Assembly (NCBI GenBank): GCA_947626565.1
Contig: CANQSQ010000009.1
Location: 1-49,224, forward strand
Length of the DNA: 49,224 bases
Reading direction: 5' to 3'
Source of the DNA: an uncultured Bacilli bacterium
Lineage (GTDB): Bacteria; Bacillota_I; Bacilli_A; RF39; UBA660
Position 1 is the first letter of the stretch. Every line of letters starts with the position of its first letter. Positions 1 to 49,224 of this stretch are shown here, piece after piece. A program made the translations under genes and the position numbers. Below the pieces are notes generated by a model that worked only from the letters and a program-made list of their open reading frames with translations, searched no databases and was not told the origin of the DNA.

Positions 1-37
1 GTAAATGATTTGCTTATAAATAAATTCTAAAACTAAT

Positions 38-54
38 TGCACAACAATTGTGCA
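38..54. repeat. Short inverted repeat upstream of first gene
   Basis: TGCACAA and TTGTGCA flank a 3-base CAA spacer (38-54). The two arms are perfect complements. It lies about 80 bases upstream of the candidate -10 at 133. It could be a repressor operator or part of the terminator of a gene to the left. No T-run follows it, so an operator is slightly more likely; this is inference. Confidence 0.35.
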
Positions 55-129
55 CTTTCAATAATAATCTACATTTTTATAAAAATTATCATTAAAATTA
101 CCCTATATTTTCCAAATCTTTTTAATTTA

Positions 130-138
130 TGTTATACT
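130..138 (+). promoter_or_regulatory. Extended -10 promoter for the first gene
   Basis: TGT followed by TATACT (133-138) is an extended -10 element. No good -35 hexamer sits 17 bases upstream. The 298-base stretch before the first gene holds only this, the inverted repeat at 38-54 and A/T-rich leader. Confidence 0.4.
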
Positions 139-298
139 TATTAAGTACAAACAACTTTCTAAAAATTATCACATGACTCATCACTCAAGACCTCAATGTA
201 TAAATAAAAACTAAGTAGTCATTTTTTAGAAAAAAATTATCCTAATAATACCTGTTTTTAAAAATGAGGTAAATATTTATAATTAGAAAGGAGTAAAT

Positions 299-1183
299 AT
301 GGATAAATTTGATATGAATGAAGAAGATGAATTTGAATATGAATTTGAAGATGAAGTAAATGATGAATTTAAAGAGGCTCTACAACTAATAGATTTTCAT
401 GAACTTACAGCTGAAGAAAAAGAACAACAAGCTAAGGAGTTGGCCGAAAAAGGTTTTCTACCTAAAAATGAGGAACTTGATGAAACACCTTCCAGTCCCC
501 AAGAAATGGTCGAAAAAAATCCTCGTAAATTTATCATTGAAGAATGTATTCCTGCCTGTCAGGAATTATGGTCAAAAAACATTTATACTTTTATGGTAAG
601 TGACCACTTAAATGAGGGAGAATGTTGGATAGAGATTATATTAGATGGTCTTTCTGATGAAAATAAAGAAATATATGCTAATTTATCAGGCTCTGACGTT
701 ATAAAATTTTCTTATCATCCTGGCGCTATTAACTTTGGTGTCAAAGCCGTTGGTAAAGAAGGACAAGCAAAATTATTAGAACTAGCTAAACAATTTAAAA
801 TGCAAGATGTACCTGCTACTCAAGCCTATATTTCACCTCAAGATTTTTTACTTGATTATTGTGGTTGCTACGATGAAATACCTAATCCTGATTACAAAAA
901 GATGACACCACCTTGGTCTTTACAATTACCATATGAAGAATTAATGAAATATATGGATGAATATGATGAATGGGAAAATTCATCAGCTAGTAAAGAAACT
1001 ATTCGAAAATTTAATGCCAATAAAATAACAAAATCATTAGAAGAATTAGCTGAAGAACATGGCATGATTGTTGATGAAGATAGAGTTTATTTAAGTCCTT
1101 TTCATTATAACAAACACCTACAATATCTAAAGACCTTAGAAAATAGTCAAGCAGATGAAGTTAAACCTCATTCTCAAAAATAA
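299..1183 (+). CDS. Acidic hypothetical protein
   Basis: A 294-residue soluble protein that I do not recognise. The first 30 residues are almost entirely Asp/Glu/Phe/Asn, followed by a helical, charged stretch to about residue 85. A more globular middle (about 90-190) contains several aromatic residues and Cys. The C-terminal third looks helical. There is no signal peptide or membrane segment. AGAAAGGAG lies 6-8 bases before the ATG, so the start is well supported. It stands alone, with its own leader upstream and a terminator at 1194-1228. Acidic N-terminal tails recur in this window (compare the protein at 8539), but I see no shared domain. Function unknown. Confidence 0.8.
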   Translation: MDKFDMNEEDEFEYEFEDEVNDEFKEALQLIDFHELTAEEKEQQAKELAEKGFLPKNEELDETPSSPQEMVEKNPRKFIIEECIPACQELWSKNIYTFMVSDHLNEGECWIEIILDGLSDENKEIYANLSGSDVIKFSYHPGAINFGVKAVGKEGQAKLLELAKQFKMQDVPATQAYISPQDFLLDYCGCYDEIPNPDYKKMTPPWSLQLPYEELMKYMDEYDEWENSSASKETIRKFNANKITKSLEELAEEHGMIVDEDRVYLSPFHYNKHLQYLKTLENSQADEVKPHSQK

Positions 1184-1193
1184 AAAAATAGTT

Positions 1194-1228
1194 AAAAATT
1201 AATTCATGAAAACTGAGTTAATTTTTTT
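1194..1228 (+). terminator. Intrinsic terminator after the acidic hypothetical gene
   Basis: A 12-pair stem (AAAAATTAATTC with GAGTTAATTTTT, one T-G wobble) has a 9-base loop and a run of seven T at 1222-1228. It lies 10 bases after the stop codon. Confidence 0.8.
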
Positions 1229-1286
1229 ATTATTAATAATTATTTTTTCAAAAAAAATATTTTCAATAGTAATATTTGCTTTTAAA

Positions 1287-1295
1287 TGATATAAT
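1287..1295 (+). promoter_or_regulatory. Extended -10 promoter of the DUF2207/radical SAM cluster
   Basis: TGA followed by a perfect TATAAT at 1290-1295, about 40 bases before the ATG at 1337. No clear -35 is present, which is usual for extended -10 promoters. The same TGATATAAT string recurs upstream of mraY (47096-47104). Confidence 0.65.
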
Positions 1296-1336
1296 AAAAT
1301 TAAGATAAAAAGTAAAGTAAGTTGAGAGGTAGAAGT

Positions 1337-3508
1337 ATGAAAAGTTTAAAAAGAAAAATATCTAATTCTTTTATTTATGTGTTGAATAATTTAGTATATG
1401 TTTATGTTGCTTTCATTTTAATAATTGGTCTTTGTTCGTTAATAGACTCCAAATCCGAAAATACTTCCGAGTATAAAGCCGATGGTTTTACCATTTCTTC
1501 TTATAATGTTGTCTTAGATGTCAAAAAAGATAATAAAGTAAAAGTAACGGAGAATATAGCCACTAATTTTACTAGTAGTTTAAAACACGGTATTTATAAA
1601 TACACTCCCTTATGGCTAGAGTATACTGGTAAAAATAATAAAACCATCAAAAGAAAAGCTGTTTTAACCAACTATCGAGCTGAAGGTGATCCTTATACCA
1701 CTGATAAAGTAAATGGCAAAGAAAGAATCAGAATTGGAAGTGCCTCATCTTACGTTCCTGAAGGAGAAAAAGACTATACTATTAAATATACCTATGATAT
1801 GGGACAGGACCCTTATATAGGTTTTGATGAATTTATTTTTCATGCCTATGGTGACTTCTGGGGTACCCAAATAAAAAATGCTACTATTCAAGTTATCATG
1901 CCTAAAAAAATTTCTAACTGTAAAGTTAGTTTTTACACCGATAAATATCGTAAAAATAATGTTACTGATATAGTTGAATATACTATTGAAGATAATATCT
2001 TATATGCTACTTTTAATGAAGAAAAAAATTATCAAAAACAACTAAAAGCCTATTGTAAAGATACTAATAATCAAGATGAAAATGGTAAATGTCAATCCGA
2101 AAACTTTGATCTTTATTATGAACCATTAGAAAAATCTTTAACTGTTGATATTGAACTACCAGAAGGTTATTTTGTTGGTGGTAGTTGGAACTATGGTTGG
2201 AAATCCTTCATAACTGCTATAATTATTATTTTATTAACACTAATAACTATCTTAAAATGGTTAAAGTATGGAAAAGATCATCCTAAAAATACTGAAACAG
2301 TTGAATTTTATCCTCCTGATAATTTAACCTCTGCTGAAGTAGGCTATGTATTTAATCATCATCAATCAAGCAAAAAATATACTATTGCTTTGCTTATTCA
2401 ATTAGCTAGTAAAGGCTATATCAAAATTGATGAGAAAAAAGATGCTGACAAAAATATTGAAATAACTAATTTATTAATAAAACCTAAAGAACCAAAAAAA
2501 TTAAAAGAAGATACTTCTAGACGAGTTATTGATGTCAAAAAATTAAAAGATGATGATGAAAATCTTAATCAAGCTGAAAGAACTGTAATGATTCACTTAT
2601 TCAAAAATGGTGATGAAAAAACCGTTGATGATGCTGACATTGATAAATTCTTAGCTGTAAAAGAAAAACTACTTGCCGGTGGTTACATTGAAATAATCAG
2701 TGATAATGATAAATATTTAACTACTAAACGAGAACAAGCTCAAAGTGACTATGATAAAGAATTCCAAAAATATCAACAAGATTTAGAAAAATATAATGCG
2801 AAAATTGCTGATTATCAGCCTCTTAGTAAACTAGAACAAATTGTTTATGATCAGTTATTTTCTAAAGACAATGTTGTTATTCTTCAAAAACATAAAACGT
2901 TCTATCAAGCTTTTAAAGAAGTAGAAGATGAATTAGATGCTAGCTTTAAAGACAAAGTACATGATAAACAAGCAACTAAACAATTTATATGGGCCTTAGT
3001 AATAAGTATCATTGTTCTTATATTAAGTCTTTTATCTTACTTTGTATTAGAAGATTTAGATCCAAGATTATCATTCCTTTATAATCTTTCCTTCATCTGT
3101 ATTATTGTTAATTTATTCTTTATGGCATTTATGAAAAGAAAAACCGAATATGGTGAACAAATTACAGCCAAAGTAAAAGGTTTCCGTAACTTTTTAATAA
3201 CAGCTGAAAAATCTAAATTAGAAGCTTTAGTTCAAGAGAATCCTCATTATTTTTATAATATATTACCATATACATATGCTCTAAATATTTCTAAAAAATG
3301 GATTAAGAAATTTGAAGATATTTCGATGCCAGAAGTAGATATGGGTAATTTTGATTATAGTAGTTCTTATTCTTATTATTCTTTATATGATAATGTCTAT
3401 TATCCACCTGCTACTATTTCCTCTAGCAGTTCAAGTGGTGGCTGTGGTGGCGGTTGTTCATCTTGTGGTGGCGGTTGTTCCTCATGTGGAGGCGGTGGCT
3501 CTTGGTAA
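1337..3508 (+). CDS. DUF2207-type membrane protein with C-terminal CGGGCSS repeat tail
   Basis: A 723-residue membrane protein. After an N-terminal membrane segment (about residues 16-35) comes an extracellular beta-rich domain of the DUF2207 kind (about 45-280). A second membrane segment follows (about 290-310), then a cytoplasmic helical region with NHHQSSKKYT-type wording, two further membrane segments (about 550-600) and a low-complexity tail. DUF2207 proteins usually end in a Gly-rich run closing with Ser-Trp. Here the tail instead carries five Cys (residues 703, 707, 710, 714, 717) in a 7-residue CGGGCSS rhythm before GGGGSW. The ATG at 1337 is preferred over an upstream TTG at 1322 because GAGAGG lies 7 bases before it. 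The next gene starts inside the last codons. Function of the family is not established; the tail is a plausible modification substrate (inference). Confidence 0.85.
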   Translation: MKSLKRKISNSFIYVLNNLVYVYVAFILIIGLCSLIDSKSENTSEYKADGFTISSYNVVLDVKKDNKVKVTENIATNFTSSLKHGIYKYTPLWLEYTGKNNKTIKRKAVLTNYRAEGDPYTTDKVNGKERIRIGSASSYVPEGEKDYTIKYTYDMGQDPYIGFDEFIFHAYGDFWGTQIKNATIQVIMPKKISNCKVSFYTDKYRKNNVTDIVEYTIEDNILYATFNEEKNYQKQLKAYCKDTNNQDENGKCQSENFDLYYEPLEKSLTVDIELPEGYFVGGSWNYGWKSFITAIIIILLTLITILKWLKYGKDHPKNTETVEFYPPDNLTSAEVGYVFNHHQSSKKYTIALLIQLASKGYIKIDEKKDADKNIEITNLLIKPKEPKKLKEDTSRRVIDVKKLKDDDENLNQAERTVMIHLFKNGDEKTVDDADIDKFLAVKEKLLAGGYIEIISDNDKYLTTKREQAQSDYDKEFQKYQQDLEKYNAKIADYQPLSKLEQIVYDQLFSKDNVVILQKHKTFYQAFKEVEDELDASFKDKVHDKQATKQFIWALVISIIVLILSLLSYFVLEDLDPRLSFLYNLSFICIIVNLFFMAFMKRKTEYGEQITAKVKGFRNFLITAEKSKLEALVQENPHYFYNILPYTYALNISKKWIKKFEDISMPEVDMGNFDYSSSYSYYSLYDNVYYPPATISSSSSSGGCGGGCSSCGGGCSSCGGGGSW
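3440..3505 (+). repeat. Gly/Cys heptad repeat tail (CGGGCSS)
   Basis: Codons for two tandem CGGGCSS units and a final C-GGGG-S-W. Cys codons lie at 3443, 3455, 3464, 3476 and 3485. The GGAGG in the Gly codons at 3488-3492 also serves as ribosome binding site for the downstream radical SAM gene. Confidence 0.85.
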
Positions 3509-4500
3509 AAAGATTTATTTTACAATGGCATTTAAGTGAAAATTGTAATTTAAAATGTCTTCATTGTTACCAAGAAAATCATAAACCTGTTCAACTACCA
3601 TATGACAAGTTAGTTGAAATATATAATCAATTTAAAGAACTTTTAAATAAAAAGAAATTACGAGGTCACATTAACATCACTGGTGGTGAACCATTATGTA
3701 ATCCCCATCTTTATAAAATTCTTGATTTAATAAAAAAAGATGCTCCTCTAATTTCTTTTTCTCTTTTAACTAATGGTACTTTAATTACTCCAGACATTGC
3801 TAAAAAGATAAAAAGTTATAATCCTGAATATGTCCAAGTTAGTCTAGAAGGCGGCAAAAAAACTAATGACTATATACGTGGTCAAGGTACCTATAAAAAA
3901 ATCGCCACAGGTATTACTAATTTAAAGAAGGAAAATATTTTTACTTCCATTTCTTTTACGGCTACCAAACTCAATTATAAAGAATTTCCTAAGGTTGTAA
4001 AATATGCGCAAAAGTATCATGTTGATAATGTTTGGTCCGATCGTTATATTCCCTTAGGAGCTAGTGAAGATAAAAATTTAACCCTTAATTTTACTGAAAC
4101 AAGAGACTATTTAGAAATAATGCATAAAGAACGATTAAAACTAAAAAAACAAAAAAATAATACCACTACAATATCTATGTATCGAGCATTACAATTTCAA
4201 ATGACCAATGATTTTGCCTATGGCTGTACCGCTGGTGATTCACTGTTAACTGTTATGGAAAATGGTGATTTAGTTCCTTGCCGTAGAATGCCTATTGTAG
4301 TAGGTAATTTATTTCAAGACTCAATGTTATCATTATATGATAATAGTCCTATTTTAAAAAAACTGCGTACTAATAAAATACCTGATGAATGTCAATTATG
4401 TGACCATGCTGAAACGTGTCGGGGTGGTCTTAAATGCTTAACATATGCCCTTTACCAAGATTTAAATCATAAAGATTATGGTTGTAATGAAGAAATATAA
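3502..4500 (+). CDS. Radical SAM/SPASM protein coupled to the Cys-tail membrane protein
   Basis: A 332-residue radical SAM enzyme. The 4Fe-4S motif CNLKCLHC gives Cys15, Cys19 and Cys22, and GGEP follows at 61-64. The C-terminal SPASM domain has seven Cys (242, 260, 297, 300, 306, 312, 328) in the pattern CX12GX4C, CX2CX5C, C, C, which normally binds auxiliary iron-sulfur clusters. SPASM enzymes typically modify peptides or proteins. The start is chosen as TTG 3502, because GGAGG at 3488-3492 lies 9 bases before it. An ATG at 3484 lies upstream of that site. The TTG overlaps the preceding TAA (TTGGTAA), so the two genes are probably translationally coupled. There is no N-terminal peptide-recognition (RRE) domain: the Cys motif begins at residue 15. 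Substrate unknown; the neighbour's Cys tail is the obvious candidate (inference). Confidence 0.9.
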   Translation: MVKRFILQWHLSENCNLKCLHCYQENHKPVQLPYDKLVEIYNQFKELLNKKKLRGHINITGGEPLCNPHLYKILDLIKKDAPLISFSLLTNGTLITPDIAKKIKSYNPEYVQVSLEGGKKTNDYIRGQGTYKKIATGITNLKKENIFTSISFTATKLNYKEFPKVVKYAQKYHVDNVWSDRYIPLGASEDKNLTLNFTETRDYLEIMHKERLKLKKQKNNTTTISMYRALQFQMTNDFAYGCTAGDSLLTVMENGDLVPCRRMPIVVGNLFQDSMLSLYDNSPILKKLRTNKIPDECQLCDHAETCRGGLKCLTYALYQDLNHKDYGCNEEI

Positions 4501-4512
4501 GAGGAGGTCTCT

Positions 4513-5601
4513 ATGAAAAAATTATTTATTCTCATTTTATTAATCTTTTTAGTAACAGGTTGTGGCCTACAAAGTCCACGTGCCATAAAAAGAAGTGTTA
4601 GTAAAGCCCTTCCTAAAGCTTCTTTGCAAAGTATCGAAAAAGAAGATGATGTAAACATTTATAACTACAAATATAAAAACATAGAATTTAAAATAACTAA
4701 TACATATTATACTCAATCTGATCTTCCTATTCCCTCTAATAATTACTTTAGTAACTATATTAATCAAGTCTTAAAATATTATGAAACTGACATTAAAAAA
4801 ATTGAATCACAGTATAATATAGATGCTACTTTAGAAGACCCTGAAAGTAGGATAACTATAAATATTAGTAATTATTCTGCTTTAAAACAAGTCGCAAACT
4901 ACATAGATGCTCTCTTAGATATAATTAAAGATTATTATTTACAAGAACCAAGTGACTATATAGATTCTAATTTAATTTTTAATATTAAACTTCGTGATGA
5001 ACAATTTGTTCTTGAAAAAATTGATTTAGCTGATGTTAATTATTCCAAATCTAATAAATATCAGATTTATCAAATGAAGTATGTTCAATTAATTGATAAT
5101 AATAAGATAATTAATGATGTTCCAAGTAGTGAGTATAAAAAAATCCCTAAACTATATTTAGATTATGTTTACGTTAACAATAAATTATGTAATTTTACTT
5201 ACTATTTTGTACCACCTAAAATTGTCTATAATGTAGAAGATGAACAATACTATCTACCAGTTGCTTATGGAGTAAAAAATGGTGCCGATGTCGATTATAT
5301 TCAAAAGGATATTATTGAAATGGCTTATCCTAACAGTAATTATCAAAGTGACAATGAAGAAGATTTTACGACTTATAATATTGGTAATAATACTTATAAA
5401 ATGTTATTTAATTCTTCAAAAGATAGTTACAAATTTTATAAAAATAATAAAAAATTGTCTATTACTACTTACAGCCAAATTTCTGATGAATCACCTGGTG
5501 CCACATTTATTAAATTTATAAGTCTTGATGATTTTGCTAATTTAGTAGAAATGAAAACTAGAATAAATACTCAAAGTAGAACTTTATATTTCTACAATTA
5601 A
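4513..5601 (+). CDS. Predicted lipoprotein, unknown function
   Basis: A 362-residue secreted lipoprotein. A short basic N-terminus (MKK), a hydrophobic stretch and the lipobox LVTGC (Cys at residue 17) predict lipid attachment and export to the outer face of the membrane. The mature part is polar, rich in Asn, Tyr and Lys, with no recognised domain. GAGGAGG lies 6 bases before the ATG, and only 12 bases separate it from the radical SAM gene, so it is probably the third gene of that operon. No terminator is seen directly after it. A new promoter starts at 5635. Confidence 0.85.
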   Translation: MKKLFILILLIFLVTGCGLQSPRAIKRSVSKALPKASLQSIEKEDDVNIYNYKYKNIEFKITNTYYTQSDLPIPSNNYFSNYINQVLKYYETDIKKIESQYNIDATLEDPESRITINISNYSALKQVANYIDALLDIIKDYYLQEPSDYIDSNLIFNIKLRDEQFVLEKIDLADVNYSKSNKYQIYQMKYVQLIDNNKIINDVPSSEYKKIPKLYLDYVYVNNKLCNFTYYFVPPKIVYNVEDEQYYLPVAYGVKNGADVDYIQKDIIEMAYPNSNYQSDNEEDFTTYNIGNNTYKMLFNSSKDSYKFYKNNKKLSITTYSQISDESPGATFIKFISLDDFANLVEMKTRINTQSRTLYFYN

Positions 5602-5634
5602 AATAAGTACAAAGCCCATCAGTAAAACAGTTTA

Positions 5635-5663
5635 TTGACATGCCTAAATAATAGTGCTATATT
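5635..5663 (+). promoter_or_regulatory. Strong sigma-A promoter of the HerA/SPFH operon
   Basis: Perfect -35 TTGACA (5635-5640), 17-base spacer, and -10 TATATT (5658-5663). It gives a leader of about 180 bases before the first large gene. The leader contains a 13-codon ORF (5741-5782) and a hairpin (5800-5828), which points to control within the leader. Confidence 0.85.
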
Positions 5664-5740
5664 AAATTCGAAAAAGTATTACGTGGTCTTTAATTACGAT
5701 TTTTATTTAACTTAAAGGTAAAATTTTGGAGGGGTTTACT

Positions 5741-5782
5741 ATGAAAAAAGAAGTGCTTTTTTCAACTCTAATGAAAGAATAA
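5741..5782 (+). CDS. 13-residue leader ORF
   Basis: The peptide is MKKEVLFSTLMKE. A very strong ribosome binding site (GGAGGGG, about 5729-5735) precedes the ATG with good spacing, unusual for chance in such AT-rich DNA. It ends 18 bases before a 13-pair hairpin and 71 bases before the HerA-like ATPase gene. This layout resembles an attenuation leader, in which ribosome movement over the short ORF decides hairpin formation. The peptide has no run of a single rare or regulatory codon, so the signal it might sense is not evident. It could also be a small functional peptide. Confidence 0.5.
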   Translation: MKKEVLFSTLMKE

Positions 5783-5799
5783 CTTAATTACTTAACAAA

Positions 5800-5828
5800 A
5801 AAAGTCTTACTTAATAAGTAGGACTTTT
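5800..5828 (+). terminator. Leader hairpin, possible attenuator
   Basis: A 13-pair stem (AAAAGTCTTACTT with AAGTAGGACTTTT, one wobble) closes on an AAT loop. Its downstream arm ends in TTTT, but no longer T-run follows, so termination may be partial. It lies between the 13-codon ORF and the ribosome binding site of the ATPase gene. Confidence 0.6.
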
Positions 5829-5853
5829 CGACATTAAAAAAGGAGGAACTTAA

Positions 5854-8535
5854 ATGGAAGAAAACAAATATATATTTACTCAATTAGAGGATAATAGTTA
5901 CGTAGGATTAACAATTTATGAAGTAAAACAAATCCCTGATATTACAATTTTAATTCCTACTGATGAAAATGAACAAGATTATTCATTAGCCAATAAAAAA
6001 GAATTTGAAAGTTTATTAACTGAAATATATTATAATTGTAAAAATAATTTTAATTATGATTTTACGAATCAAGATTATGCTATAGAACTTGCTTTTTTAA
6101 CTGAACCAACTATCAATCAAACCTATAAAGCTAACATCAAACCTTATATTCTTTTAAGAGCTATAGGACCAACGAAGGATTATGTTTCTAGTCAATTAAA
6201 AGAAATGGCCGAAATCTTCTCCTTAACCCTACAATATAATAAGTATGATATTGTTGAAGTTGCTAATAAAGAAGAAATAAGAGATAAAATGATAAGTTTA
6301 GCTCAAAAAGATAAACGCGTTATAACTAAAGATTTTGGTAAAGCTAATTTACAAAGTAACTATCTACCTGAATGTTTCTCTTTTGCGAAATTACCTGAAA
6401 AAATTGGTAATTTTTCGAGAATTTATAGTACTTTAACTAATTATCCTAACTCATTATTTATTATCGATTTAATTCCTACTATCTTAAATAGAAATGAAAT
6501 AAATAGTCTTGAGGTAATGAGTAATGCTTTGGAAATGTTAAAAAAAGGTATATCTAGTGCTGAAGGTAATATTACTAATGCTTTAGCTGAAAAACATGCT
6601 GAAAATTATCAATATTATGAAAAAAATAAAAATGGTATTTTATATTCTTACAATATTATGATTTGTAGTGATTCTCATTCTATAACGAATATTTCTTCTA
6701 AAATTATAAGTGAAATAGGAGTAGGAACTAATCAAAATAATGCTGAATTACTTTCTTTAGATATTTATAATGATGATATTGATATAAAAGAATATTTTAA
6801 CTCTCTACCATGGGCCATCAATGAAATTACTTATGACTTTGTTACTGAAGAAAAAAATATGCCTGAAGAGCCATGTTTAAGGATGCCTTTTCTTGTTACT
6901 GCTGAAGAAGCTAGTGAGTTTTTTAGAATACCTTATGGTGATAAAATGTTTGCTGCTGGTATTAAAATCAATAGAGCTAATAAGAATGAAAAACAATATA
7001 TGAAAAAGATTATTAATACTGGAGATATTATGATTGGAACTTTAAAAAGTTCTAATAATGAAGACAAAATTGGTATAAATTTAGATGATATAACTAAGCA
7101 CCTTTTAGTAGTAGGAATGCCTGGTAGTGGTAAAACAACTTTTTCTATAGGACTACTTGATCAATTATGGAAAGATCATCATATTCCTTTCCTAGTTATT
7201 GAACCAGCTAAAAATGAATATCGTGCTATGATTGACAGTATCCCTGAAATTCAAGTTTTCACTCCTGGAAAAGACTTCATATCACCTTATATTATAAATC
7301 CTTTTATTCCCCCAAAGAATGTTCGACTTCAAAGTTATAAGACTGTTTTAAAAACTGCTTTTTCCGCTTGTGTATCAATGACAACTCCTTTAGACAAAAT
7401 CTTTGAAGATACCATTGATGAATGTTATTCTCGAGCTGGTTGGCTTCCATACTATACAATTGAAGATGGTGGTGCCATTTTCACTATGGAAGACTTTCTT
7501 AAAACCTTTATGGAAGTCTTTGAAAAAATAGGTTATAAAGGTGATGCTTCCAACATTGGTAAAGCTGGATATGTCCGTTTGAAAGGTTTATTAAAATTAT
7601 TTCAAACGTATAATACTATTCCCGTCGAAGATTTACTAACTAAGCCAACTATTATTGAATTAGCTGCGATAGAAAATGCTGAACAAAAAAGTTTAATAAT
7701 TGCTTTGCTTTTACTTAACATTCAATCTTATATTAATGCTAATGCTATAGGAACAGGTGAATTAAAAAATGTTTTACTTCTTGAAGAAGCTCATGTCTTA
7801 TTAGGACAAAGTAGTCAAGTTAGTGATGATAAAGCTAATCCAAGTGCTGTAGCTAAAGGCTTATTAACGAGAATGTTAGCGGAAGTAAGAGCCTTAGGTA
7901 TGGGCATTATTATTGCTGATCAATCTCCTGAAAAAGTAACATCTGATGTCATTAGACTAACTAATAATAAATTATCATTTAATTTAGTTGAATTTAGAGA
8001 TAGAGAAATTATTAAAAATAGTACGAAAATGTCTGATGTTCAAATGGATAGACTACCTATATTACGACCTGGTGAAGCTTTCTTCTATACCAATGGTTTA
8101 GAGGAATCAGAAGAAATAATAACTGAAGATTATCGTAAAAAAGTCCAAATTAGAACTACTATTAGTGATAACGAAATAGCTGAGAAAAGTACTTATTGGA
8201 ATAATAAGAAAGATAAATTAAAACCTTTTATTGAATGTCGTTGTATGGAATGTTGTAAAGAGTGTAATTATAAAGTAAAAGCCGCTGCTGAAGAATATGC
8301 TCGCAGAATTTATGCTAAATCTTTTAATGAGCAAAGTAGTGACCCATCACTTTTAACTAATACTTATAAAACTATAAACAGTCAAATAAAAGAGTATGAT
8401 GCTAAGGCTACTAAGCAATTAGCTTGCTGTACTAAACTACAATTTTTACGAAAAATTAAATATAATACTAAAATTAAAATAACTGATAAGCAAATTATTC
8501 AAACATTAAAAAATAATTTTAAAAAGGAGGCATAA
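5854..8535 (+). CDS. HerA/DUF87-like P-loop ATPase
   Basis: An 893-residue ATP-dependent motor of the HerA/FtsK/VirB4 class. The N-terminal 400 residues have no recognised domain. The ATPase core has Walker A GMPGSGKTT (421-429) and Walker B VLLLEEAH (640-647). A TRMLAEVRALG region (about 672-682) and IIIADQSPEKV resemble the arginine-finger and sensor segments of HerA proteins. Near the C-terminus is a Cys cluster (CRCMECCKEC, about 794-803) that could bind zinc. It has no membrane segment. HerA-type proteins form hexamers that pump DNA or, in related secretion motors, drive protein transfer; which applies here is unknown. AAGGAGG precedes the ATG. The next gene starts 3 bases after the stop, indicating a tight operon with the acidic peptidase-like protein. 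Confidence 0.85.
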   Translation: MEENKYIFTQLEDNSYVGLTIYEVKQIPDITILIPTDENEQDYSLANKKEFESLLTEIYYNCKNNFNYDFTNQDYAIELAFLTEPTINQTYKANIKPYILLRAIGPTKDYVSSQLKEMAEIFSLTLQYNKYDIVEVANKEEIRDKMISLAQKDKRVITKDFGKANLQSNYLPECFSFAKLPEKIGNFSRIYSTLTNYPNSLFIIDLIPTILNRNEINSLEVMSNALEMLKKGISSAEGNITNALAEKHAENYQYYEKNKNGILYSYNIMICSDSHSITNISSKIISEIGVGTNQNNAELLSLDIYNDDIDIKEYFNSLPWAINEITYDFVTEEKNMPEEPCLRMPFLVTAEEASEFFRIPYGDKMFAAGIKINRANKNEKQYMKKIINTGDIMIGTLKSSNNEDKIGINLDDITKHLLVVGMPGSGKTTFSIGLLDQLWKDHHIPFLVIEPAKNEYRAMIDSIPEIQVFTPGKDFISPYIINPFIPPKNVRLQSYKTVLKTAFSACVSMTTPLDKIFEDTIDECYSRAGWLPYYTIEDGGAIFTMEDFLKTFMEVFEKIGYKGDASNIGKAGYVRLKGLLKLFQTYNTIPVEDLLTKPTIIELAAIENAEQKSLIIALLLLNIQSYINANAIGTGELKNVLLLEEAHVLLGQSSQVSDDKANPSAVAKGLLTRMLAEVRALGMGIIIADQSPEKVTSDVIRLTNNKLSFNLVEFRDREIIKNSTKMSDVQMDRLPILRPGEAFFYTNGLEESEEIITEDYRKKVQIRTTISDNEIAEKSTYWNNKKDKLKPFIECRCMECCKECNYKVKAAAEEYARRIYAKSFNEQSSDPSLLTNTYKTINSQIKEYDAKATKQLACCTKLQFLRKIKYNTKIKITDKQIIQTLKNNFKKEA

Positions 8536-8538
8536 TTT

Positions 8539-11500
8539 ATGGATGAAGGTTTTGATACAACTGATACTGAAACAGATTTTTCAGATAGTTCTGATTTTTC
8601 AGACAGTTCTGATTTTTCCAGTGATGCCTCTTTAGATGAAGATTTTTCTGATGATTTTTCAGACGATGCAATTGAAGAAGACACAGAAGACTTTGTTGAT
8701 GATGCAATTGAAGAAGATACAGAAGATTTTGATGAAGATGTTGAATCAGATGAATTATCAGAAGATGAAGAAGATTTAACTGATGATGAAATAGAGGAGG
8801 ATACTGAAGAAGTCGACGAAGAAACAGAAACTGAAGAAATATCAGAAGACGAAGAAAACTTTGTCGACGACGAAACGGAAGAAGATTCTGAAGGACTAGA
8901 TGAAGAAACAGAAACAGATGAACTATCAGAAGATGAAGAAAATTATGCTGATGATGAAACGGAAGAAGATTCTGAAGGCTTAGATGAAGACACCGAAACA
9001 GATGAGTTACCAGAAGATGAAGAAAATTATACTGACGATGAAACGGAAGAAGATTCTGAAGGCTTAGATGAAGACACTGAAACAGATGAGTTACCAGAAG
9101 ATGAAGAAAATTATACTGACGATGAAACGGAAGAAGAATCTGAAGGTTTAGACGAGGATACAGAATCAGATGAGTTGCCAGAGGATGAAGAGAATTACGC
9201 TGATGACGAAACGGAAGAGGACTCAGAAGAAGGTTTAGCTGAAGACACCGAAACAGATGAATTACCAGAAGATGAAGAAAACTATGCTGATGATGAAACT
9301 GAAGAGGATTCCGAAGGTTTAGATGAGGATACAGAATCAGATGAATTACCAGAAGATGAAGAAAACTATGCTGATGATGAAACTGAAGAAGATTCTGAAG
9401 GACTAGATGAAGACACCGAAACAGATGAGTTACCAGAAGACGAAGAGAATTACACTGATGATGAAACTGAAGAAGATTCTGAAGGACTAGATGAAGACAC
9501 CGAAACAGATGAGTTGCCAGAAGATGAAGAAAACTATGCTGATGATGAGACTGAAGAAGATTCTGAAGGACTAGATGAAGAAACTGAAACAGATGAACTA
9601 TCAGAAGACGAAGAAAAATATGCTGATGACGAAACGGAAGAGGACTCAGAAGGTTTAGCTGAAGACACCGAAACAGATGAACTATCAGAAGACGAAGAAA
9701 ACTATGCTGATGATGAAACTGAAGAAGATTCTGAAGGACTAGATGAAGACACCGAAACAGATGAGTTACCAGAAGACGAAGAGAATTACGCTGATGACGA
9801 AACGGAAGAGGACTCAGAAGGTTTAGACGAGGATACAGAATCAGATGAACTACCAGAGGATGAAGAAAATTATACTGACGATGAAACGGAAGAGGACTCA
9901 GAAGGACTAGATGAAGATACAGACTCTGATGAATTACCAGAAGATGAAAAAAATTATACCGATGACGAGACCGAAGAAGATTCTGAAGGTTTAGCTGAAG
10001 ACACTGAAACAGATGAATTACCAGAGGATGAAGAAAACTATGCTGATGATGAAACTGAAGAAGATTCCGAAGGACTAGATGAAGATACAGACTCTGATGA
10101 ATTACCAGAAGATGAAGAAAATTATACCGATGACGAAACTGCAGAAGATTCTGAAGGTTTAGCTGAAGACACTGAAACAGATGAAACATCTGAAGACGAA
10201 AATATTACTAACAATGAAAACCAAGATGCATCTCAAAAAGAGACAACCGAAGAAAATACTGAAACTAAAGAAAATTCTGAAACTGAACAAAATACCGAAG
10301 TTAAAGAAAACATAAATAGAGAAGTTAATATTCCTGAACATAATGACTTTGTTGACAGTTTAAAAGATGGTGTAAGAACTCCTGAAGAGGTAGCCGAGCA
10401 AGATATAAATAACCTTAAAAATACTAACAATAATACCGATACTAATGATAATTCAAATGATAATTCAAATGGCTTAACCAAAAATACTAACCAAGAATTA
10501 AAAGAAGAATCACAACCTCAAGATATTACTTCCCAAAATCCTCAATTGGTTCCTAATTATCAAAACTTTAATGATTATCCAGAAAGTACCGAAGTTGATA
10601 TTCCTGAACACAATGACTTTGTTGACAGTTTAAAAGATGGCGTAAAAACTCCAGATGAAGTTTCTACTAAAGATAATAATGATTTAAATCCAGATAACAT
10701 TTCTAGTGATGATATAACTAATTCCGAAACAACCAACCAATTTACTGAAGTTAATATTCCTGAACATAATGACTTTATCAGCAAATTAAAAGAGGATGTT
10801 GCTTCACCAGAAACAGGCTCTTTAAGTGATACTAGTAAAATTCAATCCACGGAAGAAACAACTACTAATAATTCTCATCAACCATCAGACATCAAAAACA
10901 TAGTCGACGATATTGGCAATTCGCAACATAGTGATTTTGTTAATGACTTAAAGGCTGGCGTAAAAACTCCAGAAGAACCTACTAATAATCAAAGCTCAAA
11001 TAATATCCCTAAAGAAGATAATCCAAATAACACTAATCTAAATAATAATGTTCTAAATAATAATGTCCAAGATAATAATGTTTCAAATAATCCTAATCCA
11101 AATAATAACGTCGCAAATAACGCTGAACTAAATAAGGCAGTAAAAAAAGAAGGTCTTTTCTCTAAATTAAAAAATTTCCAAATATCTAAGGGAAAATCAG
11201 CAAGTAAACAATCACTTAATACCTCAAATGATATATTTGATGATGATAATCTTCCAAACAACAATATTTCTGAAGATAAACCAACTAACAGTTTCTTACA
11301 AGAGTTAAAAAATAATGTTAGAGATGAAGTTGAAGTTGCTCAAAAAGATGCTAATGATATCTTAAATGGTAAAAATTCATCAGCCCATAATTCAGATGTA
11401 GGTTCAAGAAATAATCATAAAGAAATAGGCGATGACCCTCGTTATGAAGGCTTCTTTGATGAATCAAAACAAAATTTTGATGTCCAATCTATCGAACTAG

Positions 11501-12363
11501 CTGAAGAAGATGGTCCTATTACCGAAACGAGATCAGAAGAAATAAGTGAAGAAGATGGTCCTATTCCTGAAATGATATCAGAAGAAATAAGTGAAGAAGA
11601 AAAAGAACTTTATGAAAATATGAATCCTGATGTCTTATCCTCAATGGATGCTGAAAGTAGAAGAGATTTCCTTATAAAATATCCAAAATACTTAGAAAAA
11701 GATTTTGATGCAACGTTTGACAAAGAATTTGGTGATTATCAATATCCAAAACATCGAGACAGAACCTTACGCGATAGTACCGTTCTAAATACTGAAGAAG
11801 AATTTAAAAGTGCTTTAGGGGACAGATATACAAATGACATTTTAGGTTACCATGATAGTCAAGTAAATCATATCAATGTAGATCAATGTTGCCGTGATTC
11901 AAGATTTTTAAAAACAGTAATTTATCATGAACATATTCATAATAAATCATGCAACGATGTCCATTTAGACGAAGATACTGTAATTAGAAAAAGAGGTATT
12001 TCTATAGATGGAAATGACCGCCAAGTTAACGAAGGCATAACCGAATACTTTACTAAAAAAATGTTAGGTAAAGATTATCCTAAAGGTATGTCTGGATATC
12101 AAAATAATATAGATAGAGCTGAACGTTTAGAAAAATTAATTGGTGAAAAAGAATTAAGAACAGCTTACTTTAACAACAATCCAAATATTTTAGAACGAGC
12201 TATAGATAATCAACTTGGTAAAGGTTACTGGAAAAAATATTCTGAAGCTTGTGATAATTATTTAAATCCTCAATTGGACAAAAGAACCCGTCAATGGTAT
12301 AATAAAAGTGCCGATAAAATATTAGATTTGCTTGAAAAGAGATTGGAGGGATCTAGAAAATGA
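8539..12363 (+). CDS. Giant acidic repeat protein with C-terminal HExxH zinc-peptidase-like domain
   Basis: A 1274-residue protein in three parts. Residues 1-555 are an extremely acidic, repetitive arm with 16 clear 28-residue units (DETEEDSEGLDEDTETDELP-type) plus two degenerate ones before them. Residues about 555-1000 are Asn/Asp-rich and disordered, with four or five copies of an EHNDFVDSLKDGVKTPEEV-like motif. The C-terminal 250 residues look folded and contain HEHIH (1130-1134) followed 30 residues later by NEGITE (1164-1169), the layout of gluzincin metallopeptidases in which the second Glu-containing motif supplies the third zinc ligand. There is no signal peptide, so export, if any, needs another route. 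AAGGAGG precedes the ATG. It sits directly behind the HerA-like ATPase and overlaps the next gene by 4 bases (ATGA). Protease activity is inferred from motifs only. Confidence 0.85.
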   Translation: MDEGFDTTDTETDFSDSSDFSDSSDFSSDASLDEDFSDDFSDDAIEEDTEDFVDDAIEEDTEDFDEDVESDELSEDEEDLTDDEIEEDTEEVDEETETEEISEDEENFVDDETEEDSEGLDEETETDELSEDEENYADDETEEDSEGLDEDTETDELPEDEENYTDDETEEDSEGLDEDTETDELPEDEENYTDDETEEESEGLDEDTESDELPEDEENYADDETEEDSEEGLAEDTETDELPEDEENYADDETEEDSEGLDEDTESDELPEDEENYADDETEEDSEGLDEDTETDELPEDEENYTDDETEEDSEGLDEDTETDELPEDEENYADDETEEDSEGLDEETETDELSEDEEKYADDETEEDSEGLAEDTETDELSEDEENYADDETEEDSEGLDEDTETDELPEDEENYADDETEEDSEGLDEDTESDELPEDEENYTDDETEEDSEGLDEDTDSDELPEDEKNYTDDETEEDSEGLAEDTETDELPEDEENYADDETEEDSEGLDEDTDSDELPEDEENYTDDETAEDSEGLAEDTETDETSEDENITNNENQDASQKETTEENTETKENSETEQNTEVKENINREVNIPEHNDFVDSLKDGVRTPEEVAEQDINNLKNTNNNTDTNDNSNDNSNGLTKNTNQELKEESQPQDITSQNPQLVPNYQNFNDYPESTEVDIPEHNDFVDSLKDGVKTPDEVSTKDNNDLNPDNISSDDITNSETTNQFTEVNIPEHNDFISKLKEDVASPETGSLSDTSKIQSTEETTTNNSHQPSDIKNIVDDIGNSQHSDFVNDLKAGVKTPEEPTNNQSSNNIPKEDNPNNTNLNNNVLNNNVQDNNVSNNPNPNNNVANNAELNKAVKKEGLFSKLKNFQISKGKSASKQSLNTSNDIFDDDNLPNNNISEDKPTNSFLQELKNNVRDEVEVAQKDANDILNGKNSSAHNSDVGSRNNHKEIGDDPRYEGFFDESKQNFDVQSIELAEEDGPITETRSEEISEEDGPIPEMISEEISEEEKELYENMNPDVLSSMDAESRRDFLIKYPKYLEKDFDATFDKEFGDYQYPKHRDRTLRDSTVLNTEEEFKSALGDRYTNDILGYHDSQVNHINVDQCCRDSRFLKTVIYHEHIHNKSCNDVHLDEDTVIRKRGISIDGNDRQVNEGITEYFTKKMLGKDYPKGMSGYQNNIDRAERLEKLIGEKELRTAYFNNNPNILERAIDNQLGKGYWKKYSEACDNYLNPQLDKRTRQWYNKSADKILDLLEKRLEGSRK
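8869..10203 (+). repeat. 84-bp tandem repeat array encoding acidic units
   Basis: Sixteen in-frame units of 84 bp (28 codons); unit 5 has one extra Glu codon and the last is cut to 24 codons. The protein consensus is nearly fixed, but codons vary between synonymous forms (GAA/GAG, GAT/GAC, ACT/ACG/ACC). This shows selection on the peptide rather than only very recent duplication. The repeat keeps the opposite strand free of stops, which creates a long false antisense ORF. Confidence 0.95.
10321..10980 (+). repeat. Four dispersed copies of an EHNDF-SLK-GV-TPEE motif
   Basis: Copies begin at 10321, 10591, 10747 and 10918. The peptide consensus is IPEHNDFVDSLKDGVKTPEE. Spacers between copies are Asn/Asp/Ser-rich and unrelated. 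A weaker fifth copy (NSFLQELKNNV) lies near 11287. This is typical of repeated short binding motifs in a disordered linker. Confidence 0.85.
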
Positions 12364-12872
12364 TTTATACCAAAGAAAATATTATTTCTGAAATTGAAAA
12401 TAAATCAATTCCTTACTTGACCGAAAATATAACTGATAAAAGTTCTAAAGAGGCCATAACCAAAACTTTAAAAGAAGATATTTCAATATTGTTAGACGAA
12501 GAAATAAACTCTATTATAGAAACTAAAGATCCTAATCTTTTAGAATCTTGCATTAAGAAATTTATTGATAACAATATTGAGTTACGTGATTTGCCCGATG
12601 TAAATATAGATGAAAATTATGACCAACTATTTCAATTATCTGGTCGAATCTATAACTTAGCCTTGCAAAGAGCAGAATCTAATACAATTGCAACTGATGA
12701 AAAAGAATACCAAAATCTAAAAAATATGTTAAATGACCTTATTTCCAAAATAAATCAAGAAAATTTAACAGAAGCCAAACAATTGTTATCCGAAACTTTG
12801 GTTGATTTAGACTTTGCCTATGGTAAAACAACTGCCCAAAGTTTTCGTATTTCACATTATACTAAAAATTAA
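12360..12872 (+). CDS. Small helical hypothetical protein
   Basis: A 170-residue, soluble, predominantly alpha-helical protein without recognised motifs. Its ATG overlaps the preceding stop in ATGA, and GGAGGG lies about 9 bases before it, so it is translationally coupled to the acidic peptidase-like protein. The C-terminal half alternates charged and Leu/Ile residues in a way suited to a coiled coil. The stoichiometric linkage suggests a partner or chaperone of that protein (inference). Confidence 0.8.
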   Translation: MIYTKENIISEIENKSIPYLTENITDKSSKEAITKTLKEDISILLDEEINSIIETKDPNLLESCIKKFIDNNIELRDLPDVNIDENYDQLFQLSGRIYNLALQRAESNTIATDEKEYQNLKNMLNDLISKINQENLTEAKQLLSETLVDLDFAYGKTTAQSFRISHYTKN

Positions 12873-12886
12873 TAAGAAAGGAGAAT

Positions 12887-12901
12887 GTTAGAAAATCTAA
12901 C
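12887..12901 (+). promoter_or_regulatory. Hairpin between ribosome binding site and SPFH start
   Basis: GTTAGA-AAA-TCTAAC is a perfect 6-pair hairpin directly after AAAGGAG (12877-12883). Folding it brings the ribosome binding site closer to the candidate starts GTG 12906 and ATG 12915. Functional meaning is speculative. Confidence 0.35.
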
Positions 12902-12914
12902 AGAAGTGTATAAT

Positions 12915-14045
12915 ATGGAAGTATATAGTGTAATAAAAAATGATCGCCCAACTGATGAAATATTTTGGCAATTTACTGGTGAAGATTTTAATACCAATAG
13001 CCAATTAATTGTTCAAGAATCTGAAGAAGCCTTATTTGTTAAAGATGGTATCGTAGTGGCAACCTTTGGTCCTGGTAGACATAATCTAACTACAGCTAAT
13101 TTACCATTCATTGAATCAATAAGAAAAAAATTTACAGGTGGTGTATCTCCATTTAGTTGTAAGGTTTATTTTATTGATAAAGCTGCTAAACTAGAATTAA
13201 AATGGGGAACAGACTCACCAATTCAAATGCGTGATGCTGAATTTGGCTTTGCCGTTGGTGTCCGTGCTAGAGGTAGTTACACTCTTCAAGTAGAAGATTC
13301 TAAAAAATTATACATTAAGATGATTGGTAATATTCCTGTTTTTACCGTTGATGTTATTAATGATAATTTTAGATCTGCTTTTCAACAAAAAATAAAAAAT
13401 GCTCTAGCTAACGTAATGAAAGAACAAAAATTAACTATTCTAGATATGAATAATGAACTTGATAATTTAAGTGAACTTATTTTCCCTAAAATTCAAGAAA
13501 TTCTTTCAGAATATGGTTTAAGATTAGTTAATTTCTATATTTCAGATATTTCTATTCCTGAAAATGATCCAAATTATGCTCAAATAAATCAATTCTATGT
13601 TGATAAGGCTAGTATTAAGATTCAAGGCAATGACTATAATCGTCTAAAAGCTAATGAATTATTAAAAGATATAGCTAATAATCCTGGAGCTGGTGGTGTA
13701 GCTGCTGCTGGTGCTGGACTTGGAATGGGCATGGCTTCAAGTGGTATATTTAACAATCTAGCTGCTCAAGCTTTTGCTCCAATGCAAGATCAAAATATTG
13801 CTCCAGCTCCTGCTCAACAACCTCAAGCTCGTACTTCAAGATTTGCTCCTAAAAAAGAAGAAGCCCCAACTTCAAATGCAACTATTAAATGTCCAAATTG
13901 TGGTAGTGAAGTACCTGAAAACAGTAAATTCTGTTTAGAATGTGGTACTAAAATGGCTACTGAATGGCAATGTAAGAATTGTGGCGAAATGGTACCTGCT
14001 AATGCCAAATTTTGTGGAAATTGTGGCTCAAGGAGGGAAGATTAA
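12915..14045 (+). CDS. SPFH-domain protein with C-terminal double zinc ribbon (YdjI/COG4260 type)
   Basis: A 376-residue member of the SPFH (stomatin/prohibitin/flotillin) group called virion core protein or YdjI-like. The N-terminus MEVYSVIKNDRPTDEIFW, followed by QLIVQESEEALFVKDG and FGPGRHNL, matches the family. The SPFH fold covers about residues 20-240, and a Gly/Ala-rich linker follows (about 245-315). Two zinc ribbons with CPNCG/CLECG and CKNCG/CGNCG lie at about 325-376. The ATG at 12915 is preferred. An in-frame ATG at 12885 is only 1 base from AAAGGAG, too close to be used, and GTG 12906 is the other option. SPFH proteins form membrane-associated ring or cage assemblies, and Bacillus YdjI acts with membrane-stress proteins. 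The gene lies in the HerA operon, and its stop overlaps the next start (TAATG). Confidence 0.85.
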   Translation: MEVYSVIKNDRPTDEIFWQFTGEDFNTNSQLIVQESEEALFVKDGIVVATFGPGRHNLTTANLPFIESIRKKFTGGVSPFSCKVYFIDKAAKLELKWGTDSPIQMRDAEFGFAVGVRARGSYTLQVEDSKKLYIKMIGNIPVFTVDVINDNFRSAFQQKIKNALANVMKEQKLTILDMNNELDNLSELIFPKIQEILSEYGLRLVNFYISDISIPENDPNYAQINQFYVDKASIKIQGNDYNRLKANELLKDIANNPGAGGVAAAGAGLGMGMASSGIFNNLAAQAFAPMQDQNIAPAPAQQPQARTSRFAPKKEEAPTSNATIKCPNCGSEVPENSKFCLECGTKMATEWQCKNCGEMVPANAKFCGNCGSRRED

Positions 14046-14716
14046 TGAAATTTACTAAGTCAAACAAAAATCTATTTATCATCACTGCTATTATGCTTTT
14101 TGTTATTTTTAATATTTGTTACTTTTTATTCATTCATGATTTAACAGCTTCCAGAATTATTAACATCATAGGTATTAATGTTGCCTTAATTTGTTACTTA
14201 GCTTGTTCTGTTATGACTGGAGAAGGTCAAGAGAATAAATTTTTATCCTATACTAAAATGCCTTATGCTTTAGGCTATTTAAGTATAACTGCTATTATAA
14301 GTAATATTTTAATTATTCTAAATTTACAAGGCTTTAAATTATCTCTTGCTTTTCAAATTGTTGCCTTTGCTATATTTATTATTCTAATTGCTACTAACAA
14401 AATGGCTGATAACGTTAGTGAAGCAGATACTAAAGAGGTTAAACAAAAATATAATCCTATTAAAGAAATTTCAACTAAATTAGATTATTGCATGAAACTA
14501 GTTGAAAATGACCGTAAGTTATACAAACAAATTGAAGAAGCTTATGATAGTGTTAAAAGTGCTAATTTAAATGCTACTGGTACTGAAGATATAGATTCTC
14601 ACATCATGAGCTTAGCTGAAAGAATAGAAAAAGATATTTCTAATGAAAACTTTGCAGAAATTCCTGCTAAGGTAGATGCTATTAAAAAAGAAATCTTAAA
14701 GCGTAATCATAATTAA
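14045..14716 (+). CDS. Four-helix membrane protein with cytoplasmic coiled coil
   Basis: A 223-residue membrane protein. Four hydrophobic segments fall in about residues 10-120. A charged helical region then runs to the end (about 125-223), with heptad-like spacing after TKLDYCMKLVEND. The ATG at 14045 is chosen because AAGGAGGGA lies 7 bases before it and the start overlaps the SPFH stop by one base. An upstream in-frame ATG at 14012 lies inside the zinc-ribbon coding sequence and has no site. It is the last gene of the operon and may anchor the SPFH protein at the membrane (inference). Confidence 0.8.
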   Translation: MKFTKSNKNLFIITAIMLFVIFNICYFLFIHDLTASRIINIIGINVALICYLACSVMTGEGQENKFLSYTKMPYALGYLSITAIISNILIILNLQGFKLSLAFQIVAFAIFIILIATNKMADNVSEADTKEVKQKYNPIKEISTKLDYCMKLVENDRKLYKQIEEAYDSVKSANLNATGTEDIDSHIMSLAERIEKDISNENFAEIPAKVDAIKKEILKRNHN

Positions 14717-14719
14717 AAA

Positions 14720-14746
14720 AACATTAGCTTAACATACTAATGTTTT
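14720..14746 (+). terminator. First hairpin after the HerA/SPFH operon
   Basis: AACATTAG and CTAATGTT form an 8-pair stem with a 9-base loop and a TTTT start of tail. It is weaker than the terminator that follows at 14762. Confidence 0.55.
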
Positions 14747-14761
14747 CCAAATTGAAATTTT

Positions 14762-14789
14762 AACCGCACCACTAGGTACGGTTTTTTTT
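14762..14789 (+). terminator. Main terminator of the HerA/SPFH operon
   Basis: AACCG and CGGTT enclose an inner ACC/GGT pair with one mismatch, followed by a run of eight T. It is a good intrinsic terminator. Confidence 0.8.
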
Positions 14790-14793
14790 GTAC

Positions 14794-14820
14794 CAAAAAA
14801 AAGCCTAGTCAAAGGCTCTT
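14794..14820 (-). terminator. Terminator of the reverse-strand XRE operon
   Basis: On the reverse strand, AGCCT-TTGACT-AGGCT is followed by a run of T. It lies just after the stop of the basic hypothetical protein and faces the HerA operon terminator. Confidence 0.8.
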
Positions 14821-14838
14821 GTATATAAATATTCACTA

Positions 14839-15342
14839 CTACGGACAATCACTATCTAATTTTCTTATTTCTGCTTCAATTTCATTTATTATTTCTCTAA
14901 AAATAATATCACTTCTATAAATTTCTATTTTTTTCATTAAATCTTGAAAATAATCTTGAGCCATAGTAATATCATTAAAATTTCTTTCTAGTAAATGTTT
15001 TCCTATAACCTCATTAATTTTAATATTTAAATAAACTTTATATTCGTTTTCTAATGAGTTAACAACTCCTGTTTTCTTTAAAACATCTTGGTATAAATTA
15101 ATATAAAAAATAATATTATTCTTTTCAATACTTTTTAAATCAATAATTTTTCTTTCTTTAATAACGCCCTTAATTAAATTTTTTCGCTGCTCTTTCTTTA
15201 CTATCCATTTTTGTCCTAAACTTTTTTTCTTTTTACTAGAACCTTGTTTTATCTGTTCTTGAATCTTTTTTTCTCTTAGAAATTCTAAAACCATTTTCTT
15301 TTTGATAATTTTTTCAAGTATTAATTGTTGCTTAGAATTCAT
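14839..15342 (-). CDS. Basic helical hypothetical protein
   Basis: A 167-residue Lys-rich protein with no recognised domain. The N-terminal 60 residues are strongly basic (KKKK clusters), suggesting nucleic-acid or membrane contact. The rest looks helical. AAGGAG precedes the ATG on the reverse strand. It lies 44 bases downstream of the XRE regulator in the same direction and ends at its own terminator, so the two probably form a two-gene operon. It might be the effector controlled by that regulator (inference). Confidence 0.7.
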   Translation of the reverse strand: MNSKQQLILEKIIKKKMVLEFLREKKIQEQIKQGSSKKKKSLGQKWIVKKEQRKNLIKGVIKERKIIDLKSIEKNNIIFYINLYQDVLKKTGVVNSLENEYKVYLNIKINEVIGKHLLERNFNDITMAQDYFQDLMKKIEIYRSDIIFREIINEIEAEIRKLDSDCP

Positions 15343-15386
15343 ATTTTCTCCTTAAAAAAGTTTTATATGATAAGGTGTTTTATAAT

Positions 15387-15626
15387 CTATTTATTTTTAT
15401 AATCGATAATATCCGTTGGTTTACAATTTAAATAATCACAAAATCTTGCTAAAACATAAATGTCAATCTTAGTAGTTGTTCCTTTGCAAAATCTTTGAAT
15501 AACTTTAAAATCTGTTTCTGTATCACGCATCAATTTATTTTTACTAATGCCTTTATTTTGCAGTAATTGTTCTAATTTGAAAATATATTCGCCTTTACCA
15601 ATCCGCAGCCTTGTAAATTTTTTCAT
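15387..15626 (-). CDS. XRE/Cro-CI family HTH regulator
   Basis: A 79-residue DNA-binding protein, essentially one Cro/CI-type helix-turn-helix domain. The region LEQLLQNKGISKNKLMRDT is the first half of the HTH. KIDIYVLARFCDYLNCKPTDII is the characteristic end of small Bacilli regulators of this family (YozG-like). AGGTGAG lies just before the ATG. It is read away from tgt, so the 298-base region between them holds divergent control elements. No ligand domain is present. Confidence 0.85.
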   Translation of the reverse strand: MKKFTRLRIGKGEYIFKLEQLLQNKGISKNKLMRDTETDFKVIQRFCKGTTTKIDIYVLARFCDYLNCKPTDIIDYKNK

Positions 15627-15652
15627 AAACTCACCTTATCTATAAAAAATTC

Positions 15653-15714
15653 TACCAAGATACCATGCTGATTAACTACTGGCTAATAAACCAGTACCTT
15701 TAAAATCTTTGGTA
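15653..15714. promoter_or_regulatory. Possible operator region upstream of the XRE gene
   Basis: TACCAAGAT (from about 15653) and ATCTTTGGTA (ending about 15714) form an inverted pair with one extra base. Between them is a 5-pair hairpin, ACTGG...CCAGT. It lies directly upstream of the XRE regulator and is a candidate autoregulatory site. Confidence 0.3.
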
Positions 15715-15763
15715 TACTTATTATTCACAAACAGATTAGTTTTTATACCTAAATAAGTGTTTT

Positions 15764-15792
15764 TTGACTTTAAAGATAAATTTCGTTATAAT
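15764..15792 (+). promoter_or_regulatory. Sigma-A promoter of tgt
   Basis: TTGACT (15764-15769), 17-base spacer, and a perfect TATAAT (15787-15792). It gives a leader of about 125 bases before the tgt ATG. Confidence 0.85.
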
Positions 15793-15846
15793 AACGATGT
15801 AGAAATTTTAAAGAAGAAAAAATTTTTAAGTAAATATTTAATAAAA

Positions 15847-17071
<1,225 letters not shown>

Positions 17072-17073
<2 letters not shown>

Positions 17074-17437
17074 ATATGTAAAAAATTGGTAAATTGTTAT
17101 TGGAAGTAGGAATATTTGTTTGGGCTGCAACCATAGAAGTACTATTACTAACATTGTTATTACTTATGTTGTTGCTATTATTATTCATATTAGCATTAGT
17201 ATTAGAATTAGTATTAGTATCAGGCATAGCCATTTGTGAAGCAATTCTTAGCATTGTTTTTGCATTACGTAAAATTGGTTTTACTTGATAAACTATGGGA
17301 ATTGCTTGATTTATAACCCCTAATGTTTTTTGCGTTCCATCTAAAATTCCACCCCAATTTATACTTTTCGCAATACCAATTCCTCTTGACAATCCAAGAC
17401 CTCTTGCAAAAAGCCCTGGATTTGCATACGGATACAT
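17072..17437 (-). CDS. VrrA/YqfQ-like small protein with Asn-rich tail
   Basis: A 121-residue protein. The N-terminus YPYANPGLFARGLG and the central region LGVINQAIPIVYQVKPILRN resemble the VrrA/YqfQ family of Bacilli. The next 40 residues are an Asn/Ser/Thr low-complexity tract encoded by AAT/ACT-type triplets. The family has been linked to spore or surface structures, but its role is uncertain. AGAGGTGGG precedes the ATG on the reverse strand, and the gene has its own promoter at 17455-17483. Assignment is by resemblance only. Confidence 0.6.
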
Positions 17438-17454
17438 ATCCCACCTCTTAATAT

Positions 17455-17483
17455 ATTGTATGTCAACAAAGATAAAAAGTTAA
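17455..17483 (-). promoter_or_regulatory. Promoter of the VrrA/YqfQ-like gene
   Basis: Read on the reverse strand: -35 TTAACT (17478-17483), 17-base spacer, and -10 TACAAT (17455-17460). Confidence 0.55.
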
Positions 17484-17511
17484 ATAATGTATTTCAAAAA
17501 AAATAATCATA

Positions 17512-17520
17512 TGATACAAT
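17512..17520 (+). promoter_or_regulatory. Extended -10 promoter of the pilC/prepilin peptidase operon
   Basis: TGA followed by TACAAT (17515-17520), about 32 bases before the ATG. It is divergent from the reverse promoter at 17455-17483. Confidence 0.55.
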
Positions 17521-17552
17521 TATAAGAGAATAATAGAATAAGGAGGAGAAAC

Positions 17553-19001
17553 ATGAGTTTATTAAAGAAAAAGACTAAACCCGAACAACAAGCCCAGCCT
17601 CAAGAGTCACTACAAACTCCTCAAGGACAAAGTCTTATTAATATAAATGTGGATAATCAAGCTCCACAAACACCTCAAACTGCCAATCAACCTGCATCAC
17701 AAGCTCAAAATCAACAAACTCAAGTTCAAAATATATCAGCTGCTGATATGGGAATGCCTGATCCTGATAATAGCCAAATAAAACAACAAAGACCCATTAG
17801 AAGATTTCATTATGTTATAATTAACAATTTAGGTAAAAAGGAAAATGGTAATTTTGATGCCGAGTCAGCCGATGATGTACGTAATTTTCTTTTAACGCAA
17901 GAATATCAAGTTTTAGAAGTAAAAGAAAGATCTAAATACGATATAGATATTGGTGGTAATGGTAGAATTAAAGCTACCGATTTAGCTTTTACCCTTACTC
18001 AATTATCAACTTATATAAAATCAGGAATTCCTTTAGCAGATTCCGTAAGAATTCTAGCTAAACAAACTTCAAAACCTAATTTAAAGAAAAGTTTTAGTGA
18101 ATTAGTTTACGAATTATTACGTGGTGAAAGTTTATCTTCAGCTATGTCTAGACAAGAAAAAACTTATCCTAAATTGTTAATAAACATGGTAAAAACAGCT
18201 GAAATGACAGGAGACTTACCAACTATTTTGGATGATATGGCTGATTACTATACAAGTATTGATCAAACAAGAAAGCAAATGAAAAGTGCCATGACTTATC
18301 CAGTAGTTGTTCTTACTATTGCGATAGGTGTTTTAATCTTTATGTTAACATATTTGGTTCCTCAATTCGCTTCGATGTTTGCTGACAACAATGCTAAACT
18401 ACCTGCCTTAACATTAGCTATTTTAGCTGTCAGTGATTTCTTAAAGGAAAAATGGTATCTTCTTTTACTAGGTATTGCTGTCGTTGTCGGTTTATTTTAC
18501 TTAGCCTTTAAAAAATCGCTTAAGTTTAGAACGGCCGTTCAAACACTCCTTATGCATATACCTGTTGTCAAAAATGTTATCATTTATAATGAAATAGCTA
18601 ATTTTACTAAAACCTTTGCTTCCTTATTAAACCATGGTGTTTTTATTACCGATAGTATGGAAATTCTTTCTAAAATTACTAATAATGAAGTATATAAAAG
18701 AATTATTAATAAAACCCTTGAAAATTTAGCTAAAGGTGATCCTGTATCATCAGCTTTTAAAGGGGAATGGGCTATTCCTATTGTTGCCTATGAAATGCTA
18801 GTTACTGGTGAAACTACTGGACAATTAGGTCTAATGATGGAAAAAGTTGCTGGACACTTCCAGATGCTTCATAAAAATATCATTGATCAAATGAAAAGTT
18901 TAGTAGAGCCAATTCTAATCTGTTTCCTAGCTGTTGTTGTTGGTATCATCTTGCTATCAATCATTCAACCAATGTTTGGAATTTACGAACAAATTCAATA
19001 A
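17553..19001 (+). CDS. GspF/PilC-family inner-membrane platform protein
   Basis: A 482-residue member of the type II secretion/type IV pilus platform family (GspF, PilC, ComGB). The N-terminal 90 residues are a Gln/Pro-rich linker, longer than usual. A short beta-rich region (FHYVIINNLGKKENGNFDAE) follows, then two tandem T2SSF domains (about 145-270 and 345-470). Membrane segments lie at about 245-270, 305-325 and 450-475. The motifs KSGIPLADSVRIL, TAEMTGDLP and VTGETTGQLG are diagnostic. It normally couples the assembly ATPase to pilin polymerisation. The prepilin peptidase follows 12 bases later, but no ATPase or pilin gene is in the window. AAGGAGGAG precedes the ATG. Confidence 0.95.
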   Translation: MSLLKKKTKPEQQAQPQESLQTPQGQSLININVDNQAPQTPQTANQPASQAQNQQTQVQNISAADMGMPDPDNSQIKQQRPIRRFHYVIINNLGKKENGNFDAESADDVRNFLLTQEYQVLEVKERSKYDIDIGGNGRIKATDLAFTLTQLSTYIKSGIPLADSVRILAKQTSKPNLKKSFSELVYELLRGESLSSAMSRQEKTYPKLLINMVKTAEMTGDLPTILDDMADYYTSIDQTRKQMKSAMTYPVVVLTIAIGVLIFMLTYLVPQFASMFADNNAKLPALTLAILAVSDFLKEKWYLLLLGIAVVVGLFYLAFKKSLKFRTAVQTLLMHIPVVKNVIIYNEIANFTKTFASLLNHGVFITDSMEILSKITNNEVYKRIINKTLENLAKGDPVSSAFKGEWAIPIVAYEMLVTGETTGQLGLMMEKVAGHFQMLHKNIIDQMKSLVEPILICFLAVVVGIILLSIIQPMFGIYEQIQ

Positions 19002-19013
19002 AGGAGGATAATT

Positions 19014-19778
19014 ATGACTACACTTTACTTAATTTTCTCCTTTATTCTAGGTACCTTAATGGGTTCTTTCTTTACCGTAGTCGGTTTACGTCTACCTGAA
19101 GAAGAACCCTTTTTAACGAACCATTCCCATTGTGATAGTTGTCATCATCAATTATCATTTCTTGATATGATACCTATTGTCTCTTATCTTTTCCTTCATG
19201 GCAGATGTCGCTACTGTAAAGCTAAAATATCCCCTTTATCAAGTGTTATGGAGTTTTTTACCGGTATTCTTTTTGCCTTATCGTATTATGCTTTCGGTTT
19301 TTCCTATCAGTTATTCATTGCTTGGGGTATCATCAGTATGCTAGTTATAGTTTCGGTATCTGATATTACTTATTTAATAATACCTGATTCTCTTTTAATT
19401 TTTTATACCTTTTATTTTAGTATTCTAGAGTTTTTATCTTTAGGCTTTAAAGGTGGCTGCTATCAACTTTTATCAGGTGCTTTCTTATTCATCATAATGT
19501 ATTTTATAATGATAGCTGGTAACAAACTTTTTCAAAAAGAAAGTTTAGGTGGGGGAGATATTAAGATGATGTTCATCTTTGGGATAATTTTAAATCCTCT
19601 TTTAGGTACGATGTCTATTTTTATAGGCAGTATTCTAGCTTTACCTATTTCATTAATCCTTTTAAAGAAAAATAATGAAAAAGTTGTTCCTTTTGGACCT
19701 TTCCTTTTACTAGCTTTAGCTTTCCTTTTCTTTACTAAATTAACCCCGCAAATGATTCTCGATTTTTTGAAGTTTTAA
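19014..19778 (+). CDS. pilD: Prepilin peptidase (type IV)
   Basis: A 254-residue membrane aspartyl protease that cleaves the leader of type IV pilin-like proteins and usually N-methylates the new N-terminus. The N-terminal GTLMGSFFTVVGLRLP is typical. The cytoplasmic loop carries two CxxC pairs (CDSC and CRYC). The two catalytic Asp are Asp117 (SDITYLIIPD) and Asp182 (GGGDIKMM). About seven membrane segments are seen. AAGGAGG precedes the ATG. It is the last gene of the operon with the platform protein and ends at a strong terminator. ComC would be the competence-style name. Confidence 0.95.
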   Translation: MTTLYLIFSFILGTLMGSFFTVVGLRLPEEEPFLTNHSHCDSCHHQLSFLDMIPIVSYLFLHGRCRYCKAKISPLSSVMEFFTGILFALSYYAFGFSYQLFIAWGIISMLVIVSVSDITYLIIPDSLLIFYTFYFSILEFLSLGFKGGCYQLLSGAFLFIIMYFIMIAGNKLFQKESLGGGDIKMMFIFGIILNPLLGTMSIFIGSILALPISLILLKKNNEKVVPFGPFLLLALAFLFFTKLTPQMILDFLKF

Positions 19779-19800
19779 AAATAAAAAACTTCTTTTTTTT
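19769..19800 (+). terminator. Terminator after prepilin peptidase
   Basis: GAAGTTTT and AAAACTTC arms are followed by eight T. The first arm overlaps the last codons of the gene. Confidence 0.8.
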
Positions 19801-19813
19801 CTTCTAGAGAAAC

Positions 19814-19842
19814 TTGACAGCTATTTATAAGTGTGGTAATTT
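19814..19842 (+). promoter_or_regulatory. Sigma-A promoter of the DnaB-type gene
   Basis: Perfect TTGACA (19814-19819), 17-base spacer, and TAATTT (19837-19842). Confidence 0.75.
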
Positions 19843-19889
19843 GAACTTAACAAGTACTACTTTAAAATATTTAGAAAAGGGGGTATTCT

Positions 19890-21191
19890 ATGAAAAACAT
19901 GACTATTTTACCAGCTGATACTTATGTTGTTGTCAATAAAACGGTCTTATCTGATAAAGATCGTAAAATTATTTCGATGCTTTATCAACCAATTATAGGC
20001 TATACTGCTACATCTTTATATTTTACTTTATTAGATGACTTAGATAAGTTAGAGTTAATGAGTGAAGATTTAACCCATCATCATTTAATGGCCACAATGC
20101 AATTAAGATTAGAAGATATTATCATTGCTAGAGAAAAACTTGAAGGTATAGGCTTACTTAGAACTTATCTAAAAAAAGATACCACTAATCACTATGTCTA
20201 TGCCATATATTCTCCTATATCTCCTCATGAATTTTTTAATCATCCTATTTTAAATATTGTTTTATATAATAACTTAGGTAAAAAAGAATATGAAAAAATA
20301 TTAAGTTATTACAAAATACCTAAGATTAATTTAAAAGATTATGAAGAAGTAACCTGTAGTTTTGATGATGTTTTTACCTCTGTTCGAGGTACTATACTAG
20401 ATATTAATGAAGACATTACCAAGTCTGATTCTAATAATATTTTAATAAATAAAGGTATTGATTTTAATTTGTTAATAGCAAGTATTCCTGATTCTCTAGT
20501 CAATGAAAAATGTTTTTCTAAAGAGATAAAAGAATTAATTAATGCCTTAAGTTTTACTTATAATCTTTCTACTTTAGATATGCAAGGACTTGTTAGAAAT
20601 GCTATTAATGAAAAAGGTCTTATAGATAAGAATTTACTTCGTAAAAGTTGCCGGGACTATTATCAATTTGAAAATAGTGGTAATTTACCAACTCTAATTT
20701 ATAATAAGCAACCTGACTATCTAAAAAAACCTAAAGGTGATAATTCTAAATGGGCTAAAATGGTTTATGCTTTTGAAAATCTTAATCCTTATCAATTTTT
20801 AAAAGCTAAGTATAAAGGCGCTGAACCAACTGATCGTGATAAACGATTAATTGAAAATCTTCTTGTAGACCAAAAACTAAATCCTGGTGTTGTTAATGTT
20901 TTGATTGCCTATGTTTTAAAAATCAATAATGAACAACTAAAAAAAAGTTATGTTGAAACAATAGCTGGACAATGGAAACGTCTTAATATTGAAACTGTTG
21001 AAGAGGCTATGCGAATAACTGAAAAAGAACATAAAAAATTGAAAAAAATTGTCACTTCCGATTCTAAAACCAAAAGACAAGCTCCTGAAAAACAAGAACT
21101 ACCAGTTTGGTTTAATCAGGAGCAACATTTAGAAGAAATGACTGCTGAAGATTCCGAAGAAATGGATAAAATTCTCCAAGAATTAGTTTAA
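19890..21191 (+). CDS. dnaB: DnaB/DnaD-domain replication initiation protein (Bacillus DnaB type)
   Basis: A 433-residue protein of the Bacillus DnaB family, the helicase-loading and membrane-attachment factor of primosome assembly (not the replicative helicase). The N-terminal winged-helix region begins LPADTYVVVNKTVLSDKDRK and runs to about residue 120. The C-terminal DnaB_2/DnaD-like domain has the signature YVETIAGQWKRLNIETVEEA. In Bacillus the helicase loader dnaI follows directly; here it does not, and a glycosyltransferase gene follows. GAAAAGGGGG precedes the ATG. It is transcribed alone from 19814 to the terminator at 21193. Confidence 0.88.
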   Translation: MKNMTILPADTYVVVNKTVLSDKDRKIISMLYQPIIGYTATSLYFTLLDDLDKLELMSEDLTHHHLMATMQLRLEDIIIAREKLEGIGLLRTYLKKDTTNHYVYAIYSPISPHEFFNHPILNIVLYNNLGKKEYEKILSYYKIPKINLKDYEEVTCSFDDVFTSVRGTILDINEDITKSDSNNILINKGIDFNLLIASIPDSLVNEKCFSKEIKELINALSFTYNLSTLDMQGLVRNAINEKGLIDKNLLRKSCRDYYQFENSGNLPTLIYNKQPDYLKKPKGDNSKWAKMVYAFENLNPYQFLKAKYKGAEPTDRDKRLIENLLVDQKLNPGVVNVLIAYVLKINNEQLKKSYVETIAGQWKRLNIETVEEAMRITEKEHKKLKKIVTSDSKTKRQAPEKQELPVWFNQEQHLEEMTAEDSEEMDKILQELV

Positions 21192-21192
21192 T

Positions 21193-21220
21193 AAAGAGTA
21201 TTTTTCAAATATTCTTTTTT
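21193..21220 (+). terminator. Terminator after the DnaB-type gene
   Basis: AAAGAGTATTT and AAATATTCTTT form 11 pairs (one wobble) around a TTC loop, with a T-run at the 3' side. Confidence 0.75.
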
Positions 21221-21221
21221 C

Positions 21222-21250
21222 TTGTTTATAAAGATAATTTATGCTATAAT
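21222..21250 (+). promoter_or_regulatory. Promoter of the glycosyltransferase gene
   Basis: TTGTTT (21222-21227), 17-base spacer, and TATAAT (21245-21250), 32 bases before the ATG. Confidence 0.75.
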
Positions 21251-21282
21251 AAAAGTCCGTTGATAAAAAAGGGAGGGAATCT

Positions 21283-22278
21283 ATGACTAAGAATGTTTTA
21301 TATACCGTAAATGCCCAATATATTGATTTACTTTTAGCATCAGCCTTATCATTATCTAGAAATTCGCAATTTAAAAATCTTAAATTACATATAATTACTC
21401 TTGATTTTACTAAAGATGATTATAAAAGGGTAGAACAATTTTTAAATAATTTAAATATTGAAGTCTTTTTTTACCCACTTGAAAATTTTAATATTTCTAA
21501 GTACGATTTACCAAATTGGCGTAACAGTCAAATATCTAACTCTCGTCTTTTTTTTCAAGATATAATGCAAAAAAAACTTGCTGATATTCCTAATTTATTA
21601 TATTTAGATGCTGATACTATTGTAACTAGTGATTTAACGACTCTTGATTCTTATGATTCTAAGACCGTTGGTGCCGTAGTTGATTATGGAACATGGAAAA
21701 ATTCTCATCGTCTTAATCTACCTCAATATTATAATTCAGGTGTTTTGAATATAAATGTAGACAAATGGCTAGCTAACAATTGCCAAGAAAAAATTATTTC
21801 TACTATCCATAATAACCATCATGAACTTCACTTTCCTGACCAAGATATATTTAACTGTGCTTTAAATAAAGAGATATCTTCTTTACCTTTATCCTATAAC
21901 ATAAATAACTATGCTTACTTCTTTGAAGGTTTACTAGGTTACTTATATTTCAACAAAAAAAATCGTCAAGTAAGCTATCAAGAAGTTCTAGCTGCCAAGA
22001 AAAATCCTCATATTTTACATGCCTATGGTTTCAGTTCTTTAAAACCATGGTCTAACAATACTTCTAATCCTTTTAATGAAATATTCATGTCTTACATTTT
22101 AGAAGTTAATGAGTTATTTACCAAAGATGAACTAAATACCCTTCAAAAACTTCTTGATAAATATCCTCATCTTTTAAAAAGTCTTATTTTATTAAAAAGC
22201 TATTGTCCTGAATTTGTTGAAAAAGAAATTACGAACGTCTTAAAGCAAGTTAATAATAAGGTCAAAGTCAAAAAATAA
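21283..22278 (+). CDS. Glycosyltransferase family 8
   Basis: A 331-residue retaining glycosyltransferase of the GT8 family (GT-A fold). The nucleotide-sugar region VLYTVNAQYIDLLLASALSL opens the fold. The DxD metal site is YLDADT (Asp109, Asp111). YNSGVLNINVDKW, FPDQDIFN and the closing HAYGFSSLKPW, matching the HxxGxxKPW pattern, are diagnostic. It likely transfers glucose or galactose to a surface glycan or lipid; donor and acceptor cannot be read from the sequence. AGGGAGGG precedes the ATG. It stands alone, without an adjacent capsule or teichoic acid cluster. Confidence 0.92.
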   Translation: MTKNVLYTVNAQYIDLLLASALSLSRNSQFKNLKLHIITLDFTKDDYKRVEQFLNNLNIEVFFYPLENFNISKYDLPNWRNSQISNSRLFFQDIMQKKLADIPNLLYLDADTIVTSDLTTLDSYDSKTVGAVVDYGTWKNSHRLNLPQYYNSGVLNINVDKWLANNCQEKIISTIHNNHHELHFPDQDIFNCALNKEISSLPLSYNINNYAYFFEGLLGYLYFNKKNRQVSYQEVLAAKKNPHILHAYGFSSLKPWSNNTSNPFNEIFMSYILEVNELFTKDELNTLQKLLDKYPHLLKSLILLKSYCPEFVEKEITNVLKQVNNKVKVKK

Positions 22279-22323
22279 TCATTGTCAATTAATGTCAAAA
22301 ATATATCTGATGTTAATAATAGA

Positions 22324-22353
22324 TTGTATCTTATCTTAAGAATATGATATCAT
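22324..22353 (+). promoter_or_regulatory. Promoter of the HD-domain gene
   Basis: TTGTAT (22324-22329), 18-base spacer ending in TGA, and TATCAT (22348-22353). It combines a -35 with an extended -10. Confidence 0.55.
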
Positions 22354-22397
22354 AGAAGGGTAGAGTTAAACATAAAATAAAGTAAAGGAAGAGTTCT

Positions 22398-22898
22398 ATG
22401 ACCAAATATCTTGATGAAGAATTTTTTAATATAATTGAAAGAATTATTGATAACAAAGAATTCCAAAAAACTAAAGATATAACTCATCATGGCATAACCC
22501 GATATGACCATTGTTTAAGAGTTGCTTATTTTTCATATAAAGTTAGTAAATTTTTACATTTAAATTATCAAGAAATAACTGAAGCTGCTATTCTCCATGA
22601 TTTCTTTTTAAATGAAATGGAATCCGAAAATGGCCTTGATAGATTACGTAAACATCCTCAAATAGCTGCTGAAAATGCTAAAAAATATTTTAATATCAAT
22701 AAAAGACAAGAAGATATGATTAAAACTCATATGTTCCCTATAACCCTTGCTCCTCCAACACATATTGGAAGTTATATAATTGATATTGTTGATGATGTTG
22801 CCGCTATTTATGAAAAAACAGCAACTACTAAGAATGAATTATCAGCTGCTATGACTTTCTTATTACTAATAGTTGTAAATTTTATTAAATATCGATAA
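22398..22898 (+). CDS. HD-domain phosphohydrolase
   Basis: A 166-residue HD-superfamily metal-dependent phosphohydrolase. The conserved ligands appear as His in TRYDHCLRVA, the HD pair in AAILHDFF, His in RKHPQIAAENA and His in MIKTHMFP. IIDIVDDVAAIYE corresponds to the last helix with an Asp. Substrates of such short HD proteins include nucleotides, and no specific one is indicated. The C-terminus ends in a hydrophobic stretch (SAAMTFLLLIVVNFI) that may contact the membrane. GGAAGAG precedes the ATG. It is transcribed alone. Confidence 0.88.
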   Translation: MTKYLDEEFFNIIERIIDNKEFQKTKDITHHGITRYDHCLRVAYFSYKVSKFLHLNYQEITEAAILHDFFLNEMESENGLDRLRKHPQIAAENAKKYFNINKRQEDMIKTHMFPITLAPPTHIGSYIIDIVDDVAAIYEKTATTKNELSAAMTFLLLIVVNFIKYR

Positions 22899-22901
22899 AC
22901 A

Positions 22902-22926
22902 AGAGCTTAGTAAAACTCTTTTTTTT
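22902..22926 (+). terminator. Terminator after the HD-domain gene
   Basis: AAGAG and CTCTT arms with a 10-base loop and a following T-run. Confidence 0.65.
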
Positions 22927-22938
22927 CGTCAAAATCTG

Positions 22939-22947
22939 TGTTATAAT
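22939..22947 (+). promoter_or_regulatory. Extended -10 promoter of the ppaC operon
   Basis: TGT followed by a perfect TATAAT (22942-22947). An in-frame ATG at 22946 overlaps this -10 box and so cannot be the translation start. Confidence 0.7.
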
Positions 22948-22972
22948 GCTTCAAAAGAAAGAAGGTAAAGAG

Positions 22973-24589
22973 ATGAGTAAAACATATATATTTGGTCACA
23001 GAAATCCTGATAGTGATTCAGTATTATCAGCTATAGCTCTTTCCTATTTAAAGAATGAGTTAGGGGAAGATACTGAAGCTAGGATACTAGGAAATATTAA
23101 TAAAGAAACAACTTATGCTTTAAAATACTTTAATATAAAAATTCCTAAATACTTAAATGATGTTAAATTGCAACTGAAAGATATTAATTATCATAAACAT
23201 TTATTTATCAAAGATACAGATTCTATTTATACAGGTTATCAACTTATGATTAGAGAAAATATTACTGGTTTACCAGTTGTCAAAGATAATAATGAATTTG
23301 TAGGCTTAATAACTATTAAAGATTTATCTCATACCATTATTAATGAAAATATAGAGGATTTATATACTTCCTATCAAAATTTATTATACGTCTTAAAAGG
23401 TGAAGAAATAACTCATTTTAATGATGAAATTGTAGGTAAACTTTTAGTAGCTAGTTACCGTAGTACTACTATTTTAAATAATATTGAATTAAATAATAAT
23501 AATATCTTAATAGTAGGTGATCGTCATAGTATTATTGAATATGCCGTTAATAATAGTGTTAAGTTAATTATCTTAACCGGTGACTCTGAAATTAAACCTG
23601 AACATCTAGCTATTGCTCAAAAAAATCAAGTAAATATTATAAGAACGCCTTATGATACATATCATGTTACTAGATTAGTTACTTTAACTAATTATATAAA
23701 AACAATGATTAGAAGTTATAATCCTGTTAAATTTGAAGATACCGATTTCGTTGACACGGTTATTGATATTAATAATAAATTAAAACATACCAATTATCCT
23801 ATTGTTGATAAGAAAAATCGTTGTCTAGGTCTTCTTAAAATAACTGACTTATCTGAAAAAAATCCTAAGAAGGTAGTTTTAGTTGATCATAATGAAAAGG
23901 CTCAAAGTGCTGAAGGTATTGAAGAAGCCGATATTTTGGAAATAATAGACCATCATAACTTAGGCAGTATTACTACTTCTAATCCTATCAATTTCCGTAA
24001 TATGGCCGTTGGTTCAACTTGTACTATTGTATATACGATGTTTAAAGAACGAAAAATAGCCATTCCCTCATCTATTGCCGGAGCTCTTCTATCAGGAATT
24101 CTATCTGATACTTTAATTCTAAAAAGTCCTACAGCTACTTCCAAAGACATTGAAGCTGTAAAAGACTTAGCTCAATTAGCTGGTGTTGACTATCAAGAAT
24201 ATGGTCTTAATCTCCTAAAAGCCGGTACCTCTTTAGAAGGTATGACTAAAGAAGATGTTTTATACAATGATTACAAAGTATTTACTATTAATGATAAAAC
24301 ATTCGCTATCGGTCAATTCTTTACCATGAATTTTTCTGATATCGAAAGAGAAATAGATGAGTACCTTCATGTGTTAAATGAAGTTGCTGAAGCTAATAAT
24401 TATTCTTTAGTAGCTTTATATGTAACAGATATAATTAATAATGGTTCTTATGTTATTTATAACACCAAAGCTAAAGATATCATGGAAGTTGCTTATGGTA
24501 AAAACATCCGTCAAGGCTACTTTATCAAAGGTTGCTTATCTCGTAAAAAACACGTTGTTCCATTAATTATGAGTATAATAGAAAGTTAG
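22973..24589 (+). CDS. ppaC: CBS/DRTGG-containing manganese-dependent inorganic pyrophosphatase
   Basis: A 538-residue family II (DHH) inorganic pyrophosphatase. It hydrolyses pyrophosphate from biosynthesis to phosphate in the cytoplasm. The N-terminal metal site is FGHRNPDSDS (His9, Asp13, Asp15), and the DHH motif is Asp326-His-His. Between them are two CBS segments and a DRTGG-type domain (about 65-300), the regulatory insert of nucleotide-controlled enzymes of this family. The C-terminal DHHA2 domain follows (about 400-538). The start is ATG 22973, after GAAGG, because the upstream ATG lies in the promoter. It is first in an operon with DUF368, uppP, ZIP and PF06541 genes; the next gene begins 9 bases after its stop. 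Confidence 0.93.
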   Translation: MSKTYIFGHRNPDSDSVLSAIALSYLKNELGEDTEARILGNINKETTYALKYFNIKIPKYLNDVKLQLKDINYHKHLFIKDTDSIYTGYQLMIRENITGLPVVKDNNEFVGLITIKDLSHTIINENIEDLYTSYQNLLYVLKGEEITHFNDEIVGKLLVASYRSTTILNNIELNNNNILIVGDRHSIIEYAVNNSVKLIILTGDSEIKPEHLAIAQKNQVNIIRTPYDTYHVTRLVTLTNYIKTMIRSYNPVKFEDTDFVDTVIDINNKLKHTNYPIVDKKNRCLGLLKITDLSEKNPKKVVLVDHNEKAQSAEGIEEADILEIIDHHNLGSITTSNPINFRNMAVGSTCTIVYTMFKERKIAIPSSIAGALLSGILSDTLILKSPTATSKDIEAVKDLAQLAGVDYQEYGLNLLKAGTSLEGMTKEDVLYNDYKVFTINDKTFAIGQFFTMNFSDIEREIDEYLHVLNEVAEANNYSLVALYVTDIINNGSYVIYNTKAKDIMEVAYGKNIRQGYFIKGCLSRKKHVVPLIMSIIES

Positions 24590-24598
24590 GTGAATTAT

Positions 24599-25468
24599 AT
24601 GAAAAATTCAATTGTTTTAATTATTAAAGGTTTTATTATGGGTATTGCTAATGTTATTCCTGGTGTCAGTGGTGGCACTCTAGCTCTTACCCTTGGTATT
24701 TATGAAAATTTTATTAATGCTATTAGTCATTTCTTTACTAAAATAAAAGAAAATTTTAAGTTTTTAATTCCTATTTTTATTGGTATGGTTTTATCCATTC
24801 TTACAATGAGTAATGTCATTGATTCTTGTTTTAAGAAGTTTCCTATTCCTACCACCTTATTTTTTATGGGACTAGTAATAGGTGGTATTCCTTTAATAGC
24901 TAAAAAGTTAAAAAATGCTGATGAAGTAAAAAAGCCTTCTAGTTATTTAATTGCATTAATGACTTTTGCCTTAGTTATGGTTTTAGCTTTTTCTCAAGAA
25001 ATATTTGGCAGAGGACTACAGGATGCTAATTTAAGTAATTTAAATATCATTGGTTATTTGATTCTTACTTTAGTTGGTTTAATCGCTGCTGCTACTATGA
25101 TTATTCCTGGTGTTAGTGGTTCTTTAGTCTTAATGCTTTTAGGTTACTACTTTCCCGTTATCAAAACTATTAAGCATTTAACTACTTTTAACAATGTAAC
25201 AAAAGATATTTTAATTTTAGGTTGCTTTGGCGTCGGTGTTTTAATAGGTATTGTGTTAATTGCTAAAGTTATTGAATTCTTACTAAAGAAATTTGAAAAG
25301 AAAACATACTTTGGTGTTTTAGGTTTTATAATTGCTAGTGTCATTGCCATTCCCGTTTCTGTTTATCATGAAGTAGGGCAGATTGACTTTACTATTATTC
25401 AAGTCATTGCTGGTGTTATCTTTTTATTACTAGGCATCATTTTTGGTTATAAGTTGGGAGATGAGTAA
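24599..25468 (+). CDS. DUF368 membrane protein, probable undecaprenyl phosphate transporter
   Basis: A 289-residue multi-pass membrane protein of the DUF368 family. The signature MGIANVIPGVSGGTLALTLG near the N-terminus recurs as a second half-repeat, IIPGVSGSLVLMLLG, at about residue 175, as expected for an inverted-repeat transporter. Members of DUF368 have been shown to help return undecaprenyl phosphate across the membrane for wall synthesis. The ATG at 24599 follows TTAGGTGA; a GTG at 24590 is the alternative. The gene abuts uppP (TAA then ATG), the enzyme that makes undecaprenyl phosphate on the outer face, which strongly supports that role. Confidence 0.88.
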   Translation: MKNSIVLIIKGFIMGIANVIPGVSGGTLALTLGIYENFINAISHFFTKIKENFKFLIPIFIGMVLSILTMSNVIDSCFKKFPIPTTLFFMGLVIGGIPLIAKKLKNADEVKKPSSYLIALMTFALVMVLAFSQEIFGRGLQDANLSNLNIIGYLILTLVGLIAAATMIIPGVSGSLVLMLLGYYFPVIKTIKHLTTFNNVTKDILILGCFGVGVLIGIVLIAKVIEFLLKKFEKKTYFGVLGFIIASVIAIPVSVYHEVGQIDFTIIQVIAGVIFLLLGIIFGYKLGDE

Positions 25469-26287
25469 ATGAAATTTATTTCAATATTTATATTAGCTTT
25501 TATTCAAGGTATTGCGGAATTTTTACCTATTTCTTCTTCTGCACATTTAATTATTTTTAGAGATTTATTTGGTATAGGTAGTTCAATGAGCCCTAAAATG
25601 GAATTAACATTTGATATAGCCCTTCATTTAGGTACTCTTTTAGCAATTGGTCTTTATTTCTTTAAAGACTTTATTAACATGATTTATAAAGGTTTTACTA
25701 AAGGTGTCAAAGACAAAGAAGGTAAAATTTTATGGTACTTAATCGCCGCAACGATACCTGCTGCCATCGTTGGTGTATTATTTGAAGATCCTATTGAAAA
25801 TATTATTCGTAAAAAATATATCATTATTGCCTTAGCTTTAGCTATTATGGGAATTGTCATTTTTTTAGCTGATAAGTATAGTCAAAATAAAAAAGATATT
25901 GAAAAATTAACTTTAAAAGATGCTCTTATTATTGGTTGTAGTCAAGTATTTGCTTTAATACCAGGCTTTTCTCGTAGTGGAACTACCATAGCTGCTGGCA
26001 GATTTTTAGGAATTAAAAGGGAAGAGGCTGCTAAGTTTTCCTTCTTCTTAAGTGCTCCTGTTGTTTGTGGAGCTGTTGTCCTAAAACTTTTAGACAGCGA
26101 AACTTGGTCTATTATTTTTGCTGAACCCTTAGTCTTTCTATTTGGTATTTTAATTTCTTTTGTCGTAGGACTAATTTGTATTAAATGGTTATTAAAATAT
26201 CTAGACAATCATAACTTTAAAATTTTCATGATTTATCGTCTTATATTAGCTGCTGTAGTACTAGGTTATATCATTATTGGAGGCTAA
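25469..26287 (+). CDS. uppP: Undecaprenyl-diphosphatase
   Basis: A 272-residue BacA/UppP family membrane enzyme. It dephosphorylates undecaprenyl diphosphate to the monophosphate used by MraY, and high levels confer bacitracin resistance. The two family motifs are present: QGIAEFLPISSSAH near the N-terminus and PGFSRSGTT at about 165-173. The length is normal, with about eight membrane segments. GGGAG lies before the ATG. It sits between DUF368 and a ZIP transporter in one transcript. MraY, which uses the product, is encoded at 47122 in this window. Confidence 0.97.
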   Translation: MKFISIFILAFIQGIAEFLPISSSAHLIIFRDLFGIGSSMSPKMELTFDIALHLGTLLAIGLYFFKDFINMIYKGFTKGVKDKEGKILWYLIAATIPAAIVGVLFEDPIENIIRKKYIIIALALAIMGIVIFLADKYSQNKKDIEKLTLKDALIIGCSQVFALIPGFSRSGTTIAAGRFLGIKREEAAKFSFFLSAPVVCGAVVLKLLDSETWSIIFAEPLVFLFGILISFVVGLICIKWLLKYLDNHNFKIFMIYRLILAAVVLGYIIIGG

Positions 26288-26288
26288 T

Positions 26289-27041
26289 ATGACACAAATA
26301 AAAATAGCTTTATTAACTACTTTATTATTAGGCTTATTTATTATTATAGGAGCTTTAATAGCTCTATTTGTTAAAAAAAAGCAAAAAGTTGTCGACTTTT
26401 CTATCGGCTTAGCTTTTGGTGTTATCATAACTTTAATTATAACGGATTTAATTCCTGAAATTATTGAAAATCTAGGTCTACGTTTTATTTATTTATTTTT
26501 ACTTGCTACTTTTTTAGGTTTTATCATTTTAAAGTTATTAGATAATTTTATTCCTGATCATGAAGAAGAATCTATGACTAAAAAATCTTTAAATGATAAC
26601 CTTGTTCATATTGGAATTATAACTTCTTTAGCCATTGTTTTACATAACATTATCGAAGGAATGGCTATTTATTCTTCCATTATATCTGATACTTCCTTAG
26701 GTTTTGCTATTACCTTAGGAATTGGTTTTCATAATATTCCTTTAGGAATCGTTATTGCTGGAGCCTTTTATCAAAGTAATCAAAATATGAGTAAAACAAT
26801 TCTTTCTATTCTTTTAGTTTCTCTTTCAACTTTTGTTGGAGGCATTATAATGTTTTTCTTAAATGTTAATTCTATTAATCCTCTTATTTTAGGACTTTTG
26901 TTATCAATAACTTTAGGAATGCTTTTATTTATTCTTATTGATGAATTGATTCCTAGAATCAAAAATACAAAATATAAGCGCACGTCTATTACCGGTATAG
27001 TTTTAGGGATTGTTTTAATATTAATAACATTATTCATTTAA
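26289..27041 (+). CDS. ZIP-family metal transporter
   Basis: A 250-residue ZIP-family divalent metal permease, likely for zinc or a related metal. Eight membrane segments are seen. The metal-binding helices carry HNIIEGMAIY and HNIPLGIVIAG, the latter with Leu where HNIPEG is usual. A short acidic/His loop (PDHEEES, about residue 92) could bind metal. The start is ATG 26289 because GGAGG lies 5 bases before it; it begins one base after the uppP stop. Why a metal importer sits in this operon is unclear, although the pyrophosphatase and several wall enzymes need metals. Confidence 0.9.
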   Translation: MTQIKIALLTTLLLGLFIIIGALIALFVKKKQKVVDFSIGLAFGVIITLIITDLIPEIIENLGLRFIYLFLLATFLGFIILKLLDNFIPDHEEESMTKKSLNDNLVHIGIITSLAIVLHNIIEGMAIYSSIISDTSLGFAITLGIGFHNIPLGIVIAGAFYQSNQNMSKTILSILLVSLSTFVGGIIMFFLNVNSINPLILGLLLSITLGMLLFILIDELIPRIKNTKYKRTSITGIVLGIVLILITLFI

Positions 27042-27055
27042 CATGAGGTGAGCTT

Positions 27056-27796
27056 ATGTATTACAAGTTTTGTATAATTTTTATTACCTTTATTATCTAT
27101 TCTTTTTTAGGTTATATTATAGAAGTATTAGACATATTACGGCGAGAAAAAAGACTTGTTATATCACGAGGCTTTTTTATTGGACCCTATCTTCCCATCT
27201 ATGGTTTTGGCTCTTTATTAATGCTTCTTTTCTTAACACGTTATCAAGATGAATTAATAACGCTATTTATTATGAGTTCTTTTGTTTGTACTCTTCTAGA
27301 GTATTTGACCAGTCTAATATTAGAAAAGATTTTTAAATTACGTTGGTGGGATTATTATGACCGTAAACATAATTTAGATGGTCGCGTATGTCTAGAAAAT
27401 GCCATCTTATTTGGTTTTGGAGGTATTGTTGTAGTTGATATTGTTAATCCTTTAATTATTAAACTACTGCTTCTTTTTTCTAAGCATTTCATCATTATTA
27501 TCGCCACCATCTTACTAATTCTTTTTCTAACCGACTTAGTAGTTTCTATCTTCATTTTAATACACTTAGAAATAAACGTTAGTAAGTACTTTAATACTGA
27601 TGCTACTAGTAAGATAAAAAAAGAAGTAAAAGCTTCATTAAGTAAATACTCTACCTTAACGTATCGTTTATTCCGTTCATTTCCTGATATCCAAGCTCAA
27701 GATACTAAAGCTTTTCAAACTTTTAAAAAATTAATTTTTAAAGCCATGAACGAAGTAAAAAAGATAACTCCTAAATCTAAAAAGAAAAATCCTTAA
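27056..27796 (+). CDS. PF06541-type multi-pass membrane protein (putative ABC transporter type IV)
   Basis: A 246-residue membrane protein with about five membrane segments. It carries the signature of the so-called putative ABC-transporter type IV family: FLGYIIEVLD, RGFFIGPYLPIYGFG, and RWWDYYDRKHNLDGRVCLENAILFG. Its function is unknown, and despite the family name no ATPase partner is adjacent. The C-terminal 55 residues are basic and cytoplasmic. GAGGTGAG precedes the ATG. It is the last gene of the ppaC operon, and its stop lies inside the terminator stem. Confidence 0.85.
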   Translation: MYYKFCIIFITFIIYSFLGYIIEVLDILRREKRLVISRGFFIGPYLPIYGFGSLLMLLFLTRYQDELITLFIMSSFVCTLLEYLTSLILEKIFKLRWWDYYDRKHNLDGRVCLENAILFGFGGIVVVDIVNPLIIKLLLLFSKHFIIIIATILLILFLTDLVVSIFILIHLEINVSKYFNTDATSKIKKEVKASLSKYSTLTYRLFRSFPDIQAQDTKAFQTFKKLIFKAMNEVKKITPKSKKKNP

Positions 27797-27809
27797 AAAG
27801 ATTTTTTTT
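27785..27809 (+). terminator. Terminator of the ppaC operon
   Basis: AAAAATC and GATTTTT arms with a run of eight T. The stop codon lies in the loop. Confidence 0.7.
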
Positions 27810-27834
27810 ATGACAAAATTTTTTCAAATTTTTA

Positions 27835-27864
27835 TTGACATAAAGATAGTTATAAAGGTACAAT
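27835..27864 (+). promoter_or_regulatory. Sigma-A promoter of the zinc-ribbon/TPR gene
   Basis: Perfect TTGACA (27835-27840), 18-base spacer, and TACAAT (27859-27864). Confidence 0.75.
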
Positions 27865-27885
27865 TATCCTAGGAGAAGTGATATT

Positions 27886-28479
27886 GTGAGTGCACAAGTT
27901 GTTGAATTAAATTGCCCGGGCTGTGGTAATAGAGTAACGACCGGTCAAAAACAATGTGAATATTGTGGAGGACCTATCGTCATTAGGGAAATGAATACTA
28001 TAAGTGGAATGACAAATGTTGAATTAAACAAATACGCGACTGCTTATCGTAAAGTTTTAACCGATAATCCTGATAATACTGACTTAAATAAAGCTATTGC
28101 CATATGCTATTTAAAATTGAAATTATATGATAAAGCTTTAGCAGCTTTTGAAAATATCATCTCAAATAATTTTGATGATTCCGAAGTGTATTATTATGCA
28201 GCAATTTGTTGCTTAGGTGGAAAAAAAGCCTTTTTAAATGTCCGTGAAGATATTGACAAAGCTCTTAATTATCTTGACATTGCTACATCATTAGAAAATA
28301 AAGGCATTTATTACTACTTTATGGCTTACATTAAATATGACTATTTTCAACGTAAACATTTAAACACTTCACCAAATTATTTAGAAATATTGGAAATGGC
28401 CGATGATACTGGAGTATCAGATGCTGATATTGAAGAATTATTTGCTATTTTAAATGTTTCTAGACCAGACGTTATGTAG
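27886..28479 (+). CDS. Zinc-ribbon plus TPR-like protein
   Basis: A 197-residue soluble protein. The N-terminus has a zinc ribbon with CPGC and CEYC (about residues 10-30). The rest is helical with TPR-like pairs (AIAICYLKLKLYDKALAAF, then YYYAAICCLGG and ALNYLDIATSLE). The start is GTG, with AGGAG 10 bases before it; no ATG is placed suitably. It is followed 51 bases later by a membrane-anchored protein in the same direction. Such combinations often act as adaptors; no specific role is visible. Confidence 0.8.
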   Translation: MSAQVVELNCPGCGNRVTTGQKQCEYCGGPIVIREMNTISGMTNVELNKYATAYRKVLTDNPDNTDLNKAIAICYLKLKLYDKALAAFENIISNNFDDSEVYYYAAICCLGGKKAFLNVREDIDKALNYLDIATSLENKGIYYYFMAYIKYDYFQRKHLNTSPNYLEILEMADDTGVSDADIEELFAILNVSRPDVM

Positions 28480-28530
28480 AAACTTGCCCCCTTCTATATA
28501 ACAGTAGTAAAAAAGAAAAGAGGTAGATTT

Positions 28531-29211
28531 ATGGGTGTTTTAGTATTAATTTTAATCGTTGCTTTAGTAGTGGCATATAATGTTTACTTCAGCCCAAATG
28601 CTAAATGGGTACGTAGTTTATGCCGTGGCAAAAATGCAGACCAAGTAAAGGCTATAAGATATTTATTACTTGAAAGCAAAATCTTAAGAAGCATTTACGG
28701 ATTAACTGATGAAGGATACTTAGACATGGTTCATGAAAAAGTATCAACTATCACTAAACAAAAAGCTATGGACAAATTAGGAGTTGACGAGGATCAAGTT
28801 AAAGAAATCGACCCTGTTCAATTAGAAGGTTTTACTTTCAATAATGAATGGGCAAGAAAAAATGAAAAAGGTACATGGGTATCTTCAAGATATTGTGTAA
28901 CTTGGTTATTCTTCAGTAAAGAACAAGTTTATGTTTATCAATATGCTTTCAACCTAGATGAAGATAAGAAGAGAGAAAGTACTCAAGAATACTTCTATAC
29001 TGATGTAACTTCATTATCAACATCTACACTTGAAGAAAAAATTAAGATTAGCGATAAAGGTGTTCAAAAAGAAGAAAGTCACTCAGAAGATGCATTAAAA
29101 CTAGTTGTTCCTGGTGACTCAGTTTCAATCTATGTAAATAATGATTCTGATAATATTGAAATGACAATTCAAGCTGTTAAACAACTTTTACGTGAAAAAA
29201 AGAAAAAATAA
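28531..29211 (+). CDS. Membrane-anchored hypothetical protein
   Basis: A 226-residue protein with one N-terminal membrane segment (about residues 2-20) and no lipobox or cleavage site. The rest is soluble, probably cytoplasmic or at the membrane surface, mixed alpha/beta, with a charged Lys tail (REKKKK). I do not recognise a domain. AAAGAGG precedes the ATG. It probably shares the transcript of the zinc-ribbon/TPR gene and ends at a strong terminator. Confidence 0.8.
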   Translation: MGVLVLILIVALVVAYNVYFSPNAKWVRSLCRGKNADQVKAIRYLLLESKILRSIYGLTDEGYLDMVHEKVSTITKQKAMDKLGVDEDQVKEIDPVQLEGFTFNNEWARKNEKGTWVSSRYCVTWLFFSKEQVYVYQYAFNLDEDKKRESTQEYFYTDVTSLSTSTLEEKIKISDKGVQKEESHSEDALKLVVPGDSVSIYVNNDSDNIEMTIQAVKQLLREKKKK

Positions 29212-29216
29212 ATTTC

Positions 29217-29243
29217 AAAGGCTTTTTAAAAGCCTTTTTTTTG
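29217..29243 (+). terminator. Terminator after the membrane-anchored hypothetical gene
   Basis: AAAGGCTTTT and AAAAGCCTTT are perfect arms followed by a T-run. Confidence 0.85.
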
Positions 29244-29294
29244 TCTTAATTACCTAGATTTTCACCTAAAAATAATGCGTAATTTTTTAACATG

Positions 29295-29303
29295 TGTTAT
29301 TAT
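29295..29303 (+). promoter_or_regulatory. Extended -10 promoter of the phosphohexomutase gene
   Basis: TGT followed by TATTAT (29298-29303), 22 bases before the ATG. No clear -35. Confidence 0.45.
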
Positions 29304-29324
29304 TAAATTAGGAGGAAAATAAAA

Positions 29325-30698
29325 ATGCAAATCAAAAAAAATATTAATAAATTTATCTTTCGTGGCTATGACATCAGAGGAATTGTTCCTACTGAGATTG
29401 ATGAAGATACTGCTTATACCATTGGTCTTGGTTTTGGTTCTCATATAAAAAATATGGGTAAAACAACTTGTGTTGTAGGTCATGATAATCGTCTTAGCAG
29501 TCCTAGTCTTTATGAAGCCTTAATGACTGGAATTAAAGAAACAGGAATCAATATTATTTCCTTAGGTTTATGTACAACTCCTATGTACTATTATGCTTGT
29601 TTGAAACTTAAAATTTATAGTGGAGTAATGGTTACAGCTTCTCATAATCCTAAAGATGATAATGGTTTTAAGTTTGCTTTTGATGAAAGTGGTAACTGTA
29701 AAGGTCAAGAAATTATTGACTTTTTAAACTTTATCTTAGCTGGTAATTTTCATCATGGAGAAGGAGAGATAACTCCTTATGACATTACAGCCGAATATCT
29801 AGCTTTATTCCAAAATAACTTTAATTTTGGACCAAGACGCATCAAAGTAGTCATTGATCCTGGTAATGGTACTACTAGTATTATTGCTAAAAAAATATAT
29901 GAAATGTTTCCTATCGATTTAATAACAATCAATGATATTAGTGATGGAACTTTTCCTAATCATCATCCTGATCCTTGCGTTGAAGCTAACCTTGACCAAC
30001 TAAAAGCCAAAGTTTTAGAAACTAATGCTGATATTGGTCTATCTTTCGATGGTGATGGTGATCGTATGGGTATGGTTTCTAATACCGCAAAATTTATTCC
30101 TACGGATAAATATATGATTATTATTATTCGTGATATTATTAATAAAGTAGCTAAAAAAGAATTTTTATATGATGTAAAATGTTCTAAATCTCTAAGTGAT
30201 GAAATTGAAAAACTTGGTGGTAAAGGTCTATGCTATCGAACTGGTAATTCCTACACTAAAGCTAAAGTTCGTGATGCTGATTTACCATTTGGTGGTGAAT
30301 TATCTGGACATGTTTACTTCAGAGACCGTTGGCCTGGTTTTGATAGTGGCTTATATGCTGGTCTTCGTATACTAGAAATATTATCACATACTAATCAAAA
30401 CGTTGACGACTTATTAGCTGGAATTAATCATTATTATTCTACTGAAGAGATAAAAATAGCTTCTCCTGATGCTATAAAATTTCAGGTAATAGACCAAGTA
30501 AAAGTCTACGTTGAACAAAATAACTATAATTACTTAGATATTGATGGTATCAAAGTCTTATTTGAAGATGGCTGGGCTTTAATTAGAGCTAGTAATACTG
30601 GACCTAATATTACTGTTCGTTTTGAAGCTAAAACTAAAGAACGTCTCCAAGAAATTTCTGATGAATATATAAATTTAGTTAATAGTCTCAACCACTAA
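29325..30698 (+). CDS. Phosphomannomutase/phosphoglucomutase
   Basis: A 457-residue alpha-D-phosphohexomutase that moves phosphate between C6 and C1 of mannose or glucose to feed sugar-nucleotide synthesis. The phospho-serine loop is TASHNP (Ser106), the metal loop DGDGD is at 242-246, the sugar loop GGELSGH is at 323-329, and the C-terminal phosphate-binding segment is RASNTGPNITVRFE. All four domains are present and the length is normal. GlmM is less likely because the sugar loop and opening FRGYDIRGI match the ManB/AlgC branch. AGGAGG precedes the ATG. It is followed by a strong terminator and is not part of the mraZ operon. Confidence 0.92.
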   Translation: MQIKKNINKFIFRGYDIRGIVPTEIDEDTAYTIGLGFGSHIKNMGKTTCVVGHDNRLSSPSLYEALMTGIKETGINIISLGLCTTPMYYYACLKLKIYSGVMVTASHNPKDDNGFKFAFDESGNCKGQEIIDFLNFILAGNFHHGEGEITPYDITAEYLALFQNNFNFGPRRIKVVIDPGNGTTSIIAKKIYEMFPIDLITINDISDGTFPNHHPDPCVEANLDQLKAKVLETNADIGLSFDGDGDRMGMVSNTAKFIPTDKYMIIIIRDIINKVAKKEFLYDVKCSKSLSDEIEKLGGKGLCYRTGNSYTKAKVRDADLPFGGELSGHVYFRDRWPGFDSGLYAGLRILEILSHTNQNVDDLLAGINHYYSTEEIKIASPDAIKFQVIDQVKVYVEQNNYNYLDIDGIKVLFEDGWALIRASNTGPNITVRFEAKTKERLQEISDEYINLVNSLNH

Positions 30699-30716
30699 AA
30701 AGAGTTGTCAAAAGAT

Positions 30717-30760
30717 GTAAATAGCTTAGAAAATATTTTCTAAATATTTACTTTTTTTTT
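30717..30760 (+). terminator. Strong terminator before mraZ
   Basis: GTAAATA...TTAGAAAA and TTTTCTAA...TATTTAC form a long interrupted stem of about 15 pairs, followed by nine T. Confidence 0.85.
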
Positions 30761-30785
30761 GCTTTTGTGTAATATATAGATAAGT

Positions 30786-30810
30786 AGTGGTTGATAGTGG
30801 TGAAAAGTGG
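30786..30810 (+). promoter_or_regulatory. MraZ boxes: three AGTGG repeats at 10-bp spacing
   Basis: AGTGG at 30786-30790, 30796-30800 and 30806-30810, exactly 10 bases apart. MraZ binds direct repeats of this kind upstream of its own gene, for example AAAGTG(T/G)NNN in mycoplasmas. The third box merges into the GGGGG of the mraZ ribosome binding site, so bound MraZ could also hinder translation. Confidence 0.85.
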
Positions 30811-30820
30811 GGGATGTTCT

Positions 30821-31258
30821 ATGTTTATGGGTGAATTTCATCATAGTCTTGATAATAAAGGACGAATTATTATTCCAGCTAAGTTTCGTGAAGAACTTGG
30901 TGACAAGTTTGTTATAACTAGAGGAATTGAAAATTGTCTTTTTGCTTATCCCATGACTAATTGGGAAAAAATAACAACAAAACTAGAATCTCTACCCTTT
31001 ACCAAGAAAGATGCCCGACAATTTGTCCGCTTCTTCCTATCAGGTGCTACTACCGCAGAATTTGATAAACAAGGACGTATTAATATTACACCACCACTAA
31101 TTGACTATGCCAAAATAACTAAAGAATGTGTAGTAATAGGAACTGGTGATCGTCTTGAAATATGGTCACTTGAAGCTTGGAATGAATTTTTCAATTCTGC
31201 CAAAGATAATATGTCAGACATAGCCGAAAATTTATTTAATGAAAGTGTGAACTTATGA
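30821..31258 (+). CDS. mraZ: Transcriptional regulator MraZ
   Basis: A 145-residue DNA-binding regulator of the division and cell wall cluster. It has two AbrB-like half repeats: FMGEFHHSLDNKGRIIIPAKFRE at the start, and AEFDKQGRINITPPLIDYA in the second half. It normally binds its own upstream repeats as a ring-shaped oligomer. The start is ATG 30821, matching the family N-terminus and placed after GGGGGA. The upstream in-frame GTG/TTG codons fall in the MraZ boxes. Its stop overlaps the next start in ATGA. Confidence 0.97.
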   Translation: MFMGEFHHSLDNKGRIIIPAKFREELGDKFVITRGIENCLFAYPMTNWEKITTKLESLPFTKKDARQFVRFFLSGATTAEFDKQGRINITPPLIDYAKITKECVVIGTGDRLEIWSLEAWNEFFNSAKDNMSDIAENLFNESVNL

Positions 31259-32187
31259 CAGAAAAGCATGTAAGTGTTTTATTAAAAGAATCTATTTCCT
31301 CCCTAAATTTAAAAGAAAATAGTATTATCGTTGATTGTACATTAGGCTATGGTGGACACAGTAGTAACATCTTAGAACGAATAAGAAAGGGGTTTTTATT
31401 CGCCTTTGACCAAGATAGTGAAGCAATTCGGCATAGTACCAATCGCCTACAACAGATTGGTACTAACTTCACTATTATCAAAAGTAATTTTGTTCATTTG
31501 CAAGAAGAATTAGCTAAGCGTAATGTCCATGAAGTAGATGGCATTTTATTTGACTTAGGTGTTTCTTCCCCTCAACTTGATGAAAAAGAACGAGGCTTTT
31601 CTTATCATGAAGATGCTAAATTAGATATGCGTATGGACAAAGACTTACCCATTTCTGCTTATGACGTAGTTAATAATTATTCTAAAGAAGAATTAACCCG
31701 TATTTTTCAAAAATATGGTGAAGATAGATTTGCCAGTAACATTGCTAAGAAGATTGTTGAATATCGAACCACTAAAAAGATTGAGACAACTTTAGAATTA
31801 GTTGATATAATTAAAATAGCTGTTCCCATGAAGTTTCGTCTGGACAAACATCCAGCTAAGCAAATTTTTCAAGCTATTAGAATTGAAGTTAATCATGAAC
31901 TCGATGTTTTAGAACCAGCCCTTGATCAAGCTCTTGACCTTATTAAGGTTGGCGGTAGAGTAGCAGTAATAACTTTCCATTCCTTAGAAGATCGTCTTGT
32001 CAAAAACAAATTTAAAGAAAAGACAGCAATAGATCCTAAGGTAAAAGGACTTCCTAATATTCCTGCTACATATTTACCAGACTTTAAGCTTGTTAATACC
32101 AAGGCTATTATTCCTAGCCCTGAGGAATTAACTTCCAATCCTCGAGCTAGAAGTGCTAAACTTCGTGTCATTGAAAGAATAAAATAG
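31255..32187 (+). CDS. rsmH: 16S rRNA (cytosine-1402-N4)-methyltransferase
   Basis: A 310-residue AdoMet-dependent methyltransferase (formerly MraW) that modifies C1402 in the 16S decoding centre. HVSVLLKESI, then DCTLGYGGHSSNIL (AdoMet loop), FDLGVSSPQLDEKERGFSY, and the closing SHP-like VITFHSLEDRLVK and NPRARSAKLRVIER are diagnostic. The length is normal. The ATG overlaps the mraZ stop by 4 bases. It is the second gene of the dcw operon. Confidence 0.97.
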   Translation: MTEKHVSVLLKESISSLNLKENSIIVDCTLGYGGHSSNILERIRKGFLFAFDQDSEAIRHSTNRLQQIGTNFTIIKSNFVHLQEELAKRNVHEVDGILFDLGVSSPQLDEKERGFSYHEDAKLDMRMDKDLPISAYDVVNNYSKEELTRIFQKYGEDRFASNIAKKIVEYRTTKKIETTLELVDIIKIAVPMKFRLDKHPAKQIFQAIRIEVNHELDVLEPALDQALDLIKVGGRVAVITFHSLEDRLVKNKFKEKTAIDPKVKGLPNIPATYLPDFKLVNTKAIIPSPEELTSNPRARSAKLRVIERIK

Positions 32188-32199
32188 GAGATGATTTCT

Positions 32200-32499
32200 T
32201 TGAAAAAAATGAAAAAGAAATTAAAAATGTCTAAATTTGAGAAGTTATTATATTTAGTAGCAATATTTCTACTTGTAATTTCACCTATATCTATTGTTTT
32301 TTCTAAAGCAACTTTAGCTCAAATAAACTTTGAAGTTGAAAAGAAAAAAGATGAAATAGAGTCTCAACAAAAGACTAATCAAAGTATTTCTATGACTATC
32401 GATGAATTAGCTTCCTTAACTAAAATTCAAGAAGTTGCAGAAGAACAAGGATTGAGTTATAATAATAATAATATTAAGACCGTCACAGAAGATAAATAG
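32200..32499 (+). CDS. ftsL: FtsL-like division protein
   Basis: A 99-residue single-pass membrane protein. It has a short basic cytoplasmic N-terminus, a membrane segment (about residues 20-40) and an extracellular coiled coil with heptad Leu/Ile (IEFEVEKKKDEIESQQ-like region). The size, topology and position between rsmH and a class B PBP identify FtsL; sequence identity in this family is low. The TTG at 32200 is preferred because GGAG (32187-32190) lies 9 bases before it. An ATG at 32191 touches the site and is too close. Confidence 0.8.
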   Translation: MKKMKKKLKMSKFEKLLYLVAIFLLVISPISIVFSKATLAQINFEVEKKKDEIESQQKTNQSISMTIDELASLTKIQEVAEEQGLSYNNNNIKTVTEDK

Positions 32500-32511
32500 G
32501 AAGTGATTACC

Positions 32512-34683
32512 TTGAAAAAGAAAAAAAAGAGTAACAATATAAAATATTCTAAAATATTTGTTTTTTGTTCTCTTTTTTTGTTTGTAGTCATGCTTCTTCG
32601 GGTTACCCAGTTAGCAACATCTAAAGAGATAGATAATATTAATCTTCAAGAACTAGCTTCTAAAAGAACAACTAAAACAGAAATAATCCCTGCTGAACGA
32701 GGTAATATATATTCAAATGATGGTGATATTTTAGCGCAAAATGTCTCATCTTACAAATTAATCGCTTATCTTGATAAAAAAAGAACTACTAATAAAAACA
32801 ACCCCCAACATGTCGTTGATAAAGAACTAACCGCTGAAAAACTGGCTCCAATATTAGGCATGGATAAAGAAGAAATTTTAAAGTACTTAAGTAAAGAAAA
32901 TGTCTACCAAACTGAGTTTGGTGCTAAAGGTAAAAATTTAAATGAATTAACTAAACAAAAAATTGACGACTTAAATTTACCAGGAATAGACTTTATTGAA
33001 AGTTTTCGTCGTTATTATCCTAAAGGAGATTTTGCATCTTATACTGTTGGGTATGCTAAAACCAGTGAAGATGGAACTATCTCTGGTGAAATGGGCATTG
33101 AAAAGTATTATGACAAAATCTTAAAAGGTGAAGATGGTTCAATTACTTATCAAAAAGATTTAAAAGGTTATCAAATAGCTGACACCAACATGGTAAAGCA
33201 TGATGCTATTCAAGGTAAAGATATTTATTTAACAATTGATAGTAACGTTCAATTCTTTATTGAACAAGCTCTTAATAATGCTGATATCGATTATGACTGG
33301 GAATGGTTTCATATTACTGTTATTGATGCCAAAACAGCGGCTGTTTTAGCTACCGCTACCACGCCATCTTTTGATCCTAATATTAGAAACATTACTAATT
33401 ACTTAGATTTAGCCGTTTCATCACCTTATGAACCTGGTTCAACTATGAAAACCTTTACTTATATGGCCGCTATGGAAAATGGTGTATATGATGGCAATGA
33501 AACATATAAGTCCGGTGTTTATGTTACCTCAGATGGTACACAAATAGGTGATTGGGACCGTAATGGTTGGGGAACTATTACTTTTGATAAAGGTTATGCC
33601 ATGAGTAGTAATGTTGGTGTTATTAATATTATCAATCGACATATGAATAGTATGATGTTAAGACAATATTTCCGTCGTTTAGGCTTTGGCCGTAAAACAG
33701 GTATTACCCTTCCTAATGAATCAGCTGGTAAACTAGCTTTTAAATATGAAACAGAAATTTTTAATGCTGGCTTTGGTCAAGGTATAACAACCACCCCAAT
33801 GCAAAATGTTCAAGCTATGACCCCCCTTACAAATGATGGCATGTTATTAAAACCATATATTGTCAAAAAAATAGTCGATCCCGAAACCAAAGAAGTTATT
33901 TTAGAAAATGACAAAGAAGAAGATGAACGTGTTGCTTCCACTGCCACCGTCCAAAAAATGCTTCAATTAATGGATGATTGTGTTAATGGTATCGGTAATA
34001 CTGGTAGTGGTTATCGAATTGATAGTAAAGAATTAATAGGTAAAACGGGAACGGCTCAAGTTGCTAATGAGAATGGGGGAGGGTACTTAAAAGGAAAATC
34101 GGATATTATTTCTTCCTTTGCTGGTATTTATCCAAAGAGTAACCCCCAAGTAATAATCTATGCTTCTGTTAAAAGACCAACCGCTGGAAGTCAAAAACCT
34201 ATTAGTAATGCTATAAAAGAAATTGTTGGTAATTTATCTAAATATTATGGTCATGAACAATATTCTACTAACTCTATTGAAATTTCTGAAGTAGTTCTTG
34301 ATAGTTATGTCAATCAAAAAGTAGACAAAGTTAAAACGCAACTAGAAAATGCTAAAATTAATTATAGTATTTTAGGTAATGGTGATAAAGTAGTAAAACA
34401 AATTCCTTCTAAAGATGATATGATAACTTCTAAAGATACAGTTTATCTTATCACCAATGATGCTAATCTTACTATTCCTGATACTATAGGTTTATCTTCT
34501 AAATTAGCTAAAGACCTTCTTCAACACTTAAACGTTAATGTCAAATTAGAGGGAGTAGGATATGTTACAGAACAATCCATCCCTGCTGGAACCCCAATTA
34601 CTCCTAATTTAGAAATAACCTTAAAATTAAATCCTAAATTTCAAGTAGAAGCTCCGCCAAATGGTGATAATAATGGATCGTAA
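32512..34683 (+). CDS. Class B penicillin-binding protein with two PASTA domains (PBP2B type)
   Basis: A 723-residue bitopic transpeptidase of division, which cross-links septal peptidoglycan. After the N-terminal membrane segment (about residues 15-35) come the pedestal domain and then the transpeptidase domain. The active site has Ser310-T-M-Lys313, the SxN motif Ser365-S-Asn367 and Lys511-T-G. Two PASTA domains follow at the C-terminus (about 590-715). PASTA domains are typical of Bacilli PBP2B/PBP2x. The TTG at 32512 lies 8 bases after AGGAAG and is preferred over GTG 32503. The C-terminus overlaps the next gene by 11 bases. Confidence 0.95.
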   Translation: MKKKKKSNNIKYSKIFVFCSLFLFVVMLLRVTQLATSKEIDNINLQELASKRTTKTEIIPAERGNIYSNDGDILAQNVSSYKLIAYLDKKRTTNKNNPQHVVDKELTAEKLAPILGMDKEEILKYLSKENVYQTEFGAKGKNLNELTKQKIDDLNLPGIDFIESFRRYYPKGDFASYTVGYAKTSEDGTISGEMGIEKYYDKILKGEDGSITYQKDLKGYQIADTNMVKHDAIQGKDIYLTIDSNVQFFIEQALNNADIDYDWEWFHITVIDAKTAAVLATATTPSFDPNIRNITNYLDLAVSSPYEPGSTMKTFTYMAAMENGVYDGNETYKSGVYVTSDGTQIGDWDRNGWGTITFDKGYAMSSNVGVINIINRHMNSMMLRQYFRRLGFGRKTGITLPNESAGKLAFKYETEIFNAGFGQGITTTPMQNVQAMTPLTNDGMLLKPYIVKKIVDPETKEVILENDKEEDERVASTATVQKMLQLMDDCVNGIGNTGSGYRIDSKELIGKTGTAQVANENGGGYLKGKSDIISSFAGIYPKSNPQVIIYASVKRPTAGSQKPISNAIKEIVGNLSKYYGHEQYSTNSIEISEVVLDSYVNQKVDKVKTQLENAKINYSILGNGDKVVKQIPSKDDMITSKDTVYLITNDANLTIPDTIGLSSKLAKDLLQHLNVNVKLEGVGYVTEQSIPAGTPITPNLEITLKLNPKFQVEAPPNGDNNGS

Positions 34684-35563
34684 AAAAAGTTATTTCATTG
34701 CTCGTTTAATAGTCATTTTTCTTGTTTTGGCTCTTTATTCTTACCTAGTTAGTTATCCTGAATTCAAAAACAAAATTGGTAGTAGTGATACTTTTATAAA
34801 TACTAATGAATTTAAAGATATGCTAGAAATAAATATTAATGACAAAATCAACTTTTCTCTAGTAATTAATGAAGAAAATAATGTCTATCATCTATTTTTC
34901 TTTGAAAATATGTCTTTAATGCTATATAATAAAAATATAGAGAATACTAGTCTTCCTACTGCTCTTAAGCAAATAATTAATATTCTCTACACTAACGACT
35001 CACTCCCAAATAAGTCATCTATTAAATTAATTTCTTATACTGATATAACAAGTAAAGATACATTAAAATTAGTCCAAAAAACTATAACCCAAGAATTATC
35101 TTCTTTATCCCTTCAACCCACTATAACAACAACTACTATGACCTTAGAAGATAAATTCCACCAATTAGGTATCAATTATGAAACTAAGATGACTGAAAAT
35201 CTTACTAATTTAGATCTTTATTCAAAAGAATTATATAATAATAAAAATACTACTACTAGTGAAGACAATACCAATATAACAATTACTGAATCAACTATTA
35301 GAAATTATATGTATAATGTCTATCTAAAAATAGAACAATATACAGTTAAAAATAATATTATTAATCAAGAAATTAATCAATCTAACCTTCTTATTTCTAA
35401 CATACCAGCTGATGCTGAAGGCAAGATTTATCCAACATCTGAGAGTTGGTACTACGTTAAAAATGGTGCTATCTATGCTCAAATAAAATTAAATATCAAT
35501 AAAAAAGAATATACTTATTGCTATCAAGGTGGAGTTGATAAGTATAAAAAAGGGGAATGTTAA
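34673..35563 (+). CDS. Single-pass membrane-anchored hypothetical protein A
   Basis: A 296-residue protein with one N-terminal membrane segment (about residues 8-27) and a polar, Asn/Thr-rich extracellular part. No recognised domain. The ATG at 34673 lies inside the end of the PBP gene, with GGTGAT before it; an ATG at 34661 is the alternative. The overlap indicates translational coupling to the PBP. The next gene begins directly after its stop. Confidence 0.75.
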   Translation: MDRKKSYFIARLIVIFLVLALYSYLVSYPEFKNKIGSSDTFINTNEFKDMLEININDKINFSLVINEENNVYHLFFFENMSLMLYNKNIENTSLPTALKQIINILYTNDSLPNKSSIKLISYTDITSKDTLKLVQKTITQELSSLSLQPTITTTTMTLEDKFHQLGINYETKMTENLTNLDLYSKELYNNKNTTTSEDNTNITITESTIRNYMYNVYLKIEQYTVKNNIINQEINQSNLLISNIPADAEGKIYPTSESWYYVKNGAIYAQIKLNINKKEYTYCYQGGVDKYKKGEC

Positions 35564-36106
35564 ATGAAAAGTATGATAAAGGTTCGTAATTCACTTATTA
35601 TAGTATTATGTTTTACGATAATTTGTATGGGAGTAGGTTTTATCTTTTTAGCTCTTAAATTAGATGAAAAAAATAAAGATAAACCATATTTTAATGTTGT
35701 TTTCTATTCTGTACGTGAGGAAACTTCTGTCAAAGGTGGAACTATTGCTCCTAGTGCTACTAATAGTATTACCAATAATGGTAAAGAAGTTACCATGAAT
35801 TTTAAATTAAATAATCCTCATGATGAATTTGCTTATACTATCATTATCAAAAATGAAGGTAATATTCCTGCTCAAATTTATAACATCAAAGAAACACCTG
35901 ATTATACTAATAATGCTACTGCTCAAAAAGAAATTGCTCCTATTAGTATTACTCATACTGATATCGTTGGCAAAGTTCTTCAACCTAATGATGAAATTCA
36001 ACTAAAAGTTTTAGCTGTCTATAATAACTCTAAAGAAAAAACTGCTTTAACGACTAAAAAAGTTGATTATCAATTAACCCTTATAGCAGCTTCACCTAAT
36101 AACTAA
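35564..36106 (+). CDS. Single-pass membrane-anchored hypothetical protein B
   Basis: A 180-residue protein with an N-terminal membrane segment (about residues 9-30). Its outer part, MNFKLNNPHDEFAYTIIIKN followed by EGNIPAQI, resembles an immunoglobulin-like beta domain similar to surface proteins of the TasA/camelysin kind. The resemblance is weak and no lipobox or sortase motif is seen. AAGGGGAA precedes the ATG. It is the last gene before the terminator at 36108. Confidence 0.75.
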   Translation: MKSMIKVRNSLIIVLCFTIICMGVGFIFLALKLDEKNKDKPYFNVVFYSVREETSVKGGTIAPSATNSITNNGKEVTMNFKLNNPHDEFAYTIIIKNEGNIPAQIYNIKETPDYTNNATAQKEIAPISITHTDIVGKVLQPNDEIQLKVLAVYNNSKEKTALTTKKVDYQLTLIAASPNN

Positions 36107-36107
36107 T

Positions 36108-36130
36108 AAAAAGTCTAAAAGGCTTTTTTT
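36108..36130 (+). terminator. Terminator of the mraZ-to-protein-B transcript
   Basis: AAAAAGTC and GGCTTTTT arms (one wobble) with a T-run. Confidence 0.75.
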
Positions 36131-36133
36131 CGT

Positions 36134-36162
36134 TTGACTATTAAACGTTTTTTCTATATAAT
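36134..36162 (+). promoter_or_regulatory. Sigma-A promoter of membrane-anchored proteins C and D
   Basis: TTGACT (36134-36139), 17-base spacer, and TATAAT (36157-36162). Confidence 0.8.
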
Positions 36163-36188
36163 TAAAAATAGTAGGAGAGTGGTGTACA

Positions 36189-37562
36189 ATGGATAATTCT
36201 GAAACTATCAAAAAAAAGAAAAAGATAAAAATTATTTTCATAACTCTCAGTATCTTTTTAATATTACTAGCACTTGCTACGATTAGTCTTGGTGTTTATC
36301 TAAATTACTTAAGTAAACCTAAAATAGTAGTAACTAAAGTCATTGATACCATGAATGAAAATATTAAGAGTCTCTTCTCAAATCGCATCACTTTACCTGA
36401 TTCTAATGATTTTACTATGACATCAACTATTACAACTACCACTAACTCCGTATCGTCCCCTCTTTCAAATACTTCTCCGGAATATCAAAAATTTATTAAT
36501 AATTTAACTAATACGGAAGCTACTATTACCCTAAAACAAGATGCTACTAATAAGAAATTATTATTAGAATATGATACTAAATTAAAAAAACAACCCTTAC
36601 TAAAAGGTAAATACTTAATAACTGATGCTACAGAATATTACTTTATTGATAATTATGTATCTCACTATATAAATAATGGTAGTAATAATTATTTTGAAAA
36701 TCTTTCTAAAGAAGCAACCACAGAACAAAACAGTATTTATCTAGCAACTTTTATCATCAATTCCTTTAAAAATAATCTTAAGGAAGACTACATTCATAAA
36801 TATACCGAAGAAACGTCATATCTTTCTAAAACGGAAACTTTAACTAAATTAAGCATTAAATTTGATAATAAAATAATCACTGAAATAGCTCAAAATATAT
36901 TGAAAGACTTAAAAAATGATGCTGAAGCTAGTCGGATTTTAACTAATTTAGATAGTGATTTTAAAAACACTAAAATAAAAGACAATACTACTTTCTTAAA
37001 TGAAAATGAATCTATAACGTTTAATATTTATACTGATAAACTAAATAATGTCAAAAAAATTGAATTAATTAATCTAAACAATAACACAGAAAAAAGACTT
37101 TCTTATGAAATATCTGATACAGCTAAAATTATGTATTTTATTGAAAATGACCAAGTTAGTTATATTTTAAATATCAAACAACAAACTAATTATTTAAATA
37201 TTGATTTATTAAATAATAATGACCAAAAACTTGGTAGTATTTCTTTAGATAATACTAAAGATACTTTAACTTTTACTGTTTCTATAAATAGTGATAAAAA
37301 TAAAGAAGAATTTAGTATTCAAAGGAAATTTAGTAATGTTACTAAAACATCATATAATTCCAATACTACAATTACTATAAAAGAAATTGACAATAATGTT
37401 GACATAATTGATTCGACCATTAATATTGAGAATAGTTATTCTACTAAAGTTGATATTAATGAAGATTTAACAGATGCAACTTTAGCTAATGATTTACTAC
37501 CTGAAGAAAAGACTAAAATAGATAATATTTTTCCAGATATTATAAATAAATTAAGTCAATGA
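36189..37562 (+). CDS. Single-pass membrane-anchored hypothetical protein C
   Basis: A 457-residue protein. A basic cytoplasmic start (KKKKKIK) leads into one membrane segment (about residues 14-37) and a large extracellular part rich in Asn, Thr, Ser and Lys, with a beta-strand-rich character. No domain recognised. The ATG follows AGGAGAG with suitable spacing. It ends in TGA, 13 bases before the next gene. Confidence 0.75.
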   Translation: MDNSETIKKKKKIKIIFITLSIFLILLALATISLGVYLNYLSKPKIVVTKVIDTMNENIKSLFSNRITLPDSNDFTMTSTITTTTNSVSSPLSNTSPEYQKFINNLTNTEATITLKQDATNKKLLLEYDTKLKKQPLLKGKYLITDATEYYFIDNYVSHYINNGSNNYFENLSKEATTEQNSIYLATFIINSFKNNLKEDYIHKYTEETSYLSKTETLTKLSIKFDNKIITEIAQNILKDLKNDAEASRILTNLDSDFKNTKIKDNTTFLNENESITFNIYTDKLNNVKKIELINLNNNTEKRLSYEISDTAKIMYFIENDQVSYILNIKQQTNYLNIDLLNNNDQKLGSISLDNTKDTLTFTVSINSDKNKEEFSIQRKFSNVTKTSYNSNTTITIKEIDNNVDIIDSTINIENSYSTKVDINEDLTDATLANDLLPEEKTKIDNIFPDIINKLSQ

Positions 37563-37575
37563 GAGGAGGTATAAG

Positions 37576-38094
37576 ATGGCTAAAAAACGTAGATTTATAA
37601 TTGATATTGATGAACAGACACAAAAGAAGAAAATAATATATAGTGACATCATACTTATGATAGTATTTGGACTTTTACTAGCCTTAATTGTATACTTATC
37701 TTTAACTATTTTTCAAAAAAAGGATGACCCCTCAAATGAACATGCTAATTTAGTTATTCCTGTTCTTGAAGAAAAGACTAATAATAGTTTTAGTGTTGAT
37801 TTATCAAGACTTAAAGATAAAGAATATATTATTAAAGTAACTAATTTTAAAAATAATATTATTAACACTTCACCTTTAGAATATACTATTGAAATAAGTA
37901 ATCCAAGTAAGGTAAAGATAAAGCTTTATAAAAATGAAGGCTCTGAAGCTATAGCTACTTCTTCTAATGACTTAAGTGTTAAGAATAATAAGCTCTTACC
38001 TGATACTCAACAAGAAGATGTCTATAAAATACTTATTCTAGAGACTAAAAATATATCATCTAAAGATATGATTACTATTAAAATTAGCTCTTAA
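37576..38094 (+). CDS. Single-pass membrane-anchored hypothetical protein D
   Basis: A 172-residue protein with a cytoplasmic basic N-terminus (about 20 residues), one membrane segment (about 24-47) and an outer part predicted to be a single beta domain, since its pattern ITVTNFKNNI...YTIEISNPS...VKIKLYK resembles that of protein B. GAGAGGAGG precedes the ATG. It ends the short operon with protein C. Function unknown. Confidence 0.75.
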   Translation: MAKKRRFIIDIDEQTQKKKIIYSDIILMIVFGLLLALIVYLSLTIFQKKDDPSNEHANLVIPVLEEKTNNSFSVDLSRLKDKEYIIKVTNFKNNIINTSPLEYTIEISNPSKVKIKLYKNEGSEAIATSSNDLSVKNNKLLPDTQQEDVYKILILETKNISSKDMITIKISS

Positions 38095-38122
38095 AACAAA
38101 GCCACTAAAACCGTGGTCAAAA

Positions 38123-38151
38123 TTGACTTTTTGACGTTTTTGTGGTATAAT
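38123..38151 (+). promoter_or_regulatory. Sigma-A promoter of the DUF1292/giant protein operon
   Basis: TTGACT (38123-38128), 17-base spacer, and TATAAT (38146-38151), 29 bases before the DUF1292 ATG. Confidence 0.85.
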
Positions 38152-38179
38152 ACGCATAGAAATTAATTTGGAGGTTGCA

Positions 38180-38452
38180 ATGGATTTTGATATTGAAAAA
38201 GAAAAAATTACAATGATAAAAGATGGCAAAGAAATAAAATGTGATATTTTATTTGCTTTTGACAGTGAAGATACTAACAAAGCTTATGTTGGATATACAG
38301 ATCATACAATTGCGGCTAATGGTCGTAAAAATATTTATGTTTCATCATATGACCCCCTATATGGCTTATCATCACTAGAAGATGTTACTGATGAAAAAGA
38401 ATTAGAAATGATAAATGATGTTTTAAATGAACTCGATGAAAGTAACGATTAA
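38180..38452 (+). CDS. DUF1292 family small acidic protein
   Basis: A 90-residue acidic protein of the DUF1292 family (YrzB-like), common in Firmicutes and of unknown function. The conserved part is the phrase CDILFAFDSEDTNKAYVGYTD followed by VSSYDP. The ATG at 38180 lies 6 bases after GGAGG; the upstream ATG at 38168 overlaps that site. It is 15 bases before the giant protein and probably co-transcribed. Confidence 0.85.
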   Translation: MDFDIEKEKITMIKDGKEIKCDILFAFDSEDTNKAYVGYTDHTIAANGRKNIYVSSYDPLYGLSSLEDVTDEKELEMINDVLNELDESND

Positions 38453-38467
38453 ATGGAGGTATAAATC

Positions 38468-41400
38468 ATGGAAAGTTATTTAGAAGAATTAGAAAATGAA
38501 TTAAGAGATCATCAAAGAGAAATTACCCACCTTCAAGAAGAACGTGAAGCTCTTCGTCAAGAACAAAATAATATGTCTTTCAACGCATATAATAGAGAGT
38601 ATCAAAATATTATAAATCATCTAGAAACAGAGACCACAGCTGCTGAAGAACTTCAACAAAGAATTTCATCATATCGTGAAAATTACACTTTAGCTAACAA
38701 TTCAATAGCTGATTTAAGAAACTTAAGAAGTTTACTTTCTACTACTACTGATTCTAATGAAAGAGCAGAAATAAATGAAGAAATCACAGCTAAAGAAGAG
38801 GAACTTCGTACTGCTATGAGCATTCTTCCTAGTGAAATGGCTGATAGTATACGTGAATCTTACTTAGCAGATACTTCTACTGCTGAAGATGCACGTACAA
38901 CTACTGATGCTCAAACAGAAGAAAATATTACTGATAATAACACTAACACTAATTTAATAGATACGTATTATTCTAACTTAGAAACAGAAATAGCTCAACA
39001 TCAAGCCGAAATTGATCACCTTGAAGAAGAAAGAGAAGCCCTACGAAACGAAGAACAAAATATGCCAACGGCTAGCTATAGAAGAGAGTATGAAAATATT
39101 AATAATCACCTTAGTACTGAAAGAAGTGCTTTAGAAGAAGCTCAAAATAATCTAGCTACTTTACGTCGTAATTATGATTTATCTAATAGTTCTATTAGAG
39201 ATTTACGAAATTTACGAGAATTACTTCGTCAAACTTCTGATGCTAGAGAAAGAGCAGAGATAAATGAAGAAATAACTGCTAAAGAAGGAGAGTTAAGAGA
39301 TTCTATAAATGCTCTTCCTGAAGATTTAGCTGACTATGTCCGCAATTCCTTCTTAGGAAATAATCAAGATACTGATACTAATGAAAATAATAACACCAAT
39401 GATTCTAATGACACTAGTGGTACTGATCAGGACACTGATACCAATGAAGATGATAACACCAACGATTCTAATGATACTAGTGGTACTGATCAAGATACTG
39501 ATACTAATGAAGATGATAATACCAATGATTCTAATGATACTAGTGGTACTGATCAAGACACTGATACTAATGATAATGATGACACCAACGATTCTAATGA
39601 TACCAGTGATACTGATCAAGACACTGATACTAATGATAATGATAACACCAATGACTCTAATGATACCAGTGACACTGATCAAGATACTGATACTAATGAA
39701 GCTGATACAACCAATACCTTGTCAGCAGAAGCTCAAAGAGATTATGATGAAATTACTAATCAAATAGCCCAATTACGTCAAATGGAAGAAGATTATAATA
39801 ATATTCTTCAACAATCAATCGCTCGCTTTATTGATATATTTGCTAATGAAAAAGAAAGATATGAAAAAGATGGTCCATTTGATTCTAAAACCCTTGATGA
39901 TCTTCAAAATTATTACATGAATTTGAAACTTGATGAAAATCAAATTTTCACAGAAGCAAAGAGAAATGTTGAAAATGTCAGAATGCAAATTCAAGACCTT
40001 GAGCAACAATTGGCTAAAATAAGAGAAATGGGTGCTATTGCTCAAGCTCTAGGTATGACGTATGATGAGTATAAAAATATTACTAGTATCCTTGAAAATA
40101 ATAATATAATAAATGATATTTTAGAGAAAAAAGGCTTAAAAGACCTATTATTAAAACATGATAATCTTACTCCAGAGGAAAAACAAGCTTTAGAAGCAGC
40201 CAAAAAAGATATTTATAAAGAAATAGCTAACTTTTTACATAAAAATAAAGATAAAAATATTTTAGATGCTATTAATATATTATATGGTATAGATAAAACA
40301 GCTAAAAAAGACGGAACTCCTAAAAGCACTACCGTTTCTGAAGAAGACATAGATAATATGAGAAAAAATGGTCAAAAAGCAAAAGGTCAAGACACACCAA
40401 GATTACCAGGACCAACCATTGGAGATCAAAATCTTATTGGTACCAATGGTGATGAGGATTCTAAAAATACTCCTAACAAAAAAAATGAACCTCCAAAACC
40501 TAAAAATAAAGATAATGACAATACTAAAGATGATCCAAATAAAGGAAATGACGTTCCAAGACTTCCGGGACCAACCGCTACTGATACTCCAGGACTTCCA
40601 GGACCTACTGAAGATGATAACAAAAAATCTAGCCGAAAAAGAGGTCTACGTGAAATATTTGGTGATTTAAGAAAAGACTTAAATATTGGTAGAAAAGATG
40701 GTCAACGCTATCGTCGTAGTAATATAAAAGTAAGCAAAGAATTTGTCAATGAACTTCATTCTGGTAATATGGTATACAATATAATTCATGTTGTTCCTGC
40801 TGTTATCAAAGCACCAATCCAATTATTAAGAAAATTATCTGGAAAGATTATGCTTGGTAAAGAAGCTAAACAAATGATGGGAACATTGCGTGAAAGACTT
40901 GATCAATTACCAGCTGAAGATTTAGAAACAATTTTCAAAGAATATCGTGGTAATCGTATCAATCAAGAGCGTTATCCTGAAGCTTTCAACATGGTAATAG
41001 AAGAAAAAATGAGTGAATACATTTTAGGTAAAGTAGCTGTCATTAACAAAAATATCGAAGAATCTTATAAAAATGTCCTTTATGTTAAAAATCTATTAAG
41101 TTCCATCGATGAAAATCTTCGTAAAGGAAAAATGACAAATGAAGAAAAAATTCGTAAGTTAGAACAAAGAAAAGCTTTATTAAAACAAGCTGGTAATAGT
41201 ATTAAATACATTAGAGAAGCTAAAATAGAAGCTGATAATTTACTATCAGGTGGTCTACATGGTTTATCAGAAGATATGAAAGCTGCTGCTACTAAATTAA
41301 ACTGTGTAGGTTTAAGATTTGCTAAAACTCATGACATGGATCAAGAACTTGAAGATAAATTAATGGAATGTGAAAAACGTGAGAATGATGCTATTTATAA

Positions 41401-42412
41401 TGATGATGACGAAGCTTTATTAAATGCCTTTATTGATAGTGAACTTCTTTTAAGTGAAAATACGGAAATAAGTACAAGTTTAGTAGGTCATCGTTCAACC
41501 GGAAAGAAATACTATTCTCCTTTAGCTGAACAATTAGATTATCGTAATGATCCATTTGTCCGTGATTTATTTACAACTATAGCTGTAACAAGTGCTGCTG
41601 TTAGTGCTTATAGTACTTTCTCTAATATGCGTGCTATGAGTGAGCAACAAAAAATGATTCATGATTTAGAGAAAAATTATCAAAACTTTACTGGTCAAGT
41701 AAAACAAGCTGGTAATGATATTGTATCTAAACGAAGCGCCTTTACTGAAGGTATGAAAGCTCAAGCTAACCAAGATGTTCTAACAAGTTCCGGTGTCATC
41801 GAACGTGGTTCTTTAGATATGACTGATTGGGGTATAAGTTCTAGTGCTTATCATACTGCCGATGCTACTGGTCATGCTTTCTATAATGATTTCTTCAATA
41901 ATGTTCAAGCTAAATTTTCTAATGTAGCCAATGATTATAGTAGTGGAGCTATTGATCAAATGACAGCTATGCAAGAATTAGCCAATATTTCTAGTGAGGC
42001 TCATCAAACATTAGCTAATGTTGCTGAAAAATGTCTAGATATCTTAAAACCATATGCTCAAACACATCCACAATTTGATTTAAAGGCTGTTCAAGAAACA
42101 ATGCAATATATTGTTGATAATCCTTCAGCTATTGCTAATATGAACCAATCTATGATTGATGTTCAAAATATTGGTGATAACTTAATAGCTTTATCAAATG
42201 CTCAAATAACAACTATTAATTCTTTACCTGGTAATTTAGCACCAACATTATTAGGAGCTGCTTCAGCTGCTGCTCTTGCTACTAGAGTATCTTCTACCAT
42301 GGAAAAAACTCATAAAACAAGATATGGCAATGAAGTAACCGATATGATGGAAGAATATGCTGATTCTCAATATGAAGACTCAGAAGAAAATGATAATAAT
42401 AAAACACGTTAA
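38468..42412 (+). CDS. Giant repeat/coiled-coil protein with LPGPT motifs
   Basis: A 1314-residue cytoplasmic protein with no signal peptide. The N-terminal 290 residues are two copies of a 130-150-residue coiled-coil unit (LEEEREALR, then AEINEEITAKE). An Asp/Asn/Thr-rich linker of six 21-residue repeats follows (about 299-416). A second coiled-coil region (about 425-620) and a Lys/Asn/Pro linker with three PxLPGPT motifs (about 644-714) come next. The basic and helical C-terminal part (about 720-1314) has a weakly hydrophobic stretch near 1035-1055. I recognise no named domain. Its size and layout suggest a scaffold or cytoskeleton-like protein. AATGGAGG precedes the ATG. It ends at a strong terminator. 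Confidence 0.85.
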   Translation: MESYLEELENELRDHQREITHLQEEREALRQEQNNMSFNAYNREYQNIINHLETETTAAEELQQRISSYRENYTLANNSIADLRNLRSLLSTTTDSNERAEINEEITAKEEELRTAMSILPSEMADSIRESYLADTSTAEDARTTTDAQTEENITDNNTNTNLIDTYYSNLETEIAQHQAEIDHLEEEREALRNEEQNMPTASYRREYENINNHLSTERSALEEAQNNLATLRRNYDLSNSSIRDLRNLRELLRQTSDARERAEINEEITAKEGELRDSINALPEDLADYVRNSFLGNNQDTDTNENNNTNDSNDTSGTDQDTDTNEDDNTNDSNDTSGTDQDTDTNEDDNTNDSNDTSGTDQDTDTNDNDDTNDSNDTSDTDQDTDTNDNDNTNDSNDTSDTDQDTDTNEADTTNTLSAEAQRDYDEITNQIAQLRQMEEDYNNILQQSIARFIDIFANEKERYEKDGPFDSKTLDDLQNYYMNLKLDENQIFTEAKRNVENVRMQIQDLEQQLAKIREMGAIAQALGMTYDEYKNITSILENNNIINDILEKKGLKDLLLKHDNLTPEEKQALEAAKKDIYKEIANFLHKNKDKNILDAINILYGIDKTAKKDGTPKSTTVSEEDIDNMRKNGQKAKGQDTPRLPGPTIGDQNLIGTNGDEDSKNTPNKKNEPPKPKNKDNDNTKDDPNKGNDVPRLPGPTATDTPGLPGPTEDDNKKSSRKRGLREIFGDLRKDLNIGRKDGQRYRRSNIKVSKEFVNELHSGNMVYNIIHVVPAVIKAPIQLLRKLSGKIMLGKEAKQMMGTLRERLDQLPAEDLETIFKEYRGNRINQERYPEAFNMVIEEKMSEYILGKVAVINKNIEESYKNVLYVKNLLSSIDENLRKGKMTNEEKIRKLEQRKALLKQAGNSIKYIREAKIEADNLLSGGLHGLSEDMKAAATKLNCVGLRFAKTHDMDQELEDKLMECEKRENDAIYNDDDEALLNAFIDSELLLSENTEISTSLVGHRSTGKKYYSPLAEQLDYRNDPFVRDLFTTIAVTSAAVSAYSTFSNMRAMSEQQKMIHDLEKNYQNFTGQVKQAGNDIVSKRSAFTEGMKAQANQDVLTSSGVIERGSLDMTDWGISSSAYHTADATGHAFYNDFFNNVQAKFSNVANDYSSGAIDQMTAMQELANISSEAHQTLANVAEKCLDILKPYAQTHPQFDLKAVQETMQYIVDNPSAIANMNQSMIDVQNIGDNLIALSNAQITTINSLPGNLAPTLLGAASAAALATRVSSTMEKTHKTRYGNEVTDMMEEYADSQYEDSEENDNNKTR
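39362..39715 (+). repeat. 63-bp tandem repeats encoding Asp/Asn/Thr units
   Basis: Five full units of 63 bp (21 codons; DQDTDTNEDDNTNDSNDTSG-type) and a partial sixth, in frame within the giant protein. The units differ mainly by synonymous changes and E/D/N swaps. Confidence 0.95.
40397..40609 (+). repeat. Three PxLPGPT motifs
   Basis: PRLPGPT at 40397-40417 and 40556-40576, and PGLPGPT at 40589-40609, within a charged, disordered linker. Identical proline-rich cores in a linker suggest binding sites for a partner protein. Confidence 0.8.
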
Positions 42413-42417
42413 AAAAC

Positions 42418-42454
42418 AAAAATTCACATTATGACATGTAATGTGAATTTTTTT
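42418..42454 (+). terminator. Terminator after the giant coiled-coil gene
   Basis: AAAATTCACATTA and TAATGTGAATTTT are perfect arms with a 7-base loop and a T-run. Confidence 0.9.
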
Positions 42455-42559
42455 ATGGAAAAATTCTCTAGTCGTAAATTAATGCTTTACCTTCTTAGCT
42501 ACTTAAAACATCTTTACTAATTTGATTAATTATTATATTATAAAGATGGAGGTAGTAAC

Positions 42560-42928
42560 ATGCAAGAATTAAAACTAAAAAAATGTCCTAAATGTTCAAG
42601 TATCATTCGAGTTATCACCGATAACTCATCATCCTTAACTTGCTGTAACGAACAATTACAAGACATAATCCCTAATAGTGTTGAATGTGCATCTGAAAAG
42701 CATCTTCCTCAATATGAAATTCAAAATGACACCTTAAAAGTCTTTGTTAATCACGTTATGGAAGAAGATCACTATATTGAATGGCTTTTAGTTCAAACTC
42801 CTCATGGTAATTATGAGAAGCACTTCAATCCTTATGATAATCCAACCATAGAAGTTCCATATGAAGCTAATAGCAAACTATATAGTTTTTGCAATAAACA
42901 TGGTTTATGGATAACAAACGTTGACTAA
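42560..42928 (+). CDS. dfx: Superoxide reductase (desulfoferrodoxin)
   Basis: A 122-residue two-domain superoxide reductase. It reduces superoxide to hydrogen peroxide without making oxygen, a typical defence of anaerobes. The N-terminal desulforedoxin-like site has Cys9, Cys12, Cys28 and Cys29. The catalytic iron centre has His48, His65, His71, Cys111 and His114 (His4Cys1). EDHYIEWL and FCNKHGLW are family signatures. GGAGG lies about 9 bases before the ATG. The following DUF1810 gene is separated by a terminator. Confidence 0.95.
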   Translation: MQELKLKKCPKCSSIIRVITDNSSSLTCCNEQLQDIIPNSVECASEKHLPQYEIQNDTLKVFVNHVMEEDHYIEWLLVQTPHGNYEKHFNPYDNPTIEVPYEANSKLYSFCNKHGLWITNVD

Positions 42929-42954
42929 AACATTTCCCAAAAGAAATGTTTTTT
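42927..42954 (+). terminator. Terminator after superoxide reductase gene
   Basis: AAAACATTTC and GAAATGTTTT are perfect 10-base arms with a T-run. They overlap the stop codon. Confidence 0.85.
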
Positions 42955-42983
42955 AATAATAAAAATTGTTAGGAGATTTTAAA

Positions 42984-43406
42984 ATGAATGATTTAGAAAG
43001 ATTTATTAAAGCACAAGAAAAAGATTATTGGCAAGCTCTCCAAGAAATCAAAAATGGTAAAAAGCAAACTCATTGGATATGGTATATATTTCCTCAATTA
43101 AAAGGTTTAGGTACCAGTACTATGGCTAATTATTATGGTATAAAAGATTTAGCTGAAGCTCAAGCTTACTTAAAAAATGCCTATTTAAAGCATAATTTAA
43201 TCGAAATAAGTGAAGCCTTATTAGCTCTTGATAGTACTAATCCAATAGATGTACTAGGTTATCCCGACAATCTAAAAGTTCAATCTTGCATGACTTTATT
43301 TTATTACACTGATTCATCTCTTATAGTTTTTAAAAAAGTTCTCGAGAAATTTTATAATTCACAATTTGATCAAAATACCCTTGCTAAAATTAAGACCTAT
43401 AAGTAA
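42984..43406 (+). CDS. DUF1810 family protein
   Basis: A 140-residue soluble protein of the DUF1810 family. The opening LERFIKAQEKDYWQALQEIK and the core THWIWYIFPQLKGLG are characteristic. The family has no established biochemical role that I can state. The ATG at 42984 lies 7 bases after AGGAGA, while an ATG at 42966 overlaps that site. It converges with the SpoVD-type PBP gene, with 9 bases between the two stops. Confidence 0.9.
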   Translation: MNDLERFIKAQEKDYWQALQEIKNGKKQTHWIWYIFPQLKGLGTSTMANYYGIKDLAEAQAYLKNAYLKHNLIEISEALLALDSTNPIDVLGYPDNLKVQSCMTLFYYTDSSLIVFKKVLEKFYNSQFDQNTLAKIKTYK

Positions 43407-43415
43407 TAAAATTCC

Positions 43416-45320
43416 TTAATTCATTAGTAAACGAACCGTTGCCTTTTCTTCTAATTTTGTTCCTGCACTAGGAGACTGAGACACTACTTTTGTTCCTGTT
43501 CCTGTATATTCAATAGTAAAATTACTTAACAATTTCTTTGCTTCATCAATATCTTTACCTACAACATTAGGTACTTTATAAGTAATTTTATCTGTCCATT
43601 CTAAATCTTTTTCTAATTCATCATCTTGTTTTTTTATATCTAGAGCCTCTATAATATCCAGTAATATTCTTCTAGCAATTGGTGTTGTTGTATAACTAGA
43701 AAGTAAAGCTGTATGTTTAGGATTATCAATAGCTAAATATAATACTGCTTGTGGTTTATTAGAAGGTACCACTGCCATAAATGACATAATATAATTTCCC
43801 ACCAAATAATGGCCATTTTCTACTTTTTGAGCTGTTCCTGTCTTACCACCCACACGATAACCTTCAATAAACGCTGCTTTACCACCACCTTTGGCTACAA
43901 CACTTTCTAAAGCCAAACGCATAATAGAAGATGTTTCTTTACTAATTACTTGTCTTTTAACTTTTTTTTCATATTTTTTAATCAAAGTATTAGTTTCACT
44001 ATCTGAAATATTTTTAACGATATATGGTTCCAACAAATAGCCACCATTAACAACAGCAGACACTGCTGCTACCTGTTGAATAGGGGTAACACTAACCCCT
44101 TGACCAAAGGCTGTTGTTGCTAACTCAACATTCCCAACTTTTTCTAAATTAAAAATTATGCCTTTACCTTCACCATTTAAATCAATACCTGTTTTTTCTC
44201 CAAAACCAAATTTATCGATATAGGAAAATAATTTTTCTTTTCCCAGTTTTTGTCCTAATTGTACAAAACCTGGATTGCAGGAATTTTGTAAAACTTGTAA
44301 AAACGTCTGATCACCATGTCCTCCAGCTTTCCAGCATCTTAAAACTGAACCATCAACATTAACTTTACCTGCATCATAAAAATGATCTTTCTCTAAATCA
44401 ACTACTTTTTCCTCCACAGCTGTTGCCATAGTAACTACTTTAAACGTACTACCTGGTTCATATGAAGCCCAAATAGGTAGGTTTCTACTTAAAACTTCTT
44501 GCGAATAGTTACTATAATTATTAGGATCATAATCTGGTCTAGAACCCATTCCTAAAATTTCACCTGTATTAGGGTCCATTACTACTGCTAGAGCCATATC
44601 TGGTGAAAACATATCAATTATATTATCTAACTCCCTTTCTATAGATTTTTGAATATTTAAATCAATCGTTAATGTTAAATTCATTCCGGCTTGAGGTTTA
44701 ACATATACATCAGATAAATTTAATTTATTGCCTTTGGAATCAGAAAAGTATTTAATCGCACCACTTTTTCCCGTCAAATATTTATCATATTGTAATTCTA
44801 GCCCTGATAAACCTTGATTATCTATTCCAACATAGCCTAAACTATGTGATAATAAATTTTTATAAGGATAGTTTCTTTTAGCTTCTTTAACCAAATAAAC
44901 ACCCTCAAAATTATGCTGACTAATTTTTTCCGCTACTTCATATGAAAGTCTTCTTCCTTCTGGATGAACCCGTTCAATTGATGTTTTTTTATAGACATGC
45001 TTTTTCATTTCTTCTGTCGAAACATTTAAAATTTCTGCTAACGTTTCCGTAACCTTTTCTTTATCTTTAATTTGATTAGGTATTAACACTAAACTAGTCG
45101 TTGTCAAATTATCAGCTAAAACATTACCATTTCTATCTAATATTTTGCCTCGATCAGCTTCAATAGGTAAATCTCTACTCCATAAATTTTGTGCATACTT
45201 ATTCAATTTTTTATAATCAAAAACTTGAATATAAAACACTCGACCAATGATAGCTAGTAGTAATACTAAAAATATTAAAAACACTATTTTTATTCTTTCG
45301 TCTACTTTTTTTAAAAACAT
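43416..45320 (-). CDS. spoVD: Class B penicillin-binding protein with one PASTA domain (SpoVD/FtsI type)
   Basis: A 634-residue transpeptidase on the reverse strand. The N-terminal membrane segment covers about residues 10-30. The dimerisation/pedestal region includes EADRGKILDRNGNVLADN. The active site has Ser291-T-F-Lys294, SxN as SCN, and Lys493-T-G-T-A-Q. One PASTA domain (about 573-634) ends the protein, as in SpoVD (sporulation cortex) rather than PBP2B, which has two. The length is close to SpoVD. AGGTGATAGG precedes the ATG. It sits inverted inside the dcw cluster, separate from the other PBP. Whether the organism sporulates is not shown here, so the SpoVD name is by type only. Confidence 0.88.
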   Translation of the reverse strand: MFLKKVDERIKIVFLIFLVLLLAIIGRVFYIQVFDYKKLNKYAQNLWSRDLPIEADRGKILDRNGNVLADNLTTTSLVLIPNQIKDKEKVTETLAEILNVSTEEMKKHVYKKTSIERVHPEGRRLSYEVAEKISQHNFEGVYLVKEAKRNYPYKNLLSHSLGYVGIDNQGLSGLELQYDKYLTGKSGAIKYFSDSKGNKLNLSDVYVKPQAGMNLTLTIDLNIQKSIERELDNIIDMFSPDMALAVVMDPNTGEILGMGSRPDYDPNNYSNYSQEVLSRNLPIWASYEPGSTFKVVTMATAVEEKVVDLEKDHFYDAGKVNVDGSVLRCWKAGGHGDQTFLQVLQNSCNPGFVQLGQKLGKEKLFSYIDKFGFGEKTGIDLNGEGKGIIFNLEKVGNVELATTAFGQGVSVTPIQQVAAVSAVVNGGYLLEPYIVKNISDSETNTLIKKYEKKVKRQVISKETSSIMRLALESVVAKGGGKAAFIEGYRVGGKTGTAQKVENGHYLVGNYIMSFMAVVPSNKPQAVLYLAIDNPKHTALLSSYTTTPIARRILLDIIEALDIKKQDDELEKDLEWTDKITYKVPNVVGKDIDEAKKLLSNFTIEYTGTGTKVVSQSPSAGTKLEEKATVRLLMN

Positions 45321-45472
45321 CCTATCACCTCGTTAAAATTTATGTTTTTTTCCAAGAAAAATACTTGCTTTCTAAAATTTTCTTTGCTAAGATACTAGCT
45401 ACTAACAATAACTTTTGTAAAAAAAGATAAAAAACTTTAAAAAAATATGATAAACTGAATATGGTGATACTA

Positions 45473-47044
45473 ATGAATGAAACAATAGGAGTAAAAGGCG
45501 GCGCCAATGATCGTAAAAGACGTCTTCGCATTACAAAAAAACAAAAAGCTAAGCTACGTAAACATCAAGAAGATGAATCTAAAAAAGAGTTAGAAAAATT
45601 AGAAAAGAAAGTTCGTCATATTCAACGAATAACTCTCGTAAAAACTCTCCCTATCGTTATCACAGGTGGGGTAATAAAAACGATTTATGAAACTTCTCAG
45701 AAAAAACCTCCTGTAAATAAGGAAGAAGTTTTTTCTCAAACTAATTTAAAAGAATATGACGCTGACGTTACCAATGTTGAAAAAAGAGAGTTGGCTCCTC
45801 ATCAAACGGTAACTATATACACTGATAAACTAGAAAAAGCTTTATCTGAAAGAACTATTGAGGAAAAAGTTGAATTAGATTATACTCTTATTCCTAAAGA
45901 AGCCAATCACAAAGAAGAAATCCTCAAGGAAGCCAATCAAAAAGATACCACCAAATCCGTTGAAGTTATTACTCAAGAAGAAATACCTCTTCCTTCAACT
46001 GAACTTCCTTTAAATTCTGATGAATTAGAGACTTTAAAAACTAAAAAAATTATTGAAAATTATGAATCTCAATTAAATGAAACTCGTCGTAATTTACGGG
46101 AAACTAATTTTTTATATACCGCTTACAATAATAAGGAAGATTCTTCATCCAATGACATAATTGATGGTATATCAACTATAATTCAAAGAGTAGGGGTTTT
46201 AAAAGAAAAAATACAATCTGATACATCACCTAATTATGATGAGAATTATCTTGATTTTTTAGTTGAACAATATATTGAAGAAATTAAAACTAAAGGATAT
46301 TCAAAAGATCTAGAAGATTCCGAAATTTACAGTCTTCTTTCCCAGAAAATATCTGAAGCTAACGATAAGAATGAGTCCCTAGATGAAAAAGTTAATATAA
46401 AAAGTGATGAATTATTACTTCAAAATATTGACCTCGAAGCTTTAAAAGAAAAATATTACAATTATGAAAAATTTAATACGCAACTCTTAGAATTTCAAAA
46501 CGAACAAGATTACCTTTTAAAACAAATTCGTGAAAAAATGGCTCATGCTGTATCTATTGAAGAAAAAGTAAAAATAGAAGCCCAAGCTATGAATAAACAA
46601 AGTAAAAGATTATTAAATCTTTTAGCTCTTCAAATGTTTTTACCAGGACCTAGGTCAGCTAAAGGTCTAGCAACCGCTGCCGCTACTTATTTATATTTTA
46701 TAAATAATGTAATTAACCCTAAATACAAAACTAAAAAATATAAAGTAATTAATGTTAAAGACTATAGTAAAGAAATAGAACAAAGTCTTAATGCTATCTC
46801 TGATATCAATAATTTAGTTCATAATACCTCTAAAGAAATAGATCGAACTATTTCTAGAATAAAACGTGAATTTAAAGATTATATAGATATTGTCCCTGAA
46901 TGTGCTAATTTAATTACCGACTTAGAAAAAATAAAGGAAAGTATCAAAGAAAAAGATTATGAAATTAGTACTATTGAAAAAGAACAAAGAAAGAATTTAG
47001 AAAAGAACAATGCTAAGGTCTTAAAATATCAAAAACAATCCTAG
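45473..47044 (+). CDS. Coiled-coil hypothetical protein
   Basis: A 523-residue protein. A strongly basic N-terminus (RKRRLRITKKQKAKLRK) is followed by a possible membrane-interacting stretch (TLPIVITGGVIKTIY, about 62-76). Long coiled coils come next (about 190-380 and 430-523). A short hydrophobic region (about 385-425) contains FLPGPRSAKG and a probable membrane segment (AAATYLYFINNVI). No domain recognised. GGTGAT lies just before ATG 45473, so it is preferred over ATG 45461. It is divergent from the SpoVD-type gene and lies 77 bases before mraY, with a separate promoter for mraY. Confidence 0.75.
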   Translation: MNETIGVKGGANDRKRRLRITKKQKAKLRKHQEDESKKELEKLEKKVRHIQRITLVKTLPIVITGGVIKTIYETSQKKPPVNKEEVFSQTNLKEYDADVTNVEKRELAPHQTVTIYTDKLEKALSERTIEEKVELDYTLIPKEANHKEEILKEANQKDTTKSVEVITQEEIPLPSTELPLNSDELETLKTKKIIENYESQLNETRRNLRETNFLYTAYNNKEDSSSNDIIDGISTIIQRVGVLKEKIQSDTSPNYDENYLDFLVEQYIEEIKTKGYSKDLEDSEIYSLLSQKISEANDKNESLDEKVNIKSDELLLQNIDLEALKEKYYNYEKFNTQLLEFQNEQDYLLKQIREKMAHAVSIEEKVKIEAQAMNKQSKRLLNLLALQMFLPGPRSAKGLATAAATYLYFINNVINPKYKTKKYKVINVKDYSKEIEQSLNAISDINNLVHNTSKEIDRTISRIKREFKDYIDIVPECANLITDLEKIKESIKEKDYEISTIEKEQRKNLEKNNAKVLKYQKQS

Positions 47045-47095
47045 TGTCAACTTATGTCTAAAAAATAAGATTAAAGAATATTTATTTATGAATTA

Positions 47096-47104
47096 TGATA
47101 TAAT
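47096..47104 (+). promoter_or_regulatory. Extended -10 promoter of mraY
   Basis: TGA followed by a perfect TATAAT (47099-47104), 17 bases before the ATG. It indicates that mraY is not simply read from the mraZ promoter. Confidence 0.65.
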
Positions 47105-47121
47105 GCTGTAAGAGAGGCGGA

Positions 47122-48108
47122 ATGTACATGCTGTTATTAACTAAAGCTATAGTTGCCATTATGATTGGTTTTTTATCATCGGCATTATTAGGACTATTTT
47201 TAGTTCCTCTTTTTCGTAAACTTCGTATAGGACAAAAGATAAGTATTTTTGTTGGTGAAGCTCATCGAAAAAAAGAAGGAACTCCAACGATGGGTGGCTT
47301 AATTTTTATAATTCCCACTGTTTTAGCTACAAGCTATCTCATATTTTCCAATAGAATTTCTTATACCTCGAATTTAGGTATTGTTTTACTAGTTTTTATA
47401 GGCTATGCTTGTATTGGCTTTTTAGATGATTTTTTATCGATTCGTAAAGGCAATAATGAAGGACTAACTACATATCAAAAACTCTTTATGCAAGTTTTAA
47501 TTGCTATTGGATTTTTCTATATTTATATGCGTAGTGGTGGTCAAACAGCTTGGGTTGTTGGAACTTTAGGGATTGATTTACAATTAGGTTGGCTTTATGG
47601 TCTATGTATTTTATTTGTCCTAGTTGGTGCCAGTAACGCCGTTAATTTAACCGATGGTCTAGATGGTCTAGCTGGTGGTTTAAGTGCTATTGCTTTTATA
47701 GCTTTCAGTTTAATTTCTTTAACTGTTGGCTTTGAAGATATTGGGATATTTAGTTTAATTCTTGTCGGAAGTTTATTAGGCTTTCTAGTTTACAATACTC
47801 ATCCTGCTAAAATTATTATGGGAGATACCGGTTCCTTAGCTCTAGGAGCTGTTATGGGAGCCATTGCTATCCTAACTCACCGAGAGCTTACTTTGCTTGT
47901 CGTAGCCTCAATATTTGTAATAGAAACACTAAGTGTTATCCTTCAAGTTTTTTGGGTTCAAGTATTTAAAAGAAAATTATTTTTAATGACTCCCATTCAT
48001 CATCATTTTGAAAAATTAGGTTGGCAAGAAACTGATATTGTTAAACTATTTTGGGTTGGTGGCCTTATATTAGCTATGGCTGGTATTATCTTTGGTGTTT
48101 GGTTATAA
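47122..48108 (+). CDS. mraY: Phospho-N-acetylmuramoyl-pentapeptide-transferase
   Basis: A 328-residue integral membrane enzyme that joins the UDP-MurNAc-pentapeptide to undecaprenyl phosphate, making lipid I. Family motifs: HRKKEGTPTMGG, the catalytic region GFLDDFLSIRKGNNEGLTTYQK, the central NLTDGLDGLAGG, the magnesium site GDTGSLALGA, and the C-terminal MTPIHHHFEKLGW. The length is normal, with about ten membrane segments. The ATG at 47122 lies 4 bases after AGAGG; ATG 47128 is an equally possible start. It uses the carrier recycled by UppP (25469). Confidence 0.97.
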   Translation: MYMLLLTKAIVAIMIGFLSSALLGLFLVPLFRKLRIGQKISIFVGEAHRKKEGTPTMGGLIFIIPTVLATSYLIFSNRISYTSNLGIVLLVFIGYACIGFLDDFLSIRKGNNEGLTTYQKLFMQVLIAIGFFYIYMRSGGQTAWVVGTLGIDLQLGWLYGLCILFVLVGASNAVNLTDGLDGLAGGLSAIAFIAFSLISLTVGFEDIGIFSLILVGSLLGFLVYNTHPAKIIMGDTGSLALGAVMGAIAILTHRELTLLVVASIFVIETLSVILQVFWVQVFKRKLFLMTPIHHHFEKLGWQETDIVKLFWVGGLILAMAGIIFGVWL

Positions 48109-48134
48109 GAACTTTTAAGAAGTTCTTTTTTTTT
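48107..48134 (+). terminator. Terminator between mraY and ftsW
   Basis: AAGAACTT and AAGTTCTT are perfect arms with a T-run of nine. It overlaps the mraY stop. Confidence 0.8.
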
Positions 48135-48166
48135 ACTAAATGCATACCTTTTACTAAGGTGATTCT

Positions 48167-49180
48167 ATGAAAAAATTTGATAGGATATTATTTATTGCGG
48201 TCATCATTTTAGCTCTTTTTGGAATTATAATGATTTATTCTGCTTCTAGTATTTGGGCCGCCTATAAATTTAATGATGGATTTCATTATTTAAAATATCA
48301 AAGTGTTTTTTTCATTATTGGAGTAATCTTAATGCTTTTTATTTCTAAAATTGACTATCATCTTTATTATAAATATGCCAATAAAATTTTATTAATATGT
48401 TTTATTCTTTTAATTTTAGTCTTAATTCCCGGACTAGGTAGTATCCGCAATGGTTCTAGATCTTGGTTTGGAATAGGTCCTTTAGGAATTCAACCTAGTG
48501 AAGCAGCTAAACTAGGCTTAATTATTTTTACAAGTAAATATTTAAGTAATAGTAATAAATTTATCAAAAGTTATCAAAAGGGTGTCTTTCCTATCTTAGG
48601 AGTAACATTTATCTTTTTTGCCTTAATTATGCTTCAACCTGATTTAGGAACAGGTGTTATCCTCGTCATGGCTATTATTTCTTTACTATTTATTGCCGGT
48701 GTTAATATGAGATTTTTTCTAGCTGGTGGCATCATAGGAATTTTAGGTATTATCATTTTAATCATTATTGCCCCTTATCGAATGGATCGTATAACTTCTT
48801 TTCTTAATCCCTGGAAAGACGAACTAGGCACGGGTTTTCAAATTATTCAAAGTCTTTATGCCATTGGACCTGGAGGACTTTTAGGTACTGGTTTCTTAAA
48901 ATCAATTCAAAAACATTTTTATCTACCAGAGCCCCAAACTGATTTTATTTTTTCTATTATTGCTGAAGAGTTTGGTGTTGTCGGAGCCTTTATAGTAGTA
49001 GGTTTATTTTTTCTTATTCTTAGTCGTAGTATAAAAATTGCCTTAGCTACTGAAGATAGTTTTGCTAAATACCTATCTTTTGGTATGATTTTTCAAATTG
49101 TTTTTCAAACTGTTATGAATCTAATGGTGGTTATTGGTATGATTCCTGTAACAGGGTATGCCCTTTTGTTGTACTCATAA
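48167..49180 (+). CDS. ftsW: FtsW/RodA/SpoVE-family glycosyltransferase, C-terminally truncated
   Basis: A 337-residue SEDS-family lipid II polymerase that builds peptidoglycan strands with its class B PBP. Nine membrane segments are visible. The motifs IYSASSIWA, GSRSWFGIGPLGIQPSE, QPDLGTG and EPQTDFIFSIIAEEFG are present. After GMIPVTG the frame continues YALLLYS and stops. The family normally continues VTLPFxSYGGSS and one more membrane segment, so about 40 residues, including the conserved SYGGSS, are missing. The break falls at about 49157. The following 40 bases show an inverted repeat and do not restore the motif in any frame. AAGGTGATT precedes the ATG. Possible causes are an insertion starting at the break, a frameshift or an assembly join. 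Confidence 0.9.
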   Translation: MKKFDRILFIAVIILALFGIIMIYSASSIWAAYKFNDGFHYLKYQSVFFIIGVILMLFISKIDYHLYYKYANKILLICFILLILVLIPGLGSIRNGSRSWFGIGPLGIQPSEAAKLGLIIFTSKYLSNSNKFIKSYQKGVFPILGVTFIFFALIMLQPDLGTGVILVMAIISLLFIAGVNMRFFLAGGIIGILGIIILIIIAPYRMDRITSFLNPWKDELGTGFQIIQSLYAIGPGGLLGTGFLKSIQKHFYLPEPQTDFIFSIIAEEFGVVGAFIVVGLFFLILSRSIKIALATEDSFAKYLSFGMIFQIVFQTVMNLMVVIGMIPVTGYALLLYS

Positions 49181-49214
49181 CTACAATCAAATTTTTCCCT
49201 TATTATAAGGGCAT
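49158..49214. repeat. Inverted repeat at the ftsW break point
   Basis: ATGCCCTT (49158-49165) and AAGGGCAT (49207-49214) are inverted copies. The second contains the end of a hairpin CCCTTAT-TATAAGGG (49197-49211). They lie where FtsW stops matching its family, consistent with the end of an inserted element or a local rearrangement. The window ends 10 bases later, so this is not resolved. Confidence 0.45.
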
Positions 49215-49224
49215 TCGTGAGATT

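Follow-up and report, generated by a model that had tools for sequence, protein, structure and literature searches.

Overlapping genes in the window, a 49,224-nt stretch of contig CANQSQ010000009.1 from an uncultured Bacilli bacterium (assembly GCA_947626565.1), encode a DUF2207 membrane protein with a Cys/Gly/Ser tail and a radical SAM/SPASM enzyme, and this gene pair goes together in about 50 gut bacteria (Table 1). Judged from sequence comparisons, the tail is likely modified in place by the coupled enzyme, which would represent a new SPASM subfamily. In the mechanism that we propose, the two genes would form a protein-maturation cassette, in which the DUF2207 protein is made first and ribosomes ending the tail re-initiate at the overlapping TTG or ATG, so that the enzyme would be made next to its substrate. 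The Cys residues of the CSSC/CGGGC tail, which is predicted to be disordered and cytoplasmic, would then be oxidised in place by the enzyme, and maturation would proceed with neither leader removal nor export. The sequence-only reading had already proposed in-place modification of a membrane-protein tail; this proposal is supported by the near-constant linkage of the two genes described below, from which we infer the modification itself.

Table 1. Features of the DUF2207–radical SAM locus in the window.
Feature	Coordinates	Strand	Basis
DUF2207 membrane protein, 723 aa	1337..3508	+	Pfam PF09972, PF20990; hydropathy and positive-inside rule; AF2 model
Cys/Gly/Ser tail CGGGCSSCGGGCSSCGGGGSW, predicted disordered	3443..3505	+	Sequence; conservation; pLDDT < 50 at residues 685–716
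GGAGG Shine-Dalgarno-like site inside tail Gly codons	3488..3492	+	Sequence; homologous loci
7-nt gene overlap	3502..3508	+	Last base of Ser codon + TGG + stop = NTG GTA enzyme start
Radical SAM/SPASM enzyme (332 aa) without RRE; two auxiliary [4Fe-4S] clusters predicted	3502..4500	+	Pfam/NCBIfam; AF2 model

The two reading frames are joined in a manner that recurs across the homologous loci. As the sequence-only reading had stated, the ribosome binding site of the enzyme lies within tail codons and its TTG start overlaps the end of the DUF2207 frame: the GGAGG is found inside Gly codons, 9 nt ahead of the TTG at 3502–3504, and the stop codon occupies 3506–3508. Gene overlaps can, as a general caution, also arise purely for expression reasons. 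In the genome scan for the tail, the –7 start offset is present at all paired loci except one (L052), the NTG-GTA being formed from the Ser base and TGG-TAA. All 50 non-redundant enzyme-bearing loci have TCT or TCA as their last Ser codon, as compared with 70% of the other tail Ser codons (p about 2e-8 for the 49 loci with the –7 start), and among 50 homologous loci, 43 have a GGAGG no more than 18 nt ahead of the enzyme start. By comparison, a tail with no adjacent enzyme (L064) has TCC as its last Ser codon, which creates neither an ATG nor a TTG start. The fixed offset, the invariably start-making Ser codon and the recurrent GGAGG together indicate, at the level of sequence, that the gene coupling is under selection rather than incidental.

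The association was examined from both of its sides. A tail-first scan of about 85,000 species genomes with the exact DNA pattern for CSSCGGGGSW-stop matched 58 stretches, 57 of them genuine and one a chance match in Actinoplanes (L076), where an 81-codon open frame carries no DUF2207 domain and has no enzyme beside it. The enzyme gene lies directly downstream of 53 of the 57 genuine tails, two further tails fall at contig ends (L061 and L067), and two stand alone (L060 and L064). Of the 55 tails followed by sufficient sequence to tell, 53 are thus linked to the SPASM gene. Of the solo tails, L060 comes from an assembly that also contains a complete pair (L074), and L064 retains a single CSSC unit in a decayed tail, the enzyme of the same assembly being found behind a DUF2207 pseudogene (L069). 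Solo Cys-tailed proteins in enzyme-bearing genomes are what one would expect if the enzyme reaches its substrate in trans. In the enzyme-first search, 16 of the 385 genomes of the host's order matched; the intact genes retrieved are all directly behind a Cys-tailed DUF2207 gene, that of L041 among them, and the sixteenth match is a 5'-truncated gene in a genome without the tail (L048). A looser tail pattern, CGGGGSW-stop, is present in 15 of the 385 genomes, all 15 of them enzyme-bearing (Fisher p 5e-26, relatedness ignored). No further orthologue was found among 392 genomes sampled across the phylum, in which the next match is 30% identical. The contrast with DUF2207 proteins ending in Gly only, proposed as a check, was also drawn: none of the 23 such relatives read to the tail, including one in the window's own genome, has the enzyme beside it.

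The C-terminal end of the DUF2207 protein reads GGCGGGCSSCGGGCSSCGGGGSW, with Cys at residues 703, 707, 710, 714 and 717 (codons 3443–3487), in agreement with the five-Cys CGGGCSS rhythm noticed earlier, and the AlphaFold confidence across this end predicts it to be disordered. Gly-rich tails are usual among DUF2207 proteins. Mean identity among the Cys-tailed proteins is 92.5% in the tail, 37% in the linker just before it and 46% in the body, the last of which falls to 27% within the Cys-tailed clade. The last 11 tail residues are preset by the search pattern; residues –25 to –11 are nonetheless 83% identical, and the 14 tails reached through the enzyme alone display the same conservation. 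The unit itself admits some variation, as CGGC replaces CSSC in the tail CSSGGGCGGCGGGGSW at L041, and a single CSSC unit remains at some paired loci (L047, L073 and L105).

We know of no biochemical function for DUF2207. The protein, which starts with the ATG at 1337, matches PF09972 (67 bits) and PF20990 (115 bits) above their gathering cut-offs, and both domains are matched by 29 of 29 homologues (E ≤ 0.001). Its predicted topology begins on the inner side with a transmembrane (TM) span at residues 18–36, followed by an extracellular domain (37–290), a second span (291–309), a cytoplasmic domain (310–552), two closely spaced spans (553–571 and 580–598) and a cytoplasmic C-terminus. Prediction from hydropathy and charge thus puts the protein across the membrane four times and the tail on the cytoplasmic side, which would bring it within reach of a cytoplasmic radical enzyme. 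The helices of the AF2 model coincide with the predicted TM places, and an excess of Lys and Arg follows the last span in 63 of 65 cases. No PDB relative of DUF2207 was found by sequence, and fold comparison of the model returned weak matches only (TM-score about 0.17), the best being aminopeptidase domains, from which we draw no conclusion. Membership in TIGR04222 was considered and rejected, with a score of 17.1 bits against a cut-off of 43 and with 4 of 29 homologues matching at E ≤ 0.1. In Streptococcus, DUF2207 is likewise described with an intracellular Gly/Ser-rich C-terminus and a large extracellular N-terminus, and deletion in Streptococcus mutans weakens tolerance of acid and oxidative stress (PMC10457818).

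The enzyme matches PF04055 (92 bits) and PF13186 (31 bits), both above cut-off. The Cys residues of its CX3CX2C motif for the SAM cluster are C15, C19 and C22, and the seven-Cys SPASM domain described from the sequence alone is borne out, with Cys at 242, 260, 297, 300, 306, 312 and 328. An additional Cys, C66, follows right behind the GGEPL motif, and all eleven Cys are invariant in 53 homologues. The earlier statement that an N-terminal RRE is lacking also holds, as 14 residues precede the cluster motif. Within the clade, enzyme identity averages 70%, with a minimum of 57%. The AF2 model (pLDDT 81.5) finds its best fold matches in SkfB, SuiB, CteB and the anaerobic sulfatase maturase (anSME), all of them SPASM enzymes acting on peptides or proteins. 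The top NCBIfam models are TIGR04340 (ACGX; 146 bits, cut-off 400) and SbtM (TIGR04082; 145 bits, cut-off 350), the SbtM match beginning at position 199 of 516; the score against the model of the ranthipeptide maturase PapB is 100 bits, and no NCBIfam model is matched above its cut-off. SPASM sequence kinship is a poor predictor of chemistry, and the ACGX and SbtM scores are far below their cut-offs. A reading of the enzyme as a defence viperin was rejected because of its full SPASM domain and better ACGX and SbtM scores, the pVip models matching just the shared radical SAM core (65 bits). No other SPASM gene was found in the genome of the window.

A true ACGX system is present in the host's bacterial family (L107), where an enzyme scoring 550 bits against TIGR04340, with SbtM as its second-best model (186 bits), is 30% identical to that of the window and adjoins a TIGR04341 peptide in which ACGTACGA and ACGSSCGA are repeated. 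The next relative (L125) also adjoins a Cys/Gly-rich precursor, and together these two loci suggest that this SPASM branch works next to Cys-Gly repeats. Beside the window enzyme stands the DUF2207 protein and not a TIGR04341 ACGX-repeat peptide.

In a quick tree built with the last 60 residues omitted, the Cys-tailed proteins group in a single clade, separate from their Gly-tailed relatives (SH-aLRT 100). Body and enzyme distances correlate (Mantel r = 0.88). Hosts are uncultured gut Bacilli, with one close locus in Candidatus Faecisoma, and Lachnospiraceae such as Pseudobutyrivibrio; since they span both groups, joint horizontal transfer of the two genes is probable. Because the Cys clade has a single origin, the locus counts cannot be treated as independent events: the sequences indicate that the association arose once and was then passed on, by faithful inheritance and by horizontal movement. 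Around the pair, a LemA gene is located upstream in 8 of 46 loci and another neighbour is shared by five loci of one close subgroup; besides these two, no neighbour recurs, and no recurrent protease, exporter or transporter was found near the pair. The lipoprotein gene downstream in the window (4513–5601) is not a recurrent neighbour and was therefore left out of the system.

We infer that the tail is the substrate of the enzyme. The alternative, in which the Cys pairs bind a metal or an Fe-S cluster or anchor the enzyme at the membrane while the enzyme acts elsewhere, could appeal to the general knowledge that CxxC pairs are common metal sites and to the one-to-one linkage, which would fit a scaffold too. 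It is improbable, as wide conservation of a third gene next to the pair is not seen (LemA has the count given above), the nearest relatives of the enzyme adjoin Cys-Gly repeat peptides, and the solo Cys-tailed proteins occur in genomes with the enzyme elsewhere. A chance juxtaposition, that is, a low-complexity Gly tail of the kind usual in the family, with incidental Cys and an unrelated enzyme next to it, is refuted by the genome counts, and the fixed overlap and the conservation of the tail speak against it as well, leaving it a negligible probability.

If the tail is the substrate, two chemistries may be considered, which would differ in mass change: –4 H (–4.03 Da) per Cys for thiooxazole and –2 H (–2.02 Da) per Cys for thioether. 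The sequence-only reading had named thioether bonds as an example; in such cross-linking, of the sactionine/ranthionine type, each Cys sulfur would be joined to a Gly or Ser carbon, giving a string of small rings. The thioether makers SkfB and CteB are among the best structural matches, the PapB score and the seven conserved SPASM Cys point the same way, and the regular C-x2-C/C-x3-C spacing suits short rings; against this, the ACGX and SbtM models score higher, and Ser is dispensable in the unit, as seen from CGGC at L041. The kinship is with maturases of Cys-Gly peptides, and the nearest families are ACGX and SbtM, not the classical thioether synthases, which makes thiooxazole as likely as cross-links. 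Thiooxazole formation, in which Cys would lose four H to become a soft-metal ligand, as an anaerobic counterpart of MNIO action on bufferins, is suggested by SbtM, the nearest family with known chemistry, which converts Cys to thiooxazole with loss of four H (PMC11002830, a review) and is also the second-best model of the ACGX relative. Moreover, MNIO enzymes, which make the same ring in copper-binding bufferins, are associated with TIGR04222 membrane proteins that have a Cys/Gly/Ser tail at the C-terminus (PMC12452194). However, 145 bits is far below the SbtM cut-off of 350, and about 200 residues at the N-terminus of SbtM have no counterpart in the enzyme. For SbtM and bufferin thiooxazoles, absorbance near 302–305 nm is reported (PMC12538549). 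Given the SbtM chemistry and the MNIO/TIGR04222 parallel, we weigh thiooxazole and thioether about equally and regard each as a possibility short of an even chance.

The established products of radical SAM/SPASM enzymes are mostly small peptides and cofactors, and a tail-modifying cassette with no leader, protease or export would extend SPASM chemistry to resident cell-envelope proteins. We found no paper on DUF2207 and radical SAM together in the open-access literature, nor, among the hits listed, an on-topic paper on the tail motif or ACGX, and the tail–enzyme pair, its overlapping-gene design and the topology of the substrate appear undescribed there, the parts being of known kinds. We tentatively suggest, on the basis of these comparisons, a new class of in-place modification, in which a SPASM enzyme might build thiooxazole or thioether along a cytoplasmic tail and render it metal- or redox-responsive. 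From the analogy with bufferins and the stress phenotype of the Streptococcus mutant, one may guess that the tail, once modified, binds metal or senses redox state at the inner face of the membrane, and a modified Cys tail would offer a concrete handle on DUF2207 function. The pair is carried by cultured rumen strains (Pseudobutyrivibrio ruminis DSM 9787 and Pseudobutyrivibrio sp. OR37 and YE44) and is thus open to direct testing.

Comparison with known systems reveals both shared and distinct features. The locus departs from RiPP systems in having a 723-aa membrane protein, no small leader precursor, no recurrent protease or export genes and no RRE. The anaerobic sulfatase maturase and QhpD are SPASM enzymes that modify a larger protein with no small product released, but they act on a single Cys/Ser motif or a multi-ring subunit, whereas here the target would be a repeated Cys/Gly tail of a membrane protein. 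With the sactipeptide and ranthipeptide synthases SkfB, CteB and PapB, the enzyme shares the fold, the CX3CX2C motif and a full SPASM domain; by contrast, the window system has no RRE, small precursor, protease or transporter, and the enzyme scores lower against the NCBIfam models of these synthases than against ACGX and SbtM. The ACGX system (TIGR04340/TIGR04341) likewise combines a related SPASM enzyme lacking an RRE with a partner of repeated Cys-Gly units, but that partner, about 65 aa long, is a free peptide and not the tail of a 723-aa membrane protein. SbtM, a radical SAM/SPASM enzyme as well, modifies a peptide at Cys or Sec (PMC11002830); it is longer (516-position profile) and its substrate is small.

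The closest precedent, a bioinformatic one, for a peptide-modifying enzyme on a membrane-protein Cys/Gly tail is the predicted pairing of MNIO with TIGR04222, a family with Ser/Gly/Cys tails that accounts for 40% of those Cys-bearing proteins that lack a signal and whose genes directly precede an MNIO gene (PMC12452194). Both systems place a RiPP-type enzyme next to a multi-span membrane protein with a low-complexity C-terminal Cys/Gly/Ser tail. This is distinct from the window system in that the enzyme superfamilies are unrelated, the TIGR04222 tails are predicted to be periplasmic whereas the tail here is predicted to be cytoplasmic, and the MNIO association is loose, a third of genomes having no MNIO (PMC12452194), as compared with the near-absolute linkage observed here. 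If our reading is true, the pair would be a radical-SAM, anaerobic counterpart of the MNIO-modified TIGR04222 tails, and the use of this kind of substrate would have evolved convergently in two enzyme superfamilies that are unrelated.

The SW end of the DUF2207 protein is invariant in the Cys tails and common to the Gly-only tails as well. In the AlphaFold model, a disordered stretch precedes a C-terminal strand (residues 720–722, ahead of the final W; pLDDT about 74), and the modelled SW end may dock somewhere. In the radical SAM/SPASM enzyme, the eleventh Cys, C66, directly follows GGEPL, falls outside the usual cluster ligands and is kept in all of 53 homologues. C66 is a possible catalytic thiol.

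Positions of the residues and neighbouring genes in the window
Feature	Position	Strand	Remark
DUF2207 C-terminal strand and final W	3494-3505		
Enzyme C66	3697-3699		
Predicted lipoprotein	4513-5601		directly 3' of enzyme; has a GAGGAGG site
HerA-type ATPase	5854-8535		PF01935
1274-aa protein	8539-12363		long acidic repeat (DDETEEDSEGLDEDTETDELPEDEENY)
SPFH/Band 7 protein	12885-14045		double zinc ribbon
PASTA penicillin-binding transpeptidase	32503-34683	+	
1314-aa protein	38468-42412		zero Pfam matches
PASTA penicillin-binding transpeptidase	43416-45320	-	

The lipoprotein was not found as a recurring neighbour of the pair at other loci. Shortly downstream, the ATPase, acidic-repeat and SPFH genes are consecutive, possibly forming a defence or membrane-remodelling operon. 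The two transpeptidase genes lie less than 11 kb apart.

Locus L125 of genome G076 holds an apparent peptide cluster, in which a Cys/Gly-rich precursor of ~80 aa (containing ...GGIACVSCGATGCNIVECVSCGCSGGC...) is accompanied by two radical SAM genes. A textbook ACGX system occurs at L107/L124 of genome G008, from the same bacterial family as the window: its enzyme matches TIGR04340 at 550 bits, is accompanied by a TIGR04341 repeat peptide, and shares 30% identity with the window's enzyme.
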